A stretch of 64,000 bases of DNA, taken from positions 15,140,452 through 15,204,451 of the forward strand of contig NC_049988.1 in the NCBI RefSeq assembly GCF_000003815.2, written 5' to 3'. The notes beneath the pieces were generated by a model. That model ran no database searches and was not told where the DNA came from. It worked only from the letters and a program-made list of their open reading frames with translations. Positions 1-64,000 of the stretch are shown here, piece after piece. The position numbers and the translations under genes are program-made. Source of the DNA: Branchiostoma floridae. Lineage: Eukaryota; Chordata; Leptocardii; Amphioxiformes; Branchiostomatidae. The first letter of the stretch is position 1, and each line of letters opens with the position of its first letter.

Positions 1-60
1 TGTCATGCTAACAAACGAACCGGAAAAAGCAAAGAGACTGTTCTGACTGTTCACTTAAGA

Positions 61-505
61 TTTATGTTCATCGACTTGAGAGAAATCACTACGAACTCTA
101 TTCAAAACAGCTGGTGTCGACGTCTTTTTACCTAGCAGCAAATCTCTAAGTACATCTATAATTTCACAAATTGTCAGTTGACAAAGAAATAGCAGCTGAC
201 CCTAAAGTAGATTCAATTTGACCCCAATTTCGGTAAATGTTTTCAGTCAACTTTCCGAACAATCGAGCGATACCTGTTTTCGTCGACTCGGGTAAGAGGG
301 AGAGAAATTACTGCGAACTCTATCCAAAAGTGTTTGCGTCTTTTTACCTCGTAGCAAATCCGTAGCTAAGAACATACATAGTTTCACAAGTTGTCAGTTG
401 ATGACAAAGAAATAACCACTGCGTGACCCTAAAATAAATTCAATTTTGACCCCCATTTCGGTACATGTTTTCCGTCCACTTTCCGAACAATCGAGCGATA
501 TTTGA
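61..505. repeat. 228-bp imperfect direct tandem repeat
   Basis: Two diverged copies of one non-coding unit lie head to tail. The shared landmark CTTTCCGAACAATCGAGCGA occurs at 251 and again at 479, a period of 228. The preceding text (the core TCTTTTTACCT, then a TTGTCAGTTGA block and a TTTCGGTA block) matches between the copies with small indels. No coding potential is seen. Bases 1-60 and 506-700 hold nothing recognisable. Confidence 0.75.
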
Positions 506-727
506 GCAAGATCCGGAGCGATACAGGCCGAGCATTCGCCCTAACACGAACACAAACACACGGACCTAACCTAATTATCTGAGAACAAATACCCTCCCAG
601 ATATGCTTCCTGTTAAGTGGTGGCCGAAAAATTGACCCAACTGGAGGCCGGGGCAAACGACCTTTTCAAAGTCTGATTAGCGAACGCGCTACCGGCAGTG
701 AATGCGTTTACAAATTAGCGTCAGGTC

Positions 728-740
728 GTTGCTAGGCAAC
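728..740. promoter_or_regulatory. X-box-like RFX site (palindrome)
   Basis: GTTGCTAGGCAAC is a perfect palindrome with 5-bp arms and a 3-bp spacer, matching the known RFX-family X-box. It sits at the left edge of a CpG-rich stretch (about 740-960) in an AT-rich surrounding, which fits a promoter. X-boxes are typical of ciliary gene promoters, but no ciliary gene is identified here. The assignment rests on the motif and base composition only. Confidence 0.4.
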
Positions 741-960
741 AAGTGGCTGAGCGTTGTTTTAAGAGCTCTCGCTAACCCTTGTGTAGCCCACTTCAGAGGC
801 AGTCACGACACGAGAAGGACAAAAACCCGCGGTGTAGATTGCTTACCGACAAGGGGACGGCGTTTGTTCGGGACCAATCCTACATCCAGGCGGCGAGTTT
901 TGACGGGGGCCGCGCTCGGTGGTGTGAATGGTACCCGACACAGGTGGGCGTGAACATATG
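741..960 (+). other. Candidate 5' (probably untranslated) exon
   Basis: This is a CpG-rich stretch ending in a strong splice donor (ATATG, then GTAAGTATT from 961). Short ORFs cross it and none resembles a known protein. A good acceptor (TTTATTTGTCACCGCAG, ending at 5467) precedes the start codon of the next + gene. One reading is therefore an untranslated first exon of the 5711-8117 gene with a 4.5-kb intron. It could equally belong to a transcript ending elsewhere. Confidence 0.25.
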
Positions 961-2094
961 GTAAGTATTGCGGTAGAATAAGACAAAAGTATGGACTGTG
1001 TTTATAAGAACATGCACTACAAAATCTAGACTTACAAGCAGTTTTAGGAATATACTTGAGCCAAAAAGCTGGGGTAAGATTTTACAAATGTCATCATACT
1101 CGCTCCCGTAACCTTACAGAGAATATCTAGTGAGTACGCTACTAGGAAAGGGCAACGTATTAATAGGTTTTGTTTTTACAAATGTGCAGAGAAGAGTCTA
1201 GGCTAGAGTTTCTGGACAATTTGAATTCATAGATTTTCTCTGTTCGTCTGAATTCTGCAAGATCTTTCCATATGTCAGCACAAATTCATGGGCTTACAGA
1301 GAGATGCATGTACATTTTAACAGAATGTTAGTGTTCTTTTTTCCTGGGTATTCAATAAGTCATTGAGTACTTTATTTTTTTGTTTACACTTGATAAATCT
1401 TATACGTCGAAGGAATGCTTTATTACACCGCTACGACTTTACGGGAGGTATGGCACATACGGGATCGTATTGACTACGCTTCCTGCATCTTTCTATGGCT
1501 TTTTATGCAGAATGTTTGGAGTAAACAGTTTTAAAATTCTTTCAAATACCGTTCATTGGTGAAGGGCGTGTGAACTGATCAAGTTCTAAAAACTGTACAA
1601 AGTAGGAAAAGGTGATTTCGCAAATTGTGGACTACAAATCGAACAGGGTATCTATGATATGTCCCGTTGTTTACAAGAGTTTGCGATGGTGAGGTTTTGT
1701 TTTGGTAGATACGCCGTACACAAGAGTAGCCCTCCATGACAAAACATTGCATGTGGAGAGCTCTAGCACTAGCCATAGAGGCGATCCTTATACAGAACGC
1801 TGTTGTGGTGAAAACACGCGAATGTAAGACGATACCCGGTAGACTTATGTCGGACTGCACGGTTCTGACAAAACATAGTCCGTGACGTGTTCTTTGGCCT
1901 TAGGCCGGGTTTGGGTTTAAATCCTATGCCTTTTGAAATTTAACGGTCGTGACGACAGTAAGAGGAAGAGGCGTGATCTTTAGCTTTTATATGTCTGAAG
2001 CTCTTTGGAAGTCACAGATAGTGGTAGGCAGGTGTAAGACGTTACTGACTTTAGTATCATGCTTAAGAGCGAGAAATGTAATACATTAAAATTT
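961..2094. other. Non-coding stretch, no feature seen
   Basis: This is AT-rich sequence with only short chance ORFs on both strands. A weak tRNA B-box-like string (GGTTTAAATCC, near 1913) is present, but no matching A box or cloverleaf was found. It may be intron of the candidate transcript that begins before 961. Confidence 0.5.
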
Positions 2095-2835
2095 ACATAT
2101 GCAGGTGGTTACATACATGTCACATTTAGAATGTGTGTGACGCAGTCTACCATGTATGTAGCTATAGGTTTTTGAAATTTAAAATTTTTCTGTTTGGAAT
2201 TATTTGAGACAGTGCGGCGTTGCGCAGGAGGCTTGTGTCACTGTGTTTCTTGTCCAATGCCAAGTCTACACGATTGGAGTAAAATTCACTGTAGCAAAAT
2301 TCATTGTGTAGTTTTCCCTTTGTGTAAGGGTTTTTCTCAGAAAATACGATGACTTGCGTTATAAATGTGTGAATAGAACTGTATAAAGACTGAAATAGAA
2401 TAGAAGACACTACACTTGCATGCTATATTCTTTCAAAGTAGGACAGACCTTCGTGTAGTAGGTCTGGTATATGTAATTATTTTACATATAGTTACATACA
2501 TGGCACGTGTAGAATACATACGGTGCAGTCTATCGAGATTTGGCTGTTTTGCTGCTTCGAATGATTTGAGACAGTGTCAGTGTGGCGTTACGCATGAGAC
2601 TTGTATGGTTGTGTTTCTTGTCCGACGCCGGGTCTGCACGTAGTATGATTCATTGTGTAATGTTTCCTTTGTGTGTGGGTTTTCCCCAACAGAAAATACG
2701 ATGTCTTGCGTTCTAAACGTGTGAATAGAACTGCACAAAGACTGAAACAGAATAGAGGACACTATACCTGTGCCTGTTATATTCTTTCAAAGTAGGACAG
2801 ACCTTCGTGTAGTAGGTCTGGTATATGTAATCTGA
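2095..2835. repeat. 354-bp direct tandem duplication
   Basis: Two copies of one non-coding unit lie head to tail at about 2095-2475 and 2476-2835. The string ATTCTTTCAAAGTAGGACAG starts at 2427 and at 2781, a period of 354. The flanking AGAAAATACGATG and TGTGAATAGAACTG blocks are also shared. Small indels and substitutions separate the copies. The ORFs inside are not conserved in frame between copies, so it is not coding. Confidence 0.8.
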
Positions 2836-2999
2836 CTTCGGAGCATATGTTCTTGGCTTGAGGCAGTGTTCACTTGTTCTACTTATATGTAATACTGCAT
2901 AATGATATGTACATAGCGCCTGGTACGCCACGTGAGGGAATAGGATATGCCAGACTGTCAATCACTGTGACAAACATTCTGGAGCTCTAAACTAAGCTA

Positions 3000-3275
3000 C
3001 ACACGCACTTGCGCACACACGCGCGCACAAGTACACACACACACATACTCGCGTGCACGTACACACACACACGCGCGCGCGCACGTACACACACACACAT
3101 ATGCACACGTACACACACACACGAACACATACAAGCCCCCACACGCAAACACACACATGCAAACACACATAAGAAAACACACACACTCAAGCACACACGC
3201 ACGCACACGTGCATACACACACAGACGCGCGCGCGCACACACACACACACACACATACATATACAAATGTACATA
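3000..3275. repeat. CA/GT-rich microsatellite block
   Basis: About 275 bp is almost entirely alternating purine-pyrimidine, mainly (CA)n broken by CG, TA and short interruptions, with several ACGCGCGCGC runs. Long ORFs in all frames of this block (Cys-Val or His-Thr repeats) are artefacts of the repeat. Such sequence is prone to Z-DNA and to length polymorphism. Confidence 0.9.
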
Positions 3276-5467
3276 CACACATAACCACAGACGAATCCAG
3301 TGGAGTAAGTGTTACACTAACGTTAACGTTACATATCATATCTGACATGTTGAACAGTGCATGAAAAAGAAAGTAAAGCAAAATACACGGGATAAAGCCC
3401 GGGACGGAAGGGTTGTGGTATGGCCGCCGGGTAGAAATTAGAGAGCATTACAGATAATGGATCCATGATTGTTTTTTCTAGCAATTTGACTCCTTTGTTG
3501 TCTCGCTACAGCTTCGGGTAAAAAAAAACATACCTGTGTAAAGTAACAATCGCCCTCGAAATTGTATCGCGCAATTACTACAGCCGATTGGAACGTAAAT
3601 ATCCCTGTAAGCATGTACGAACATGTGCTGATACATTCCTACCACTGTGTTTATTACCTTTGCCAACAGAAGAAGGTTTAGTTTTACGTGCGTTTGCCTG
3701 TCTGTATGTCTGAAAGTGAGATATTAACTTTTGTTGTTGTTTTTATGCTTCTTGGTGAACCGCGTTTGCCCAGATGGTCCCATGCAAAATAACTTTTCGA
3801 CGGTTTCGTCTTATTTCGCAACTGATTTAGATATGTACAATATGTAATAGATACACGCGTACTTCTTCTTCGGCCGTGGAATCTGTATATTTCTTTAGTG
3901 AATCCTTGTTTTTTTCCTGGAGATGCTATGGTCATGATGTTTGGATAGCAGATAGCTTTTGACCTCAGAAATAAGCGGTGTAGGCTTGGGCCTTCTAGCG
4001 CTTTATTTTTGGAACTGCAGGGGCGTCTTAATACATTGTACACCATAAAACGTGGTTTGAATCATATATAGTCACTGCGTTCTTGACTGGTACTCTGGTG
4101 ACCACATCTTGTGAGACCAACAATGTGAACTCTAGTTACCGCATTGTGTTCACCACAGCACCACAAGCATTCGGACCTGAAACAAAAAGATAGTCGTGAC
4201 TATAGTATAAAGACTTCATGTCCCGCTGGGGTCACGTTGGGTATTCTACGCTGTGAGGTTGGGCGTTATGAATCAGGAATATACTAGTCATGTGGACAAA
4301 GACTAGCCTGGGTACCATCCGGATAATAGTTTGCTCCGACTTTTATTACACACTATATACAGTTGCTTCTCTGCGATTGAATGGTCTCAGGCTAGACAAA
4401 GACCGCGAAGGGTATGTCTTAAACTGACATAATTTTTGTTTGCTCGTTGAAAGGTGAACAGTTTAAGTTTTTTTTTTTTTAAGCAATAGAAGTTTCATGT
4501 AGAAAAGGTTTGATTTTTGGTGGTGGGGGGGGGGGGCTTCTTATAATATAGGTTTCTTGGTTCTTGTTATTAAGTTTGTAAGATAAACTGCTCTATTCAT
4601 GGCCTAGAACAGCTACAAATTTATAGCTTTGATATTCAATTACATAAATCAGTATGTTTAGAGCTATTTTGCATTTAAAAATTCTAGGATCTACAAATCG
4701 TTGTCAGGCAGGGTAAAGCAAAACATCAGTTGACGGCACAATTTCTTCATATATGCACTTCAAGGACACAAACTTAGCAAACGTATAACAGTAGCAATCC
4801 TGGTCTTGGCTATGCACTGTTTTCACTGGGTTACTAGATTAATAATGTTGTCGTAGCTACTGTGGACTATATGAAATATGTACAAAGGTGCTAAGGTACG
4901 TTATTAATGGAGCAGGACGGCCCTTTTATGTGCCGTTACTCCGTTGTGGGTTGAAGCTTTTATAAGCCTTCCGTGCAAAGTCCGAGAACCCTACATACGT
5001 GAACCACCCAGCAAGTAAACGTGATATATTTGACATCTGTCCACCCTGGTTATTAATCACTAACAGAACCGTTACCTAGCAATGGCGGGTGGCTTTGAAG
5101 CACTGTTGCCTTTGACAATTAGCAAACATAGTGGTGTATGACTAAACTGTTTAGGGGAAAAGTTGCGTGGTCTTATATTCTTTTAATTTTATGAAACACT
5201 GTGGTAATCGAGCACAAGTGCACGAGATAGAGTGTCGGTGCGGTACTTTTTTCCGCCCTTGAGCACGTGTATAGGCCATCGCGTGCGTGTGTCGGGTCAT
5301 AAAAGAACGCCAGTGAACCCTGACGTGAGTTTGAAGAGAAACCCTAGCTCCCTGCAAACGACACCTAGCACCGCCCCCCTCCCCCACGCACAAGTTCACT
5401 ACAGGTGACATGACATGAAAGGCGTGCTGTTGATTCACACCTGCCCATTGTTTATTTGTCACCGCAG
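3276..5467. other. Non-coding stretch, no gene seen
   Basis: Only short chance ORFs are present. Visible details are two adjacent TAACGTTA octamers at 3318-3331, a T-run near 4470 and a G-run near 4525. The right end supplies a polypyrimidine tract and acceptor (TTTATTTGTCACCGCAG, ending at 5467) that may start the leader exon of the next gene. Confidence 0.5.
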
Positions 5468-5710
5468 GTGAGGACGCACTGACAGACGCCTCGGCTTGAT
5501 GCGACAGGTTCGCCGAGGAATGTAGCGAGGAAAGTCGGTCAAGACTATGGCGGACACGGGAACTGAGAACCGAGGGGCATCCCACGGGCTACCACCGGCG
5601 GTCCCCGGCCAGCAACCGCCGAGACACCTGTCACTAAGGTCCGGTAACTAACAGGTGATAAAGAACAGGTGAACTCACGACTGACACTTTGTGTTTACTG
5701 ACCGAGAAAA
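5468..5710 (+). other. Probable 5' leader of the next gene, with a uORF
   Basis: This CpG-rich, GC-rich stretch directly precedes the start codon at 5711. It contains an upstream ATG at 5547 in good context (ACTATGG) opening a 34-codon ORF that stops at 5651, before the main start and in a different frame. If transcribed, this uORF could dampen translation of the main ORF. The left border is a good acceptor, but transcription could also begin inside this segment. Confidence 0.4.
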
Positions 5711-8117
5711 ATGGCCGGCTTGGAAGATAATAGCCAGCAGTCAGATCACAGGGGTGAAGATTTACAGCCCGGGGCGGAAAATTACGAGATAATCGTGACA
5801 AATTGTGTGCCCGACACAAAGGAGGTCGACGAACAACTTTCGCAGGTAACCAGGGAACGGGCGGTGTCTCGGTTCGGTAGGCTGTCTGCATACACCCGAG
5901 GGAGCACCAGTACCGGCACGGTGAGTCTCCACTCCGCTCGCTCATGTCCCGCCGCCTTGGAGACACCAGGCCGCGGCAAACTGCTCAACAAGCGGCCCAG
6001 CACTAGTGCAGACCACCTCTCATGGGGTGTCACCACCAAAGATGAACCTAACACGCGACAAGAGACGGAGAAGACCATGTTTTCCGCCTTGTCAGAGGAA
6101 GCGAAGGCTGCCATGTTGGAAATGCGGAAGGAAATGGAGGAATGCAGACGACAGCTTGACGACGACGCGACAACACAAACACCTGTAGACAACCCGACAG
6201 AAGACGACACGGGAGTCGACTTAGCCGACGACGAGCAATTTGAACACGACAGCGACAAGAGTACGCCACCAAATGACAATGCAGAAGTCGTGGATTACAT
6301 TTCAGACTATTCTGAGGATTCGAACTCACTACAAGAGGCGATTTTCAGAGACGAAGACCACCGTAGACCGGCGAGTCGGCTGTCCTACACCCACTCCGCT
6401 CCTAAACAGAAAACTGTCCCCATGTTGCCGCCTATACAGACTAAAAGCAAAGTCCAGAGACAAAGATCGTATCCAGGCGAGATTCGACATCTCAACAAAT
6501 CTTATCCCGGTACCCGATCCCCACCCAAGGAAAATATGGTTTCCGACCAAACATACGTCCCTGGAGTTGGTCGTTTCCAAGTAAGTGCAAACACATAATT
6601 TTTTTTCTTTCTAAAGCTGCGTTCACACCTGCGTATATTCTTATGTTATATGGAGTTCTTAGTCTCTATAAGGCTCCACAGGTCGCTGGAAAAAAAGGAG
6701 ACATTGGAGAAATATAGACACATAACATGTCAGAGCAGTTAGCTGTCCATGGAGTATGGCTTGCAACCAGCTGACTCCTCTTGCGTGTTATCTGGCTATA
6801 TTTATCGAGTTTCTATTATTTTTCTAGCAACCTACAGCTGTGGAGCCTGGTAGAGACTAGGGCCTCCCTACGAACCTCATACGGACTTGAAGATATACGC
6901 ATGATGTGTGAACCCACCTTTAAACTTTTTCTGTGTTTTTCCGCCATATCGAGGTTACCATAATAATGTTACGCTATGTCATAATTGGCACGTTGCTAAT
7001 CGTTACAAATATGCAATGAATGGATTGTATATAAGTATGTAGCAATGATGTTATGCCAGGTGTTTTTATCCGTTGTTGCGCTGTCTAAAGTCCGCGTGGT
7101 CCAAAAAAAAAAGAAAACTTGTCATTCTGTCTAGAAGCAAAAACCTTTGACAAACATGTGCCCTGATGGCAAATAATCCCCATGACCCACCGTCATGCCA
7201 TTGCAGTGCAATACCTGTGTTAAAACTCGGTCTGATCTGGCGTACCAGGTGTTAAAAGTACTGTCTAAAGTCCGCGTAACCAAAGAAAAAAAAACTTGTC
7301 ATTCCGTCTGGAAGCAAAAACCTTTGACAAACATGTGCCCTGATGGCAAATAATCCCGCTGACACGCAGTCATGCCATTGCAGTGAAATACCTGTGTTAA
7401 AGCTCAATCTTATCTGTAAACGCATCTGGCGTACCAGGTGTAAAACTGCGTGAATGGATCAGTAGCATTCTTTAGTGCTATTTTTGTCGACACATCGTTC
7501 AAGAAGACAGAAAAAAAGGTCCTGGCTTTTAACTGCAGGGTTGTATGCATGAACAAGTTCAAATACAGTTCCTCAGAGACGATCAAGTGGCCCCTGAATA
7601 GACACAGGGGGGTCTTTTTACACCCGAACAATAAAAATCATGGCCTCTGTAAAATACGACTTTGTATGGTGTAACCAAGCTCTTCAAATGTAGCTAAATC
7701 ATTGCAAACATTCAAATTACGGTTCTTAAGTGGAGTCAATGTTGCCGAGTCGCCGCTCTCTTTGTTCGACCTGTTGGTATTACGTTCGTGTCACAAATCA
7801 TGTATCTTTTATATATGTCTGGATATAGTTTCCAGAGCAAGTGAACCCCAGTGACCTCATTTTCTGTGGCGTATTCTATTTCCCTGCAGGTTTTGAGACC
7901 AGTCGTTGCCCGAGAGAGGTCGTTTAAGGTTACTGGTCCGGGGTATGACTCAAGATTTCACGACCAAGTCTGGAGGAGCGAGGACGAAAATGGAGACATT
8001 GTACCCAGAGAAGTCAAGAAAATGGCGACTCAGAAATGTAAGGAATGGCTAAGACGTTGGGTCGTCTCGACTCCACCTGCGGACACGAGAAAGAGGCTAT
8101 CAGACACTATGGACTGA
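5711..8117 (+). CDS. Uncharacterised disordered protein, two coding exons
   Basis: The coding exons are 5711-6580 (290 codons) and 7890-8117 (75 codons plus stop), giving 365 aa. The donor is CCAA then GTAAGTGC, the acceptor is TTTCCCTGCAG, and both junctions are phase 0. The start ATG has an A-rich Kozak context (AAAAATGGCC). I do not recognise the family. Residues 1-115 are polar and low-complexity. Residues about 118-150 form a charged, probably coiled-coil helix (LSEEAKAAMLEMRKEMEECR). Residues 155-215 are strongly acidic, and 225-285 are basic and proline-rich with two SYPG motifs. The second exon encodes a more ordered Arg/Trp-rich end (residues 291-365, with WLRRWVV). No signal peptide or membrane helix is visible, so a cytosolic or nuclear scaffold-like protein is likely. 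The intron carries a foldback element and a tandem duplication. Confidence 0.65.
6615..6919. mobile_element. Foldback MITE-like element
   Basis: About 305 bp lies between the inverted ends GTTCACAC (6621) and GTGTGAAC (6906). The arms are long: the left-arm order GCGTATAT, TAGTCTCTA, GGCTCCACAG, then an AAATATAG tract, recurs as reverse complement in the right arm (6790-6919). It has no ORF and lies in the intron of the 5711-8117 gene. Fragments of the same family recur at 10205-10446. A target-site duplication could not be fixed by eye. Confidence 0.65.
7081..7445. repeat. 180-bp intronic tandem duplication
   Basis: CTGTCTAAAGTCCGCGT occurs at 7081 and 7261 (period 180). Each is followed by a shared block (CTTGTCATTC, CCTTTGACAAACATGTGCCC, TGATGGCAAATAATCCC) that ends with GGCGTACCAGGTGT. 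The copies are very similar, so the duplication is fairly recent. It lies within the intron of the 5711-8117 gene. Confidence 0.9.
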
Positions 8118-8386
8118 CGGGAAAAAAGCTAGACGGAAAATCCAAAATGGCGGACAAGATCAAAGTGACAGAACTTGTAAGAAGTGTTGTAAAAAGAAGA
8201 TAAAAGGCGAGACCCGATACTGTTATATTGTTCTGTGAGAAAGAGGCGGTCAGACACCATGGACTGATGGTTAAAAAAGCACGATGGAAAATCCAAAATG
8301 GCGGACAAGATCAAAGTGACAGAACTTGTAAGAAGTGTTATAAAACGGAGATAATAGGCGAGACCCGATTACTGTTATATTGTTCT
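8087..8386 (+). repeat. 150-bp tandem duplication including the stop codon
   Basis: Unit 1 (8087-8236) starts inside the last exon of the 5711 gene and includes its last codons and stop (ACTATGGACTGA). Unit 2 (8237-8386) repeats the same text with few changes, including the string AAAATGGCGGACAAGATCAA. The gene therefore carries a second, untranslated copy of its own C-terminal codons in its 3' UTR or flank. Confidence 0.85.
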
Positions 8387-9205
8387 ATTGGCTGTAATGG
8401 TGTATAATTGGAAGGGAGGCGTCAAATTGTCTGTGCATAACAACATGCAATAATTGTCGGATTCGCAAAATTCCTGATGTGACGTCATCTAGGCAGCTAT
8501 CACATCAAGTCTCACGGGAACTCCTTGTCATTGAGATGTTATCTAACATCTGAAACAAAACAAAACATAACAGAAGAAGAAAGTTTTGATCTCAAAATAC
8601 CAAGATAAACATCTCTGTGTCGTGCACTTTGTTTCCAAAGCCATCCGACAACTTCTGGTCTCATGAGAGCAAAATGACGCACAAGAATACTGTGTAGCTT
8701 TAAACAAAATAGGAATGACATTTGCATTTTCCGTCCATCCTTATCGATGCAATCAAACCAGTGAAGACAAACCGTCCTTTGTTAAGCATCCACAACATGT
8801 TGCTCTGTCATACTATTACAATTGATAGCAATTTTAATCGAACAAAAGTCTAGAAAGACATAGAAAGACGATATGGGTTATTTTTCTTGGTTGCTAACGT
8901 GAGGAAAAGGTGTGTAATTCTGTTGGGATATTCCGTACCGATTTCCTTTCGTGAAAAAAATGGAAGACCTCTGGAACTCTGTATCACTGGAAGTATATAT
9001 TAAACAATTTCCTGGCAACAATCCACGTCTGGATGCAAATGCAATCTTATCTTATTATCAATCCGTCCGGATTTATACAGTTGTACCTCATCCGTCCATT
9101 CAAGCAAAACCGTACCAAGAATAGGACATGATCCTTCAGTTTCAACACTGATTGTGTTTATTTTACTTGCATTTTGTTTTGCTAATTATTAGATCATTTC
9201 GACAT
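8387..9205. other. Non-coding stretch, no feature seen
   Basis: This AT-rich sequence has only short ORFs. It probably includes the 3' flank of the preceding gene. No clear AATAAA was seen close to its stop codon. Confidence 0.4.
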
Positions 9206-9700
9206 ATGACCACTGTATTAATGGCTGTTATTAGTCCTGCAACCTTGGTTCGACTGTTGCTAAGGCAAGCTCCTTGTGAGACGCTATTTTTGTCAAGGCA
9301 AACCTTAAGACGTCTACATGTGTACACGAAGGAATTTGATCTGCTTTCTTACTTGTCGCCTTGTATACCGAAGCGGTGTAGGCCCCGCCTTCATGTTTGC
9401 TTACGTCCGTTCTTTAAGTGCAATAGAAATCCGTCCGTGAAAAGTCTCCTGTCACGAAAACAGTCGAGCCCATGTGCACAGTGTTGTCCTAGTGATGGGG
9501 ATTGGGGACAGGTCTGTAGAAGTTGTGTACAGTTAAAAGGAGACACCGATTGTTATCTGTGTTGTCAAGGGGCTGGTATACTGACACTCATACGATCGCG
9601 CGCGAAGACATCTACTGTTAGTTTTGCGCGGGCGTTAAAAAGACATGGTGCAAATTACAACATTGAGGAAGGAATGCCAGAGTTAACAGAACAAATTTAG
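9206..9700 (+). CDS. Hypothetical Cys/Arg-rich ORF (164 aa), doubtful
   Basis: An open frame runs from ATG 9206 to TAG 9698-9700. It may extend upstream without an ATG to about 9152. The N-terminal half is basic and leucine-rich (RLLLRQ, RQTLRRL). The C-terminal half has clustered cysteines (CAQCC, CRSC, CYLCC), which could suggest a zinc-binding or disulfide-rich fold. I know no family with this spacing. It is longer than most chance ORFs in the neighbourhood, but there is no splice, homology or repeat evidence. A possible AATAAA follows at about 10024. It could be a terminal exon, a small single-exon gene, or chance. Confidence 0.25.
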   Translation: MTTVLMAVISPATLVRLLLRQAPCETLFLSRQTLRRLHVYTKEFDLLSYLSPCIPKRCRPRLHVCLRPFFKCNRNPSVKSLLSRKQSSPCAQCCPSDGDWGQVCRSCVQLKGDTDCYLCCQGAGILTLIRSRAKTSTVSFARALKRHGANYNIEEGMPELTEQI

Positions 9701-12700
9701 TACCCTGTAGAACTCTTTCTTTTTTGAGCTGTAAACAAATGTACGACTCCATGTCTATTGCTTGTCAAAAACAATTATTTGAATTCAGATATATGTACTT
9801 TGAAGCTGTATATTCTTTACTGTAATAACCTCAGATGTATATTTTGTACTATATGCTTTTATGATAGAAAACATGACGATAAAAAAATGAACATGACCAC
9901 ACATAATACTGTCTTCCATTTCTTTACTTCTGTTGCAGACTGTCGTCAATAATGATATGCACATGAAGTTTTTGATATAGTACCAACAATCTTGATGTTG
10001 TTACGGAGAAATTAACTCAAGCTGAATAAAAAGACAAGACGAAAGGGAGGCCGTTTTATGTGTCTTAAATCTTAAAAACAATTTTGGAATCTCCGGTATT
10101 TTGTGTTGTTTTAATGATATGATGTTTGAATAAGCAACAAAACAGTAGACGTGACCGAATTGTTTATATTAAATCTTTACTTCATTGATATCACAGTAGT
10201 CTCTACCAGGGTCCACAGGTCGCTGCAAAAATAGTAGAAATTGGCCAAATAAGACAGAAAACACACAAGAGGAGTTACATAGCTGAGGAGTACAGTTTGT
10301 GACCTAAGGCGTGTTTTTTTTGTGTGTGTCTTTTTAGGCCAATTTCTACTTTATTTGTCAGCGACCTGTGGGGTTTGTTACTATGACAAGCCCCACAGGT
10401 CGCTGAAAAAATAGCAGAAATTGTCCAAAAAAGACAGAAAACACACCTTAGACAACACTTAACCAATAAATCAAAACTCTTTTGGTTCATCATTTCATCA
10501 TGGTCTGAAATCTTCAAAATTCTAATTTTCACACACATGTAGAAGTCGGTAGAAACAGTAGAAGCGGAATGTGTTATGTGTCCTAATTGATATGTTTGTA
10601 TCTGTTATCAGGTCAGCTCTTGGCGTGGTCAGATATGATAAGGCATCTTGTTGATTTACATATGACGTCACAGACTATACAATTACAAAGTACTTAGTTC
10701 GTCCCGTAGGGATTAAGAACAAATAAAACATTCCAATATCATCTAAACTGTGGAAGCCTTAGATCCTCCCGTGTCTAGGGACACATTGAACATTGAGCCT
10801 TCTTCACTCAGGACTACCAGTTGATCGAGGTCCCTTTGTAGCACATGTCTACAACTTATTTTGTTCTTTCCCGCTCCCTTTTCCTTTGTTGGGTTGCCTG
10901 TGCAGCGCTATTTTTTAATGTCTTTCCACAAACTGTGAAAGCCCTAGGTTCATCTCAACTGAAGATCATTGGGATGCCAAGATTTTATTTTTAAACGCTA
11001 GTTCATTTCTATACAAGTTACCATCATTTCTAGCACTATTTCAACAAGTTTGTCGACTGTCCAGCCACAGACACTCCAAAACAGACACAAAGAAAATACC
11101 CTAAGAAAGGATTTTTAATGTTTAACCTTTGTTTTTCGTCTCTCTTGTTGTACCTAGCTTCTCTCCATAACACCTTATACAAAGACGGAGGCGTTATCAA
11201 ACACGGCCCCATTTCTAGGTTTACGTCAAAACCAATCAAGAGAGACACTGCGCAGGTTATACTAGACGATTACACAACCTGAACGTCTTGTCATCTCTGA
11301 CAACACAAAAGCAGAAATGGCTCAATTTGTACTAATAGTTTGCTATTAGGGACACCCAACACATGAGAGAACCCAAAAGTAACGAGTTACTTACACGAAG
11401 AAACTACATGTTAAATCACCCAGACGAAAACAGAATAACAGTACTTTAGACAACTAAATACACAATCCAAGATTATCATGCCGAATTCATAACGTAATGC
11501 TGTATGGGCAATACAGATATAACGTTATCAATATTACATGCCATCGTTCATAGTATTAAGATACGAAGCACGCTTCTTATATAGCCAACGGGCCATTATC
11601 AAAATCGCTGGTGACACCATACCACTGTATCTGTCAGTCATCTTTATCATGAACAGTAACTTTGACGTCCCTCTCTGAAAGATTCTTTCATGTCTTCTCA
11701 CGAAAGGTGTGAGGGTGAAGGATCTCAAGGGATTGAATCTGCGTGCAGAAAATGTCAACTAGCTTTCTTACTTCTCAGGGGATTGAATCTGCGTGTTGAA
11801 AATGTCAACTGGCTTTCTTTTACATTAGCATAACAGCTTTTAAGAAATTGCAAAAACCTTCAGTCTTTGTGACGAATACACGCGGGAACAGTTCTTACAA
11901 AGCCTTTACAGGAAAGATAAAAACACTTTCTGCCAGCTTTATATGTTCAGTGAGGTAAACAAGACCGAATGTCAGCAAATGTCGTTTATTTGATTTTCAC
12001 TTCAACCTTACCGGTGAACGATAAAAGAAATTTAAGTCCCGATGTACGTCGATGAAGGGTAGACGTCCAAGTAATAAAATATGCCAAATTACAGTTTCTC
12101 GAGGAACAGTATATTTGTTGTTGATTTTTTATTTCATTTATCCAGGTGTACATATCTCCTGGCGTTTTTTTTTTTATTTTCAAAGATCGGGGGGGGGGGG
12201 GGGGTCATCGTGCATATATGCAACATAAAAATAACCGCTAACGATATCAAATCAAATAAATGGTAATATAGAAAGAATCAACAAATATCAATCTAACGCA
12301 GGTTAACTTACTTAAGACAACGTAAGTCAACCCAATTTACAGGGTTAAGCCAATATAACTCGAAAGCATCATGAAATGAATTTATAAATGGAAAATTGCA
12401 TACCAATGTGAACAGAGATTCTACATTCGAACAAAAAGTAGTACCTTTGATGACCCCTTGGTGACCCCCCTGTGGGACATGGACGTTGATGCATCACCTA
12501 CTGTTCCCACCTGCCCATCTGTGCACACCTGGTTTATGTCTCTTTTGAAGTTGCCGCCTGCCCGTGGATACCTGTCATTTACGATTACTTTACATAATCG
12601 AAACATATAACTCGTTTGTCAACAAAAGCCACTTGTCAAATTTCGCTAGCGCTTTTGGTGAGGGTTGTTGTGTTGTGAAGATGATCGCAGAAAATGTGTA

Positions 12701-13395
12701 TTCGCAGGAGGTTTGAAAGTTATAAGATCGATACTGTAACGTTAGATCAATAAGCTGGTGGAAGAAAATAACGGATAATAAATATTTGGATTTGCGTGAC
12801 TTACATTTTTATGATTGGAATATGATGCAAGATCTACGAGAATTATCTAAAATGCAACAAAACACACACAACGTTAAAAAAATCCGTTCTTTATACTGTA
12901 TTCGTTCTGAAATTCGTTGGTAGCTAAATTAGTGGTGGTAGGCTCTTAGTGGAAAGGGGATGTTACATACACATACTAGTTCCTTTTTTTGCATTGACAT
13001 CCTCATGGGCAATATAAGATCATACTTAATATACTAAAGTAATAGGTAAGATTTAGATTTATTGAAGTTGCAGTCAATGCAATACATGTATGGCAAATCT
13101 AGGCAGCTTAGCTGATATTGGGTGCCAACACATACACACATTTACACTTCTCATAGAACCCACATAAATAACTCGAATGGTAACTATTAACAGATTGTTA
13201 TGTAAGCATTTGTGTATGTGTGTCTGAGATATATCGGGTCTAGAGCTGGGCAGAGGCGACGCTTGAATCCTGAACCATGTGTTACAGATTTCCTACGCAC
13301 CGTCTCGACAAGCGGATCTTACCTGATCAATACCAGCTGTGACGCCCAGATCAACCAGGATATGTCTACACTTTCTCACACGTTTCAACACGCGA
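9701..13395. other. Non-coding stretch with repeat debris
   Basis: No supported gene. It contains MITE fragments at 10205-10446 and a short tandem duplication of about 50 bp near 11728-11820 (GGGATTGAATCTGCGTG twice). It also has a run of 16 G at 12189-12204 and TAACGTTA octamers at 11520 and 12737. Confidence 0.5.
10205..10446. mobile_element. Cluster of three MITE-arm fragments
   Basis: Three copies of one roughly 50-bp arm lie close together: + at about 10211-10265, inverted at about 10322-10372, and + again at about 10393-10446. All share CCACAGGTCGCTG (or its complement), then an A-rich stretch, TAGAAATT, GACAGAAAACACAC. The first two form a hairpin-capable inverted repeat. The arm AGTCTCTACCAGGGTCCACA matches the left arm of the element at 6615-6919, so both belong to one family. 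Confidence 0.7.
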
Positions 13396-13467
13396 GGCCT
13401 GTTGGTCTAGGGGTATGATTCTCGCTTTGGGTGCGAGAGGTCCCGGGTTCAAATCCCGGACAGGCCC
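13396..13467 (+). tRNA. tRNA-Pro(UGG): tRNA-Pro (anticodon UGG)
   Basis: The sequence folds as a complete 72-nt cloverleaf. The acceptor arms GGCCTGT and ACAGGCC pair over 7 bp, the anticodon stem is CTCGC/GCGAG, and the 7-nt loop TTTGGGT puts TGG at the anticodon. The T arm is built on GGGTTCAAATCCC. The A-box-like TGGTCTAGGGG and B box GGTTCAAATCC are intact. No intron is seen and CCA is not encoded, as expected in a nuclear tRNA gene. TTTATTTTT just downstream serves as the Pol III terminator. Confidence 0.97.
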
Positions 13468-13673
13468 TTTATTTTTATTAAAATAAATGAGCCATTGTTA
13501 TCACTTCCAGTATAGCAACAGCACACTATCCACCTGTTAAGACAATTCTGCACCAGCTAATCATTGATAATGACAAGTCTTCAGCACAAAACCTGGTAGG
13601 TATATGTACATGTATGTACAAACATAGAACAGATCGTAACATAGTCTATCTATTTGTTTGTAAAATTCTTTGT

Positions 13674-13870
13674 TTGTTTGTTTGTTTGTTTGTTTGTACC
13701 TTTATTTATTCATGAAAGCTCAAATCGGCCTGCAGGCCGCTTTTCATTGAGGTCATGAGGGAAGAGGCAAGAGTCAGACAACGTAATATATAACAGATAC
13801 AGTTTAAAGTCCTAATGAGTCTTACAAGCCTATATACACAATTGTATAATACAATAAATACATGGTTGTT
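13674..13870 (-). mobile_element. Non-LTR retrotransposon 3' tail with (AAAC)n
   Basis: Read on the minus strand, a non-coding tail ending in CATGAATAAATAAAGGTAC runs into a run of AAAC repeats (TTTG repeats on + at about 13674-13700). This is the layout of a 5'-truncated LINE or SINE insertion with a simple-repeat tail. The body contains a GGCCTGCAGGCC palindrome. The left limit of the insertion is uncertain. Confidence 0.5.
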
Positions 13871-14084
13871 GGAATTACTTTTACCCTGCAATGTTGTCAA
13901 TCAATGATATCTATTACTTATCAATGCAATAATATCTATTACTTATTCAATGCAAATAGCAATTGGATAAGTTTTGTAAACGGTTACCCCGTGTCTTTCG
14001 CCTGTGTTAATATTGCTATTGTTAAGGGGGAAATTAACTCTCATTTAATAATGAGTTATCATATCGTAGACCTTTATAATGCCT

Positions 14085-15775
14085 TAATCTATACCCCAGG
14101 ACTCTTCGAAGACATCATAGGCCGTTCTTTCTACTGTAAATCCTGCCGTCAATCCATGTTAGGTTGAAATGAAGACAAACAAAAGGAAAAAGGCTTAGTC
14201 ATATCTTCTACTGATCTCTTGTCCTTCAAGTCACGCAGAAAATGGAGAACACAAGGATGAGTACTAGCGAACAAAAGAGTCGCTGGGCAACTTTTTCATG
14301 AACAATTGAACACCAGTACTTGTACTATTGTGTGAGTTTGGAGGTAGATTCATCAGAACAGTTTGCTAACAGTAAGTGCGGGCAGAAAATGGGAGATATG
14401 ATAAAAAGGTCACAATCTTCCCCACCAATTAACATCCTCTGCTCGGAGTGCATGCTGAGGGAATCCATGTTACTGAGCGGGTTGGCACCATACAATGCAA
14501 CGGTAGAATTGCTATTAGATAGTGGACAAACAACGCCACCTATCGTATTCAATGTGCAACGGACAGATAAAGGGAGTTATCTCTAGTTAAAGCTTAAACA
14601 AAGAAGATCTATAGACTACAAAACTTAATTCCTCACTTTGAGCAACCTGTTCCAATAATAGACATAAACTGCAGTAGAGTGAAGACGTCATTACAGTCGT
14701 TACCACAACGCCACCATGCGGAGAACTTGGGTATGCCACAATACCATTTAGCGTACATGAGTCATAGGACACTAGGTGGATGACCTTTCCAGACATGTTG
14801 AAACAAAGTGTTGATGTACTTCCCCTCAGGGACAGTTTCTCAACAATAAAGCTGAACCCATGACTAACATACATGTATTGATAATCCCACACAATAATGA
14901 GTCGGAAAGCATTTTATATGTTTCTAAACCCACGCAGGTGTGAAACATTATCTCTTGTTTCTAATCAAATTGTACAAGAGACTTCATGTAATTACACGTA
15001 GCTCGTAAAACACAATAATTAATATTTGAAAAGGTGATTCGAAGTATGTCCTAATTTCATATTGGATGACTTTTTTTTCATTGTGCAAAGGTCCGGTGTG
15101 AGCGAAGTTAGGTGTTACGCGGATGGGCAGTTTTACCGACTATACAAATGCAATGCGCCTATACGGAGACAAATGCAAAGTCCTTCGGGATAGCTAAGGG
15201 ATTAAATTTGAGCAAGATGGATGAAATGGCTGTCGTTTTTATCAAATATTAAATCAGTGATGACTGAATATTCATTGGAAAGCAATGATAAACTGCCATC
15301 TGTAAGGCGAGAACTATATTTAAATGGTTTCTATTTGTACGTATGTCGCGAAGTCTGACAGCAACTTCCTTCTTTCTTTCCCAAACTTTGCATGAATAGA
15401 ATATAGAATAACTTTATTGCGCAACAATTGTAACAGTTACAATGTATGGCAATGTGAACAACTATATACTGATACAAATAACTAACAACTAATGTAATAT
15501 AATATAACAGTATAAACAATCTAGTGAGTAACATAAAGCATTATCTCGTTTTTGCAATGAGTTGTAAATAAATTGGCCAACGTAGGCAGATATATGAACA
15601 GGATGCGAGGCGCACATTCCACCCACTACGCAGGTTTCACTATTACATATTTACGAACACCTGGATCGCATTGAATTACATGCGATCTAAATATAGAAAT
15701 CAATTGTTGCACTAACACAACCATATTGAGGCATCTATCAAGCACAAGGCATTTTCGCTTGGAAAGTGGGTCAGG
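14085..15775 (+). other. Upstream spacer/promoter region of RTK copy 1
   Basis: This segment aligns with the inter-gene spacers, including the landmark CACCTATCG(T/G)ATTCAATGTG near 14540 and the shared CCCATGACTAACATACATGT block near 14858. It is therefore the left end of the repeat unit without a preceding kinase gene. It contains an insertion (15395-15605) absent from the other copies. The bases just before the ATG, GTGGGTCAGGATGGC, are the same in all four copies, which fixes the start choice. No TATA box is clear. Confidence 0.6.
15395..15605 (-). mobile_element. Retrotransposon tail inserted upstream of RTK copy 1
   Basis: Copies 2-4 read directly from a TTTGCAT motif into GGCACACATTCC. 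Copy 1 instead carries about 200 extra bp between the equivalent points (15394 and 15609). The insert begins with an A/T-rich GAATAGAATATAGAATA tract, followed by CTTTATTGCGCAACAATTGT. On the minus strand this gives an AATAAA-containing 3' end, matching the fragment at 44140-44195. It is a truncated LINE or SINE inserted after the array formed. Confidence 0.6.
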
Positions 15776-18601
15776 ATGGCGACATCTCGAGCTCTGCCAA
15801 TCCTTCTACTGATTCCGTTTATGTTTCAAGACTTTTCCACCGCTGTAGAAGGACTAAATATCACTCGGAATTTCACCGTTTTGGAGGACTCCTCGCCTGG
15901 TGCGGTCGTGGGGGTGCTTTTGTCGCCATCTTGTTTGTCTACGGAAGAACGAAGGGCCAAGATTACAACAGGTGATCCGTACCGACGCTTTCGCATTGTC
16001 AACTCGAGCTGTGAAGCTGCCCTGGTCGTAAACAACCCACTGGATCGTTCTACCCAGGCTCAATACGACCTAGTCGTCAGTTTGAACGACTCATATCACT
16101 TCATCGAGTATATAGAAGTGACTGTGACAGTTACAGATGTGGTAGATTACCCACCGTTATACAACATGGCGTGTGAGACCCCTGTTCGTAGGAACACTGA
16201 TCGTGAACGCTTCTTACTGACTTTAAAGGGAAGAGCTACCTTTGACTCGTATACGGGAGGGCCTTTGGAATTCAACTCTACGTCGTTGCAGACAGCTACA
16301 GATTCTATTTCAGAACTTTACCTCAGGCCGGACAGTAAGAATTGCCAAGTGTTATTGGGTATGGGCGCACATCATTTGACAGACGTTGGCATTGCCCATA
16401 CTATTTATAATAATGGATTTCGGTCTACAACGTGTACCAAACATGATGATTCTGAGGTTTTCCTTGAAGTACACTTGATCACAAAGCCTGACGCAGTAGT
16501 ACAGTCCATTCCCATTTGGAACGATGCAAATCAAATACCACCATTTTTCGTAACGCCGGATGTCGCCCCTGCATGGAACGCGAAACCTAAATCTGAGTAT
16601 TTCCTCTTTCTGTATATCCCTCTTTCAATAACGGGATCAATAAACCTTACGTGTGATCTCGAAAAATTAAAGTCTTACGACTTTTTTGGAATTCAAGTTG
16701 AATCCGTAGAGTTGGAACTGGAGACGTTGGGATGCGAGGAAGGCAAATTTGGACCTCTGTGCGACCAAGACTGTATGTGTAAGAACGGAGCACGCTGTCA
16801 TGGCTTAAACGGGGCTTGCAAATGCACCCCAGGATGGCAAGGTGTCGCTTGTGACATCCCAAAACCAACAGTGGCAATACAAATGTCCTCCAAAGTCCCA
16901 GGCAACATTGCGTACATTGGGAGTACAGTGTCACTTTCGTGTATGACCCTCCACCTAAATGTCATTGAAGTTAAATGGGATTTCAAATCTTTCTTAAACC
17001 GTCAAAACAAAACGAATATCTGGTCAAGAACAAACAACACAGTGATCAACATAGGGTCTGTTTCCTCTGATAACAATGGCAATTACACATGCACCGTCGT
17101 ATCTGAAGATGGGGAGACTTTTCGGGATAGCTTCGAGTTGAATGTGACAGAGTGTCCACCGAAAAGAAGAGGCGTCTACTGCAACCAAACATGTGGCTGC
17201 CTGCAAGGGGCTGCCTGCGACCGCTGGGCCGGCTGCGAATGTCCGTCGGGGTGGGAGGGCGAGCACTGTGAGCTAAGGTGTCCGGATGGAACTTACGGTA
17301 AAGGCTGTGTTCACAAATGTGACTGTGAAAACACAAAAATATGTCACCATGTCACGGGACAGTGTATTTGCGTGGGAAGGACGGGGGCCAACTGCGAAGA
17401 ACCCTGCCCTTGGGGAAAGTACGGCCCGGGATGTGAGAGATCTTGCGAATGCAGAAGCAATGTTTCTTGTGACGCCATGACTGGAAGATGCCACTGTGAG
17501 CAGGCCGGTTTGGCGGGTGAGTTCTGTGAGTTAGAGAAGTCCGAAAACGATGTTTATACAGTCCGAAACGTCATCATCGCATTGATTATTGTTCTCACCT
17601 TCTTCGCCGTATGCCTCGCCAGACAAACATGTTGGCAGAGATTCAAGAATCATGAGTTTGAATTTGACGAACAGCTGGTGACTGACGACTTTGAACAGCG
17701 GCTACTCGGCTGGGAGAAAGATCCCCGGATGTTGGACCTAGCAGAGATGATAGGTCAGGGGAAGTTTGGACATGTTTTACGAGGACAGCTTAGCAATCCT
17801 GACGGAAGCGTCTTGCAAGTTGCGGCTAAAACGGTTCACCAAAACGACGCACAAGCTCACCGAGCCTTCTCTCACGAGATGGCCATCATGATCACCATAC
17901 AGGAGGGGTTGGAGAATCCAGTTCGCTGCTCAAATATCGTAAGACTTCACGGCATCATAACGCAGTCAGAGCCGAAGTATATTCTTCTTGAGTACGCAGA
18001 GAGAGGGGACCTATTGTCTGCTTTGCGACAGTCGCGAAATGGTGATGCTCGTCAGAACCTCTGGCGACTTGCCGTAGACGTTGCTCGAGCACTCCTCTAT
18101 CTCCAGGAGCTCAAGCTTGTGCACCGAGACGTCGCAGCTCGCAACGTTCTCATCTCGGCCGACGGTGTCGGTAAACTTGCTGACTTTGGACTCTCACGAG
18201 ACATTTACACTGATTCTGTCTACATGCACAGAGACAACCCGGGACAGTCAAACCATCTACCACTGAAGTGGATGGCGTTGGAATCATTGAGGGATGGAGA
18301 ATTCACCCACAAGAGTGACGTGTGGTCATATGGAGTGCTTCTATGGGAGATTGCCACGATGGGAAACGAACCCGTGTACCCTGGTCCTCTCAGACCTGAC
18401 TGCCACCATCTCGTCAATGTGTTGGAGGAAGGACATCGTCTGCAGCTGCCCCGTGGCTGCAGTATGAACATGTACCGCCTGATGGCGAGATGTTGGAGCG
18501 CCGACCATGATCGGAGGCCAGAGCCCCAGGATTTGATCAAGACTGTCCAACTCTACGGCAACGTACAAGAAGAGTGGGTGGAGAAAGAAACTACAGTATG
18601 A
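15776..18601 (+). CDS. Receptor tyrosine kinase, array copy 1 (type A)
   Basis: This is a single-exon ORF of 941 aa for a plasma-membrane receptor kinase. The signal peptide is about 1-26. A cadherin-like segment (about 27-128) starts at LEDSSPG and ends with VTVTDVVDYPP. Residues 130-318 form a segment of no recognised family. An EGF-like module follows (eight Cys, C320-C359), then an Ig-like domain (C389, W401, YTC at 437-439) and three EGF-like modules (460-585). The membrane helix is about 598-615. The kinase domain (654-925) looks active: GQGKFG loop 660-665, K685, E701, HRDVAARN 783-790, DFG 803-805. The activation loop RDIYTDSVY resembles RET. The 16-residue tail has one tyrosine in YGNV (927-930), a Grb2-type pYxN pattern, and ends in TTV, a class I PDZ ligand. 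The ligand is unknown. The lack of introns suggests a retrocopy ancestor. Confidence 0.95.
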   Translation: MATSRALPILLLIPFMFQDFSTAVEGLNITRNFTVLEDSSPGAVVGVLLSPSCLSTEERRAKITTGDPYRRFRIVNSSCEAALVVNNPLDRSTQAQYDLVVSLNDSYHFIEYIEVTVTVTDVVDYPPLYNMACETPVRRNTDRERFLLTLKGRATFDSYTGGPLEFNSTSLQTATDSISELYLRPDSKNCQVLLGMGAHHLTDVGIAHTIYNNGFRSTTCTKHDDSEVFLEVHLITKPDAVVQSIPIWNDANQIPPFFVTPDVAPAWNAKPKSEYFLFLYIPLSITGSINLTCDLEKLKSYDFFGIQVESVELELETLGCEEGKFGPLCDQDCMCKNGARCHGLNGACKCTPGWQGVACDIPKPTVAIQMSSKVPGNIAYIGSTVSLSCMTLHLNVIEVKWDFKSFLNRQNKTNIWSRTNNTVINIGSVSSDNNGNYTCTVVSEDGETFRDSFELNVTECPPKRRGVYCNQTCGCLQGAACDRWAGCECPSGWEGEHCELRCPDGTYGKGCVHKCDCENTKICHHVTGQCICVGRTGANCEEPCPWGKYGPGCERSCECRSNVSCDAMTGRCHCEQAGLAGEFCELEKSENDVYTVRNVIIALIIVLTFFAVCLARQTCWQRFKNHEFEFDEQLVTDDFEQRLLGWEKDPRMLDLAEMIGQGKFGHVLRGQLSNPDGSVLQVAAKTVHQNDAQAHRAFSHEMAIMITIQEGLENPVRCSNIVRLHGIITQSEPKYILLEYAERGDLLSALRQSRNGDARQNLWRLAVDVARALLYLQELKLVHRDVAARNVLISADGVGKLADFGLSRDIYTDSVYMHRDNPGQSNHLPLKWMALESLRDGEFTHKSDVWSYGVLLWEIATMGNEPVYPGPLRPDCHHLVNVLEEGHRLQLPRGCSMNMYRLMARCWSADHDRRPEPQDLIKTVQLYGNVQEEWVEKETTV

Positions 18602-20160
18602 GATTGAAAATCAGTCATTTTCTCATTATTACCTATTTCTGTGTTGTTTTTTGTATTTTCCCATACGCTATAGCAAGTGTGATTCACTCAGAATCTAGTC
18701 ATTGCTCTTCAATCGTTCTGGGTTGACACAAGTTAGAAAAAAATAGAAATAGAAATGCATCACTTAACATTGGAGATGTCTTACATTTTACTCCACCCTT
18801 TTTAAAGCCCTAGGACATTTACAAGACATGGTAGGTCGTCGTTTCTACTGGACGGACCGGTCGACATTTTAGGCTAAAATGAAGACAAACGATAGGCAAA
18901 TAAAATCTATTTTATTTTAGTCATACCTCAAACTTATCTCTTGTCAGTCAAGTCATACAGAAAATGGAGACGCAGGAATGACTCACGAACTAAAGAGACG
19001 CTGAGCAAGGTGGATTCTTCGAATCGGTTTGCTGAGGGTATGCGTATGTCCCTAGCTAAGAGTGCACAGTATTAGCATATTATTAGCAACATACAACATA
19101 ACAGTATGATTGCTATTAGCTAGATAGTGGACAAACAGCACCACCTATCGGATTCAATGTGCAAATACAGATCAATGGAGTTATAACTTGCCCGAAGTAT
19201 GCAGAAGATCTACATGTACACTTCCGCCTCACGTACGTCGGGTAACGTGTTGCAATATTTATAGTAGACATAAACAGTGGTAGAAAACAAACGCCAGTCA
19301 TTACCGCAATGCCACCATGCTGACAACTTTGGTATACCACAATAGCATTCAATGTGCGAAAGTGAATGAGTCATACGTATAAGGTGACCTTTAGGGACAC
19401 GTTGAAACAAAGGGTTGATGTACTTCCCCTCAGGGGCAGTTTCGCAACAATACAGTGAAACCCGTGACCAAGATATTGATGACCCCACACAATAATAAGA
19501 AAGGAAACACTTAATTAGTTTACAAACTTACATCTATAGGTGTGGAACGTTATCTTATTTTTTCTAATCAAATTCAGTAAGAGCCTTTATGTAATTACAC
19601 GTTACTCGTAAAGCAGACGAATCAATATTTGAATACATAATTTGAAGTATGTCCTATAGTCATATGATACGTGCAAAGGTTGGGTGTGATCGCTATTAGG
19701 GGTTATGCGGATGGGCAGTTTTACCGACTATAGTCTAAACAAAAGCAATGCACCTGTATGGAGACAAATGCATAGTCCTTCGAGACGGCTAAGGGATTAG
19801 ATTTGAGCATGATTGATGCTAAAGCTGTCGTTTGTCAAATTAGTGATGCCTTAATATTCACTGGAAAGCAATGATTATTAATTCAGTTATCAGTAAGGCT
19901 GGAGCTGTATTTACATGGTTTCTATTTGTATACATGTCGTGAAGTCTGACTGCAACTTCCTTTTTTTCTGACTTTCGCAAACGTTGCATATGGGGCACAC
20001 ATTCTACCCACTACTCAGGTTTCAATGATACATGTTTACGAACACTTACATCGCATTGAATTACATAAGATCTAAACATAGAAATCAATTGTTGCACAAA
20101 CACAGACATCGATCAAGCACTCAAGTCATTTTCCCTCGGAGCTCCAGGGAGTGGGTCAGG
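18602..20160 (+). other. Spacer between RTK copies 1 and 2 (B-type promoter)
   Basis: This holds the 3' flank of copy 1 and the upstream region of copy 2. A candidate poly(A) signal AATAAA lies at 18899-18904, about 300 bp past the stop. The distal half (from about 19200) is nearly identical to the spacer before copy 4 and differs from those before copies 1 and 3. An in-frame upstream ATG at 20032 would add 43 residues with no signal-peptide character and is not conserved in the A copies. Confidence 0.6.
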
Positions 20161-22974
20161 ATGGCTACATCTCTGCTCGTCATTCTACTGATTCCGTTTA
20201 TGTTTCAAGACTTTTCCACTGCTGCAGAAGGACTGAATCTCACTCGGAATTTCATCGTTTCAGAGGACTCCTCTCCTGGTACGGTCGCGGGGGTGCTTTT
20301 GTCGCCATCTTGTTTGTCCACGGAAGGACGAAAGACCAAGATTACAGCAGGTGATCCATACCGACGTTTTCGCATTGTTAACTCGAGCTGTGAAGCTGTT
20401 CTAGTCGTGAACAACCCGCTGGATTGTTCGATCCAGGCCCGATACACCCTAGTCATCAGTTTGTCAGTTGAGAACGACTCGTATCACTTCACCGAGTATA
20501 TCGAAGTGATTGTGACAGTTACCGATGTGGTAGACTACCCTCCGATTTATAACATGGCGTGCGAGACCCCTGTTCGAAGGAAAACTGACCGTGGACGCTT
20601 CTTGCTATTTGTAAATGGACGGGCTACGTATACCCTCGACCCGTCCCAAGGAAGGACTTTGAATTTGAACTCTACATCATTGAAGCAAAATTCTATTTCA
20701 GAATTTTACCTCATAGCGGACAGTAAAAATTGCCAAGTGTTGTTGGGTATGGGTATACATCATTTGACAGACGCTGGCATTGCTCATACTGTTTATAATA
20801 ATGGACTCCGGTCTACAACGTGTACCAAACAAGACGATTCTGAGGTTTCCCTTGAAGTGTACTTGATAAAAAAGCCTGACCTATTGCATCCAGTTCCACA
20901 TTGGACCACTGAGGACTACATGCCACCAGCTAAGGTATCGCCGGAAGTTTTGCCGGCATGGGAAGCGAAACCTATAGCTCGTTATTTCCTCTTTCTGTAC
21001 ATTCCTCTTTCAAGATCGGGAACAGCCAACCTAACATGTGATCTTAGAGATCTGGAGTCTTACGACTTTTTTGGAATTCAAGTTGAATCCGTAGAGTTGG
21101 AACTGGAGACCTTAGGATGCGAGAAAGGCAAGTTTGGACCTCTGTGTGACCAAGACTGTATGTGTAAGAACGGAGCACGCTGCCATGGGTTAAACGGGGC
21201 CTGCAAGTGCACCCCAGGATGGCAAGGTGTCGCTTGTGACATCCCTAAACCAGCAGTGGTGATAAAAATGACGTCCAAATTATTCCAAGGCAACATCGTG
21301 TACATTGGGAGTACCGTGTCGCTTTCGTGTATAACCTTCCACCTAAATGTCATTGAAGTTCAATGGGACTTCAAATCTTTAAACAAAACGAATATCAGGC
21401 AAAGGACAAACAACACAGTGATCAACATAGGGTCTGTTTCTTCTGATAACAATGGCAATTACACATGCACAGTCGTATCAGAAGATGGGGAGACTTTTCG
21501 GGATAGCTTCTTGTTGAATGTGACAGAGTGTCCGCCGAATAGAAGAGGCGTCTACTGCAACCAAACGTGTGGCTGCTTGCAAGGGGCTGCCTGCGACCGC
21601 TGGGCCGGCTGCGAATGTCCGTCGGGGTGGGAGGGCGAGCACTGCGAAGCCAGGTGCCTCGATGGGTCTTACGGGAAAGGCTGTGTTCATAAATGTGACT
21701 GTGAAAACACAGAAATATGTCACCATGTCACGGGACAGTGTATCTGCGTAGGAAGGACGGGGGCCAACTGCGAAGAACCCTGCCCTTGGGGAAAGTACGG
21801 CCCGGGATGTGAGAGATCTTGCGAATGCAGAAGCAATGTTTCTTGTGACGCAATGACTGGAAGATGCCACTGCGAGCAGGCCGGTTTGGCGGGTGAGTTC
21901 TGTGAGGTAGAGAAGTCCGAAGGCGATGTTTATACAGTCCGAAATGTCATAATCGCATTGAGTATTGTTTTCACCTTCTTCGTCGTATGCCTCGCCAGAC
22001 AAACATGTTGGCAGAGACTTAAGAAGCACGAGTTTGAAGATGACGAACTAGTGACAGGCGACTTTGAACAGCGGCTACTCGGCTGGGAGAAAGATCCCCG
22101 GATGTTGGACTTAGCAGAGATGATAGGACAGGGGAAGTTCGGACATGTTTTGCGAGGACAGCTTAGCAATTCTGACGGAAGCGTGTTGCAAGTTGCGGCT
22201 AAAACGGTTCACCAAAACGACGCACAAGCTCACCGAGCCTTCTGTCACGAGATGGCCATCATGATCACCATACAGGAGGGCTTGGAGAATCCAGTTCGCT
22301 GCTCAAATATCGTAAGACTTCACGGCATCATAACGCAGTCAGAACCGAAGTATATTCTTTTTGAGTACGCAGAGAGAGGGGACTTATTGTCTGCTCTACG
22401 ACAGTCGCGAAATGGCGATGCTCGTCAGAACTTCTGGCGACTTGCCGTAAACGTTGCTCGAGCACTCCTCTATCTCCAGGAGCTGAAGCTTGTGCATCGA
22501 GACGTCGCAGCTCGCAACGTTCTCATCTCGGCCGACGGTGTGGGTAAACTTGCTGACTTTGGACTTTCGCGCGACATTTACACTGATTCTGTCTACACGC
22601 ACAGAGACAACCCGGGACAGGCAAACCATCTACCACTGAAGTGGATGGCGTTGGAATCATTGAGGGATGGAGAATTCACCCACAAGAGTGACGTCTGGTC
22701 ATATGGAGTACTTCTATGGGAGATTGCCACGATGGGAAACGAACCCGTGTACCCTGGTCCTCTCAGACCTGACTGTCACCATCTCGTCAATGTGTTGGAG
22801 GAGGGACATCGTCTGCAGCTCCCCCGGAACTGCAGTATGAACATGTACCGCCTGATGCGGAGATGTTGGAGCGCTGACCATGATCGGAGGCCAGAGCCTC
22901 AGGATTTGATCAAGACTGTCCAACTCTACGGCAACGTAAAAGAAGAGTGGGTGGAGAAAGAAACTACAGTATGA
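20161..22974 (+). CDS. Receptor tyrosine kinase, array copy 2 (type B)
   Basis: This is a single-exon ORF of 937 aa. I chose the ATG at 20161, which aligns with the starts of the other copies and begins a good signal peptide, over the in-frame ATG at 20032. Domain order matches copy 1. The unique ectodomain segment (about 145-285) is type B: it reads GRATYTLDPSQGRTL and HPVPHWTTEDYMPP where A copies read GRATFDS and QSIPIWNDAN. The Ig domain lacks four residues found in the other copies (WDFKSLNKTN). The kinase motifs are intact: GQGKFG, VAAK (K681), HRDVAARN and DFG. The tail keeps YGNV and the terminal ETTV. A candidate AATAAA is at 23274-23279. It is predicted to be a catalytically competent receptor. 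Confidence 0.95.
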   Translation: MATSLLVILLIPFMFQDFSTAAEGLNLTRNFIVSEDSSPGTVAGVLLSPSCLSTEGRKTKITAGDPYRRFRIVNSSCEAVLVVNNPLDCSIQARYTLVISLSVENDSYHFTEYIEVIVTVTDVVDYPPIYNMACETPVRRKTDRGRFLLFVNGRATYTLDPSQGRTLNLNSTSLKQNSISEFYLIADSKNCQVLLGMGIHHLTDAGIAHTVYNNGLRSTTCTKQDDSEVSLEVYLIKKPDLLHPVPHWTTEDYMPPAKVSPEVLPAWEAKPIARYFLFLYIPLSRSGTANLTCDLRDLESYDFFGIQVESVELELETLGCEKGKFGPLCDQDCMCKNGARCHGLNGACKCTPGWQGVACDIPKPAVVIKMTSKLFQGNIVYIGSTVSLSCITFHLNVIEVQWDFKSLNKTNIRQRTNNTVINIGSVSSDNNGNYTCTVVSEDGETFRDSFLLNVTECPPNRRGVYCNQTCGCLQGAACDRWAGCECPSGWEGEHCEARCLDGSYGKGCVHKCDCENTEICHHVTGQCICVGRTGANCEEPCPWGKYGPGCERSCECRSNVSCDAMTGRCHCEQAGLAGEFCEVEKSEGDVYTVRNVIIALSIVFTFFVVCLARQTCWQRLKKHEFEDDELVTGDFEQRLLGWEKDPRMLDLAEMIGQGKFGHVLRGQLSNSDGSVLQVAAKTVHQNDAQAHRAFCHEMAIMITIQEGLENPVRCSNIVRLHGIITQSEPKYILFEYAERGDLLSALRQSRNGDARQNFWRLAVNVARALLYLQELKLVHRDVAARNVLISADGVGKLADFGLSRDIYTDSVYTHRDNPGQANHLPLKWMALESLRDGEFTHKSDVWSYGVLLWEIATMGNEPVYPGPLRPDCHHLVNVLEEGHRLQLPRNCSMNMYRLMRRCWSADHDRRPEPQDLIKTVQLYGNVKEEWVEKETTV

Positions 22975-24543
22975 ATTTGAAAATCAGTCATTTTCTCTCT
23001 ATTACCTATTTCTGTGTTGTTTTTTGTATTTTCCCATACACTATATAGCAAGTGTGACTCACTCAGAATCTAGTCATTGCTTTTCAATCGTTCTGGGTTG
23101 ACACAAGTTGGAAAAAAATAGAAATAGAAATGCATCACTTAACATTGGAGATGTCTTACATTTTACTCCACCCTTTTTAAAGCCCTAGGACATTTACAAG
23201 ACATGGTAGGTCGTCGTTTCTACGGGACGGTCCCGTCGACATTTTAGGCTAAAATGAAGACAAACGATAGGCAAATAAAATCTATTTATTCATATCTTCA
23301 ATTTATCTCTTGTCAGTCAAGTCACACAGAAAATGGAGACACAAGAATGGCTAGTGAATAAAAGAGTCGCCGAGCAACTTTGTCATGAACATTTGAACTC
23401 CAGTGTGTGTGTTTGAAGGTGGATTCTTCGAACCGGTTTGCTGAGAGTACACAGTATTAGCATATACGCGTTAATAGCAACATACAATATAACAGTAACG
23501 TTATAATTGCTATTAGATAGCTATAGTGGTCAAACAGCACCACCTATCGGATTCAATGTGCAACGTACAGATCAAGGGAGTTATAACTAGCCCGAAGTAT
23601 GCAGAAGATCTACATGTACACTCCCTCCTTACGTCGGGTAACGTGTTGCAATAATCATAGTCGACAAAAACAGTGGTAGAAAAAAGACACCAGCCATTAC
23701 CACGATGTCATCATGCGGACAACTTTGGTATACCACAAGAGCATTGAATATGCATAAGTGAATGAGTCATACGTATAAGGTGACCTTTCGGGACAAGTTG
23801 AAACAAAGGGTTGGTGTTCTACCCTCAGGGGCAGTTTCCCAATAACAAAGCTGAACCCATGACTAATATACATGTATTGATCATCCCACACAATAATGAA
23901 TAAGCTGGTACTTCATAAATTTCCAAACCCATGGGTAGGTGTGAAACATTGCCTTTCTTTTATAATCAAGTTCAACAAGACCCTTAATGTTATACCTAAA
24001 TCGTCAAGCACAAGAATCGTTATCTGAACATGTAATGCGAAGTATATTCTATGTTCATTTTAGATATGCACACGTTGGGTGTGGCAAGTGTTGGGGGCCA
24101 GCGTAGGCGAAATAGCAGTTATACTGGCTACACAAATACAGAAACAGTTACAAATGCATAGTCCTTGGGGAACTAAAAAATTAGATCTCAGCATGATGAA
24201 TGGTACACCTGTCGTATTATCACATGTCAAATTAGAGATGTGAACATAATTTGGGAAGCAATTTGAACATCTCTAAAGGGAACCATATATGTACATGGTT
24301 CCTATTAGTAACGTTAAATGTCACGAAGTTTGCCAGCAACTTCCGGGGCTTCCGTATTTTGAAAACATTGCAGGTGAGACACATATTCCAAAAACTACTT
24401 TGGTTTCAATGATAAATATATGGACACAAAGGACGCACTGAATGATATAAGATCTAAATATAGATGCCGTGTGTTGCACTGACAAGACTATTTGGAGGTA
24501 CATCGATCAAGCACAAGTCATTTTCACGTGGAAGTGGGTCAGG
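22975..24543 (+). other. Spacer between RTK copies 2 and 3 (A-type promoter)
   Basis: The first part resembles the 3' flanks of the other copies (AATAAA at 23274-23279). The distal part shares CCCATGACTAATATACATGT with the region upstream of copy 1 and diverges from the B-type spacers. TAACGTTA octamers lie at 23496 and 24309. An in-frame upstream ATG at 24469 would extend copy 3 by 25 residues and is judged not to be the start. Confidence 0.6.
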
Positions 24544-27384
24544 ATGGCGACATGTCTGTTCGTATGCGTCTTTCCCCTGTTTCTGTTTATGTTTCAAGAT
24601 CTTTGTACCGCCGTAGAAGGACGAACGGCGTGGAATCTCACTCGGAATTTCACCGTTTTGGAGGACTCCTCGCCTGGTACGGTCGTGGGGATGATTTTGC
24701 CGCCATCTTGTTCGCCAAGGGGGAATCGACGAAGGGCCAAGATTACAACAGGTGATCCATACCGACGTTTTCGCATTGTCAACTCGAGCTGTGAAGCCGC
24801 TATAGTCGTGAACAACCCACTGGATCGTTTGATCCAGGCTCGGTACGACTTGATCGTAAGTTTGTCAGTTAAGAATGACTCATATTTCTTTACCAAGTAT
24901 ATCGAAGTGACTGTGACAGTTACAGATGTGGTAGACTACCCTCCGTTTTATAACATGGAGTGCGAGACCAATATCCGTAGGAACACTAACCATGAACGCT
25001 TCTTGCTAACTTTAAAGGGAAGGGCTACCTTCGACTCGCACACGGGAGGGCCAATAAAATTCAACTCTACCTCGTTGAGGCCAGATTCTATTTCAGAACT
25101 TTACCTCAGGGCGGACAGCAAGAATTGCCAAGTGTTATTGGGAGTGGGTGCACATCATTTGACAGACGTTGGCATTGCCCATACTATCTATAACAATAGA
25201 TTCAGGTCTACAACATGTACCAAACGAGATAATTCTGAGGTTTCCCTTAAAGTACACTTGATCAAAAAGCCTGACCTAGTAGTACAGTCCATTCCCATTT
25301 GGAACGATGCCAACGAAATACCACCAGTTTATGTGACACCGGACGTTGTACCAGCATGGGAAGCGAAACCTAAATCTCACTATTTCCTATTTCTGTACAT
25401 TCCACTCTCAGCAAGGGGACCGGTAAACCTTACCTGTGATCTTCGACACATAAGAACACACAGATGGTTTGGAATTCACGCTGTTTCTTCTTTAAGCTTG
25501 GAACTGGAGATCTTAGGATGCGAGGAAGGCAAGTTTGGACCTCTGTGTGACCAGGACTGTATGTGTAAGAACGGAGCACGCTGCCATGGGTTAAACGGGG
25601 CCTGCAAGTGCACCCCAGGATGGCAAGGTGTCGCTTGTGACATCCCAAAACCAACAGTGGCAATAAAAATGTCGTCCAAAGTCCAGGACAGCATTGCTTA
25701 CATTGGAAGTACCGTGTCGCTTTCGTGTATGACATTCCACCTAAACATAATTCAAGTTCAATGGGACTTCAAATCGTTTTTAAACCATCCAAACAAAACG
25801 AATATCTTGTCAGAGACAAACAACACAGTGATCAACATAGGGTCTGTTTCCCCTGATAACAATGGGAATTACACATGCACCGTCGTATCAGAAAATGGAC
25901 AAACATTTCGGGATAGCTTCGTGTTGAATGTGACAGAGTGTCCACCGAATAGAAGAGGCGTCTACTGCAACAAAACGTGTGGCTGTCTGCAAGGGGCTGC
26001 CTGCGACCGCTGGGCCGGCTGCGAATGTCCATCGGGGTGGAAGGGCGAGCACTGCGAGCTCAGGTGCCCCGATGGAACTTACGGGAAAGGCTGCGTTCAC
26101 AAATGTGACTGTGAAAACACAAAAATATGTCACCATGTCACGGGACAGTGTATCTGCGTGGGGAGGACGGGGGCTAACTGCGAAGAGCCCTGCCCTTGGG
26201 GAAAGTACGGCCCGGGATGTGAGAGATCTTGCGAATGCAGAAGAAACGTTTCTTGTGACGTCATGACTGGAAGATGCCACTGTGAGCAGGCCGGTTTGGC
26301 AGGAGAGTTCTGTGAGTTAGAGAAGTCCGGTGGCGACGTTTATACAGTCCGAAACGTCATCATCGCATTAAGTATTGTTGTCACCTTCTTCGCCGTATGC
26401 CTCACCAAACAAACATGTTGGCAGAGACTCAAGAAGCATGATTTTGAAGATGACGAACTGGTGACACACGACTTTAATCAGCGTCTACTCAGCTGGGAGA
26501 AAGATCCCCGGATGTTGGACCTAGCAGAGATGATAGGACAAGGAAAGTTCGGGCATGTTTTGCGAGGAAAGCTTAGCAATCCTGACGGAAGCGTGTTGCA
26601 AGTTGCGGCTAAAACGGTTCACCAAAACGACTCACAAGCTCACCGAGCCTTCTGTCACGAGATGAACGTCATGGTCACCATACATGAGGGCTTGGAGAAT
26701 CCAGTTCGCTGCTCAAATATCGCGAGACTTCACGGCATCATAACGCAGTCAGAACCGAAGTATATTCTTTTTGAGTACGCAGAGAGAGGGGACTTATTGT
26801 CTGCTCTGCGACAGTCGCGAAATGGCGATGCTTGTCAGAACTTCTGGCGACTTGCCATGGACGTTGCTCGAGCACTCCTCTTTCTCCAAGAGCTCAAGCT
26901 TGTGCACCGAGACGTCGCAGCTCGCAACGTTCTCATCTCGGCCGACGGTGTCGGTAAGCTTGCTGACTTTGGACTCTCACGTGACATTTACACTGATTCA
27001 GTCTACATGCACAGAGACAACCCGGGACAGTCGAACCATCTACCACTGAAGTGGATGGCGTTGGAATCATTGAGGGATGGAGAATTCACCCACAAGAGTG
27101 ACGTGTGGTCATATGGAGTACTTCTATGGGAGATTGCCACGATGGGAAACGAACCAGTGTACCCTGGTCCTCTCAGACCTGACTGCCACCATCTCATCAA
27201 TGTGTTGGAGGAGGGACATCGTCTGCAGCTCCCCCGTGGCTGCAGTATGAACATGTACCGCCTGATGGGGAGATGTTGGAGCGCCGATCATGATCGGAGA
27301 CCAGAGCCTCATAATTTGATCAAGTCTGTCCAACTCTACGGCAACGTAAAAGAAGAGTGGGCGGAGAAAGAAACTACAGTATGA
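24544..27384 (+). CDS. Receptor tyrosine kinase, array copy 3 (type A)
   Basis: This is a single-exon ORF of 946 aa, started at the ATG aligned across the array (GTGGGTCAGGATGGC). The signal peptide is diverged (MATCLFVCVFPLFLFMFQD). The type A unique segment reads GRATFDSHTGGPIKFNS and QSIPIWNDANEIPP. The stretch before the first EGF module differs from all other copies (HRWFGIHAVSSLSLELEILG instead of a YDFFGIQVES-type text), so this may be the most diverged ligand-facing surface. The kinase is intact: GQGKFG, VAAK (K690), HRDVAARN, DFG. Local changes include HEMNVMVTIHEG in helix C. The tail keeps YGNV and ends KETTV. The expected poly(A) position is degenerate (AATAGA near 27682). Confidence 0.95.
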   Translation: MATCLFVCVFPLFLFMFQDLCTAVEGRTAWNLTRNFTVLEDSSPGTVVGMILPPSCSPRGNRRRAKITTGDPYRRFRIVNSSCEAAIVVNNPLDRLIQARYDLIVSLSVKNDSYFFTKYIEVTVTVTDVVDYPPFYNMECETNIRRNTNHERFLLTLKGRATFDSHTGGPIKFNSTSLRPDSISELYLRADSKNCQVLLGVGAHHLTDVGIAHTIYNNRFRSTTCTKRDNSEVSLKVHLIKKPDLVVQSIPIWNDANEIPPVYVTPDVVPAWEAKPKSHYFLFLYIPLSARGPVNLTCDLRHIRTHRWFGIHAVSSLSLELEILGCEEGKFGPLCDQDCMCKNGARCHGLNGACKCTPGWQGVACDIPKPTVAIKMSSKVQDSIAYIGSTVSLSCMTFHLNIIQVQWDFKSFLNHPNKTNILSETNNTVINIGSVSPDNNGNYTCTVVSENGQTFRDSFVLNVTECPPNRRGVYCNKTCGCLQGAACDRWAGCECPSGWKGEHCELRCPDGTYGKGCVHKCDCENTKICHHVTGQCICVGRTGANCEEPCPWGKYGPGCERSCECRRNVSCDVMTGRCHCEQAGLAGEFCELEKSGGDVYTVRNVIIALSIVVTFFAVCLTKQTCWQRLKKHDFEDDELVTHDFNQRLLSWEKDPRMLDLAEMIGQGKFGHVLRGKLSNPDGSVLQVAAKTVHQNDSQAHRAFCHEMNVMVTIHEGLENPVRCSNIARLHGIITQSEPKYILFEYAERGDLLSALRQSRNGDACQNFWRLAMDVARALLFLQELKLVHRDVAARNVLISADGVGKLADFGLSRDIYTDSVYMHRDNPGQSNHLPLKWMALESLRDGEFTHKSDVWSYGVLLWEIATMGNEPVYPGPLRPDCHHLINVLEEGHRLQLPRGCSMNMYRLMGRCWSADHDRRPEPHNLIKSVQLYGNVKEEWAEKETTV

Positions 27385-28939
27385 GATTGAAAATCAGTCA
27401 TTTTCTCTTTATTACCTATTTCTGTGTTGTTTTTTGTATTTTCCCATACGCTATAGCAAGTGTGACTCACTCAGAATCTAGTCATTGCTTTTCAATCGTT
27501 CTGGGTTGACACAAGTTAGAAAAAAATACAAATAGAAATGCATCACTTTACATTGGAGATGTCTTACATTTTACTCCACCCTTTTTAAAGCCCTACGACA
27601 TTTACAAGACATGGTAGGTCGTCGTTTCTACTGGACGGTCCCGTCGACATTTTAGGCAAAAATGAAAACAAACGATAGGCAAATAGAATTTATTTAGTCA
27701 TATCTTCTACTTATGTCTTGGCAATTAAGTCATACAGAAAATGGAGACGCAGGAATGACTAGCGAATAAAAGAGTCGCCGAGCAACTTTGTCATGAACAT
27801 TTGAACTCCAGTTTGTGTGTTTGAAGGTGGATTCTTCGAACCGGTTTGCTGAGGTTATGGTCCTAGCTGAGAGTAAACAGTGTTAGCATATATACGTCTT
27901 ATCAGCAACAAACAATATAACAGTATAGTTGCTATTAGCTAGATAGTGGACAAACAGCACCACCTATCGGATTCAATATGTAAATACAGATAAAGGGAGT
28001 TATAACTAGACCGAGGTAAGCAAAGAAGATCTACATGACTTGCACACTCCCTCCTCACGTCGGGTAACGTGTTGCAATATTTATAGTAGACATAAACAGT
28101 GGTAGAAAACAAACGCCAGTCATTACCGCAATGTCACCATGCTGACAACTTTGGTATACCACAAGAGCATTCAATGTGCGTAAGTGAATGAGTCATATGT
28201 GGAAGGTGACCTTTAGGGACAAGTTGAAACAAAGGGTTGATGTACTTCCCCTCAGGGGCAGTTTCGCAACAATACAGTGAAACCCGTGACCAAGATATTG
28301 ATGACCCCACACAATAATAAGAAAGCAAACACTTAATTAGTTTAGAAACTTACATCTATAGGTTTGAAACGTTATACGTTACTCGTAAAGCAGACGAATC
28401 AATATTTGAATACATAATTTGAAGTATGTCCTATAGTCCTATGATACGTGCAAAGGTTGGGTGTGATCGCTATTAGGGGTTATGCGGATGGGCAGTTCTA
28501 CCGACTATAGTCTGAACAAAAGCAATGCACCTGTATAGAGACAAATGCATAGTCCTTCGAGATGGCTAAGGGATTAGATTTGAGCATGATTGATGCTAAA
28601 GCTGTCGTTTGTCAAATTAGTGATGCCTTAATATTCACTGGAAAGCAATGATTATCAATTCAGTAATCAGTAAGACTGGAGCTGTATTTACATGGTTTCT
28701 ATTTGTATACATGTCGTGAAATCTGACTGTAACTTCCTTTTTTTCTGACTTTCGCAAACTTTGCATATGGGGCACACATTCCACGCACTACTCAGGTTTC
28801 AATGATACGTGTTTACGAACACTTAGATCGCATTGAATTACATAAGATCTAAACATAGAAATCAATTGTTGCACAAACACAGACATCGATCAAGCACTCT
28901 CAAGTCATTTTCCCTCGGAGCTCCAGGGAGTGGGTCAGG
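27385..28939 (+). other. Spacer between RTK copies 3 and 4 (B-type promoter)
   Basis: This is nearly identical to the 18602-20160 spacer over its distal half, apart from a deletion of about 45 bp near 28370 (before GTTATACGTTACTCG). That similarity supports duplication of a two-gene A-B unit. No independent gene is seen. Confidence 0.6.
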
Positions 28940-31759
28940 ATGGCTACATCTCTGCTCGTCATTCTACTGATTCCGTTTATGTTTCAAGACTTTTCCACTG
29001 TCGTAGAAGGACTGAATCTCACTCGGAATTTCACCGTTTCGGAGGACTCCTCTCCTGGTACGGTCGCGGGGGTGCTTTTGTCGCCATCTTGTTTGTCCAC
29101 GGAAGGACGAAAGACCAAGATTACAGCAGGTGATCCATACCGACGTTTTCGCATTGTCAACTCGAGCTGTGAAGCTGCTCTAGTCGTGAACAGCCCGCTG
29201 GATTGTTCAATCCAGGCCCGATACACCCTAGTCGTCAGTTTGTCAGTTGAGAACGACTCGTATCACTTCACCGAGTATATCGAAGTGATTGTGACAGTTA
29301 CCGATGTGGTAGACTACCCTCCGTTTTATAACATGGCGTGCGAGACCCCTGTTCGAAGGAAAACTGACCGTGGACGCTTCTTGCTATTTGTAAATGGACG
29401 GGCTACGTATACCCTCGACCCTTTCTCAGGAAGGACTTTGTATTTGAACTCTACATCATTAAAGGAAAATTCTATTTCAGAATTTTACCTCAGAGTGGAC
29501 AGTAAAAATTGCCAAGTGTTGTTGGGTATGGGTATACATCATTTGACAGACGCTGGCATTGTCCATACTATTTATAACAATGGACTCCGGTCTACAACCT
29601 GTACAAAACAAGACGATTCTGAGGTTTCCCTTGAAGTGTACTTGATAAAAAAGCCTGACCTATTGCATCCAGTTCCACATTGGACCACTGAGGACTACAT
29701 GCCACCAGCTAAGGTATCGCCGGAAGTTTTGCCGGCATGGGAAGCGAAACCTATAGCTCGTTATTTCCTCTTTCTGTACATTCCTCTTTCAAGAACGGGA
29801 ACAGCGAACCTAACATGTGATCTTAGAAACATCGAGTCTTACGACTTTTTTGGCATTCAAGTTGAATCCGTAGAGTTGGAACTGGAGACCGTAGGATGCG
29901 AGGAAGGCAAGTTTGGACCTCTGTGTGACCAAGACTGTAGGTGTAAGAACGGAGCACGCTGCCACGGGTTAAACGGAGCTTGCAAATGCACCCCAGGATG
30001 GCAAGGTGTCGCTTGTGACATACCAAAGCCAACAGTGGCAATAAAAATGTCGTCCAAAGTCCCAGGCAACATTGCTTACATTGGGAGTACAGTGTCGCTT
30101 TCGTGTATGACATTCCACCTTAACATTATTCAAGTTCAATGGGACTTTAAATCTTTTTTAAACCGTCAAAACAAAACGAATATCTTGTCAAGGACAAACA
30201 ACACCGTGATCAACATAGGGTCTGTTTCCCCTGATAACAATGGGAATTACACATGCACCGTCGTATCAGAAGACGGAGAGACCTTTCGGGATAGCTTCGT
30301 GCTGAATGCGACTGAGTGTCCACCGAATAGAAGAGGCATCTACTGCAACCAAACGTGTGACTGCCTGCAAGGGGCTGCGTGCGACCGCTGGACCGGCTGC
30401 AAATGTCTGTCGGGGTGGGAGGGCGAGCACTGCGACCTGAGGTGCCCCTATGGAACTTACGGTAAAGGCTGTGTTCACAAATGTGACTGTGAAAACACTG
30501 CAACCTGTCACCATGTCACGGGACAGTGTGTCTGCGTGGAAAGGACGGGGGCCAACTGCGAAGAACCCTGCCCTTGGGGACAGTACGGCCCGGGATGTGA
30601 GAGATCTTGCGAATGCAGAAGCAACGTTTCCTGCGACGTCATGACCGGAAGATGCCACTGCGAGCAGGCCGGTTTGGCGGGAGAGTTCTGTGAGTTAGAG
30701 AAATCCGGTGACAACGTTTATACAGTTCGGAACGTCATCATCGCATTGAGCATTCTTCTCACCTTCTTCGTCGTATGCCTCGCCAGACAAACATGTTGGC
30801 AGAGACTCAAGAAGCTCGAGTTTGAAGATGACGAGCTGATCACGGGCGACTTTGAACAGCGGCTACTCGGCTGGGAGAAAGATCCCCGGATGTTGGACCT
30901 GGCAGAGATGATAGGACAGGGGAAGTTCGGACATGTTTTACGAGGACAGCTTAGTAATCCTGACGGAAGCGTGTTGCAAGTTGCGGCTAACACGGTTCAC
31001 CAAAACGACGCACAAGCTCACCGAGCTTTCAGTCACGAAATGGCCATTATGATCACCATACAGGAGGGCTTGGAGAATCCAGTTCGCCGCTCAAATATCG
31101 TGAGACTTCACGGCATCATAACACAGTCAGAACCGAAGTATATTCTTTTTGAGTACGCAGAGAGAGGGGACTTATTATCTGCTTTGCGACAGTCGCGAAA
31201 TGGCGATGCTCGTCAGAACTTCTGGCGACTTGCCGTAGACGTTGCTCGAGCACTCCTCTATCTCCAGGAGCTGAAGCTTGTGCATCGAGACGTCGCAGCT
31301 CGCAACGTTCTCATCTCGGCCGACGGTGTCGGGAAACTTGCTGACTTTGGACTCTCACGTGACATTTACACTGATTCCGTCTACATGCACAGAGACAACC
31401 CGGGACAGTCAAACCAGCTACCACTGAAGTGGATGGCCTTGGAATCATTGAGGGATGGAGAATTCACCCACAAGAGTGACGTGTGGTCATATGGAGTGCT
31501 TCTATGGGAGATTGCCACGATGGGAAATGAACCCGTGTACCCTGGTCCTCTCAGACCTGACTGTCACCATCTCGTCAATGTGTTGGAGGAAGGACATCGT
31601 CTGCAGCTCCCTCGTGGCTGTAGTATGAACATGTACCGCCTGATGGTGAGATGTTGGAGCGCCGACCATGATTGGAGGCCAGAGCCTCAGGATTTGATCA
31701 AGTCTGTCCAACTCTACGGCAACGTACAGGAGTGGGTGGAGAAAGAAACTACAGTATGA
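28940..31759 (+). CDS. Predicted pseudokinase receptor, array copy 4 (type B ectodomain)
   Basis: This is a single-exon ORF of 939 aa with the same architecture as copies 1-3. The N-terminal 300 residues are nearly identical to copy 2 (type B). The Ig region (PTVAIKMSSKVPGNIAY, HLNIIQVQWDFKSFLNRQ) matches the A copies instead, so the gene looks mosaic. The lysine that anchors ATP phosphates is replaced: VAAK reads VAAN at residue 684 (codon AAC at 30989-30991, AAA in the other three). The glycine loop, HRDVAARN and DFG remain. Other private changes are R for C in NPVRRSN, Q for H in SNQLPLKW, and W in DHDWRPE. The tail has one residue fewer but keeps YGNV and TTV. The reading frame is intact, so it is probably expressed as a weak or dead kinase that could act as a decoy or heterodimer partner. 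A sequencing error or allele is not excluded. Confidence 0.93.
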   Translation: MATSLLVILLIPFMFQDFSTVVEGLNLTRNFTVSEDSSPGTVAGVLLSPSCLSTEGRKTKITAGDPYRRFRIVNSSCEAALVVNSPLDCSIQARYTLVVSLSVENDSYHFTEYIEVIVTVTDVVDYPPFYNMACETPVRRKTDRGRFLLFVNGRATYTLDPFSGRTLYLNSTSLKENSISEFYLRVDSKNCQVLLGMGIHHLTDAGIVHTIYNNGLRSTTCTKQDDSEVSLEVYLIKKPDLLHPVPHWTTEDYMPPAKVSPEVLPAWEAKPIARYFLFLYIPLSRTGTANLTCDLRNIESYDFFGIQVESVELELETVGCEEGKFGPLCDQDCRCKNGARCHGLNGACKCTPGWQGVACDIPKPTVAIKMSSKVPGNIAYIGSTVSLSCMTFHLNIIQVQWDFKSFLNRQNKTNILSRTNNTVINIGSVSPDNNGNYTCTVVSEDGETFRDSFVLNATECPPNRRGIYCNQTCDCLQGAACDRWTGCKCLSGWEGEHCDLRCPYGTYGKGCVHKCDCENTATCHHVTGQCVCVERTGANCEEPCPWGQYGPGCERSCECRSNVSCDVMTGRCHCEQAGLAGEFCELEKSGDNVYTVRNVIIALSILLTFFVVCLARQTCWQRLKKLEFEDDELITGDFEQRLLGWEKDPRMLDLAEMIGQGKFGHVLRGQLSNPDGSVLQVAANTVHQNDAQAHRAFSHEMAIMITIQEGLENPVRRSNIVRLHGIITQSEPKYILFEYAERGDLLSALRQSRNGDARQNFWRLAVDVARALLYLQELKLVHRDVAARNVLISADGVGKLADFGLSRDIYTDSVYMHRDNPGQSNQLPLKWMALESLRDGEFTHKSDVWSYGVLLWEIATMGNEPVYPGPLRPDCHHLVNVLEEGHRLQLPRGCSMNMYRLMVRCWSADHDWRPEPQDLIKSVQLYGNVQEWVEKETTV

Positions 31760-31918
31760 GATTGAAAATCTATCATTTTCTCTTAATTAACTATTTCTGT
31801 TTTGTTCTTGTTTTGTGGTTTCTATACGCCAGAAATTACAGTATAAGAGTAAAAGTCAGTAATTGTCATTTTAGCTATTTCGGTGTTTTTTTTTATTTTT
31901 TTGTTTTTATGCGCTATA
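31745..31918 (+). repeat. 87-bp imperfect duplication of the RTK copy 4 tail
   Basis: The last codons and 3' flank of copy 4 (GAAACTACAGTATGAGA at 31745) recur at 31832 as GAAATTACAGTATAAGA, followed by related text (GTCATTTT, CTATTTC, TTATGCGCTATAG). The duplication is absent from the 3' flanks of copies 1-3 and lies near the point where array homology ends. Confidence 0.6.
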
Positions 31919-31990
31919 GTCAGAGTGGGTCTCTCATGATCTAGTCATTGCTTGTCAATCCTTCTGTATCTGTGTTGATACAAATCATAG

Positions 31991-32529
31991 AAGATCCAAA
32001 TGCATTTGGTTTATCAACATAAGGAGTTATTTTGATTTGCGAAGAAAGTGTACAACAATGTATATATGGGTTAACATATCTTTTAATAGCTAGTGTGACA
32101 TACATACATGTTCAGATGGTGACAAAAACCGTTATAAAGCACAGAAGCCATCAAAACGTATATACGATAGTTAACATTCAGCACTTCTAGTACATTTTGT
32201 ACTACTGTCAGTCAGTCTATACAGATTATGACTCTGCGCAAAGGAACTGACATTTTCAACATTTACATCAGCAAAATATTTACAAGCTGGCTTGACAATA
32301 CGCAATATTGTGTTAAATTGCATGTCATATTTGTTCTCTGATTTCCACCCTTGTACGTAAAGGAGTAATACGTATACACTAACAATATCATCATATTTCT
32401 TAAGGCATCAACATTATGATGTGAATATGTACATAAGCTTTCAATAAAAATGGTGTATCTTTACATAAGAAAACAAATCTCATAATACGCCTATAGGAAT
32501 GTATTTTTTACCACGTATTTCAAGATTTC
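31991..32529. other. Convergent intergenic stretch between RTK copy 4 and SLCO gene
   Basis: This AT-rich sequence lies between a + strand gene and the 3' end of a minus-strand gene. It has AATAAA at 32443-32448 on +, a possible poly(A) site for copy 4. No ORF of note and no array homology is seen. Confidence 0.5.
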
Positions 32530-35500
32530 TTACAGAATAATTTCTCCGTTTCTGTGTGACAGTTCATCTGAGGTATTGCTGTCCGGTGTACTAACTGCGG
32601 TTACAACTTCACCATTATAAGCCATGGTGCAAGATTGTCTGTTATCTGTAGGTTTGTAGAGCCACAATGCGAAGCCCATACATGTTGTGGAGAAAAACTT
32701 AAGCACTACAACGATGATGAAGAAGTAGAGGCTCATGGTGGAATTTTCGTAGACCCAGCATGCACCGCGGTCGCTTACGTCACATGTGTCGTTCCTGGTG
32801 ACGTCACCTTGCCACAGAAGACAGGTTCTGTCAATGGCGGCTCCCATTAGGATGGGTCCAGGTACGGAACCTGCAACATGCAGAAAAGTTTAAGAGTAAG
32901 CCAAAATTCCTTTAGATATGTAGCATGAATTTTCTGAAAACATTTATCAATGTTCCTAGACTTAACATTGTATTGATTTATTTGGTGATTGGTTGTAAGG
33001 TGTATTGAATTAAAGAGGGATTAAGTCTTCGATTTATTATAAGGAATTTGAATGAAGGAGAACGTAAGGGACTACTTACCAAGAAGTCTAATGAACATCC
33101 ATTGGAGACCGAATGCAAAGGACGCCTGGTGTTCAGGAACACATCTGAAACATACAGCATGTAAGTGCTTCTTCTTCTGTAATGTATATAATTGTACCGA
33201 GTAAATATGTTTATCTCGTCAATGCATTACGGACTGTAGTCCATTTTCTAAATCTTTTCAGAATATCCCTTATGTCATCTAATGAATTATGTGTTATACA
33301 TTTGTCCATACTGGGCATCACTGGTATATAACAAGGGGCTTGGAATAATTGTTTTGTTTTTTTTACAATTATGACCAACAACAAGGGACATTAAGATATA
33401 TACCTGAGTGTAACGGCAGCAGCTGGCACAGTCAGACCTGCAACGACCACCATCACGACGACCAGGAGCGGAAGGAACACCATGAGGAGACCACAGGTGG
33501 AACCACAACGGCCTGACGTCACTTCCGGTTGGGTGTACCCAGGAGACACCGCGGTGACAATAGTTGAGGTAGAAGAGTTTGTTGTCACACATGCACAACC
33601 ACTGAACGTCTGGAAAAAGATACGTAGAGTGATATGATTAAGATTTGGAGCAAACATGTTACAACTGCAACATCATTGTCCTATGATGAATTTTCTATAT
33701 GCTGTGTTTGAGAAAAATCGCCCCTGTGTCTAAATACAAGACACCATTTGACAAGAAAAGTCTATTAAAATGAAGGGAATCAGTTATTATTTCAGATCAT
33801 CAAAGTTTATACATTGACATATTTCACTTTGTAACAAGTGCTATTTCGAGGAGTCAAAATAAGCATCATTTCACAGGTAGGCACTGAAAAAGAATAGCAA
33901 ACATACATATATGTCCGACTGCACAGCCGCAGCAAAATTGACCTTCGTCTCCTAGTGAATCTACCTACCAAATATCATGAAGGTCCATCTACAACTCCAG
34001 TTATACAAACATACATCCAAAACCATAAATTAGGTAAAGACAGTAGCTGTCGTACGAATTCGGGTACCTTCGGTTCTCCTTCGTGACTTGTCGTGCACCC
34101 GGCGTGACACGACGACAGGTACTCCACCCCGTCTGTCCCGCACACGACATCAAACACGGCTGGGCATGCGCAGTTAGCGTTACAGGTGGCGTTCAGGGAC
34201 GAACCGGACCCCATCGTCTGTGATGTTGCTCTGAGGAAATGTGTTTTAGATCTGGTTGAGAAATTTGGGATTTTCTAAAAGCATATTTGAGGGAAGGACA
34301 ACTGAAGGAAGAAAAATATAGAAAAAAAAATAAATATTTCACAAAAGCTTCCAAATAGTGATAAATTTCTTGCGCAACAAGTGTACCAGGTAAATGCATG
34401 ACATCTACTGATACATAACTACAGTTCTAGGCTAATCTAATTAATAGTGAAAGAGAGGCTACTACTATTCTTCAAGCAGATGTTAGGCTCCGACTGTCGT
34501 TTTAGTGTCTATCGGGCTTCCTGTTTTAAACAAGAAAGAAAACGGTACAAACTAGAAGGCCGAAAAAAACAGCCGAAGCATAACCTCTGGTTGGAGAGAA
34601 GGAGAGAACGGTAAAAAGCAAAAAATGACAACGAAATAAGTAAGATACATGAAGGTAAGAAAGATACTTTTTAGATAAACAAAACACATGGTTTAAAAGC
34701 TATTTTTCAAAACTCACCCGCTAGGATAAGACGTTGTCACCCCTGCAAAATGGCTGTTTGGACATCTGATGAGAAAGACGGGTGACAGAAGCAGCGCTAC
34801 AGTCGACAGAATGACGCAGAGCTTCAGTGATCCGGACACTCCGAGTTTCTTCCATCGCATGATTCCTCCACCGATCAGACAACCTCCAAACGCACCGGGA
34901 ACCATGACACATCCTGTGAAAAGAAAAAAGGTACACAATTGAAGAACGAAAATCAACATATATAGACGACTATTGATATAAAGTATGATATTGTAGCAGA
35001 TGTGATTTTTATCCCATCAAAAATGTCTGCCTTGATTAGAAATGGAAAGAAAGAAGACAAATATAAGAACACAATATAAATCACTATCAGTTGATGCTTA
35101 CCCACGAGAAATGCGGCCTGGCTCGCTGTTTGTCCGAACTGGTTCTCTACAAACTTCGGTAAGAATGTAGCGAATCCGTTCAGCACGAGACCCTCGCTGA
35201 TTCCCGCGAGAGTTATGAAAATGAACGTTGGATTCTTGGCCAATGAGAGTACGGCGATGGGAAAGTCCCGGATGCTCTTGCCGAAGCTTGAATCCAAGGT
35301 TTTGGACTCTGTGTTGGCGTGGACGTCAGATTTCTTCTCTTTGCGTACTTTGGCGATGCCTACAGCAATAATGGATGGAGAAAGGTATGTCAATTGTCAC
35401 ATTACATACTGATATAACAATAGTATGCTTCTATAAAAACAAAAAAACGCAAACAAATGCTGTATTTCTTACAAAGTCTCACCATTTCTTTACTGCTCCA

Positions 35501-38429
35501 GAGTTCACCTGACCATGACCTTGTTATCAATAGTAAACTTTCCGATGCAATACAAGATTATGTGAAACAAAGGATTCATATCCAGCTGTGCCTAGTCTTA
35601 CATTCTTAGCTTATCATGCATACGCTCCAGCTGCAATTGATTTTAAATGTATTAACTATTTCATTCTACTGATATTTGTTCAATTTTGCATGTAACGTTA
35701 TGTATGTATGTGGTCACAATATCAGCCTGCTGCCTATGTGTCCACATTGTATTGCTTATGTCGCAATTTGAATGAAGTGAAAGTTGTATTTCTTACCGGG
35801 CAGTTCCTTTGGGTACCCAGATAAAGGTAACACCAACAGCCAAGCAACGACCCCTAGCGCCAGGAAGCCGAGCCACCAGGCGCCCAACCAACGTGGGTCA
35901 CTCGTTCCACCAACAGGCCTACGTAAATGGAAACATTTGTCAAAACAGGTTATTGATTATAATAGGTGTGGTTATTAGAACAATAGTATTCAAGTTACTG
36001 TAGTTAAGAGGAGATCACGTGGGACGGTGGCCCGCACACGGCAAATGAACTTTGCCTCAACACTTATGGACAGTAGACCATAAAAGATAGACAAATCTGA
36101 ACTTCAAGTCAATTCTTTCCTAAGCACACAATGCCAGCGTTTTGTCTACCATCGGCAGTCCAGCTGTTAATGCTGTACGAATTGAAAGTTGACATGAATA
36201 AAATCAATGATAATAAACATATGTTTATTAGGTTAACAAAATGTCATGTAAACATAGAAGTTTACAGTTTGTTCACGCTTTTGAACTTACGCGGTGACCC
36301 CGGACTTGTCCATGTCGATGTAGAGAGTCAAGAGCTGTCCGCCGAGCAGAAAACCGACGGCAGGGCCCAGGTAGGACACGGCGTAGAAAATCCCTATTGA
36401 AAAAAAAATCAGCAAATGATTTTCATCTATATTTTTTCTTCGTACGTACATTCAAAGCAATACCTGGGAAAGAAGTCGAGAAATGAGGTAAAATGTAAGA
36501 AGAACGGCGAGAAGAGTAAAAGAAAATTATGAATGAAAAGTATATTTAGAAAGAAAGAAAGAAACGAGTGCAGATGGTTGACAGTGCATCAATTGACAAT
36601 GGTCCACCGAAATACCGGAGAACAACGAAAACACAGGAAAACACACGAAGGAGGGTCAAACCTACAAAAATACAGCATGCTTTGATGATCATGGTGGTAA
36701 AAAACACAGGAAAAGCACCAAATTGCATAATAGATTACTTACCCAAGTACATCCCAGATGACTTTGTGGAGACGCTCTGTTCCAGGTACTGGGGACCAAA
36801 GGTGTAGAGAGGGATGCCGCCTACTCCATTCAACAGCTGGCCTGAGGACGAAAACCACAAAAATTGTTAAACAGGTAACTTTTACCGTGTGCTACTCGAT
36901 TTGTTTTTACCATTGTTTGTGTCTTACATATTGATGACAATGGACTGCAAAATTGATGATTGCAAAAAGATTTTCATTGGTCACTTCTACATACATGAAA
37001 TGAAGTACTAGACTAAGTATACCACTCGGTCACTTTGTCAAAGAATACTGAGTGCAACGGCAGCAATTGCATCGCTTGCTCATGTGCAAACGTAAACTTA
37101 CCAAGAATAAAGACATAGAGGAAGTTAGGGAGCCAGCTCGATGCTCCGCCTTCCTCACTGCACAAGCCATCTCCAGTCTCGTTAAATCTCGCTGCACCAG
37201 TCTCGTTTAATCTCGCGGTGCCACACGTGGTTTCCCACGTCCCTCCCAGCTCGTGCGGCCCCACCACGAAGTGCGGGATGGAGAAGACGAAAGCCCCGAG
37301 CCCCATCACGAACACCCCGATAGCCAGCCATACGGGCTTGCTTCGGACGCCGCCGTGGTAGGTGATGATCACCGACAAACAGCCGAAAGCGATGTCGTAA
37401 CCGGACGAAATGATTCCTGGAGTCAGAAAAAAAGAGATACAAATCAATGCTAAATATGAGCACACAATGTAAGATTTACCAATAAGATACTAATTGTATC
37501 AAAGTATAGTAGGCCAACGGCTGCCCGCTGGCCACTGACCCTCTTTGGCCCGCTATACTCCTTGGGCAATGCTTTGATAGTATCTTAAGTCACTGGTAAA
37601 TAAATCTGGAGATTACACACGAAGAGCACATAATTGTCTATTCTTTACGAGCTGTGAGATAAGCTTGTTTCAGATAGGTTCATTGGAATTTGATTACAAT
37701 TGATTTCTACTTGACTATGTTCCGAATACGTGTATAGCAAACAGAAGTAGACAGACAGACGGAAAGTCGTTTCCTAACGGATATAAGAAACCTGCCTCGA
37801 ACAGAGTGTGACAGAAGACTGTTATTGTTTGTCTAGACTCTTAAGTTCCTGTGGTGACTTAAACTTGAACTTCGTCTTGAAAAAAGCCTATTTTGTCAAA
37901 ACAATTTTACAACAAAAAGCATAAGCAATTCTAGAATTAGAAGTCCACCATTCTACAACACAAACATAACAGCCATGATGACCATATACATAAACAGAAT
38001 TTTAATCATGATAATGCCATTTTACCAATTCTGTAACTAACCTGTTTTGGAGCTTGGAAGTTGGAACCTTTTCTCGATGGTCGATATGACGCTGTTGATC
38101 AGCCCGTTTACCAGCGTCCCTTGCACCAACGCGAATAATGACACAAAGAAAAGAAATCCTTTCGGGTTGTTCAACAGCTGAAGGCAAGACGGTCTAAACC
38201 GGCTCCATCCACATCTGGTCTCGACTTGGTCTTCTTCGTCATCCGAGAAGTCGCCGACTCTTGAGTCTTCCCGGATAAAGTTTCTAAGAAACGGTGCATC
38301 ACTCCTTGCGCCAGGTGTGTCTAAGGCGCTGTCCTGGCGACTGTATCTCCCAGGGATAGAGTGGTCGAACGCGATGGGGTCAAGGGTTAATGCCTTCGAG
38401 TTCTTTGTTTTCTTTCCGAATGCCGCCAT
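32530..38429 (-). CDS. SLCO4A1-like: SLCO4-like organic anion transporter (OATP), 11 coding exons
   Basis: The coding exons on the minus strand are 38042-38429, 37102-37416, 36743-36841, 36291-36393, 35797-35918, 35102-35359, 34718-34913, 34068-34230, 33404-33609, 33080-33144 and 32530-32870. Every intron is GT-AG and the phases join into a 751-aa protein, near the usual OATP length. OATPs are plasma-membrane carriers that exchange amphipathic organic anions such as thyroid hormones, prostanoids and conjugates. The family signature DPRWLGAWWLGFL is at residues 309-321. The extracellular Kazal-like Cys domain is about 505-560 (CNANCACP, VCGTDG, SSCHAGC). Many membrane helices and a GQLLNGVGGIPLYT segment are present. 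CGWSRFRPSCLQ near the N-terminus and the C-terminal CLLWQ with ENSTMS resemble SLCO4A1. The start ATG is in the Kozak-like AAGATGGCGGC. Confidence 0.93.
37509..37610 (+). repeat. Dispersed ~100-bp repeat, copy in SLCO intron 1
   Basis: The pattern TTTGGCC-GC-TA-ACTCCTT, CTTTGATA-TATCTTA, CACTGGTAAAT is shared with 52399-52520 in the same orientation. It lies in the first coding intron of the SLCO gene. The family is not recognised. Confidence 0.6.
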
Positions 38430-38469
38430 CTTGGAAGTTGAGTCAAGGACACTCCTTTTGCTTTATACG
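38430..38469 (-). other. Probable 5' UTR end of SLCO gene, preceded by an acceptor
   Basis: On the minus strand, TTCCATCCTTTGTTTACAG lies directly upstream of CGTATAAAG, a good polypyrimidine tract and acceptor 40 bp before the ATG. An untranslated upstream exon is therefore likely, but its position is not identified. Confidence 0.4.
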
Positions 38470-39260
38470 CTGTAAACAAAGGATGGAATATGATTTATTA
38501 ATCAGACAGGTAAATATTTGTATTGCATCGTAATACAGATTGGTAGCTGTTATCGGAGCGTGTGTTTCTGACGGGGTTCCAATAGTTCAAGGTAATCAGT
38601 TTGTTGACTGAAAACAGAGGAGCACCGGTTCAGCAAACATTGCACCAGTCTCGTCCTTGGAAACCTGTTATCAAGTTTTACGTGTTGTGCAATTCGTGGT
38701 TCCGTTGGTTGGTTGGTTGAAAAAATGAATTAAAAAAAAACTCCAATTTATTTCATGGGCAGTTTACAGTTCTCTCTTTGATAATGGATCATGGATCACT
38801 GTGACTATCCCAGCTGTTTGGGCTTTGCTACGTTATTTTACACCTTTTCTGCATTCGTATACTGGACTGTTACCCCTCCCATTTATCGAAAGCAAGACAT
38901 ACAATTTTCTCAGCTACTTTTAGATGGAAAATTACAGACCTAAACCAACATTTCTCTGCATTCGCTGAGTCAGAGTTTTAACGTTAGACCATTTAACGTG
39001 AAACCAAGTCATTATGCCATTGTTAGAGGCCTCCTTTGTTACGTGGCTATTTTACTCCTGTCTAAACTACTTTCAACAATGACTCACGAACCAGTTTCAA
39101 CTAGACATGACTGTCCATGTGTCAACACTTTGAAACCATTGACTAGTTTCACCAAGGAGCTTTTGTTTCACTTGATCGACCATCATAACGCCCCCACAGC
39201 TACAAATGTGTATAGCCAACGCCAAGGGCATACAACTAGCAGAAGGCTTGCTTTTTACCC
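38470..39260. other. Upstream region of the SLCO gene, no gene seen
   Basis: Only chance ORFs are present. The longest (from 38998) has no ATG at its recorded start and runs into the foldback element. One TAACGTTA octamer is at 38979. Promoter elements for the SLCO gene may lie here but none is distinct. Confidence 0.4.
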
Positions 39261-39486
39261 CCTTTCCAATAGGACAGCGCTCTCGCTGCGCTCTCTCTGC
39301 GACCTAAATTTTGACGTATCCCTCATAGAATTGTACAGAAAACGATTTTTACACTCTCTGTGTTTTGTTGTCTTCTCAGTCATACTTTTACGTTTTGTAT
39401 GATATACCCAGTGTGAAAGCAAAGGTTACACATATCCTATTTAGGTAGCAGTGAGAGCGCATCGCGATCGCCGTCTAGTGGAAAGG
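39261..39486. mobile_element. Foldback MITE-like element, 226 bp
   Basis: The inverted ends are CCTTTCCAATAGGACAGCGC (39261) and, read on the minus strand from 39486, CCTTTCCACTAGACGGCGAT. Both continue through a CG-rich stretch into GCGCTCTC. The arms are about 36 bp with mismatches. The centre is AT-rich and has no coding. Flanking direct repeats are not clear. Confidence 0.55.
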
Positions 39487-40024
39487 CAACCTGTGACCGG
39501 AAATGACCCATGATATTTTTTTCCATTTGCGACACACCTTTGTTCGATGTAATAAGCTTTCGTTAAACGCCCATTCAATTCAATTCACCCCGCTTCCTTT
39601 TTTTACCCTTGTCAAACGAAGGTCAGTCATTTTTCTTACAGTATTAGTCACGTTGGTTTTTAGCAAAAGCACGTGCGCGACAATATCAAACGCTTTAAAG
39701 AGGGTAAGAGGCATGCCGTAATGTAATAAAATATACGTCTTGCGCTACACAGAAATCGAGTGGGTCTTAATTCAATAACTTCAGTATGCAACCGCCAAAT
39801 AGCAGTTAGTCGAGTACCTAAGTGCGATTTTGGAAACGGTGAGACATTTCAGGTAGCAACCACTACCTTAAGCCAGTAACATCAAACAAGATCTGTTCAA
39901 GAGCAGCTTTTTTTACCAAAAACTGTGAGTCGATATGCAAATGAGGGGCAAACTTCCGTACGTAATCATTCCAAAAAGGCCTCAGGGGTCATTCGTGGTC
40001 TGAACAAGCATATGTTTATTGTAA

Positions 40025-40400
40025 AAGCAGTCGGTCCAGTTTTCGCAACTGATTCTTTCGCGCATAATTTGGCACAGAAGGAGCGTGTAGGGACCTGAAA
40101 CGTTCTGAAGGGATCTCTGATTGTTCTTGAGCTATTTAAGAAGCTAGGTCGGGCCAGGCTATCCGATATGTTTACGTTACGGAGATGCAGAGTGCCTGCT
40201 GAAGGATACAACGGGCAGCGCACTACATACAGACTGTCAACTACTACGTTTCTACTGAAATTACAAAACCCACTTGTCGTTAAAACAAGGGAGTACTGAG
40301 TCGTTACCCACTGAATCCAAACACTTCAGTAACGTAAAGACTAGACGTGTTTCGATCTTTTTTTACGTTATTGATACAAATTTTTGTTCCATTGCATTTT
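40025..40400 (+). repeat. Dispersed repeat family, copy 1
   Basis: About 350 bp is related to 43660-44060 in the same orientation. Shared blocks in order are CTGATTCT-TCGCGCA, TTTGGCACAGAAGGAG, GAAAC-TTCTGAAGG, AAGAAGCTAGGTC, TTTACGTTACG, ACCCACT, GACTAGACG and ACGTTATTG. No ORF is conserved between the copies. Confidence 0.7.
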
Positions 40401-40740
40401 GCCTTCGGGCTTGAGTTTACGAGTAAAGATTCGTTATAAATCCTGAAAAATCTAGCCAGTGGCGATCCAAATAGGCCAGTTGAACTATTATGACCATAAC
40501 CTGTTAGTCTACACACATATTTCGCCTTCCCCACCCTCCCGTCAGGTTTCACTGCCTACCTGAATGTCCAAGTGGCAGTCGAATCTTTGTCGGGCACTTG
40601 TTGGAAACGTGGGAATTCCTCCAGGTAGCAGGTGTATTGGTACAACGGAGGAAAGTCGACGTAACATGGAATACAGCCCAGTAGCTCCCACACGCCTACT
40701 GCCGCCGTCTCCCGCTGTGAGGGCCTGTATTTAAGTTTAA

Positions 40741-41684
40741 CCCTATTCAGACCGGGCTTTTTTGGTCATCCCTGGACCGGGGGGGGGCTTTTGAGGCCCT
40801 CCACTTCTAAGTCCTCTAACTCTCGAACGACGTGCCGTAAGGCCACCAAATTTTCAGGACATTATATCGACATAATATCTGACAAGTATTTGACGTTTGA
40901 CGTTACGTTGACGTAAGATGACGTAATTATGACGTCATCAATTTGATTATATTTTTCCGGACCCATGAAAAAAGGGTATTCTCAGAAAACTTCAAGTTAT
41001 ACTACAAAAATGTAACAATAAGTGCAGATAACAGAATAATAATGTTTATTACGACTTGTATTGCCAATAGCAACATCGATGACGTCATAATGACGTCATA
41101 AAATGACGTCATGCACATCTAAGATACGAGATAGGCTCCGCCATATTATATCCACCACCTTGAATTTTTAAAACTTCTTTTTTTGCAACAAATAATCACA
41201 AAGGGCAATGGAAATAGACTAAATTCATTCATTTAGATGGTTTTTGATGAAAAGTTACCAGGTAGTTACAAATTTTAAGGGAAAATAAGCTTGTTATTCT
41301 TGACCTGGCCATACGGTCCGCCATCTTGGATTTTGGGCTGATGACGTCATCAAATTAGCATGATTTATGCATATATAATTATGAAAGATATGCTAAATAA
41401 TATAAGATTTTATTTATGTAACAAAATAGCAGTAATATAGCAAATAAATGTGAAAAATACATTGTTAGAACCAAAAATAGTGATTTTTGCCAAAACTGCC
41501 TGTGAGCAAACGGTTGCCATGGCAACACGAAAAAATGGAAAATTTGTCAAACTTCGCAAAATTGTTGCCAACAATATTTTAGGAAAACTCACCAAATTTG
41601 GTGGCTTTAGCGTAAGGCGTTCTGGCGTTATAGGACATCGAAGTTAGCGCGGGCCTCAAAAGCCCCCCCCCGGTCTGAATAGGG
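40741..41684. mobile_element. piggyBac-type non-autonomous element, TTAA-flanked, 944 bp
   Basis: The ends are perfect inverted repeats, CCCTATTCAGACCGG at 40741 and CCGGTCTGAATAGGG ending at 41684. They are flanked on both sides by TTAA (40737-40740 and 41685-41688), the piggyBac target duplication. Terminal homology extends inward about 110 bp (CTTTTGAGGCCC, then GCCACCAAATTT on both arms). The left arm has about 23 extra bases. No transposase ORF is present, so it is a MITE mobilised in trans. The interior contains five TGACGTCA palindromes at 40930, 41080, 41091, 41104 and 41342. Confidence 0.88.
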
Positions 41685-41688
41685 TTAA

Positions 41689-43659
41689 AGGTCATCGACA
41701 CCGGAAGTGAAACTCAGCGGAAGTACGTCACAGAGGACGAAACAGGTGCATACGTAGTGACCTGTTCCACGAATCCTTGTGACTATCCTTTCTAGGTGTG
41801 ATAAAAAACGGAACACGACGAGGATTTTAGAGGATACCTTATTTCAAACCGGAAATATATTAGCAGACAACTAAATGTTAATCATTTTTCCTTAATTCTA
41901 GCATCATAAACTTGAAAAATGAGCTAATATATGTATTGAATTTAACGGTGTGTCTTTGTCATATTTTTTCAGTGATATCTTGACATCATATGTGCTTTAT
42001 CTTATACAGCTCCCCTATCTTCCTTTTACCTGAGGTGTTTTTTCTTGAAAATTGTAGACGAGTTTTACTGCTTTAGGACAAACTGGATATGACCATGAAA
42101 ATCTCAACATTCAGAATATCTCATGGAAACCCCAGTGCTTTCTAAAAAATCTCCTTGGCTGCACCAAGGCGATTTTCTCCTCCTTGTCTGAGTGCATGCA
42201 CCATGTATGACCCAGATATTCTCAGCACGTAGCCTTTACGAGCAGTGATTCTATTTGATAAATGGACACTGACAAATCGTCTGCCCCTTAGGTCGTACAT
42301 GTACGTGCAACACTTCATACACGGGCTTCCGTGGATCGTCCCGGGTCCATGGTTGTTTGTTTATGTCATGCTTGTCAGAAACGCTTTCAAACTGGTGGGT
42401 GACGGTCCATGATAGACAATACTGGCTGATTACATTGCAGCCATGCATATTCTCATGCATGCAGAACTCCAAAATTAACATCATACAAACATGCACACAC
42501 GCATATGCATCAATGACCGTTGTGAGAATTCGCTAGGAGGGCCAGTGCATATTTCAAATTGAATATTCTTTACCTTTTGTCAGAAGACTCTGAGTTTTCC
42601 TTCCCTCCCCCCTCCGAAATGTTCCCAGCCTTCATCTTGTCTAGACACAATCAAACAAAGTTAACCCTCTGTCGTAGTACGTGACAGATCGTCACAAGTG
42701 TGCGTCAGAAGTATTGCATAACCGTGCAAGCTGTGTCGTGTTGAAATGCACATCTAGGAATCCCGTTTAGTCTAACATGTCATTGGTCTGTCGGAGCCCT
42801 AAGGGCCCGGATGTGACGACAGACCATACTTGTAAGTGCGATGGAACTCTGTGTTTATACAACGCTCTTGATAATCCTCAGGGTTTATCTGTAGTGCGGG
42901 ATATGACACTGTATCGTTTTCTAGAAGACTGTGTCACGGGCACAATGCCAAATGGTACAACGGGGCTCTCACTCTTTTCTCTCTAACCATACATGTACAC
43001 GTCGATGTATTCTAAGTCACCGGCCACATTGACCGTAAAGTATAACAGGTCTGCGACCAAAAATAGAAGGCATTCATGTGTCGTTAATAATTTAGCTGTG
43101 TTAGCTATAGAACGAGAAACGTTGCCACAGTTGTTGATTCTGTCGTAATTAAGATGAATGTCACAGCACTTTTGTACTTAACCTTTCAGGGCAACGGGTC
43201 AGTCCTGTCAGTGTTATGATTATATTCAGAAGTTTTCCAGATAGTGAATTTATCCTCTTGAGACGGTTTATATTACCCAATTCCGTCTCATAGTTTTTAC
43301 TTCCAATAGATTTGCTATTATCAGCTGATACAGCCAAGGCCCGTCCCATTTTGTATTCTGTTTTTGCTGAAAGTTTACAAGGATGTTGTTGTGTTGTGAG
43401 ACTTGTGTTAAACAAACTACCCTATAATCATGACAAATCAGATTTTAAGCAAAACCGCAACTTCTGACACACTTCCGTATTACCAGAGACCACAGGAAGA
43501 GGTTTCCCGGTGAGTGTTGGGTGGTCCTTTTTTCTCTCTGCCTTGTTCCTGTTTTAACGTTCTTGCGCAGTGTCCCAGCGATTTTAATTTGATCACACAC
43601 CCCACCCCGGACAAATCCAACATCAGTTTCTAACCATTGGAATACGCACGCTACGCTCC
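41689..43659. other. Intergenic stretch, no gene seen
   Basis: There are only short chance ORFs on both strands and no splice-linked coding blocks. It lies between the piggyBac-type element and the second copy of the dispersed repeat. Confidence 0.5.
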
Positions 43660-44060
43660 AGTTTTAGTACCTGATTCTATCGCGCACAGTTTGGCACAGA
43701 AGGAGAGACGAGTGCGCGCTCTGAAACATTCTGAAGGAATTCCTGCGCGCTCTGAAACATTCTGAAGGAATTCCTGATGGTTCTATAGTCTGTTGAAGAA
43801 GCTAGGTCAGACTATCTTATACATATAATTTTACGTTACGAGAGTGTACAGAAGATAATGAACTATCTAAGACACGTAAACTACATATGTAATGTCTACT
43901 AAAATCACAAGACCCACTGACATCAACATTAAAATCATTGCACTATTCAATATCCACCGACTTGCCCCTCCCCCGTAATATACGTAGAAACTACAGATAG
44001 ATCCAGAGACTAGACGGTTTACATTGTTACGTTATTGTATACACTTATTCCATAGAAATT
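43660..44060 (+). repeat. Dispersed repeat family, copy 2
   Basis: Partner of 40025-40400 with the same block order and orientation. It additionally carries an internal duplication of about 32 bp (GCGCGCTCTGAAACATTCTG twice, near 43720-43770). The two copies flank the piggyBac-type element at a distance of about 3.6 kb. Confidence 0.7.
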
Positions 44061-44139
44061 TGTCTTACACCAGTACGAAAATATCGAAACAAGCCAAACT
44101 GCGCAGATATTTTTCTTGATGCTCTGTACATGTTTTACT

Positions 44140-44195
44140 CTCAAACTTGCCATACATTGGACCCGTACAATTGTTGTGCAATAAAGATTGATTAT
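44140..44195 (+). mobile_element. Non-LTR retrotransposon 3'-end fragment
   Basis: TTGCCATACATTGG, then ACAATTGTTGTGCAATAAAG, is the same terminal text as the reverse complement of 15405-15450 in the RTK copy 1 upstream insertion. It contains AATAAA and ends in ATTG/ATTATG text. Only the 3' tip is recognisable and the 5' limit is uncertain. Confidence 0.5.
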
Positions 44196-44199
44196 GTCA

Positions 44200-45068
44200 A
44201 TAGAATTCACACCCAAACATTCAAACAGTCGTAAGGGACTCTCTCGTTAAAGGTTCAGCATACATACGACAAAACCGCTTAATAGAACATTGGCATTTTT
44301 GGTAATGTACACATTCAATTATATACAGATTCTGGACAATAGCATCACAAAATCATTTTTTCGACACGATAACATGAAAATTTACACCATATAGCTCCCT
44401 CATTGACAATAGATAATCAGTACATTTTTAAGTTGACAAGTGACAACCGATAACTGGACCTAAACAATAAACATATTTCAAATACCCAGTGAAATATATA
44501 CTTTCTTAATGTAACACAAGCATCTTGTCCTTGGTGCATTAAACTAGTAGCTGAAGTAAAAAGGATTATCTTTCTATCATGAGTAAATCTGTTACTTCTT
44601 GGTACCAAAGTATCTGCTAATTATACAAACAAGTACATGTATTACCAAGAAATTACCCAAGTTCTGGAATAGTACAAAACATTGTCTTGAATCATGGTTA
44701 ATTCTATCAGCTGTCAAAAAGTTCCTTGCTTAGCATCGTCAGTGAATGTTGAGTAATATGTTAGAAGAAAATTATTATTTTACAAACTGAACCCATGACT
44801 AAAAAACCTTATACAGTGTACTCAATACAAAATTGTTCAAGCAGCAGGATAAGTTTCTAAACAGTTAGATATTTCAATTAGCATCCACTGTCTTTCGTCA
44901 GTTACTGAACAGAATCTGTAGTCCAAAAAGGGATTCAATCACAAAATGCAATGTAGAGAATTATGTACATTCTTGCATCGCTTTCAAGGTACAAATCAAC
45001 TTGACACTTGGTCTGGTCACATAAAGAATTCTCTAAACTCTAAATGTCTGTTGACAAATAGTTATTAA
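44200..45068. other. 3' flank of the oxidase gene, no feature seen
   Basis: This AT-rich sequence lies downstream of the minus-strand oxidase gene and probably contains its 3' UTR. No coding ORF is supported and no distinct poly(A) site was singled out. Confidence 0.4.
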
Positions 45069-47761
45069 TTACACATCACTTTCCCGAACAGTTTCAAAGC
45101 GGAAAACATCCACAGGACACTCTCTAACTGGTGGGGAATGCAAACCCGACAGAATGGCACAATGGCAAGGCCCTTTACACACACACGTCGTGCCGCACAC
45201 GTTGCCCTCGGGGAGGAAGGCGTCGGCCAGGTAGCTGTTGACGAACATGCCGGTCGGATCGTGTTTCAGGCGTTCCTCCACGAAGTCGGTAAACTTCGGG
45301 AAACATCGGCCACGCTGTCGTGCCGACATGTAGGTCTGCTTGCCCCAGTGAGGGCGTCCGCCGTACTTGTCAATCAAGATATCTGGAGGAGAGAAAACAG
45401 AGACTGTTTACAACAATAATACTTTATTGTATATATGACTGTGTTTTCAACAATTTTTCATCATTTGAAACAGCATACTAACAGGATAAGCTGGTAAAGA
45501 TCTGAGTAAATATTATGATGCCTTTTTTTTTACATTTTTCAGAAGAATAATCAATCATAATTATAGAAGTCTTTGGTTCAATATAGTAATGAAGGACCAT
45601 AAATTAACAATCCACATTTGATTCGTAATACTACATAACAAATTATTCCTATTACATTGAAATAGCAGCATACTAGTATTTCACATCAACAGAGCAGCTT
45701 CCCCTCAGCTAGAAGAATTGCCTTTATCTTGCTTTACAAGTTTACAGATTAAACCGTCTGCATGTATTCTGCAATGATTCTAAACATGTTTGCAAAACGT
45801 ACTTTGCGTCAGTAAGAAGAACCTCCTGTAAGCTGTCCCCTCGTCGTAGGCGTTTAGTGAGATCCACATGAAGTCTGGTCGCCACTCTTCGCCTTTTGGT
45901 CTTTCTGGTAATCTGGAGAAGTAAAAGCTTGGAATGATTCAATTTTCTCAAACTCTATTGAAGTACAGTGCTGCGTGCATTTAGATTTATCAACAATTTT
46001 GCACATACTACAAACAAATGAACACACAAATGAACTATCATAATGGTAGTAGATGGTTTTCAATCCCACATATTACATTTGGATAAGGCCTTTTGTCTGT
46101 CTATTTCAACTCAACTTATGGCTTTATTAGTTTCCTTTACAATTACAAGTTTGCCACGAGTCAGAAATGTTAATTGGCTGATTGTCGCAGCTGCATACTT
46201 TCTAGTCTCTAGCATTTGTAAATCAAAACATAAGTTTGTTACTAGTACTTGCAGTTTGTCACTGAACTAGTACTTGCAATTGCATATTGTAAGTAGTAAA
46301 AAAAAAAAGAGTTTTGAATTTCCTGCTACAAACCATATCATCATTTGTACTAAATGCATGTAGACTTACTTCTGCAGGTAGAGCGGACTGAGGTAGCTGG
46401 TCTCTCCCCGAGAGAAGCGAACCTCGATGATCTGGTTACACATGTACGGCTCCTGCCAGTTTCTGGCCTCCTCAATAAGGTCTTTGATCTGTAATTCAAA
46501 ACAGTTGAATGTGTTATCATATAGGCATGTAAACGTTAGATATAATGATAGCATAACTCCAGATGTATTGTTTATCCAATTGTAACACTATATGTACATA
46601 TATGTAATGATACTTAGCCTTTATTAGTATTCCATGTAACACAATCGAAATGCTGCATTTAGCTCATATGCAAAGATCATCACTACATCTTCCAAAGCAA
46701 GTTATACTAGGCACTATAATTTTGGACGCCATTTTCTAAATTCTAAAAGCATAACAATTTGAATCCAGCTTCAAGTTCAGTACATTTTCACATGAGTCCT
46801 ACATACTCAATCATAAAGTACGCAATATACAAGTGTGTAGTGTATATTTCACTGCATAACACCTTGATATCAGTTGATATCTAAAACAAAGCAAGGGTTA
46901 ATGCTACAAAATGTGCTCTTGTCGTTGTTAACTGTTTAGTTTGTGTACCTCTTGAAACGCCTCCTTGCACCTCTCGTACGGTATGGCAATCTCGATCTCC
47001 GAGAACCTCTCGAGCCTGACGTTCCCAGACTGCACCAGGGTGGTGGGACCGGAAATAGGAGTGGAGTCAAGAAACAGGGTCTGAAACTTCATTGTCCACG
47101 GCTGGAATAAAAAGGTTGCTTTTGTCACAAAAATTGTCACGAATTCGATTCTGGGCCGCCATTTTGAAAAGTGCTCTCGCGAGAATCTAAAGGAAGGTAT
47201 TCGATCTTGCACTAAAGCGAGGCCAAAGGAGGATCAGGTTAGATCTTTAGAGCCTTTGACCCGTTCAGGACAGGTGACATATGCTTTGGTTCATTCCGAT
47301 TTGAGAAGTGCGTAATATATTTTTTTCAGTTGCATGTTCTAGTAAATAAGTTATTATGAGAAAGCCAAATAGACATTATTAGAAAACCAAATTGACATTA
47401 CATTCGGGCAAATCCTTGTCTTTGTTCCTATCATGTCAGTTCACAAATGGATATCGATATGGAATTTGATAAAATTACCATTCAATTACTTTGGAGGAAG
47501 AATGTAATCTCAAGGAAGTGATCCTCGCTCACCGTCATACTAGTGAAGTAGTTGGCGAACCGGTGGACGGCCAGGAGGACGAAGTTCTCCACATACCACG
47601 TCGTGAAGGTGCTGAACTTGTTGGGCTCCACACAGTCATCGTTCGGGTCGTCGTTTTCTTTACAATAACATCTGAAGGAATGTACATGGCATTGTTGTTA
47701 TATGCACTTTAAACAGACTAGCAGATGTTTGTATGAATGTCTGTATGTATGTATGTATGTT

Positions 47762-47819
<58 letters not shown>

Positions 47820-50566
47820 AACATACATACATATGTATATATATATATATATATATATAGGGGTATACAATCGGTCTAAACCATAGACATACATCGTTGA
47901 TTCAGCATGTAACGCCAGCTCACCTTTATTCGCTGGGTAACTTATATCCGTTGCTTTTAAAAACGTGGTATTTGGGGATATCACATCGACGGACGTTGGT
48001 TTTAAATTGCAATATTTTCAGTACATTGCAGCTTAAAACTACCACCCGTCGACTTGATGTGCCTAAATGCACTGTTTTGAAAAACAACGGATATAGGTTA
48101 CCCCGTGGATAAAGGTGAACTAGCGTTACGTAGTGTACGAGTTAGTGTCGAGTAAGTCGAATATCTTAAATGGGGGTAAAATGTTTTCTGTTCAATGGCA
48201 ACCACATTAGACACAAATACATAGTACCTGTGGGCAGGTTTTGTAAAAAGAATAACATACAACAAAATTGTAATTCTAATGTCTCTAAAGCAAGTGTGTA
48301 TTATTCTAAATGATTCAAGAGTTTCCTGATCTAAATGGTTGTCGGATAAATCTTACCTGTGACTAGATACCGTCTGACACTTGTCTGTGTGTGGAAAGTA
48401 GAAGAACTCGAAATGTTCGTTGTCCCTCAGTTTCGTCTCCAGCTCGCCCAACACCTCATCCATGACCCGACCCCGTCTTATCTGAAATATTCAAAACATG
48501 AAATAACTCAGTCTCAGATATCATATCAGACAAAATAAATTTCATTGTAAGTTTCAACCCTAAATATCAAAACAGAAAAAACTCAATCCTTGAAACACAT
48601 TCTTGTTTTTTTAACAAATGCTGATTTCGTCTTCGTTTAACATTCGAGAATACCGCATTCTACACCTTGAATAATTTCCTATAGACTTGTTCAACTTAGT
48701 AAGGAAGACATGTAGAGCTAGATAGCATTGGAGTTTGCGAAGGAAGCTCTTTTACCTTCTTGATGTGATAGTTTTGCACGCAGCGAAGCGTAACTTCTGT
48801 GACGACACCGAACACACCAAGGTGCACGCGCACCGCATCCAACAGTCTCGGGTCTTCCTGTGTCACCTGCAGATAGCATGGAAATGTTAATTGTTGAATC
48901 CAACGTTTACCTATAAATGTAACCAAAACTGTGAAAACAAGTGTAGTAAATTTCTGTCAGACAGATTTCTGCTCACAATTCTAACCCTTCCGCCCAAGTC
49001 AAACTAGTGCTGTTTCTTTCATTCTGGTAACCTGCAATTAAAAGTCTGAGCTCTACCTTGTCTCCAAGGACGGTTCAATCTATATAATGTAATATTCTGC
49101 ACCAATCATCGTGCAGGCTTTATTTCTCAACTGGTATGAAAATGACTTGAAAGCCAAAGAAAGGGGATTGCTTTAAATACTAACTAAGCCAAATTACTGT
49201 TCCATACCATAACACATTCCTAAAGAATAGATAAAACAAGAATATGCAAATAAACTGATCTTCTACCAATGTCTTTCCATACAAATGCCAACATGCCCCC
49301 CTCCCTCCATCTGACAAAAAGGCATAAACTGACCTTCAAAATCTCCCCATCTGCCTTGATGATCTCCAAGCCGATGACGTAGTTGGAGATGGAGGGGAAC
49401 CTGCCGCCCGACCCGTGGCTGCCAGTAGCGATGATTCCCGCCACGCTCTGTTCGTTGATGTCCCCTGCTATCGGCAGGCAGACGTCGTACTTCTCAGCCA
49501 ACTCCTCGAAAAACTCCTTCAAGTACTTCCCCGCCTGGACGGTGACGTCGTAGCACTGGTCTCCTTCCGGCGTGAAGCAGTTATGGACTTTTGTGACGGA
49601 AATGATTTCCTTCATCTTGTGTAAACTAACGAGGTAACCGCTTGTTGTCAAGATGGAGTCATCGCTGTGACCAGATCCGATGATGCGCACCTTCTGTCCT
49701 TCGCCACCCGCCTTTTTTACAATCCTGATGACTTCTTCTTTGTTTGCAGGTGCCAGCATACATTTCGCTCCAAACTTGACCCCCTTCCAGTTCTCATAGT
49801 AGCCCCTCTCGTGTGTGTATCCACCTTCTACGTCTTGCCTGTGGTTTTGGGCGCTCAGAAGTTTGTACCCAGGAAGCAGCAATCGACCATCCACCGTGTG
49901 GCCGTTGTGCTCGCTGTCGTCTGCAGGCACTGGTTCGTACACAAAATCGATCGGACGAAGGTGGCGGTACCCGAACTCAACATAGTACCGTAGAAAGGAC
50001 CACAACGTGGTCATGAAGATGAAGGCGTACTTGATCTTGAAGATCACAACTTCCCCCACTGTTAATGACCCGAACTTGCCCTGATTGATGCCATAGATCT
50101 CGATAGTGGCTGGAATGAAGATGACTTTCTGAAAGTACAACAGAAACTTGTTGTTGTCATGAAACCTCGTGGCTTCGGCTAGGATCGTCACAATGTACAT
50201 GGACCACGTGATGATCTCCACGATACCATGGATAAGCACGTGAGCCAGATGAGTCTGATTTTGCACCCTGTACACGAGGTTTAGAACAAACTCGATAATA
50301 GCGCTCAACAGGACGATTGCGGCAAAGACGATCTTCCAAAAATGGCGCAAATATGGCGGCTGTGAGTAGGACGCCCTTCTGAAGACTTTGATAGAGCGAT
50401 GGATGCAGTAGCCTAAGACTGGCACGTACACGAGGTTATACAGGAGAACGTTTACAAGGCAAGGCGTGAGGAGGCCACCAGGCTGGGTAGGCCCCCATCC
50501 AACCGGACTGCAGAATCCTGGGATTCCTGTGACGTCATCACTGGTGTTGCTGATGTTGTCGGCCAT
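45069..50566 (-). CDS. Membrane-anchored FAD aldonolactone oxidase with ABCC TMD0-like N-terminus
   Basis: The coding exons on the minus strand are 49334-50566, 48756-48866, 48357-48481, 47533-47671, 46949-47101, 46370-46488, 45803-45912 and 45069-45382. Phases join into 767 aa. Residues 1-205 hold about five membrane helices (35-55, 74-99, 110-132, 140-158, 172-195). The opening (FCSPVGW, then CLVN, VPVL) resembles the TMD0 domain of ABCC/MRP transporters, but no ATP-binding cassette follows. Residues 255-450 are an FAD-binding fold with GSGHS (H300, the position of the covalent flavin histidine in gulonolactone oxidase), VTVQAG and ATGSHGSGG. The remainder is an aldonolactone-oxidase domain with GGRPHWGK at 671-678. 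Enzymes of this family oxidise aldono-lactones, as in the last step of vitamin C synthesis. The substrate here is unknown, and a cytosolic catalytic face is inferred. The C-terminus ESDV fits a class I PDZ ligand. Confidence 0.88.
47765..47859. repeat. (AT)n microsatellite in an oxidase intron
   Basis: This is a nearly pure TA run of about 50 bp, then a short CATACATA interruption, then another TA run to 47859. It lies in the intron between coding exons 47533-47671 and 48357-48481, next to a foldback element. Length polymorphism is likely. Confidence 0.95.
47909..48129. mobile_element. Foldback MITE, 221 bp, long inverted arms
   Basis: Almost the whole element is an inverted repeat with arms of about 105 bp. 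The left arm begins GTAACGCCAGCTCACCTTTA. The right arm, read on the minus strand, begins GTAACGCTAGTTCACCTTTA. Both continue through GGGTAAC-TATATCCGTTG, a TCGACGG segment and TTTTAA-TGCAAT. There is no ORF. It sits within an intron of the oxidase gene. Confidence 0.8.
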
Positions 50567-51333
50567 TTTGTCCCTGAAACAGAGGAAACAAAAAAGTTAC
50601 TCTTTGGTGCCAATATTGGTACAACTGTTTAACTATTGCAACCATAAGACGTATTGGCCTTTATTATTGACCAGTGACACTTTGAGGGATTTTTATAGAC
50701 ATACCGCAATACTCTGTAGCCCCCTCTTCACGTGCGATGCCAGCATATATCAAAGGGCAACATGACATACTCTAGCCAAGTGCTATTTAAGGACATTCAT
50801 TCTACCCGTCGGGAACAGGGAACCCACTGGTCACACATAGCTCTAATTCCGATACAACGTAACGCAGATCGGAAACATAGATTGAGAGGCGTTTGACAGA
50901 TTGCCTCTTATGCATGTGTCTCTAATAGCAGGAACAATCTACAACTGTCACACCTCTTACAGAATGGACTAATTTTGTAGAGAGAAATATGGACGAATGA
51001 CTGGTCTTGTGAGTATAATTTGATTTATGATAATTTGTCGCATTGCAGATTCAAAAGCCTGACGACAACTCGCATTTGTTCGAGCAGGTTCGAACAAAGA
51101 CACGCAGGTTGTTCATTTTATCTAATATCTTTTCCCATGTTTATTGAGAACCTGTAAAAAAGGAACATGTGCTTATAGTACTATACGGCGAGATCGCTAC
51201 AACATTTTGTTGCCTCAGATCTATCTGACAACTAAAAACAAGCCATAACCTATATAGCATAGCCCTGGGGCACACATACTGTGGTGGCCACCCTTTCTTA
51301 TCAAAGTCTCTCTCGTGAATTCCATGACATCAG
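50567..51333. other. 5' UTR edge and upstream intron of the oxidase gene
   Basis: On the minus strand, CTCTGTTTCAG at 50574-50584 is a good acceptor just before GGACAAAATGG, so the start codon lies near the beginning of its exon and an untranslated exon lies upstream. The rest of the stretch shows no coding. Confidence 0.45.
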
Positions 51334-51555
51334 TGATATCTCACTGCACTTGGGGCACCGGTGCGGCACTGCGAGGTTCCTTCACTTCGGCACTGTTGTG
51401 ATATTTTCGACGATTTTTTTTTATTATTTAGATATTTATGACTTAGAAGACAACAAAATACACAAAACGTAAGAAAATTCTTTATCTCTGAAATTCGTTG
51501 AGCTATTTTCGAACACCGCAGTGCCGCACCGGTGCCGCAAGTGCAGTGTGATACC
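51334..51555. mobile_element. Foldback MITE-like hairpin, ~222 bp
   Basis: The left arm is 51336-51380 and the right arm 51511-51555. Both contain GCACCGGTGCGGCACTGCG, or its complement, preceded by TCACTGCACTT. The roughly 45-bp arms differ at a few positions. The 130-bp loop is AT-rich and has no coding. The inner GCACCGGTGC is itself palindromic. It lies upstream of the oxidase start codon, probably in its 5' intron. Confidence 0.7.
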
Positions 51556-54008
51556 ACCTATAAATGTAGGCATTTACAGCAGGGTGAAGGCTGGGCAAAA
51601 CATAGAGAGATTTAGTACTGCTAGCCTTTCAACTTCCAAGCTCCTAGTCACCTGTCTGATTATGCTCTCTTTGTGTAACAGTCCCGGCTGCTGGATAATG
51701 TGATAGACCACAATAATAAGATATTCCAGAACAATGAAAACAAGTCGTACTACACGGTGGCTATTATGTAGCGTGAATTATGTATTATGCACAGGTGCCC
51801 CCATGTGTCTTTGAACAGTCTCAAAACCCCTCCACCACTATTAAAGGAAAATCACTGAAATACTGGTTTACGTATGCGTGGCAAAGAAATGTATTTGTTG
51901 CTGCTTACTATTAGATAAGAATTACAATACAACAAAGCCATTGTTTATCAAATAGACCCTATTGAACAAGCTGCCAGGGTTTGAAAAGACCAAAAATTTC
52001 ATTATGATTTTAGAGATTAGGAATGTAGGGACAAACTTAACCAGTTAACCAGTGTTTGTAGACTTAACAGAGTTTGTAGACTTTCAAGTTTTTGGGGTGG
52101 GGGATTTTGCGGCAGTACTCAAAGCAAACGAATGAACTGTACTTAGAAAAGGGTGTATTATGTATGGACTTATGGAAATGACCGACGTCCTGTATGAAAG
52201 AAAATTTCATTAAGCTTGCAATACTTTCAACTAGTGTGAAGAAGGATACTATGTATAAAGTCCTTGGTATAAAGGAACGGCAATGCACTGACAATGCGTC
52301 GAAAGGGATGATCCTCACATAGAAGAAACAGCTTCAAGTAATATCCAAGCAGATCCTACGGTAGCACAAGATTGTATGAAAAGCTGCCAGAGGAGTGAAG
52401 CCGGTCTAGGAGTGTGTTTGGCTACCGGAGTGGCTGATGACTTTCTTTGGCCGGCTTAACTCCTTAGCCAGCTTTGATACTATCTTATGCCACTGGTAAA
52501 TCTGCCTGCAGATTATCTCCAAGAAACCTGTCGCTAAATGTATGGAGAAATCGACTGTTAGAGCTATAGCTACTTTTGTATTTTGTTATTGTTATTTGAT
52601 CAACCATTAGAGTAACCCTGACCTTTGCATAACGTAAAAGACGTCACAGCTAAACTAACACCTTTGAAACTCACAGGTGCGTCGGGTTTCTTTTATGTTA
52701 CTCAAAGGGCCCTGTCAAACAATATGGACGGCATTCTATTGATCTTAATCAACTTGTCACAAACCTAGGTTCTGAATTAGTATTCGGGTTACAGTAACAA
52801 CGTTTCGGACAATTCTTATTAACTCTAAAATCAACACTATGAGGAGAGCTCTCACAGTGAAGTGGGCGGAATTGACAATTGATACAAGTCTGCATCGTTT
52901 AAGACAATCTGCGTTACCGCAAAGTTCCTAAACTTTCAAACGTACAGCTAGACAACTAAAACTAGAACGCATGTCTTACCTTATAACTGGCGCAGATCGT
53001 ATCACAGAATCAGATACATTCATACATCTTAAGACGTTCTAGCTGCTTCTTGGCGTTGTGAACCTAAGACCCTCTTGCTCTCACACGTTTTTCTTCTTGA
53101 GACAATTCACTTCTTCTCCTAAGTCACAAAAGCCTTCCGTTTGTGTAAATACGACTGTATGTTATGTAAAGCTCGCAAAGTGAGTTGTTATGTCTCACCT
53201 TTCAACCGCGTCATAGGTGACCTTTGAACCTTCACACTTTTGGCGGGATCGTCTTAGAATATGTTTTATCTAAATCAAATCAAAGTTAGATTGATGATGT
53301 AAAATATTCAATCGGCCGGCTTCTTGAATAGATATTTTTTTCTGAAAACAATCCTTTTCTTATCATTCTTCTCCAGGCAATTTTTTTTTGCTATTAGGCA
53401 GTGTGTATAATAAGAGGATTATTTTTAGAGGATCGCCAGGAACTTTTGTGACGAACCCTGGCCATTTCCTTGGCCCAATGGGACGTGCCGTTAAGTAAAA
53501 GGGCGTTCACCCATGCAGGTATGTCGCTCGAGGCGTCAAGTACTGTTGTAGACAAACAATGGTAGCATGGCCAAACTGTCTCAAATTACACAGGTGAAAA
53601 CAGTGCCATTTTCTGACTCAAGGACTTTATATTATAGAAGTATGACGCAAGGGTTTCCACCATTCAATTACAAGAACATTGAACAATGTCCCTACGCAAA
53701 GGTCTATAGGCCCTAAGGTATGTTACTAACGCTGAAGCTGTCTTTATATTTTACACCAATATACGTATAGAGAGTAGAATGTACAAGATAGAACACAATT
53801 CACACAGCAGCAACCTGTTAGATTCTTATTGTATTCTTCTGTATTCTTAACTTCTTTCTGTGAAAAAAAATGAATATCAGAAACAAATTCTCCATTGATG
53901 CGACGATTTCAAAATATAGCAGACAAATTCTAACGCATCTCTTTCAAATGTATCAAAATTTTGGTCTACTACAGTAAGCCACCTGGCTGTTAAGAAACAA
54001 ACAGTTAC
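51556..54008 (-). other. Probable 5' intron of the oxidase gene, no coding seen
   Basis: There are only chance ORFs. On the minus strand a second possible donor (TATAAG then GTAAGACAT, at 52980) could mark an alternative untranslated exon. The stretch includes the dispersed repeat at 52399-52520. Confidence 0.35.
52399..52520 (+). repeat. Dispersed ~110-bp repeat, upstream of oxidase gene
   Basis: Partner of 37509-37610 in the same orientation. It shares TTTGGCC, AACTCCTTAG, CTTTGATACTATCTTA and CACTGGTAAAT. Both copies lie in or near first introns of minus-strand genes. Confidence 0.6.
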
Positions 54009-54131
54009 CTGGAAAAACACGTGCGCTTTGAAGAGCTGGTATCGAGTCCACACCGATTCACTCTCTGTGCAGACGGAGCTCTCTCTAGTACTGACGCGTT
54101 CCGCACGTGAAATAGATGTACTTATATACCG
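54009..54131 (-). promoter_or_regulatory. Candidate TATA promoter and untranslated first exon of the oxidase gene
   Basis: On the minus strand GGTATATAAG (54121-54130) is a good TATA box. About 120 bp downstream, GTTTTTCCAG then GTAACTG (exon end at 54009) is a good splice donor. No ATG-initiated ORF crosses the donor convincingly. Joined to the acceptor at 50574 this gives a leader exon of roughly 90 bp and a 3.4-kb first intron. A CT-rich tract lies about 160 bp upstream. Transcript data are needed to tie it to this gene. Confidence 0.4.
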
Positions 54132-54285
54132 ATTGCACCGTTACTAGGATACGCCCATCTAATACTTCCGACATACCGGAAGAGGAGCGGCCCCCAAACA
54201 GAGCTCACGAAACAACATTTGATCGGTCTAGATCTATGTCTGCACAATGACTCAACTGAAGATATAAGGAAACAAAATTTGTCGC

Positions 54286-54289
<4 letters not shown>

Positions 54290-54335
<46 letters not shown>
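54290..54335. repeat. (CT)n microsatellite
   Basis: A pure run of about 22 CT units, followed by a longer pyrimidine-rich stretch to about 54370. The ORFs made of Leu-Ser or Arg-Glu repeats across it are artefacts. It lies about 160 bp upstream of the candidate oxidase promoter, on the GA-strand side. Confidence 0.95.
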
Positions 54336-54339
<4 letters not shown>

Positions 54340-54370
54340 TTTTCTCTCTTCCCTCTCTCCTCTCTTTCAT

Positions 54371-57300
54371 ATTGTCATCTCTACCCTATTTTTCTAGATT
54401 CTTATGGATCTATCTATGTATGTATCAATTAAAATATTTGCCATAACAAACTTTACAGCTCCCTTGTGTATACCCAAAAGGGCGTAGCATTTAAAATACT
54501 GTTGGGCATTTGAAGCGTGGTACCTCATGACGTCATAATCAAACGATGCTTCCAAATATGGTGACATGGATGGAGAATCCTCTCTTTACTTCCGGGGATG
54601 CTTTTGTAAAAATGGGAGAGCTGTCACCGTGAATAAGTGAGTGTGCTGTCCTCACTTACCTATTCATACACTTGTCGGTCTTAATAATTACAGCTGTTAC
54701 ATGGCATTGATAAACGAAGTTCAAGGTCATCATTGTACTGTTGAATATTTTAGAATTCCAGCCTTGCGTGTTCTGACAGAATTGAGTTACGGTGCACTTA
54801 GTGGTTACAAGGCATGTGTTAGGAGAACGTATTACATATCAAATGGTGTAGAAATAATTCTATTGTATAAGCATACATATAGTATAGGTAAGCATACAAG
54901 GCGGTTACAGGTATTTTGTGGGTAGATGACGTGCAATATTATCATCACTTCTTCCATAGAGGTTATTCATACTTGTTTAGAGTTGCCTGAGTGTCCAACT
55001 CTCCACAAACATATGAGAGGGTATATCTTGATGTGTGAAAGATACAAAAAGAGACACACACAGAAGGAAACACTCAGGCGCATAAAGAGAGAGAGATAGA
55101 GGGGTAAAGGAAGAGAGAGAGAGAAAACAGCATTACACGTACACAAATATTTAAGGTCTGACACCAGTTCTGTCACATTATCATGCTTAACATATACCTG
55201 TTAGTCCAACTATGGTGCAAAGAAAATCTTTGTTCGGCACACCACAGAAACATACACACGCACACACACACAGAGATACATACACACAGAAGTAGACAAA
55301 GTAAGAGATAGCAATAACGTTATAAATAGTGCATGAAATACTACAGCCTAACCAATTTCTCATTTACCCTTGTACATGACTGCTTGTACTGCTGAATACA
55401 CACTTGTTAGCCCAACTACCGTACAGAAGCATCTTTGTTCGATACATTAAACCGCGGAAACCAAACACTATTACATTGTGTATACCCTTACTCAGACCTT
55501 GAGTATAACAATGCCGTTTCAGAGTTGACACAAGTGTGTTTCTACCTAACCATACCGACATGTTCCTGTTCAATTACATTTCTTAATTCATTCTGCACTG
55601 TTGAAACTGAAAGGTTGGCTGAAGGCTGCAAAGCATTTTGCGTAAGTCAATAAGTTTGAGTAAACTTCAAAGCGGAAGTAGCTTTATCATTTGAGATATA
55701 ACGTTAACTCTAGCTTAGCAAACGTATCCTCCGGTATCAACACATTGCCGTCCGCTATTCATGCCAAATACTCTGATGATAAATCCCCCTATCCTAATCG
55801 TAATAGTCCTCACCCTATTTTCCCACACATTTACGTGAAGATCGATATACTTTACAACATGTTGTATCAAAAATACATGAACTAACGACAACGCGGACTA
55901 GCTAATATTACATACTTAACGTGCCCCTTTGGACCAATAAAAGTTTGGATCCATATCGTATTGTTTTGTTCTGTGTAATATGAAAAAGACACAGCGCGAG
56001 CCAAAGATCTAGCTACCATAAAGCTCACATTGAAGAAAAAACACGTACCTTTTTTTGTGGATCGCAGCTGATCCACAAACTTTCAGGAGTTCAAGTTCGA
56101 CAAGTTGACAATCTCACTTTACAAGTTTGAATCTGTGTCCTGGTAGCTCGAAGCTTGTTACTATGAGCACGACTGTAGTAGAGGTAGTGTCTTTTATAGC
56201 CGATAAAAAAAGATATTCCCGTGGGAGGGAGAAGGAATGATCATTGATTTTAAGTGTTTCCTGTGTGCGTATGTGATGATGGTGGGAAAGTACCTCCAAT
56301 ATGTGTGACTGTATGTGGTCGTGAACTATGACCCGTTGCCACTAGCAACGCGTCAGGTCATCGAAGGTCAAATTTGAACGTGTCTTAAAAACGGTTTCAG
56401 TGTAAGACAAGCGCATCCTGACTATCTTAACGTTATACAGTATCTTGTTAGTGATATTTACAGGTAAAAACAATCAATTCTACGACTCCATTGACGTTTC
56501 ACATCTACCTAATGTTGTTATGGGCATGGGTCACCTGTAAAAGTGGGCGGTTACTTCCGTTGGACTTTGGCGTTAGCGTCATGTTTTTTTTAAAAAAAGA
56601 ACAAGTCTCTGACATGCACCCAATGTTACACAATGTGTCATGTGTGAGGAATGTTTCGCAGAAAAGAAGGTCAATGACTTCATTAAACTGCTTTGTGTCA
56701 CATATCGCTATATTTATACAGTTTTAACTTTTCTTCGAGCATCGTAGTGATAGATTGCCCATCAATACAACAATTTGTGATAAGTTCTCACCAAATTCGT
56801 ACTGCAGAACGAGAATATCAATGAAAATCAATTCTCGATAAAGAAGTCTGGCTATATTTCATCCTCTATTGTTGCATTCCATACTCAAGTTTTATCATTT
56901 ATCTGTACAGTTCTATAAAAGTTTTTGAAATAACCTGTGATCACAATAACTAGAAATCCATTTGGTTAACGGGTGAGCATTCTATGCATCTGTAAGTTGG
57001 AGAAGCCAGTAAAACAAGTAATTGCACCATAACAAAACAGACGAAAGAAGCACAAACCCACTATAGTGAAATAACATGAGCTACATGTGACGACATCTAA
57101 CCACAAAAACGTCCCACACACCAAAGGAATTTCCTTTTCTACGATTAGCTTAGTCAAAGTCACGCAAGTTGAATGATTAGTAATATCCTATGACAACGAT
57201 CTACTAAAAATATTTTACGCTGTTCTTTCCGCATACATACACGAACCTCTGGTATGAAATTTATGAGTAAGCCACAATAAGTAAATTTTGTGGATGACAG

Positions 57301-59344
57301 TCTATGCAGAGTACAAAAATAATGAGATAGCGCGAAAACAAAAAACAAGATGGGTAAAAAAACAAGGTGGCAAGATTTTCAAAATATACACTATGAACGT
57401 CGTAACAAGATTCGAAGTGACAAAACGTGGCATCACAACTAACAAGGCTTTCATCCTGTATTTTAGTGATACTAATAAGACGAAAATTAATGAGCGCGCT
57501 GTTGTCATCCATAAAATTTTCTTGCTGTGGCCTTACCTTTAAAACTGGTCGAAGAAGGATTTTTATATCCTCAGTATGAGTTGTTGGCAATTGTAACCTG
57601 CCTAACTAAGAAATACAGGCAATGCATTCAAGTACTCTACAGCACCTAAAAGAAACTGAGAACGCCTGCGCATAGTCTGCATACATGTGCCTTTCCTACA
57701 GTATAAAATTGTAACGTAAATAACCTTGATGAAAGTTCATTTTGAGTAGCTATAGGTTAATATATTGATATGCTGTAAAATCGCTTATAATATAAACAAA
57801 CCTTGCAGTGAGATGTCGCCCAGTTGTGTTTGAGTTGTCCGCAAGGCAATGACATCACATACCAGCTTCCCCTCCGCCAACGATGGGTACATGGAACATA
57901 CCCATAACATAGCAGGTGGTCGCTAGGAGTGACGTCACAGGGTCACTCGACATCACTCATTTTCCTGTAACAGCCTAGTGGTGCCAAAAAAGCCAAACCG
58001 CAGTGGTACTTATTAGGATGTTTATTAGGTTAGAGGGAAGTATTACCATGCCATTTTACTTCCAATACAAGTGATGCAGTCATGATCAGTCCCCACATTG
58101 GCCTAGCTTGGGGCACTGCAGTGCTTGTTGAAACCGCATAAAGCGCTGTTACAATGTGTTTGCCATCGGTTGGTATCATACTTTCCTCATCTTGGTTGAC
58201 ATCCAAGCAGAAGTTATCCAACTAACTAAACAAGAACATCTGGAGGGATTATGTGTCCTTATCGACAGCCTTTAACCCTAAGACGAGAACTCAAGGGCGC
58301 TGATGTGCCAGTGAAAGGAAACAACAGACTCTTCAATGACTGTGCCCTTTCTTCACATCTCTCTAGTTTGTGAAGGGAAGGTTGTAGTCAAGTTGTACTT
58401 TAATATGCGGTGCCTAAACATTGTGTGTATGCTATAAGGTATGGCTTAGATGATAGAGTTCATTGCCCTTGTCACTCTGATTCTGGTTTAAATTGCAAAG
58501 ATTAGATCTAATTTTTAACTTTTAATCTAAAAAGTTAGTGTTGATATTATACATGAAGCTGACATATGTGGCTTAGATTGCATGCGTAGTAGTTTTTCAT
58601 GGACTTAATTGAACACTTCCACCCCACAAGACACTGGGGTTTACCACTACAATGACCACAACTAGATCACTGCTGCTTATCCGCATATAGCCGACACAAA
58701 TTTGGTGCAAACCGAGTACCTTAACATGCTGAAGACTAAACCCGATTATCAATTAGAAAAGTAGAAGCCGTTTAATTACACACCCCATTTGCCAGCGCAT
58801 GTCGTGCAATTATCCGGATGGTGCAACAAAGTGAAGTTATCTAGCTGGACCACACCACCACGGGATTTGGTGATCCCGTGCAATTAACTGAACTGTGCTG
58901 TTATCCGTTGTGCAATTTACTGACGTCTACTGTACATGTGTAATAGGAACATTTTGAGTGTCAAATTACATGTAAGTACATGTATATGTCTAGGCAGAAT
59001 TCACGTACAAAAATCATTACACTATAAGTTGTTCTTTCCTAGATAGACGCATCTGCAAATAACAATCGACTATTTCCTTGTCGAAGTTTTTAATACGGTG
59101 AAATATTCACCTACTGATATCTTTTCCTTGAAGTCCGGATATGGCGGAGACCGCAATACATGTATGTCTACAGTCAATTTGCTGACACACCTTATTAATT
59201 GTTTTACGGGGTCGGTTTGCGGTCAGAGTCCTGTCAGATCGACGGTTCTTACCTTTGACCTTGTTATGACGTCATTGTTGTACAGGTGTAACCACCTTCT
59301 TGGAAAGCCTCCAAAACTGGTAAATGATTATGTCGTTGTGCAGC
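54371..59344. other. Long stretch without a supported gene
   Basis: ORFs are all below about 110 codons and lack conserved or spliceable structure. Visible details: two related 60-bp segments near 55192 and 55398 (TTAGTCCAACTA- and TTAGCCCAACTA-type, each ending in TCTTTGTTCG). There is a perfect 10-bp hairpin TTTGTGGATC/GATCCACAAA with loop GCAGCT at 56054-56079. TAACGTTA octamers occur at 55315, 55699 and 56428. One TGACGTCA is near 57930. Confidence 0.45.
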
Positions 59345-59655
59345 TACCAGGTAACAGGTATAAAAATGCCCAAACAAACAGGATAAAGTCGATAAAGATT
59401 ATAATTGATAGAGAGGATAGAAATTACTGACAAAGATAGAAGTAATATACAAATACCGTTATTGGATATGGGGGCGGGAATGGCTTCTCCTCTTAAACCG
59501 GTAACTACCTTCATGTAAGACCAACTGGATAAAGTCAATAAATGAGAGCAAAAACTGTAATTGATAGAAAATATAGAAATTATGGAGGTAGAAGTAAGAT
59601 GCAGATACCGTATTGGATATGGGATAAAACGACCTGTTCTCCTAAACCTGTAATG
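59345..59655. repeat. 147-bp diverged tandem duplication
   Basis: GGATAAAGTCGATAAA at 59380 and GGATAAAGTCAATAAA at 59527 begin two related units. Shared internal blocks are AATTGATAGA, ATAGAAATTA, TAGAAGTAA and CCGT, TATTGGATATGGG. Indels are frequent and no ORF is conserved. Confidence 0.65.
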
Positions 59656-62600
59656 TTGTGTCTGACTGTAACGTTAAGGATGAATTTTTGAGTAGGGGAA
59701 AATTATGAGCAAATGTTACTAGTCTAAAACCGTCTTTGTGATCTCAGCACCATATAATTCTAAATAGTGTGCATTTTTGCCTGAAATAATATGCTTACCA
59801 TTATACAATATGCTTACATTTCGTAAGCGAAGGTTTTGCAGAAATGGCCCCAGCTTCTTACTTACGTCTTAAGAGCAGATACACATCTTAAGGGTTAACA
59901 TCACTTTTCTTCAAGGTGTTCTGGGAATACTGATAAACGCATAATAAATGAGGTTGGCCATTTCCCAGTCTGTGTGACGTCATCTGATCAATAACCAAGT
60001 GGCCCGCCAAATATGTTTGATTACCGGGGATAGACCACTAATTGCTAAGGCTGTCAGATTGGGGATTAATCACTAACTGCTCAAGACTGGTGTGATAGAC
60101 CACTTGTGATTGTGTATAATATGGCCATCTATTATGTAGATTAGTACTATACTCATAGTTTCTACTACGCCCCTCCCCGTTCTTTCTAAGACTCATTTTG
60201 TGTTTGATTACATACAGTATTGTCCCCTTGAAAATATATCAGAACCATACCTCTAAATTCGCTAATGGAATAGCCCTATCTAGTAACTAAATTAGTCCCA
60301 GGACTGGAAAGTCTGGTAAGTGTAGGTCAGGGGTTACACCTATCCGTATGCAAATTAGCACATGATAGACTGGAATTCAGACTAGTTCTAGGGTTTATAC
60401 AGGTCAGGTCTTCGACTCCAGCGCTTACATACCCCGGAGAAATTTTAGTGCCCCCACCCCCTGAATAAGACCATTGAACTGACAGGACGGCAAAGGTCAC
60501 CGGGGTGGTCCAGTTCACCAGGCGGGAATAGAAGTTACCACCGCCGAGGAAATAGCATACAACCCTTGGAGCTACTGTTGAGCGAGGCTACCACATACGT
60601 GTGTGTAGGTGGGGACTTCACCCAAAGATTCCACCACCGGAAGTCACTGCCTGTCGATAATATGTTTGCTTGTTTTGTAACGTGGTAAAGCAGGGAAGGC
60701 AGGCGAGCTTCCGGCCACGAGACCCTGTTCCCCATTGGAGAGAGAGACTGGCTTGTCCATTGATCGATTTCTTGTCAGTCTGTCAATTTTTACCGGGAAA
60801 GGTCGTACGACGTGCGGCGACGCTTTCGGAGAAGGGTTGTCGTAGCGCAGATATGTACTCTACACCAGGGTCGTTCAGCAGTCACAATTGGCCAAGCTCC
60901 ACGGGAGTCAAGTTCGTCGACTGAGTTCGCGGTGAGTGCCGTTTTGTTGGCTAGTTCACATGTTTTCAACATACCTCAACCGTACACTTCCTGATGTAAT
61001 CTGCTGTGACGGTCCCCTCGTGGCGTGATTCACCCTTCTCTCCTGTGTTTTCCAGCGGATACAGGGCATTTCTGTGTTGTTATAGGGGTGAGAGTCATGG
61101 TTGTGGTTTTCAGGAGCGCCCTGCCTAAAAGTGTTTGTGTTTGTTCAAATGAAGCTTTGTGTTTGTTATGTCCACAAATGTTACAGTAATTTTACCGTAG
61201 CCGTAACATATTATATACGTAACCCAATGATATGATGGTAGACTTCCCTCTTCTTGTATGAACTTGTACATGCTATAACGTTACTATCGTACAAATGTGT
61301 TGGTTTGAACACTGTCGTTACTTGAGTCGGCGCCATGAAACTGGGCAATGCTCACTTCTAGGCCTTTGGTATGCTCTTAACCTTGAAATAAACACCACTC
61401 ACACTTTTAGTCAACCTGACTCGGTCCTAATGGTTTCTAATGGATCCCCGGTGTGGCTTCAGAGGAAGTGGGACCTACTCCGTCCAAATTTCCATAGTTA
61501 TGGGAAAGGAAAATGTGTTTTGCGTTCACCTGTTCTGTTCTATATAACCGTTCATGGAGTCGAAAAGTATTATATTGCGTTAAATGCACTATTGATCTAA
61601 ATAAAATCAATTTGATTTTGGGGCTGCGTATTATTGCAACTGAAAGAGAGCTGTCACTGTGATGTTTGACTCGACGCCAGACATCAATTTGTAGTTGAAG
61701 GCATCTCTTAGAAATTCCTTCAATTTTGCGTCCTAAAACTGAGCAAAGTGACTGGCTATATAACCACATGCGTTAGTTGCTCCATTAAAACTTACTTCAA
61801 CGCTGAACCTATTGAGAAACAGGTCATTTCTATTCATTACTAGTATGCTGCCAACCATCCCCCCCCCCCAAAAAAAAAACACACACACCATTTACCATGT
61901 GAAACTTGGCAGGCATTCATGTACAGCAAGTGTACTCGCGTAATGGACCCTCAAGGACTGTACAACTTTGCATGACGTCTCAATGGCCTGTTAATTTAAC
62001 CAGATGAACCATTGAACTGCTGACTGTACAAATTTGCTGACCGTACAAATGCCAAAAATGAAGCTTTCTTGCTGCTGCTATAGCTATAATGTATAAGCAA
62101 GAAATTGAAAATGTCTACGAGGTAAATCGGGGATAAATACAATGTATTCTGGATGTTCAAAAGTATCAAAACACCTTTGAACAAAAAATCACGTTTGATT
62201 ATGTATCGACCTCTAAAATTGGGACACGGGTGGTATATCTAACCTCCCTGTTACCAAAGATATGGATCTACTTGACGTATATAGGGTCATAAATTATATA
62301 TTCCTTCCAAGTCCCTAATGACCGTGTGTTTTACACGCTGGAAGGTAACCAAATCACCAACCAATATGTTTCTGTGAGGATTGATCGCCTTTTCTTTCTG
62401 GGCCAAGGTGAGAAGGTCGGTCGAACCGCACGTTTGAATGGTAACAGGTTTATTTTGAATTCACATCCAAATGGATGGAATGCGGCGCCGTTGGTTCCTA
62501 ACAAAGAGCTCAGGATATCCGATACTTATGAACTTGAATAAAAGGGGACTCAAAGGGTCGGAGACTGGTATTACAGTTGTGCAATCAAGCAGAGAAATGT

Positions 62601-63044
62601 CTGTTATCTGTTACTTGGTGGTATTTCGGTTATTGTGATAGCTAAACCCCCATCCCCTTTGAAATCTTCAAACTGTCGTTGACAAAAAGACCAAACAGGT
62701 GCAGTACAGGGCTAGGGGCCGGATACGTTTGAATGTGGGGAGGGGGGTTCTGCTTGGAGAATAGTTGCATTGGAGGTTCCTTCGTCAGTGCTGTAAAAAC
62801 AAACGTAATATCTCAACTCTACTTGTCTGTCAGGATTTACATTGTTTTCTGATATATTTACCTTTGACCTTTCAAGGTGAATTTCGGCGGCCGCCATTTT
62901 GTTTACAGCATTGTTATGTTTTATGACCATCGATCCTACAATGTTCTATTAATAAATATGCTTTGAACATGTACCGTCGCTGGTACAATCGTTATGTATT
63001 TACAAACTCATACTCGTTTCGTTCACTGACTAGAACGATTTCAT
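59656..63044. other. Stretch without a supported gene; one possible CpG-rich exon
   Basis: Most is AT-rich with chance ORFs. The segment 60480-60931 is richer in G+C and CpG and ends at a good donor on + (TTCGCG then GTGAGTGCC at 60932). It could be a first exon or promoter of a transcript running past the window, but no partner exon was recognised. Confidence 0.3.
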
Positions 63045-63200
63045 ACCCATAAAGAATAGTTCAGTAACCCCATATTGGTAAGACACACCTAGATTTAGAG
63101 CCAAGAGGCCCGGGTTCTGATCCCACTATTGTGTCTGCTTGTCGGTAAGACGCAGGTAACATTCTTCGTCACACACTTTTCTATTCAATGGGAATGTTTG
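63045..63200 (+). mobile_element. Possible tRNA-derived SINE fragment
   Basis: GCCCGGGTTCTGATCCC near 63107-63123 resembles a tRNA T arm with a one-base-expanded B box, preceded by tRNA-like text (TTAGAGCCAAGAGG). No full cloverleaf forms, so it is not a functional tRNA gene. The assignment is weak. Confidence 0.25.
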
Positions 63201-63329
63201 TCGTCTTGAGACAGGTGTACAAGCTTGTCTCTGGGTTTATTCTAAACAACAGGAAGAGATAATAAACATCAGCTGTTCCCGCTTGTTAATTTCAGAGTGA
63301 TGACAACGTCCATGGCATCCACCAGGGAC
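63201..63329. other. Short stretch, no feature seen
   Basis: No ORF, repeat or RNA feature was recognised between the possible SINE fragment and the LINE 3' end. Confidence 0.4.
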
Positions 63330-63925
63330 ACTGATAATAACAATCTTTATTGACAACGACAAAAGTACAGCGACTTTCGTAAGGTCTACATGAATAACAA
63401 CTACTTACAGTACAACTAAACACATATATATGGATATCTAACGTTATAGGTATGGATACATCAACATAAAGGGTCTAGCATGTCATTTACACTATTGGTT
63501 CTACGGTATAAACAATCGTGAATATATTTGCCTACTTGTACACAATGTGGATTTTCGCCTCCCAGAATGTACTTGAATTTATTTATCGAACAGAGAGTAG
63601 CAAAGTCTTTAGAGCGAGCGGAAAGTAATGTGAACAGCTCTGTGCGTTTGTCATCATATAGAGAACAATCCATAACAAAGTGACGTTCGTCTTCGATCTC
63701 ATTTGGGCAGAATGGACAAAACCTCTGGTCACGGGGAATTTTAGAATATCTTCCGGCTTCTATATTTAGATATGCTTCGAGATATCTAAAAAAATATTTT
63801 AACTTGTGTTGAATATGATGTGAAACACGTAGAGCCCAACTCTTGGTTATTTTTAGCTCTTTTGGAACAGGCACAAGACTTCTGTCACTTGCCAACCCCC
63901 TTAGAATAAACAGGAGCAGCGCAAG
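63330..63925 (-). mobile_element. LINE 3' end: C-terminal fragment of a non-LTR reverse transcriptase
   Basis: The minus-strand frame stays open for about 155 codons and ends with a stop at 63461-63463. It encodes the zinc-knuckle-like C-terminal region typical of LINE ORF2 proteins: YLNIEAGRYSKIPRDQRF, then CPFCPNEIEDERHFVMDC (a C-x2-C, H, C arrangement), then LYDDKRTELF. There is no ATG at the left of the frame and an in-frame stop occurs further upstream (near 63935), so it is a 5'-truncated or broken copy. Downstream, on the minus strand, an AATAAAG-containing 3' UTR reaches about 63330. The remaining 70 bp to the window edge may belong to the same element. Confidence 0.78.
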
Positions 63926-64000
63926 TCTACCTCACCTCATAAATTCCCATGTCCAAATAAACTGTTACGACAAAAGCAACAATCAGCCATGTCAACTATT

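Follow-up and report, generated by a model that had tools for sequence, protein, structure and literature searches.

Branchiostoma gene at issue and its coding frame

A minus-strand gene in the window (the whole 64,000-nucleotide stretch of Branchiostoma floridae DNA analysed) raised the question of whether an animal gene joins a TMD0-type membrane domain, of the kind carried by some ABC transporters, to a sugar-lactone oxidase. The gene, which runs from 50566 to 45069, was read as eight coding exons with 767 codons followed by a stop, and the frame was open throughout. All seven introns were bounded by GT..AG; the exon junctions were picked by reading the genomic sequence and are thus predicted. 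The initial annotation had placed the membrane helices and the FAD-binding fold on one 1233-bp exon, and the coordinates, exon length and protein length all agreed with this claim (Table 1). Exon 1 sat within a stop-free frame of 458 codons. It is possible that an additional 5' exon, coding or non-coding, lies upstream of the start codon.

Table 1. Features of the fusion gene (window positions; residues of the 767-residue protein)
Feature	Position	Strand	Remark
Splice-acceptor-like sequence, pyrimidine tract with terminal CAG	50574..50597	(-)	Immediately upstream of start codon
Coding exon 1	49334..50566	(-)	1233 bp, residues 1-411: TMD0-like domain, linker, most of FAD-binding fold
Cys19	50510..50512	(-)	Aligns with first TMD0 cysteine of ABCB6 and MRP1
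TMD0_ABC (PF24357) match, residues 21-150	50117..50506	(-)	Pfam; the five predicted helices extend to about residue 198
Cys36	50459..50461	(-)	Aligns with second TMD0 cysteine of ABCB6 and MRP1
IGSGHS flavin motif, residues 296-301	49664..49681	(-)	Motif table of PMC9602106
Gly368, oxygen-reactivity marker	49463..49465	(-)	Aligns with A113G position of galactonolactone dehydrogenase (PMC9602106)
Coding exon 2	48756..48866	(-)	Spliced window
Coding exon 3	48357..48481	(-)	Spliced window
Coding exon 4	47533..47671	(-)	Spliced window
Coding exon 5	46949..47101	(-)	Spliced window
Coding exon 6	46370..46488	(-)	Carries EVR (ExR) pair at 46425-46417
Coding exon 7	45803..45912	(-)	Spliced window
Coding exon 8 and stop	45069..45382	(-)	HWGK motif, cysteine-rich tail
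HWGK motif, residues 675-678	45350-45339	(-)	In coding exon 8
Cysteine-rich tail, residues 726-738	45197-45159	(-)	In coding exon 8

In the read frame, codon scores trained on the four kinase ORFs of the window were +0.11 (membrane part) and +0.24 (oxidase part); 300 non-coding pieces, each charged 3 units per stop, reached at most -0.118. Because of this stop penalty, and because one antisense frame of exon 1 scored +0.057, the codon scores were taken as supporting evidence only. When exon 1 was searched against the 513-Mb assembly, a single full match was obtained, and the sole other match, a weak one on contig C236 (E 2.5e-4), belonged to a different FAD gene of the same oxidase family. On contig C4, the membrane part gave a weak genomic match (E 0.25) amid apparent RNA-helicase exons, which was set aside as probable chance.

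We considered it very improbable that the gene is an artefact of annotation or assembly, either a read-through of two neighbouring genes or a decayed gene. Fusion artefacts have been reported for helminth annotations (PMC12964723), and genomic sequence is the only basis of the present gene model. However, the join lies inside one exon rather than at a predicted splice, neither an intron nor a stop intervenes between membrane helices and FAD fold, and the coding signal in both parts and the GT..AG splice sites also argue against an artefact.

The N-terminal membrane domain

A profile search of the N-terminus against TMD0, as suggested by the initial annotation, gave a match to Pfam TMD0_ABC above the cut-off of 27 bits, with 31.9 bits on residues 1-200 and 27.9 bits on the whole 767-residue protein. 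For comparison, human MRP1 scored 39.7 bits and ABCB6 of the same genome 35.4 bits. None of nine N-termini shuffled segment by segment, with every helix and every loop retaining its own composition, matched the profile. Hydropathy analysis revealed five hydrophobic stretches, the fourth of which was weak, with one window above 1.3. Four residues were invariant in a five-row TMD0 alignment, including the cysteines C19 and C36, and the identity of the fusion to the aligned TMD0s (MRP1 and ABCB6 included) was 15-20%. For the TMD0 of ABCB6, an extract of PMC11143254 reports a Cys8-Cys26 disulfide and N-glycosylation at Asn6. A phmmer search of the fusion N-terminus against the PDB found no ABC protein, and a Pfam scan of the 767 residues at E up to 10 listed neither an ABC transmembrane core nor a nucleotide-binding domain. 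The match to the curated profile supported the prediction that the N-terminus is a TMD0-type domain.

Helix limits were set by hand. Relative to these, the sequons N4, N7 and N103 lay within or at predicted outside segments, and the K+R counts per segment were 0, 0 and 1 outside and 4, 2 and 4 inside. The sequon placement and these counts thus placed the oxidase part in the cytosol by prediction, but a fourth sequon, N724, falls in that part and counts against this topology.

Affinity of the TMD0 within ABC transporters

The helices had been described at the outset as resembling the TMD0 of ABCC/MRP proteins. The TMD0 assignment stood in the Pfam search, whereas the ABCC-specific part was not favoured by the MRP1 pairwise score, the ABCC profile or the exon structure. 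The pairwise comparison covered two single relatives, ABCB6 of the same genome and human MRP1. Against the ABCB6 TMD0, the fusion gave a local z of 4.35 and a global z of 6.87, and no shuffle of 500 scored as high; against MRP1, z was 1.0 and 0.3, and 77 and 151 of 500 shuffles, respectively, scored as high. The better of the two pairwise scores was therefore that of ABCB6, whose TMD0, like that of the fusion, matches TMD0_ABC, carries a cysteine pair near the N-terminus and lies within a single open frame in this genome. The fusion differs from ABCB6 in having no ABC core after the TMD0. Nor did the scan at E up to 10 list PF16185 for it, the profile of the mitochondrial ABC-transporter N-terminal five TM region, on which ABCB6 itself scored 199 bits. 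The long ABCC protein MRP1 shares with the fusion the TMD0_ABC profile, a GFCS start and two cysteines. In the four ABCC stretches examined in this genome, the TMD0 is divided among four or more exons, unlike that of the fusion, and the fusion, besides its shuffle-like score with MRP1, lacks the ABC core of these transporters.

Small profiles were also compared. An ABCB6-only profile missed the fusion (81 of 297 shuffles scored as high; hhalign probability 1.5), as did an ABCC-only profile (234 of 300; hhalign probability 3.1). A joint ABCB6 and ABCC profile found it at 22.3 bits, with none of 300 shuffles as high (maximum 12.3) and an hhalign probability of 77.7. A profile built from the fusion and ABCB6 found ABCB6 in the PDB at 46 bits, compared with 52 bits for ABCB6 alone; because of this lower score, the profile was uninformative on the fusion. 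Overall, the pairwise scores and exon structure lean towards a putative ABCB6 affinity, and the subfamily profiles find neither.

These data also bear on the alternative that the N-terminus is an unrelated five-helix anchor, TMD0-like by convergence or profile noise, and that the protein is a plain membrane-anchored flavoenzyme. The failure of the single-query and subfamily-profile searches, the low identity to MRP1 and ABCB6 and the shuffle-level score with MRP1 all agree with such an anchor. We nevertheless regarded it as unlikely, since the curated Pfam cut-off was passed, no shuffle matched in the Pfam, joint-profile or ABCB6 pairwise comparisons, and the cysteine pair is common to the fusion, ABCB6 and MRP1.

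The oxidase domain and its relatives

The oxidase-family search that the initial annotation had also proposed returned strong matches to FAD_binding_4 (75.8 bits) and ALO (135.9 bits), which supported the prediction that this part is a flavoprotein of the aldonolactone-oxidase family. The GHS, ExR (EVR) and HWxK motifs and the oxygen-marker Gly were all present. The His of IGSGHS is the counterpart of the histidine that binds FAD covalently in GULO. Table 1 of PMC9602106 contains three bacterial rows with HWGK, and two of these show the combination of IGSGHS, EVR, HWGK and Gly. TIGR01679 (bact_FAD_ox) was the best of the eight NCBIfam matches listed, with 230.1 bits, below its cut-off of 292.25, and TIGR01678 (sugar 1,4-lactone oxidase) gave 216.7 bits, below its cut-off of 396.8. 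With both lactone-oxidase models scoring under their thresholds, any substrate assignment is tentative.

Prokaryote contigs yielded 39 pattern matches, of which six proved related to the oxidase part, and the titles of all six are actinobacterial; when viral contigs were searched with exon 1, none of eight pattern matches was confirmed and no relative was found. The actinobacterial TIGR01679 examples (L003-L008) resemble the fusion in HWGK, GHS and a DNEHFEFF stretch, and aligned over 424-430 columns they are 27.3-31.1% identical to it. Measured between stops, their open frames span 444-513 codons, which leaves no room for a preceding TMD0, and the fusion differs further in its cysteine-rich insertions and tail and in scoring below the TIGR01679 cut-off. 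In a 10-row oxidase tree, the fusion grouped with the ancestral dehydrogenase and the six bacterial rows, apart from GULO, with support of only 81/81 and long branches meeting; the sequences used for GULO, the C3 gene and the dehydrogenase were incomplete. Because the tree leaves the origin of the oxidase unsettled, no gene transfer is claimed.

Relation to animal GULO

The vitamin C link first suggested for the gene was not borne out: the fusion carries HWGK instead of the HWAK of animal GULO, its best NCBIfam match is the sub-threshold TIGR01679, and a separate HWAK GULO-like gene lies on contig C2 of the same genome. The joined pieces of the C2 gene scored higher with TIGR01678 (276) than with TIGR01679 (188), and a joined piece of the fusion scored 145 and 162, respectively. 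The separate gene and these scores argued against GULO orthology of the fusion. Animal GULO belongs to the same flavoprotein family and shares GHS and ExR (PMC9602106); besides the HWGK motif and the separate gene, the fusion is distinguished by the TMD0 in front. HWGK animal sequences, like the fusion, were set outside animal GULO, as other FAD genes, in the portion of Henriques et al. (2019, PMC6582580) dealing with them. The HWGK annotations described there had no start codons, no N-terminal membrane domain is named for them in that portion, and the word 'transmembrane' occurs 0 times in the main text.

It seems improbable, more so than an unrelated anchor, that the fusion is the membrane-anchored gulonolactone oxidase of this animal and makes vitamin C. 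The ALO and FAD_binding_4 domains, the GHS, ExR and Gly markers and an identity to the C2 gene of 30.2% over 285 columns, no lower than that to the bacterial relatives, fit this proposal, and resurrected GULO enzymes required detergent and were termed membrane-associated in an excerpt of PMC11099136. The C2 gene with its profile scores and the placement of HWGK sequences outside animal GULO speak against it.

Proposed function and meaning

By computation, the gene has a single spliced frame, a TMD0_ABC match, oxidase domains and intact flavin and active-site motifs, and the genome holds a separate GULO-like gene. With a probability of about 0.68, we read it as a real animal gene whose TMD0-type anchor and cytosol-facing aldonolactone-oxidase-like domain form an integral-membrane flavoenzyme that oxidises a lactone or polyol with O2. 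From the sequence we infer membrane sorting, topology, substrate, O2 use and covalent FAD for this protein. A five-helix module of the type with which ABCB6 and long ABCC transporters begin would anchor the protein and, by analogy, probably sort it to its membrane. The FAD_binding_4 and ALO catalytic domain would be held at the cytosolic face of an endomembrane or the plasma membrane, and the endomembrane would be endolysosomal provided that the fusion TMD0 acts like that of ABCB6. The substrate of the catalytic part may be a sugar lactone or a polyol related to one, and the oxidase-type Gly suggests that electrons would be handed to O2. In our more specific and tentative proposal, a TMD0 module departed from the ABC transporter family: a flavin oxidase of the bacterial HWGK type would have captured exon 1 of an ABCB6-like gene and so produced a sorted, cytosol-facing, membrane-bound sugar oxidase beside the ordinary GULO.

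In keeping with the initial view that the layout is unreported, no TMD0-oxidase fusion was found in searches of open-licence PMC papers. The fusion would give the oxidase family a member placed on a membrane; HWGK sequences of animals form a branch of this family that the relevant portion of PMC6582580, a vitamin C paper, put to one side. It also suggests an enzyme stationed on a particular membrane. In ABC transporters, TMD0 is described as the unit for sorting and for binding partners; its presence in front of an enzyme would mean that the module is portable. Its occurrence outside these transporters would allow a clean test of the module's own role. If true, the capture of a TMD0 exon by an oxidase would be a natural test of TMD0 as a portable sorting module.

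Gene Structure and Surroundings of the Fusion Gene

The fusion gene, which joins a TMD0-like N-terminus to a sugar-lactone-type oxidase, comprises eight coding exons on the minus strand. The junctions of its seven GT..AG introns were located by sequence, and splicing yielded a coding sequence of 2304 bases, which encodes 767 residues and whose stop ends at position 45069. The initial annotation had proposed that a single 1233-base exon encodes both the membrane part and the FAD fold, and the spliced open frame bore this out: the first coding exon has this length and runs uninterrupted from five hydrophobic stretches, of which the fourth is weak, into the FAD fold. Inside this exon, no match was found to the two simple splice patterns scanned. 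In the read frame, the codon scores of both halves were above zero and exceeded those of all 300 non-coding pieces, which were penalized for stop codons; one antisense frame of exon 1 also scored slightly above zero. The sequence directly preceding the start codon was read as acceptor-like, which would allow for one more 5' exon. A long TA-rich microsatellite lies within the intron separating coding exons 3 and 4.

The features of the window are collected in the table. From their sequence, the four tandem ORFs also appear to contain EGF-like regions rich in cysteine as well as a membrane span, and they are read as a receptor tyrosine kinase array that is apparently intronless. For the ORF with the CPFC...H motif, Pfam gave no hit with E of 0.001 or below; its sequence resembles the terminal part of a non-LTR retrotransposon.

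Positions of the fusion gene's tail and intron repeat and of neighboring features in the window
Feature	Position	Strand	Remark
Four tandem single-frame ORFs, about 960-980 codons each	15716-31759	+	Tyrosine kinase domain and Ig-domain matches in each
OATP (SLCO) organic-anion transporter frames	32530-38462	-	Adjoin the fusion gene on the same strand
Cysteine-rich C-terminal tail of the oxidase	45159-45197	-	Lies past the end of six bacterial relatives
TA-rich microsatellite	47760-47860
ORF with CPFC...H motif	63461-63931	-	Reading of the sequence

Oxidase Part and Its Relatives

The assignment of the C-terminal part to the aldonolactone-oxidase family was supported by Pfam matches to FAD_binding_4 (75.8 bits) and ALO (135.9 bits). 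The closest solved relative was the A113G variant of the ancestral galactonolactone dehydrogenase (E 2.2e-33). The fusion carries IGSGHS, EVR and HWGK, together with a Gly aligned with the Gly of that variant. Within Table 1 of PMC9602106, the set of GHS, HWGK, ExR and G appears in two rows, an M. tuberculosis and a B. bacterium entry; a Pseudomonas row has HWGK but A, not G, and HWAK occurs in mouse GULO, yeast ALO, one cyanobacterial entry and one Asgard entry. In PMC6582580, animal sequences bearing HWGK are classed with other FAD genes and lie outside animal GULO. The C-terminal tail of the fusion extends past the end of six actinobacterial relatives and contains six cysteines within 27 residues (726-752), which may be candidates for metal binding or lipidation.

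Among NCBIfam profiles, the bacterial TIGR01679 matched the fusion best (230 bits), followed by TIGR01678 (217 bits), both below the cut-off. This order was reversed in a separate GULO-like gene on contig C2 (motif KPHWAK), whose joined pieces scored 276 with TIGR01678 and 188 with TIGR01679. Plain identity to the fusion was similar for the C2 gene (30.2%), the dehydrogenase (30.8%) and the bacterial relatives (27.3-31.1%). Two adjoining ALO-family genes on contig C3 (L025 and L026, about 20.98 Mb), one with HCGA and the other with HWGA in place of HWxK, are possibly altered enzymes. Another ALO-family gene (L029, G000:C236:145500-155400) has AHWAK and the flavin motif GVGYSW, in which His is replaced by Tyr.

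Membrane Part and the TMD0 Group

Pfam TMD0_ABC matched fusion residues 21-150 above its cut-off of 27 bits, with 31.9 bits when residues 1-200 were scanned and 27.9 bits for the full protein; human MRP1 and B. floridae ABCB6 scored 39.7 and 35.4 bits. None of nine shuffles made within each helix and loop, with its composition preserved, matched this profile. A joint TMD0 profile, built from two MRP1, two B. floridae ABCC and two ABCB6 rows, scored the fusion at 22.3 bits, compared with a shuffle maximum of 12.3 (n = 300). A phmmer search of the membrane part against the PDB found no ABC protein. We take the N-terminus to be a member of the TMD0 group.

The initial annotation had named ABCC/MRP in particular. 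The resemblance to TMD0 stood, but a specific tie to ABCC was not supported: an ABCC-only profile missed the fusion (-3.0 bits, a score that 234 of 300 shuffles matched or exceeded), and the pairwise comparison with MRP1 was shuffle-like (as high in 77/500 local and 151/500 global alignments). An ABCB6-only profile also missed the fusion, with 1.3 bits, a score reached by 81 of 297 shuffles. In the pairwise comparison with ABCB6, none of 500 shuffles reached the real score, and the subfamily appears to lean to ABCB6.

The gene structure leans the same way: TMD0 is contained in one exon of the fusion and in a single open frame of B. floridae ABCB6 (L009), whereas ABCC TMD0 was split over at least four exons in all four B. 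floridae stretches examined, with breaks near MRP1 residues 75, 118 and 163. ABC-core-like frames were read downstream of the ABCB6 frame. The B. floridae ABCC gene pieces were 34-68% identical to human MRP1. In an exon-by-exon search of the genome (513,431,437 bases, 431 contigs), ABCB6 and the fusion were the two loci above the TMD0_ABC cut-off, both on contig C10 and 10.9 Mb apart; two split ABCC domains reached 18.8 and 18.7 bits, below the cut-off, and the search is not a count of TMD0 genes.

Literature and Predicted Topology

TMD0 has been described as a unit of ABC transporters for sorting and partner binding, and also as without homology to any other protein. No report of TMD0 paired with a lactone oxidase was found in the open-licence PMC literature, which is no proof of novelty; judged by title and abstract start, none of the matches listed for TMD0 fusions, or for gene fusion and transfer, concerned a TMD0-oxidase fusion. 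PMC13389597 reports 104 arthropod genes built by fusing host and transferred pieces.

Cys19 and Cys36 of the fusion were aligned and invariant in five alignment rows. According to PMC11143254, the TMD0 of ABCB6 is N-glycosylated at Asn6 and has a disulfide that links Cys8 and Cys26. With helix limits set by hand, the sequons N4, N7 and N103 fell in segments predicted outside, and basic residues were concentrated in those predicted inside (4, 2 and 4, versus 0, 0 and 1 outside). Given five helices, the oxidase domain would face the cytosol, and the fourth sequon, N724, would then go unused. In the arrangement proposed by analogy, TMD0 would place the oxidase on an endomembrane, with its active site in the cytosol.
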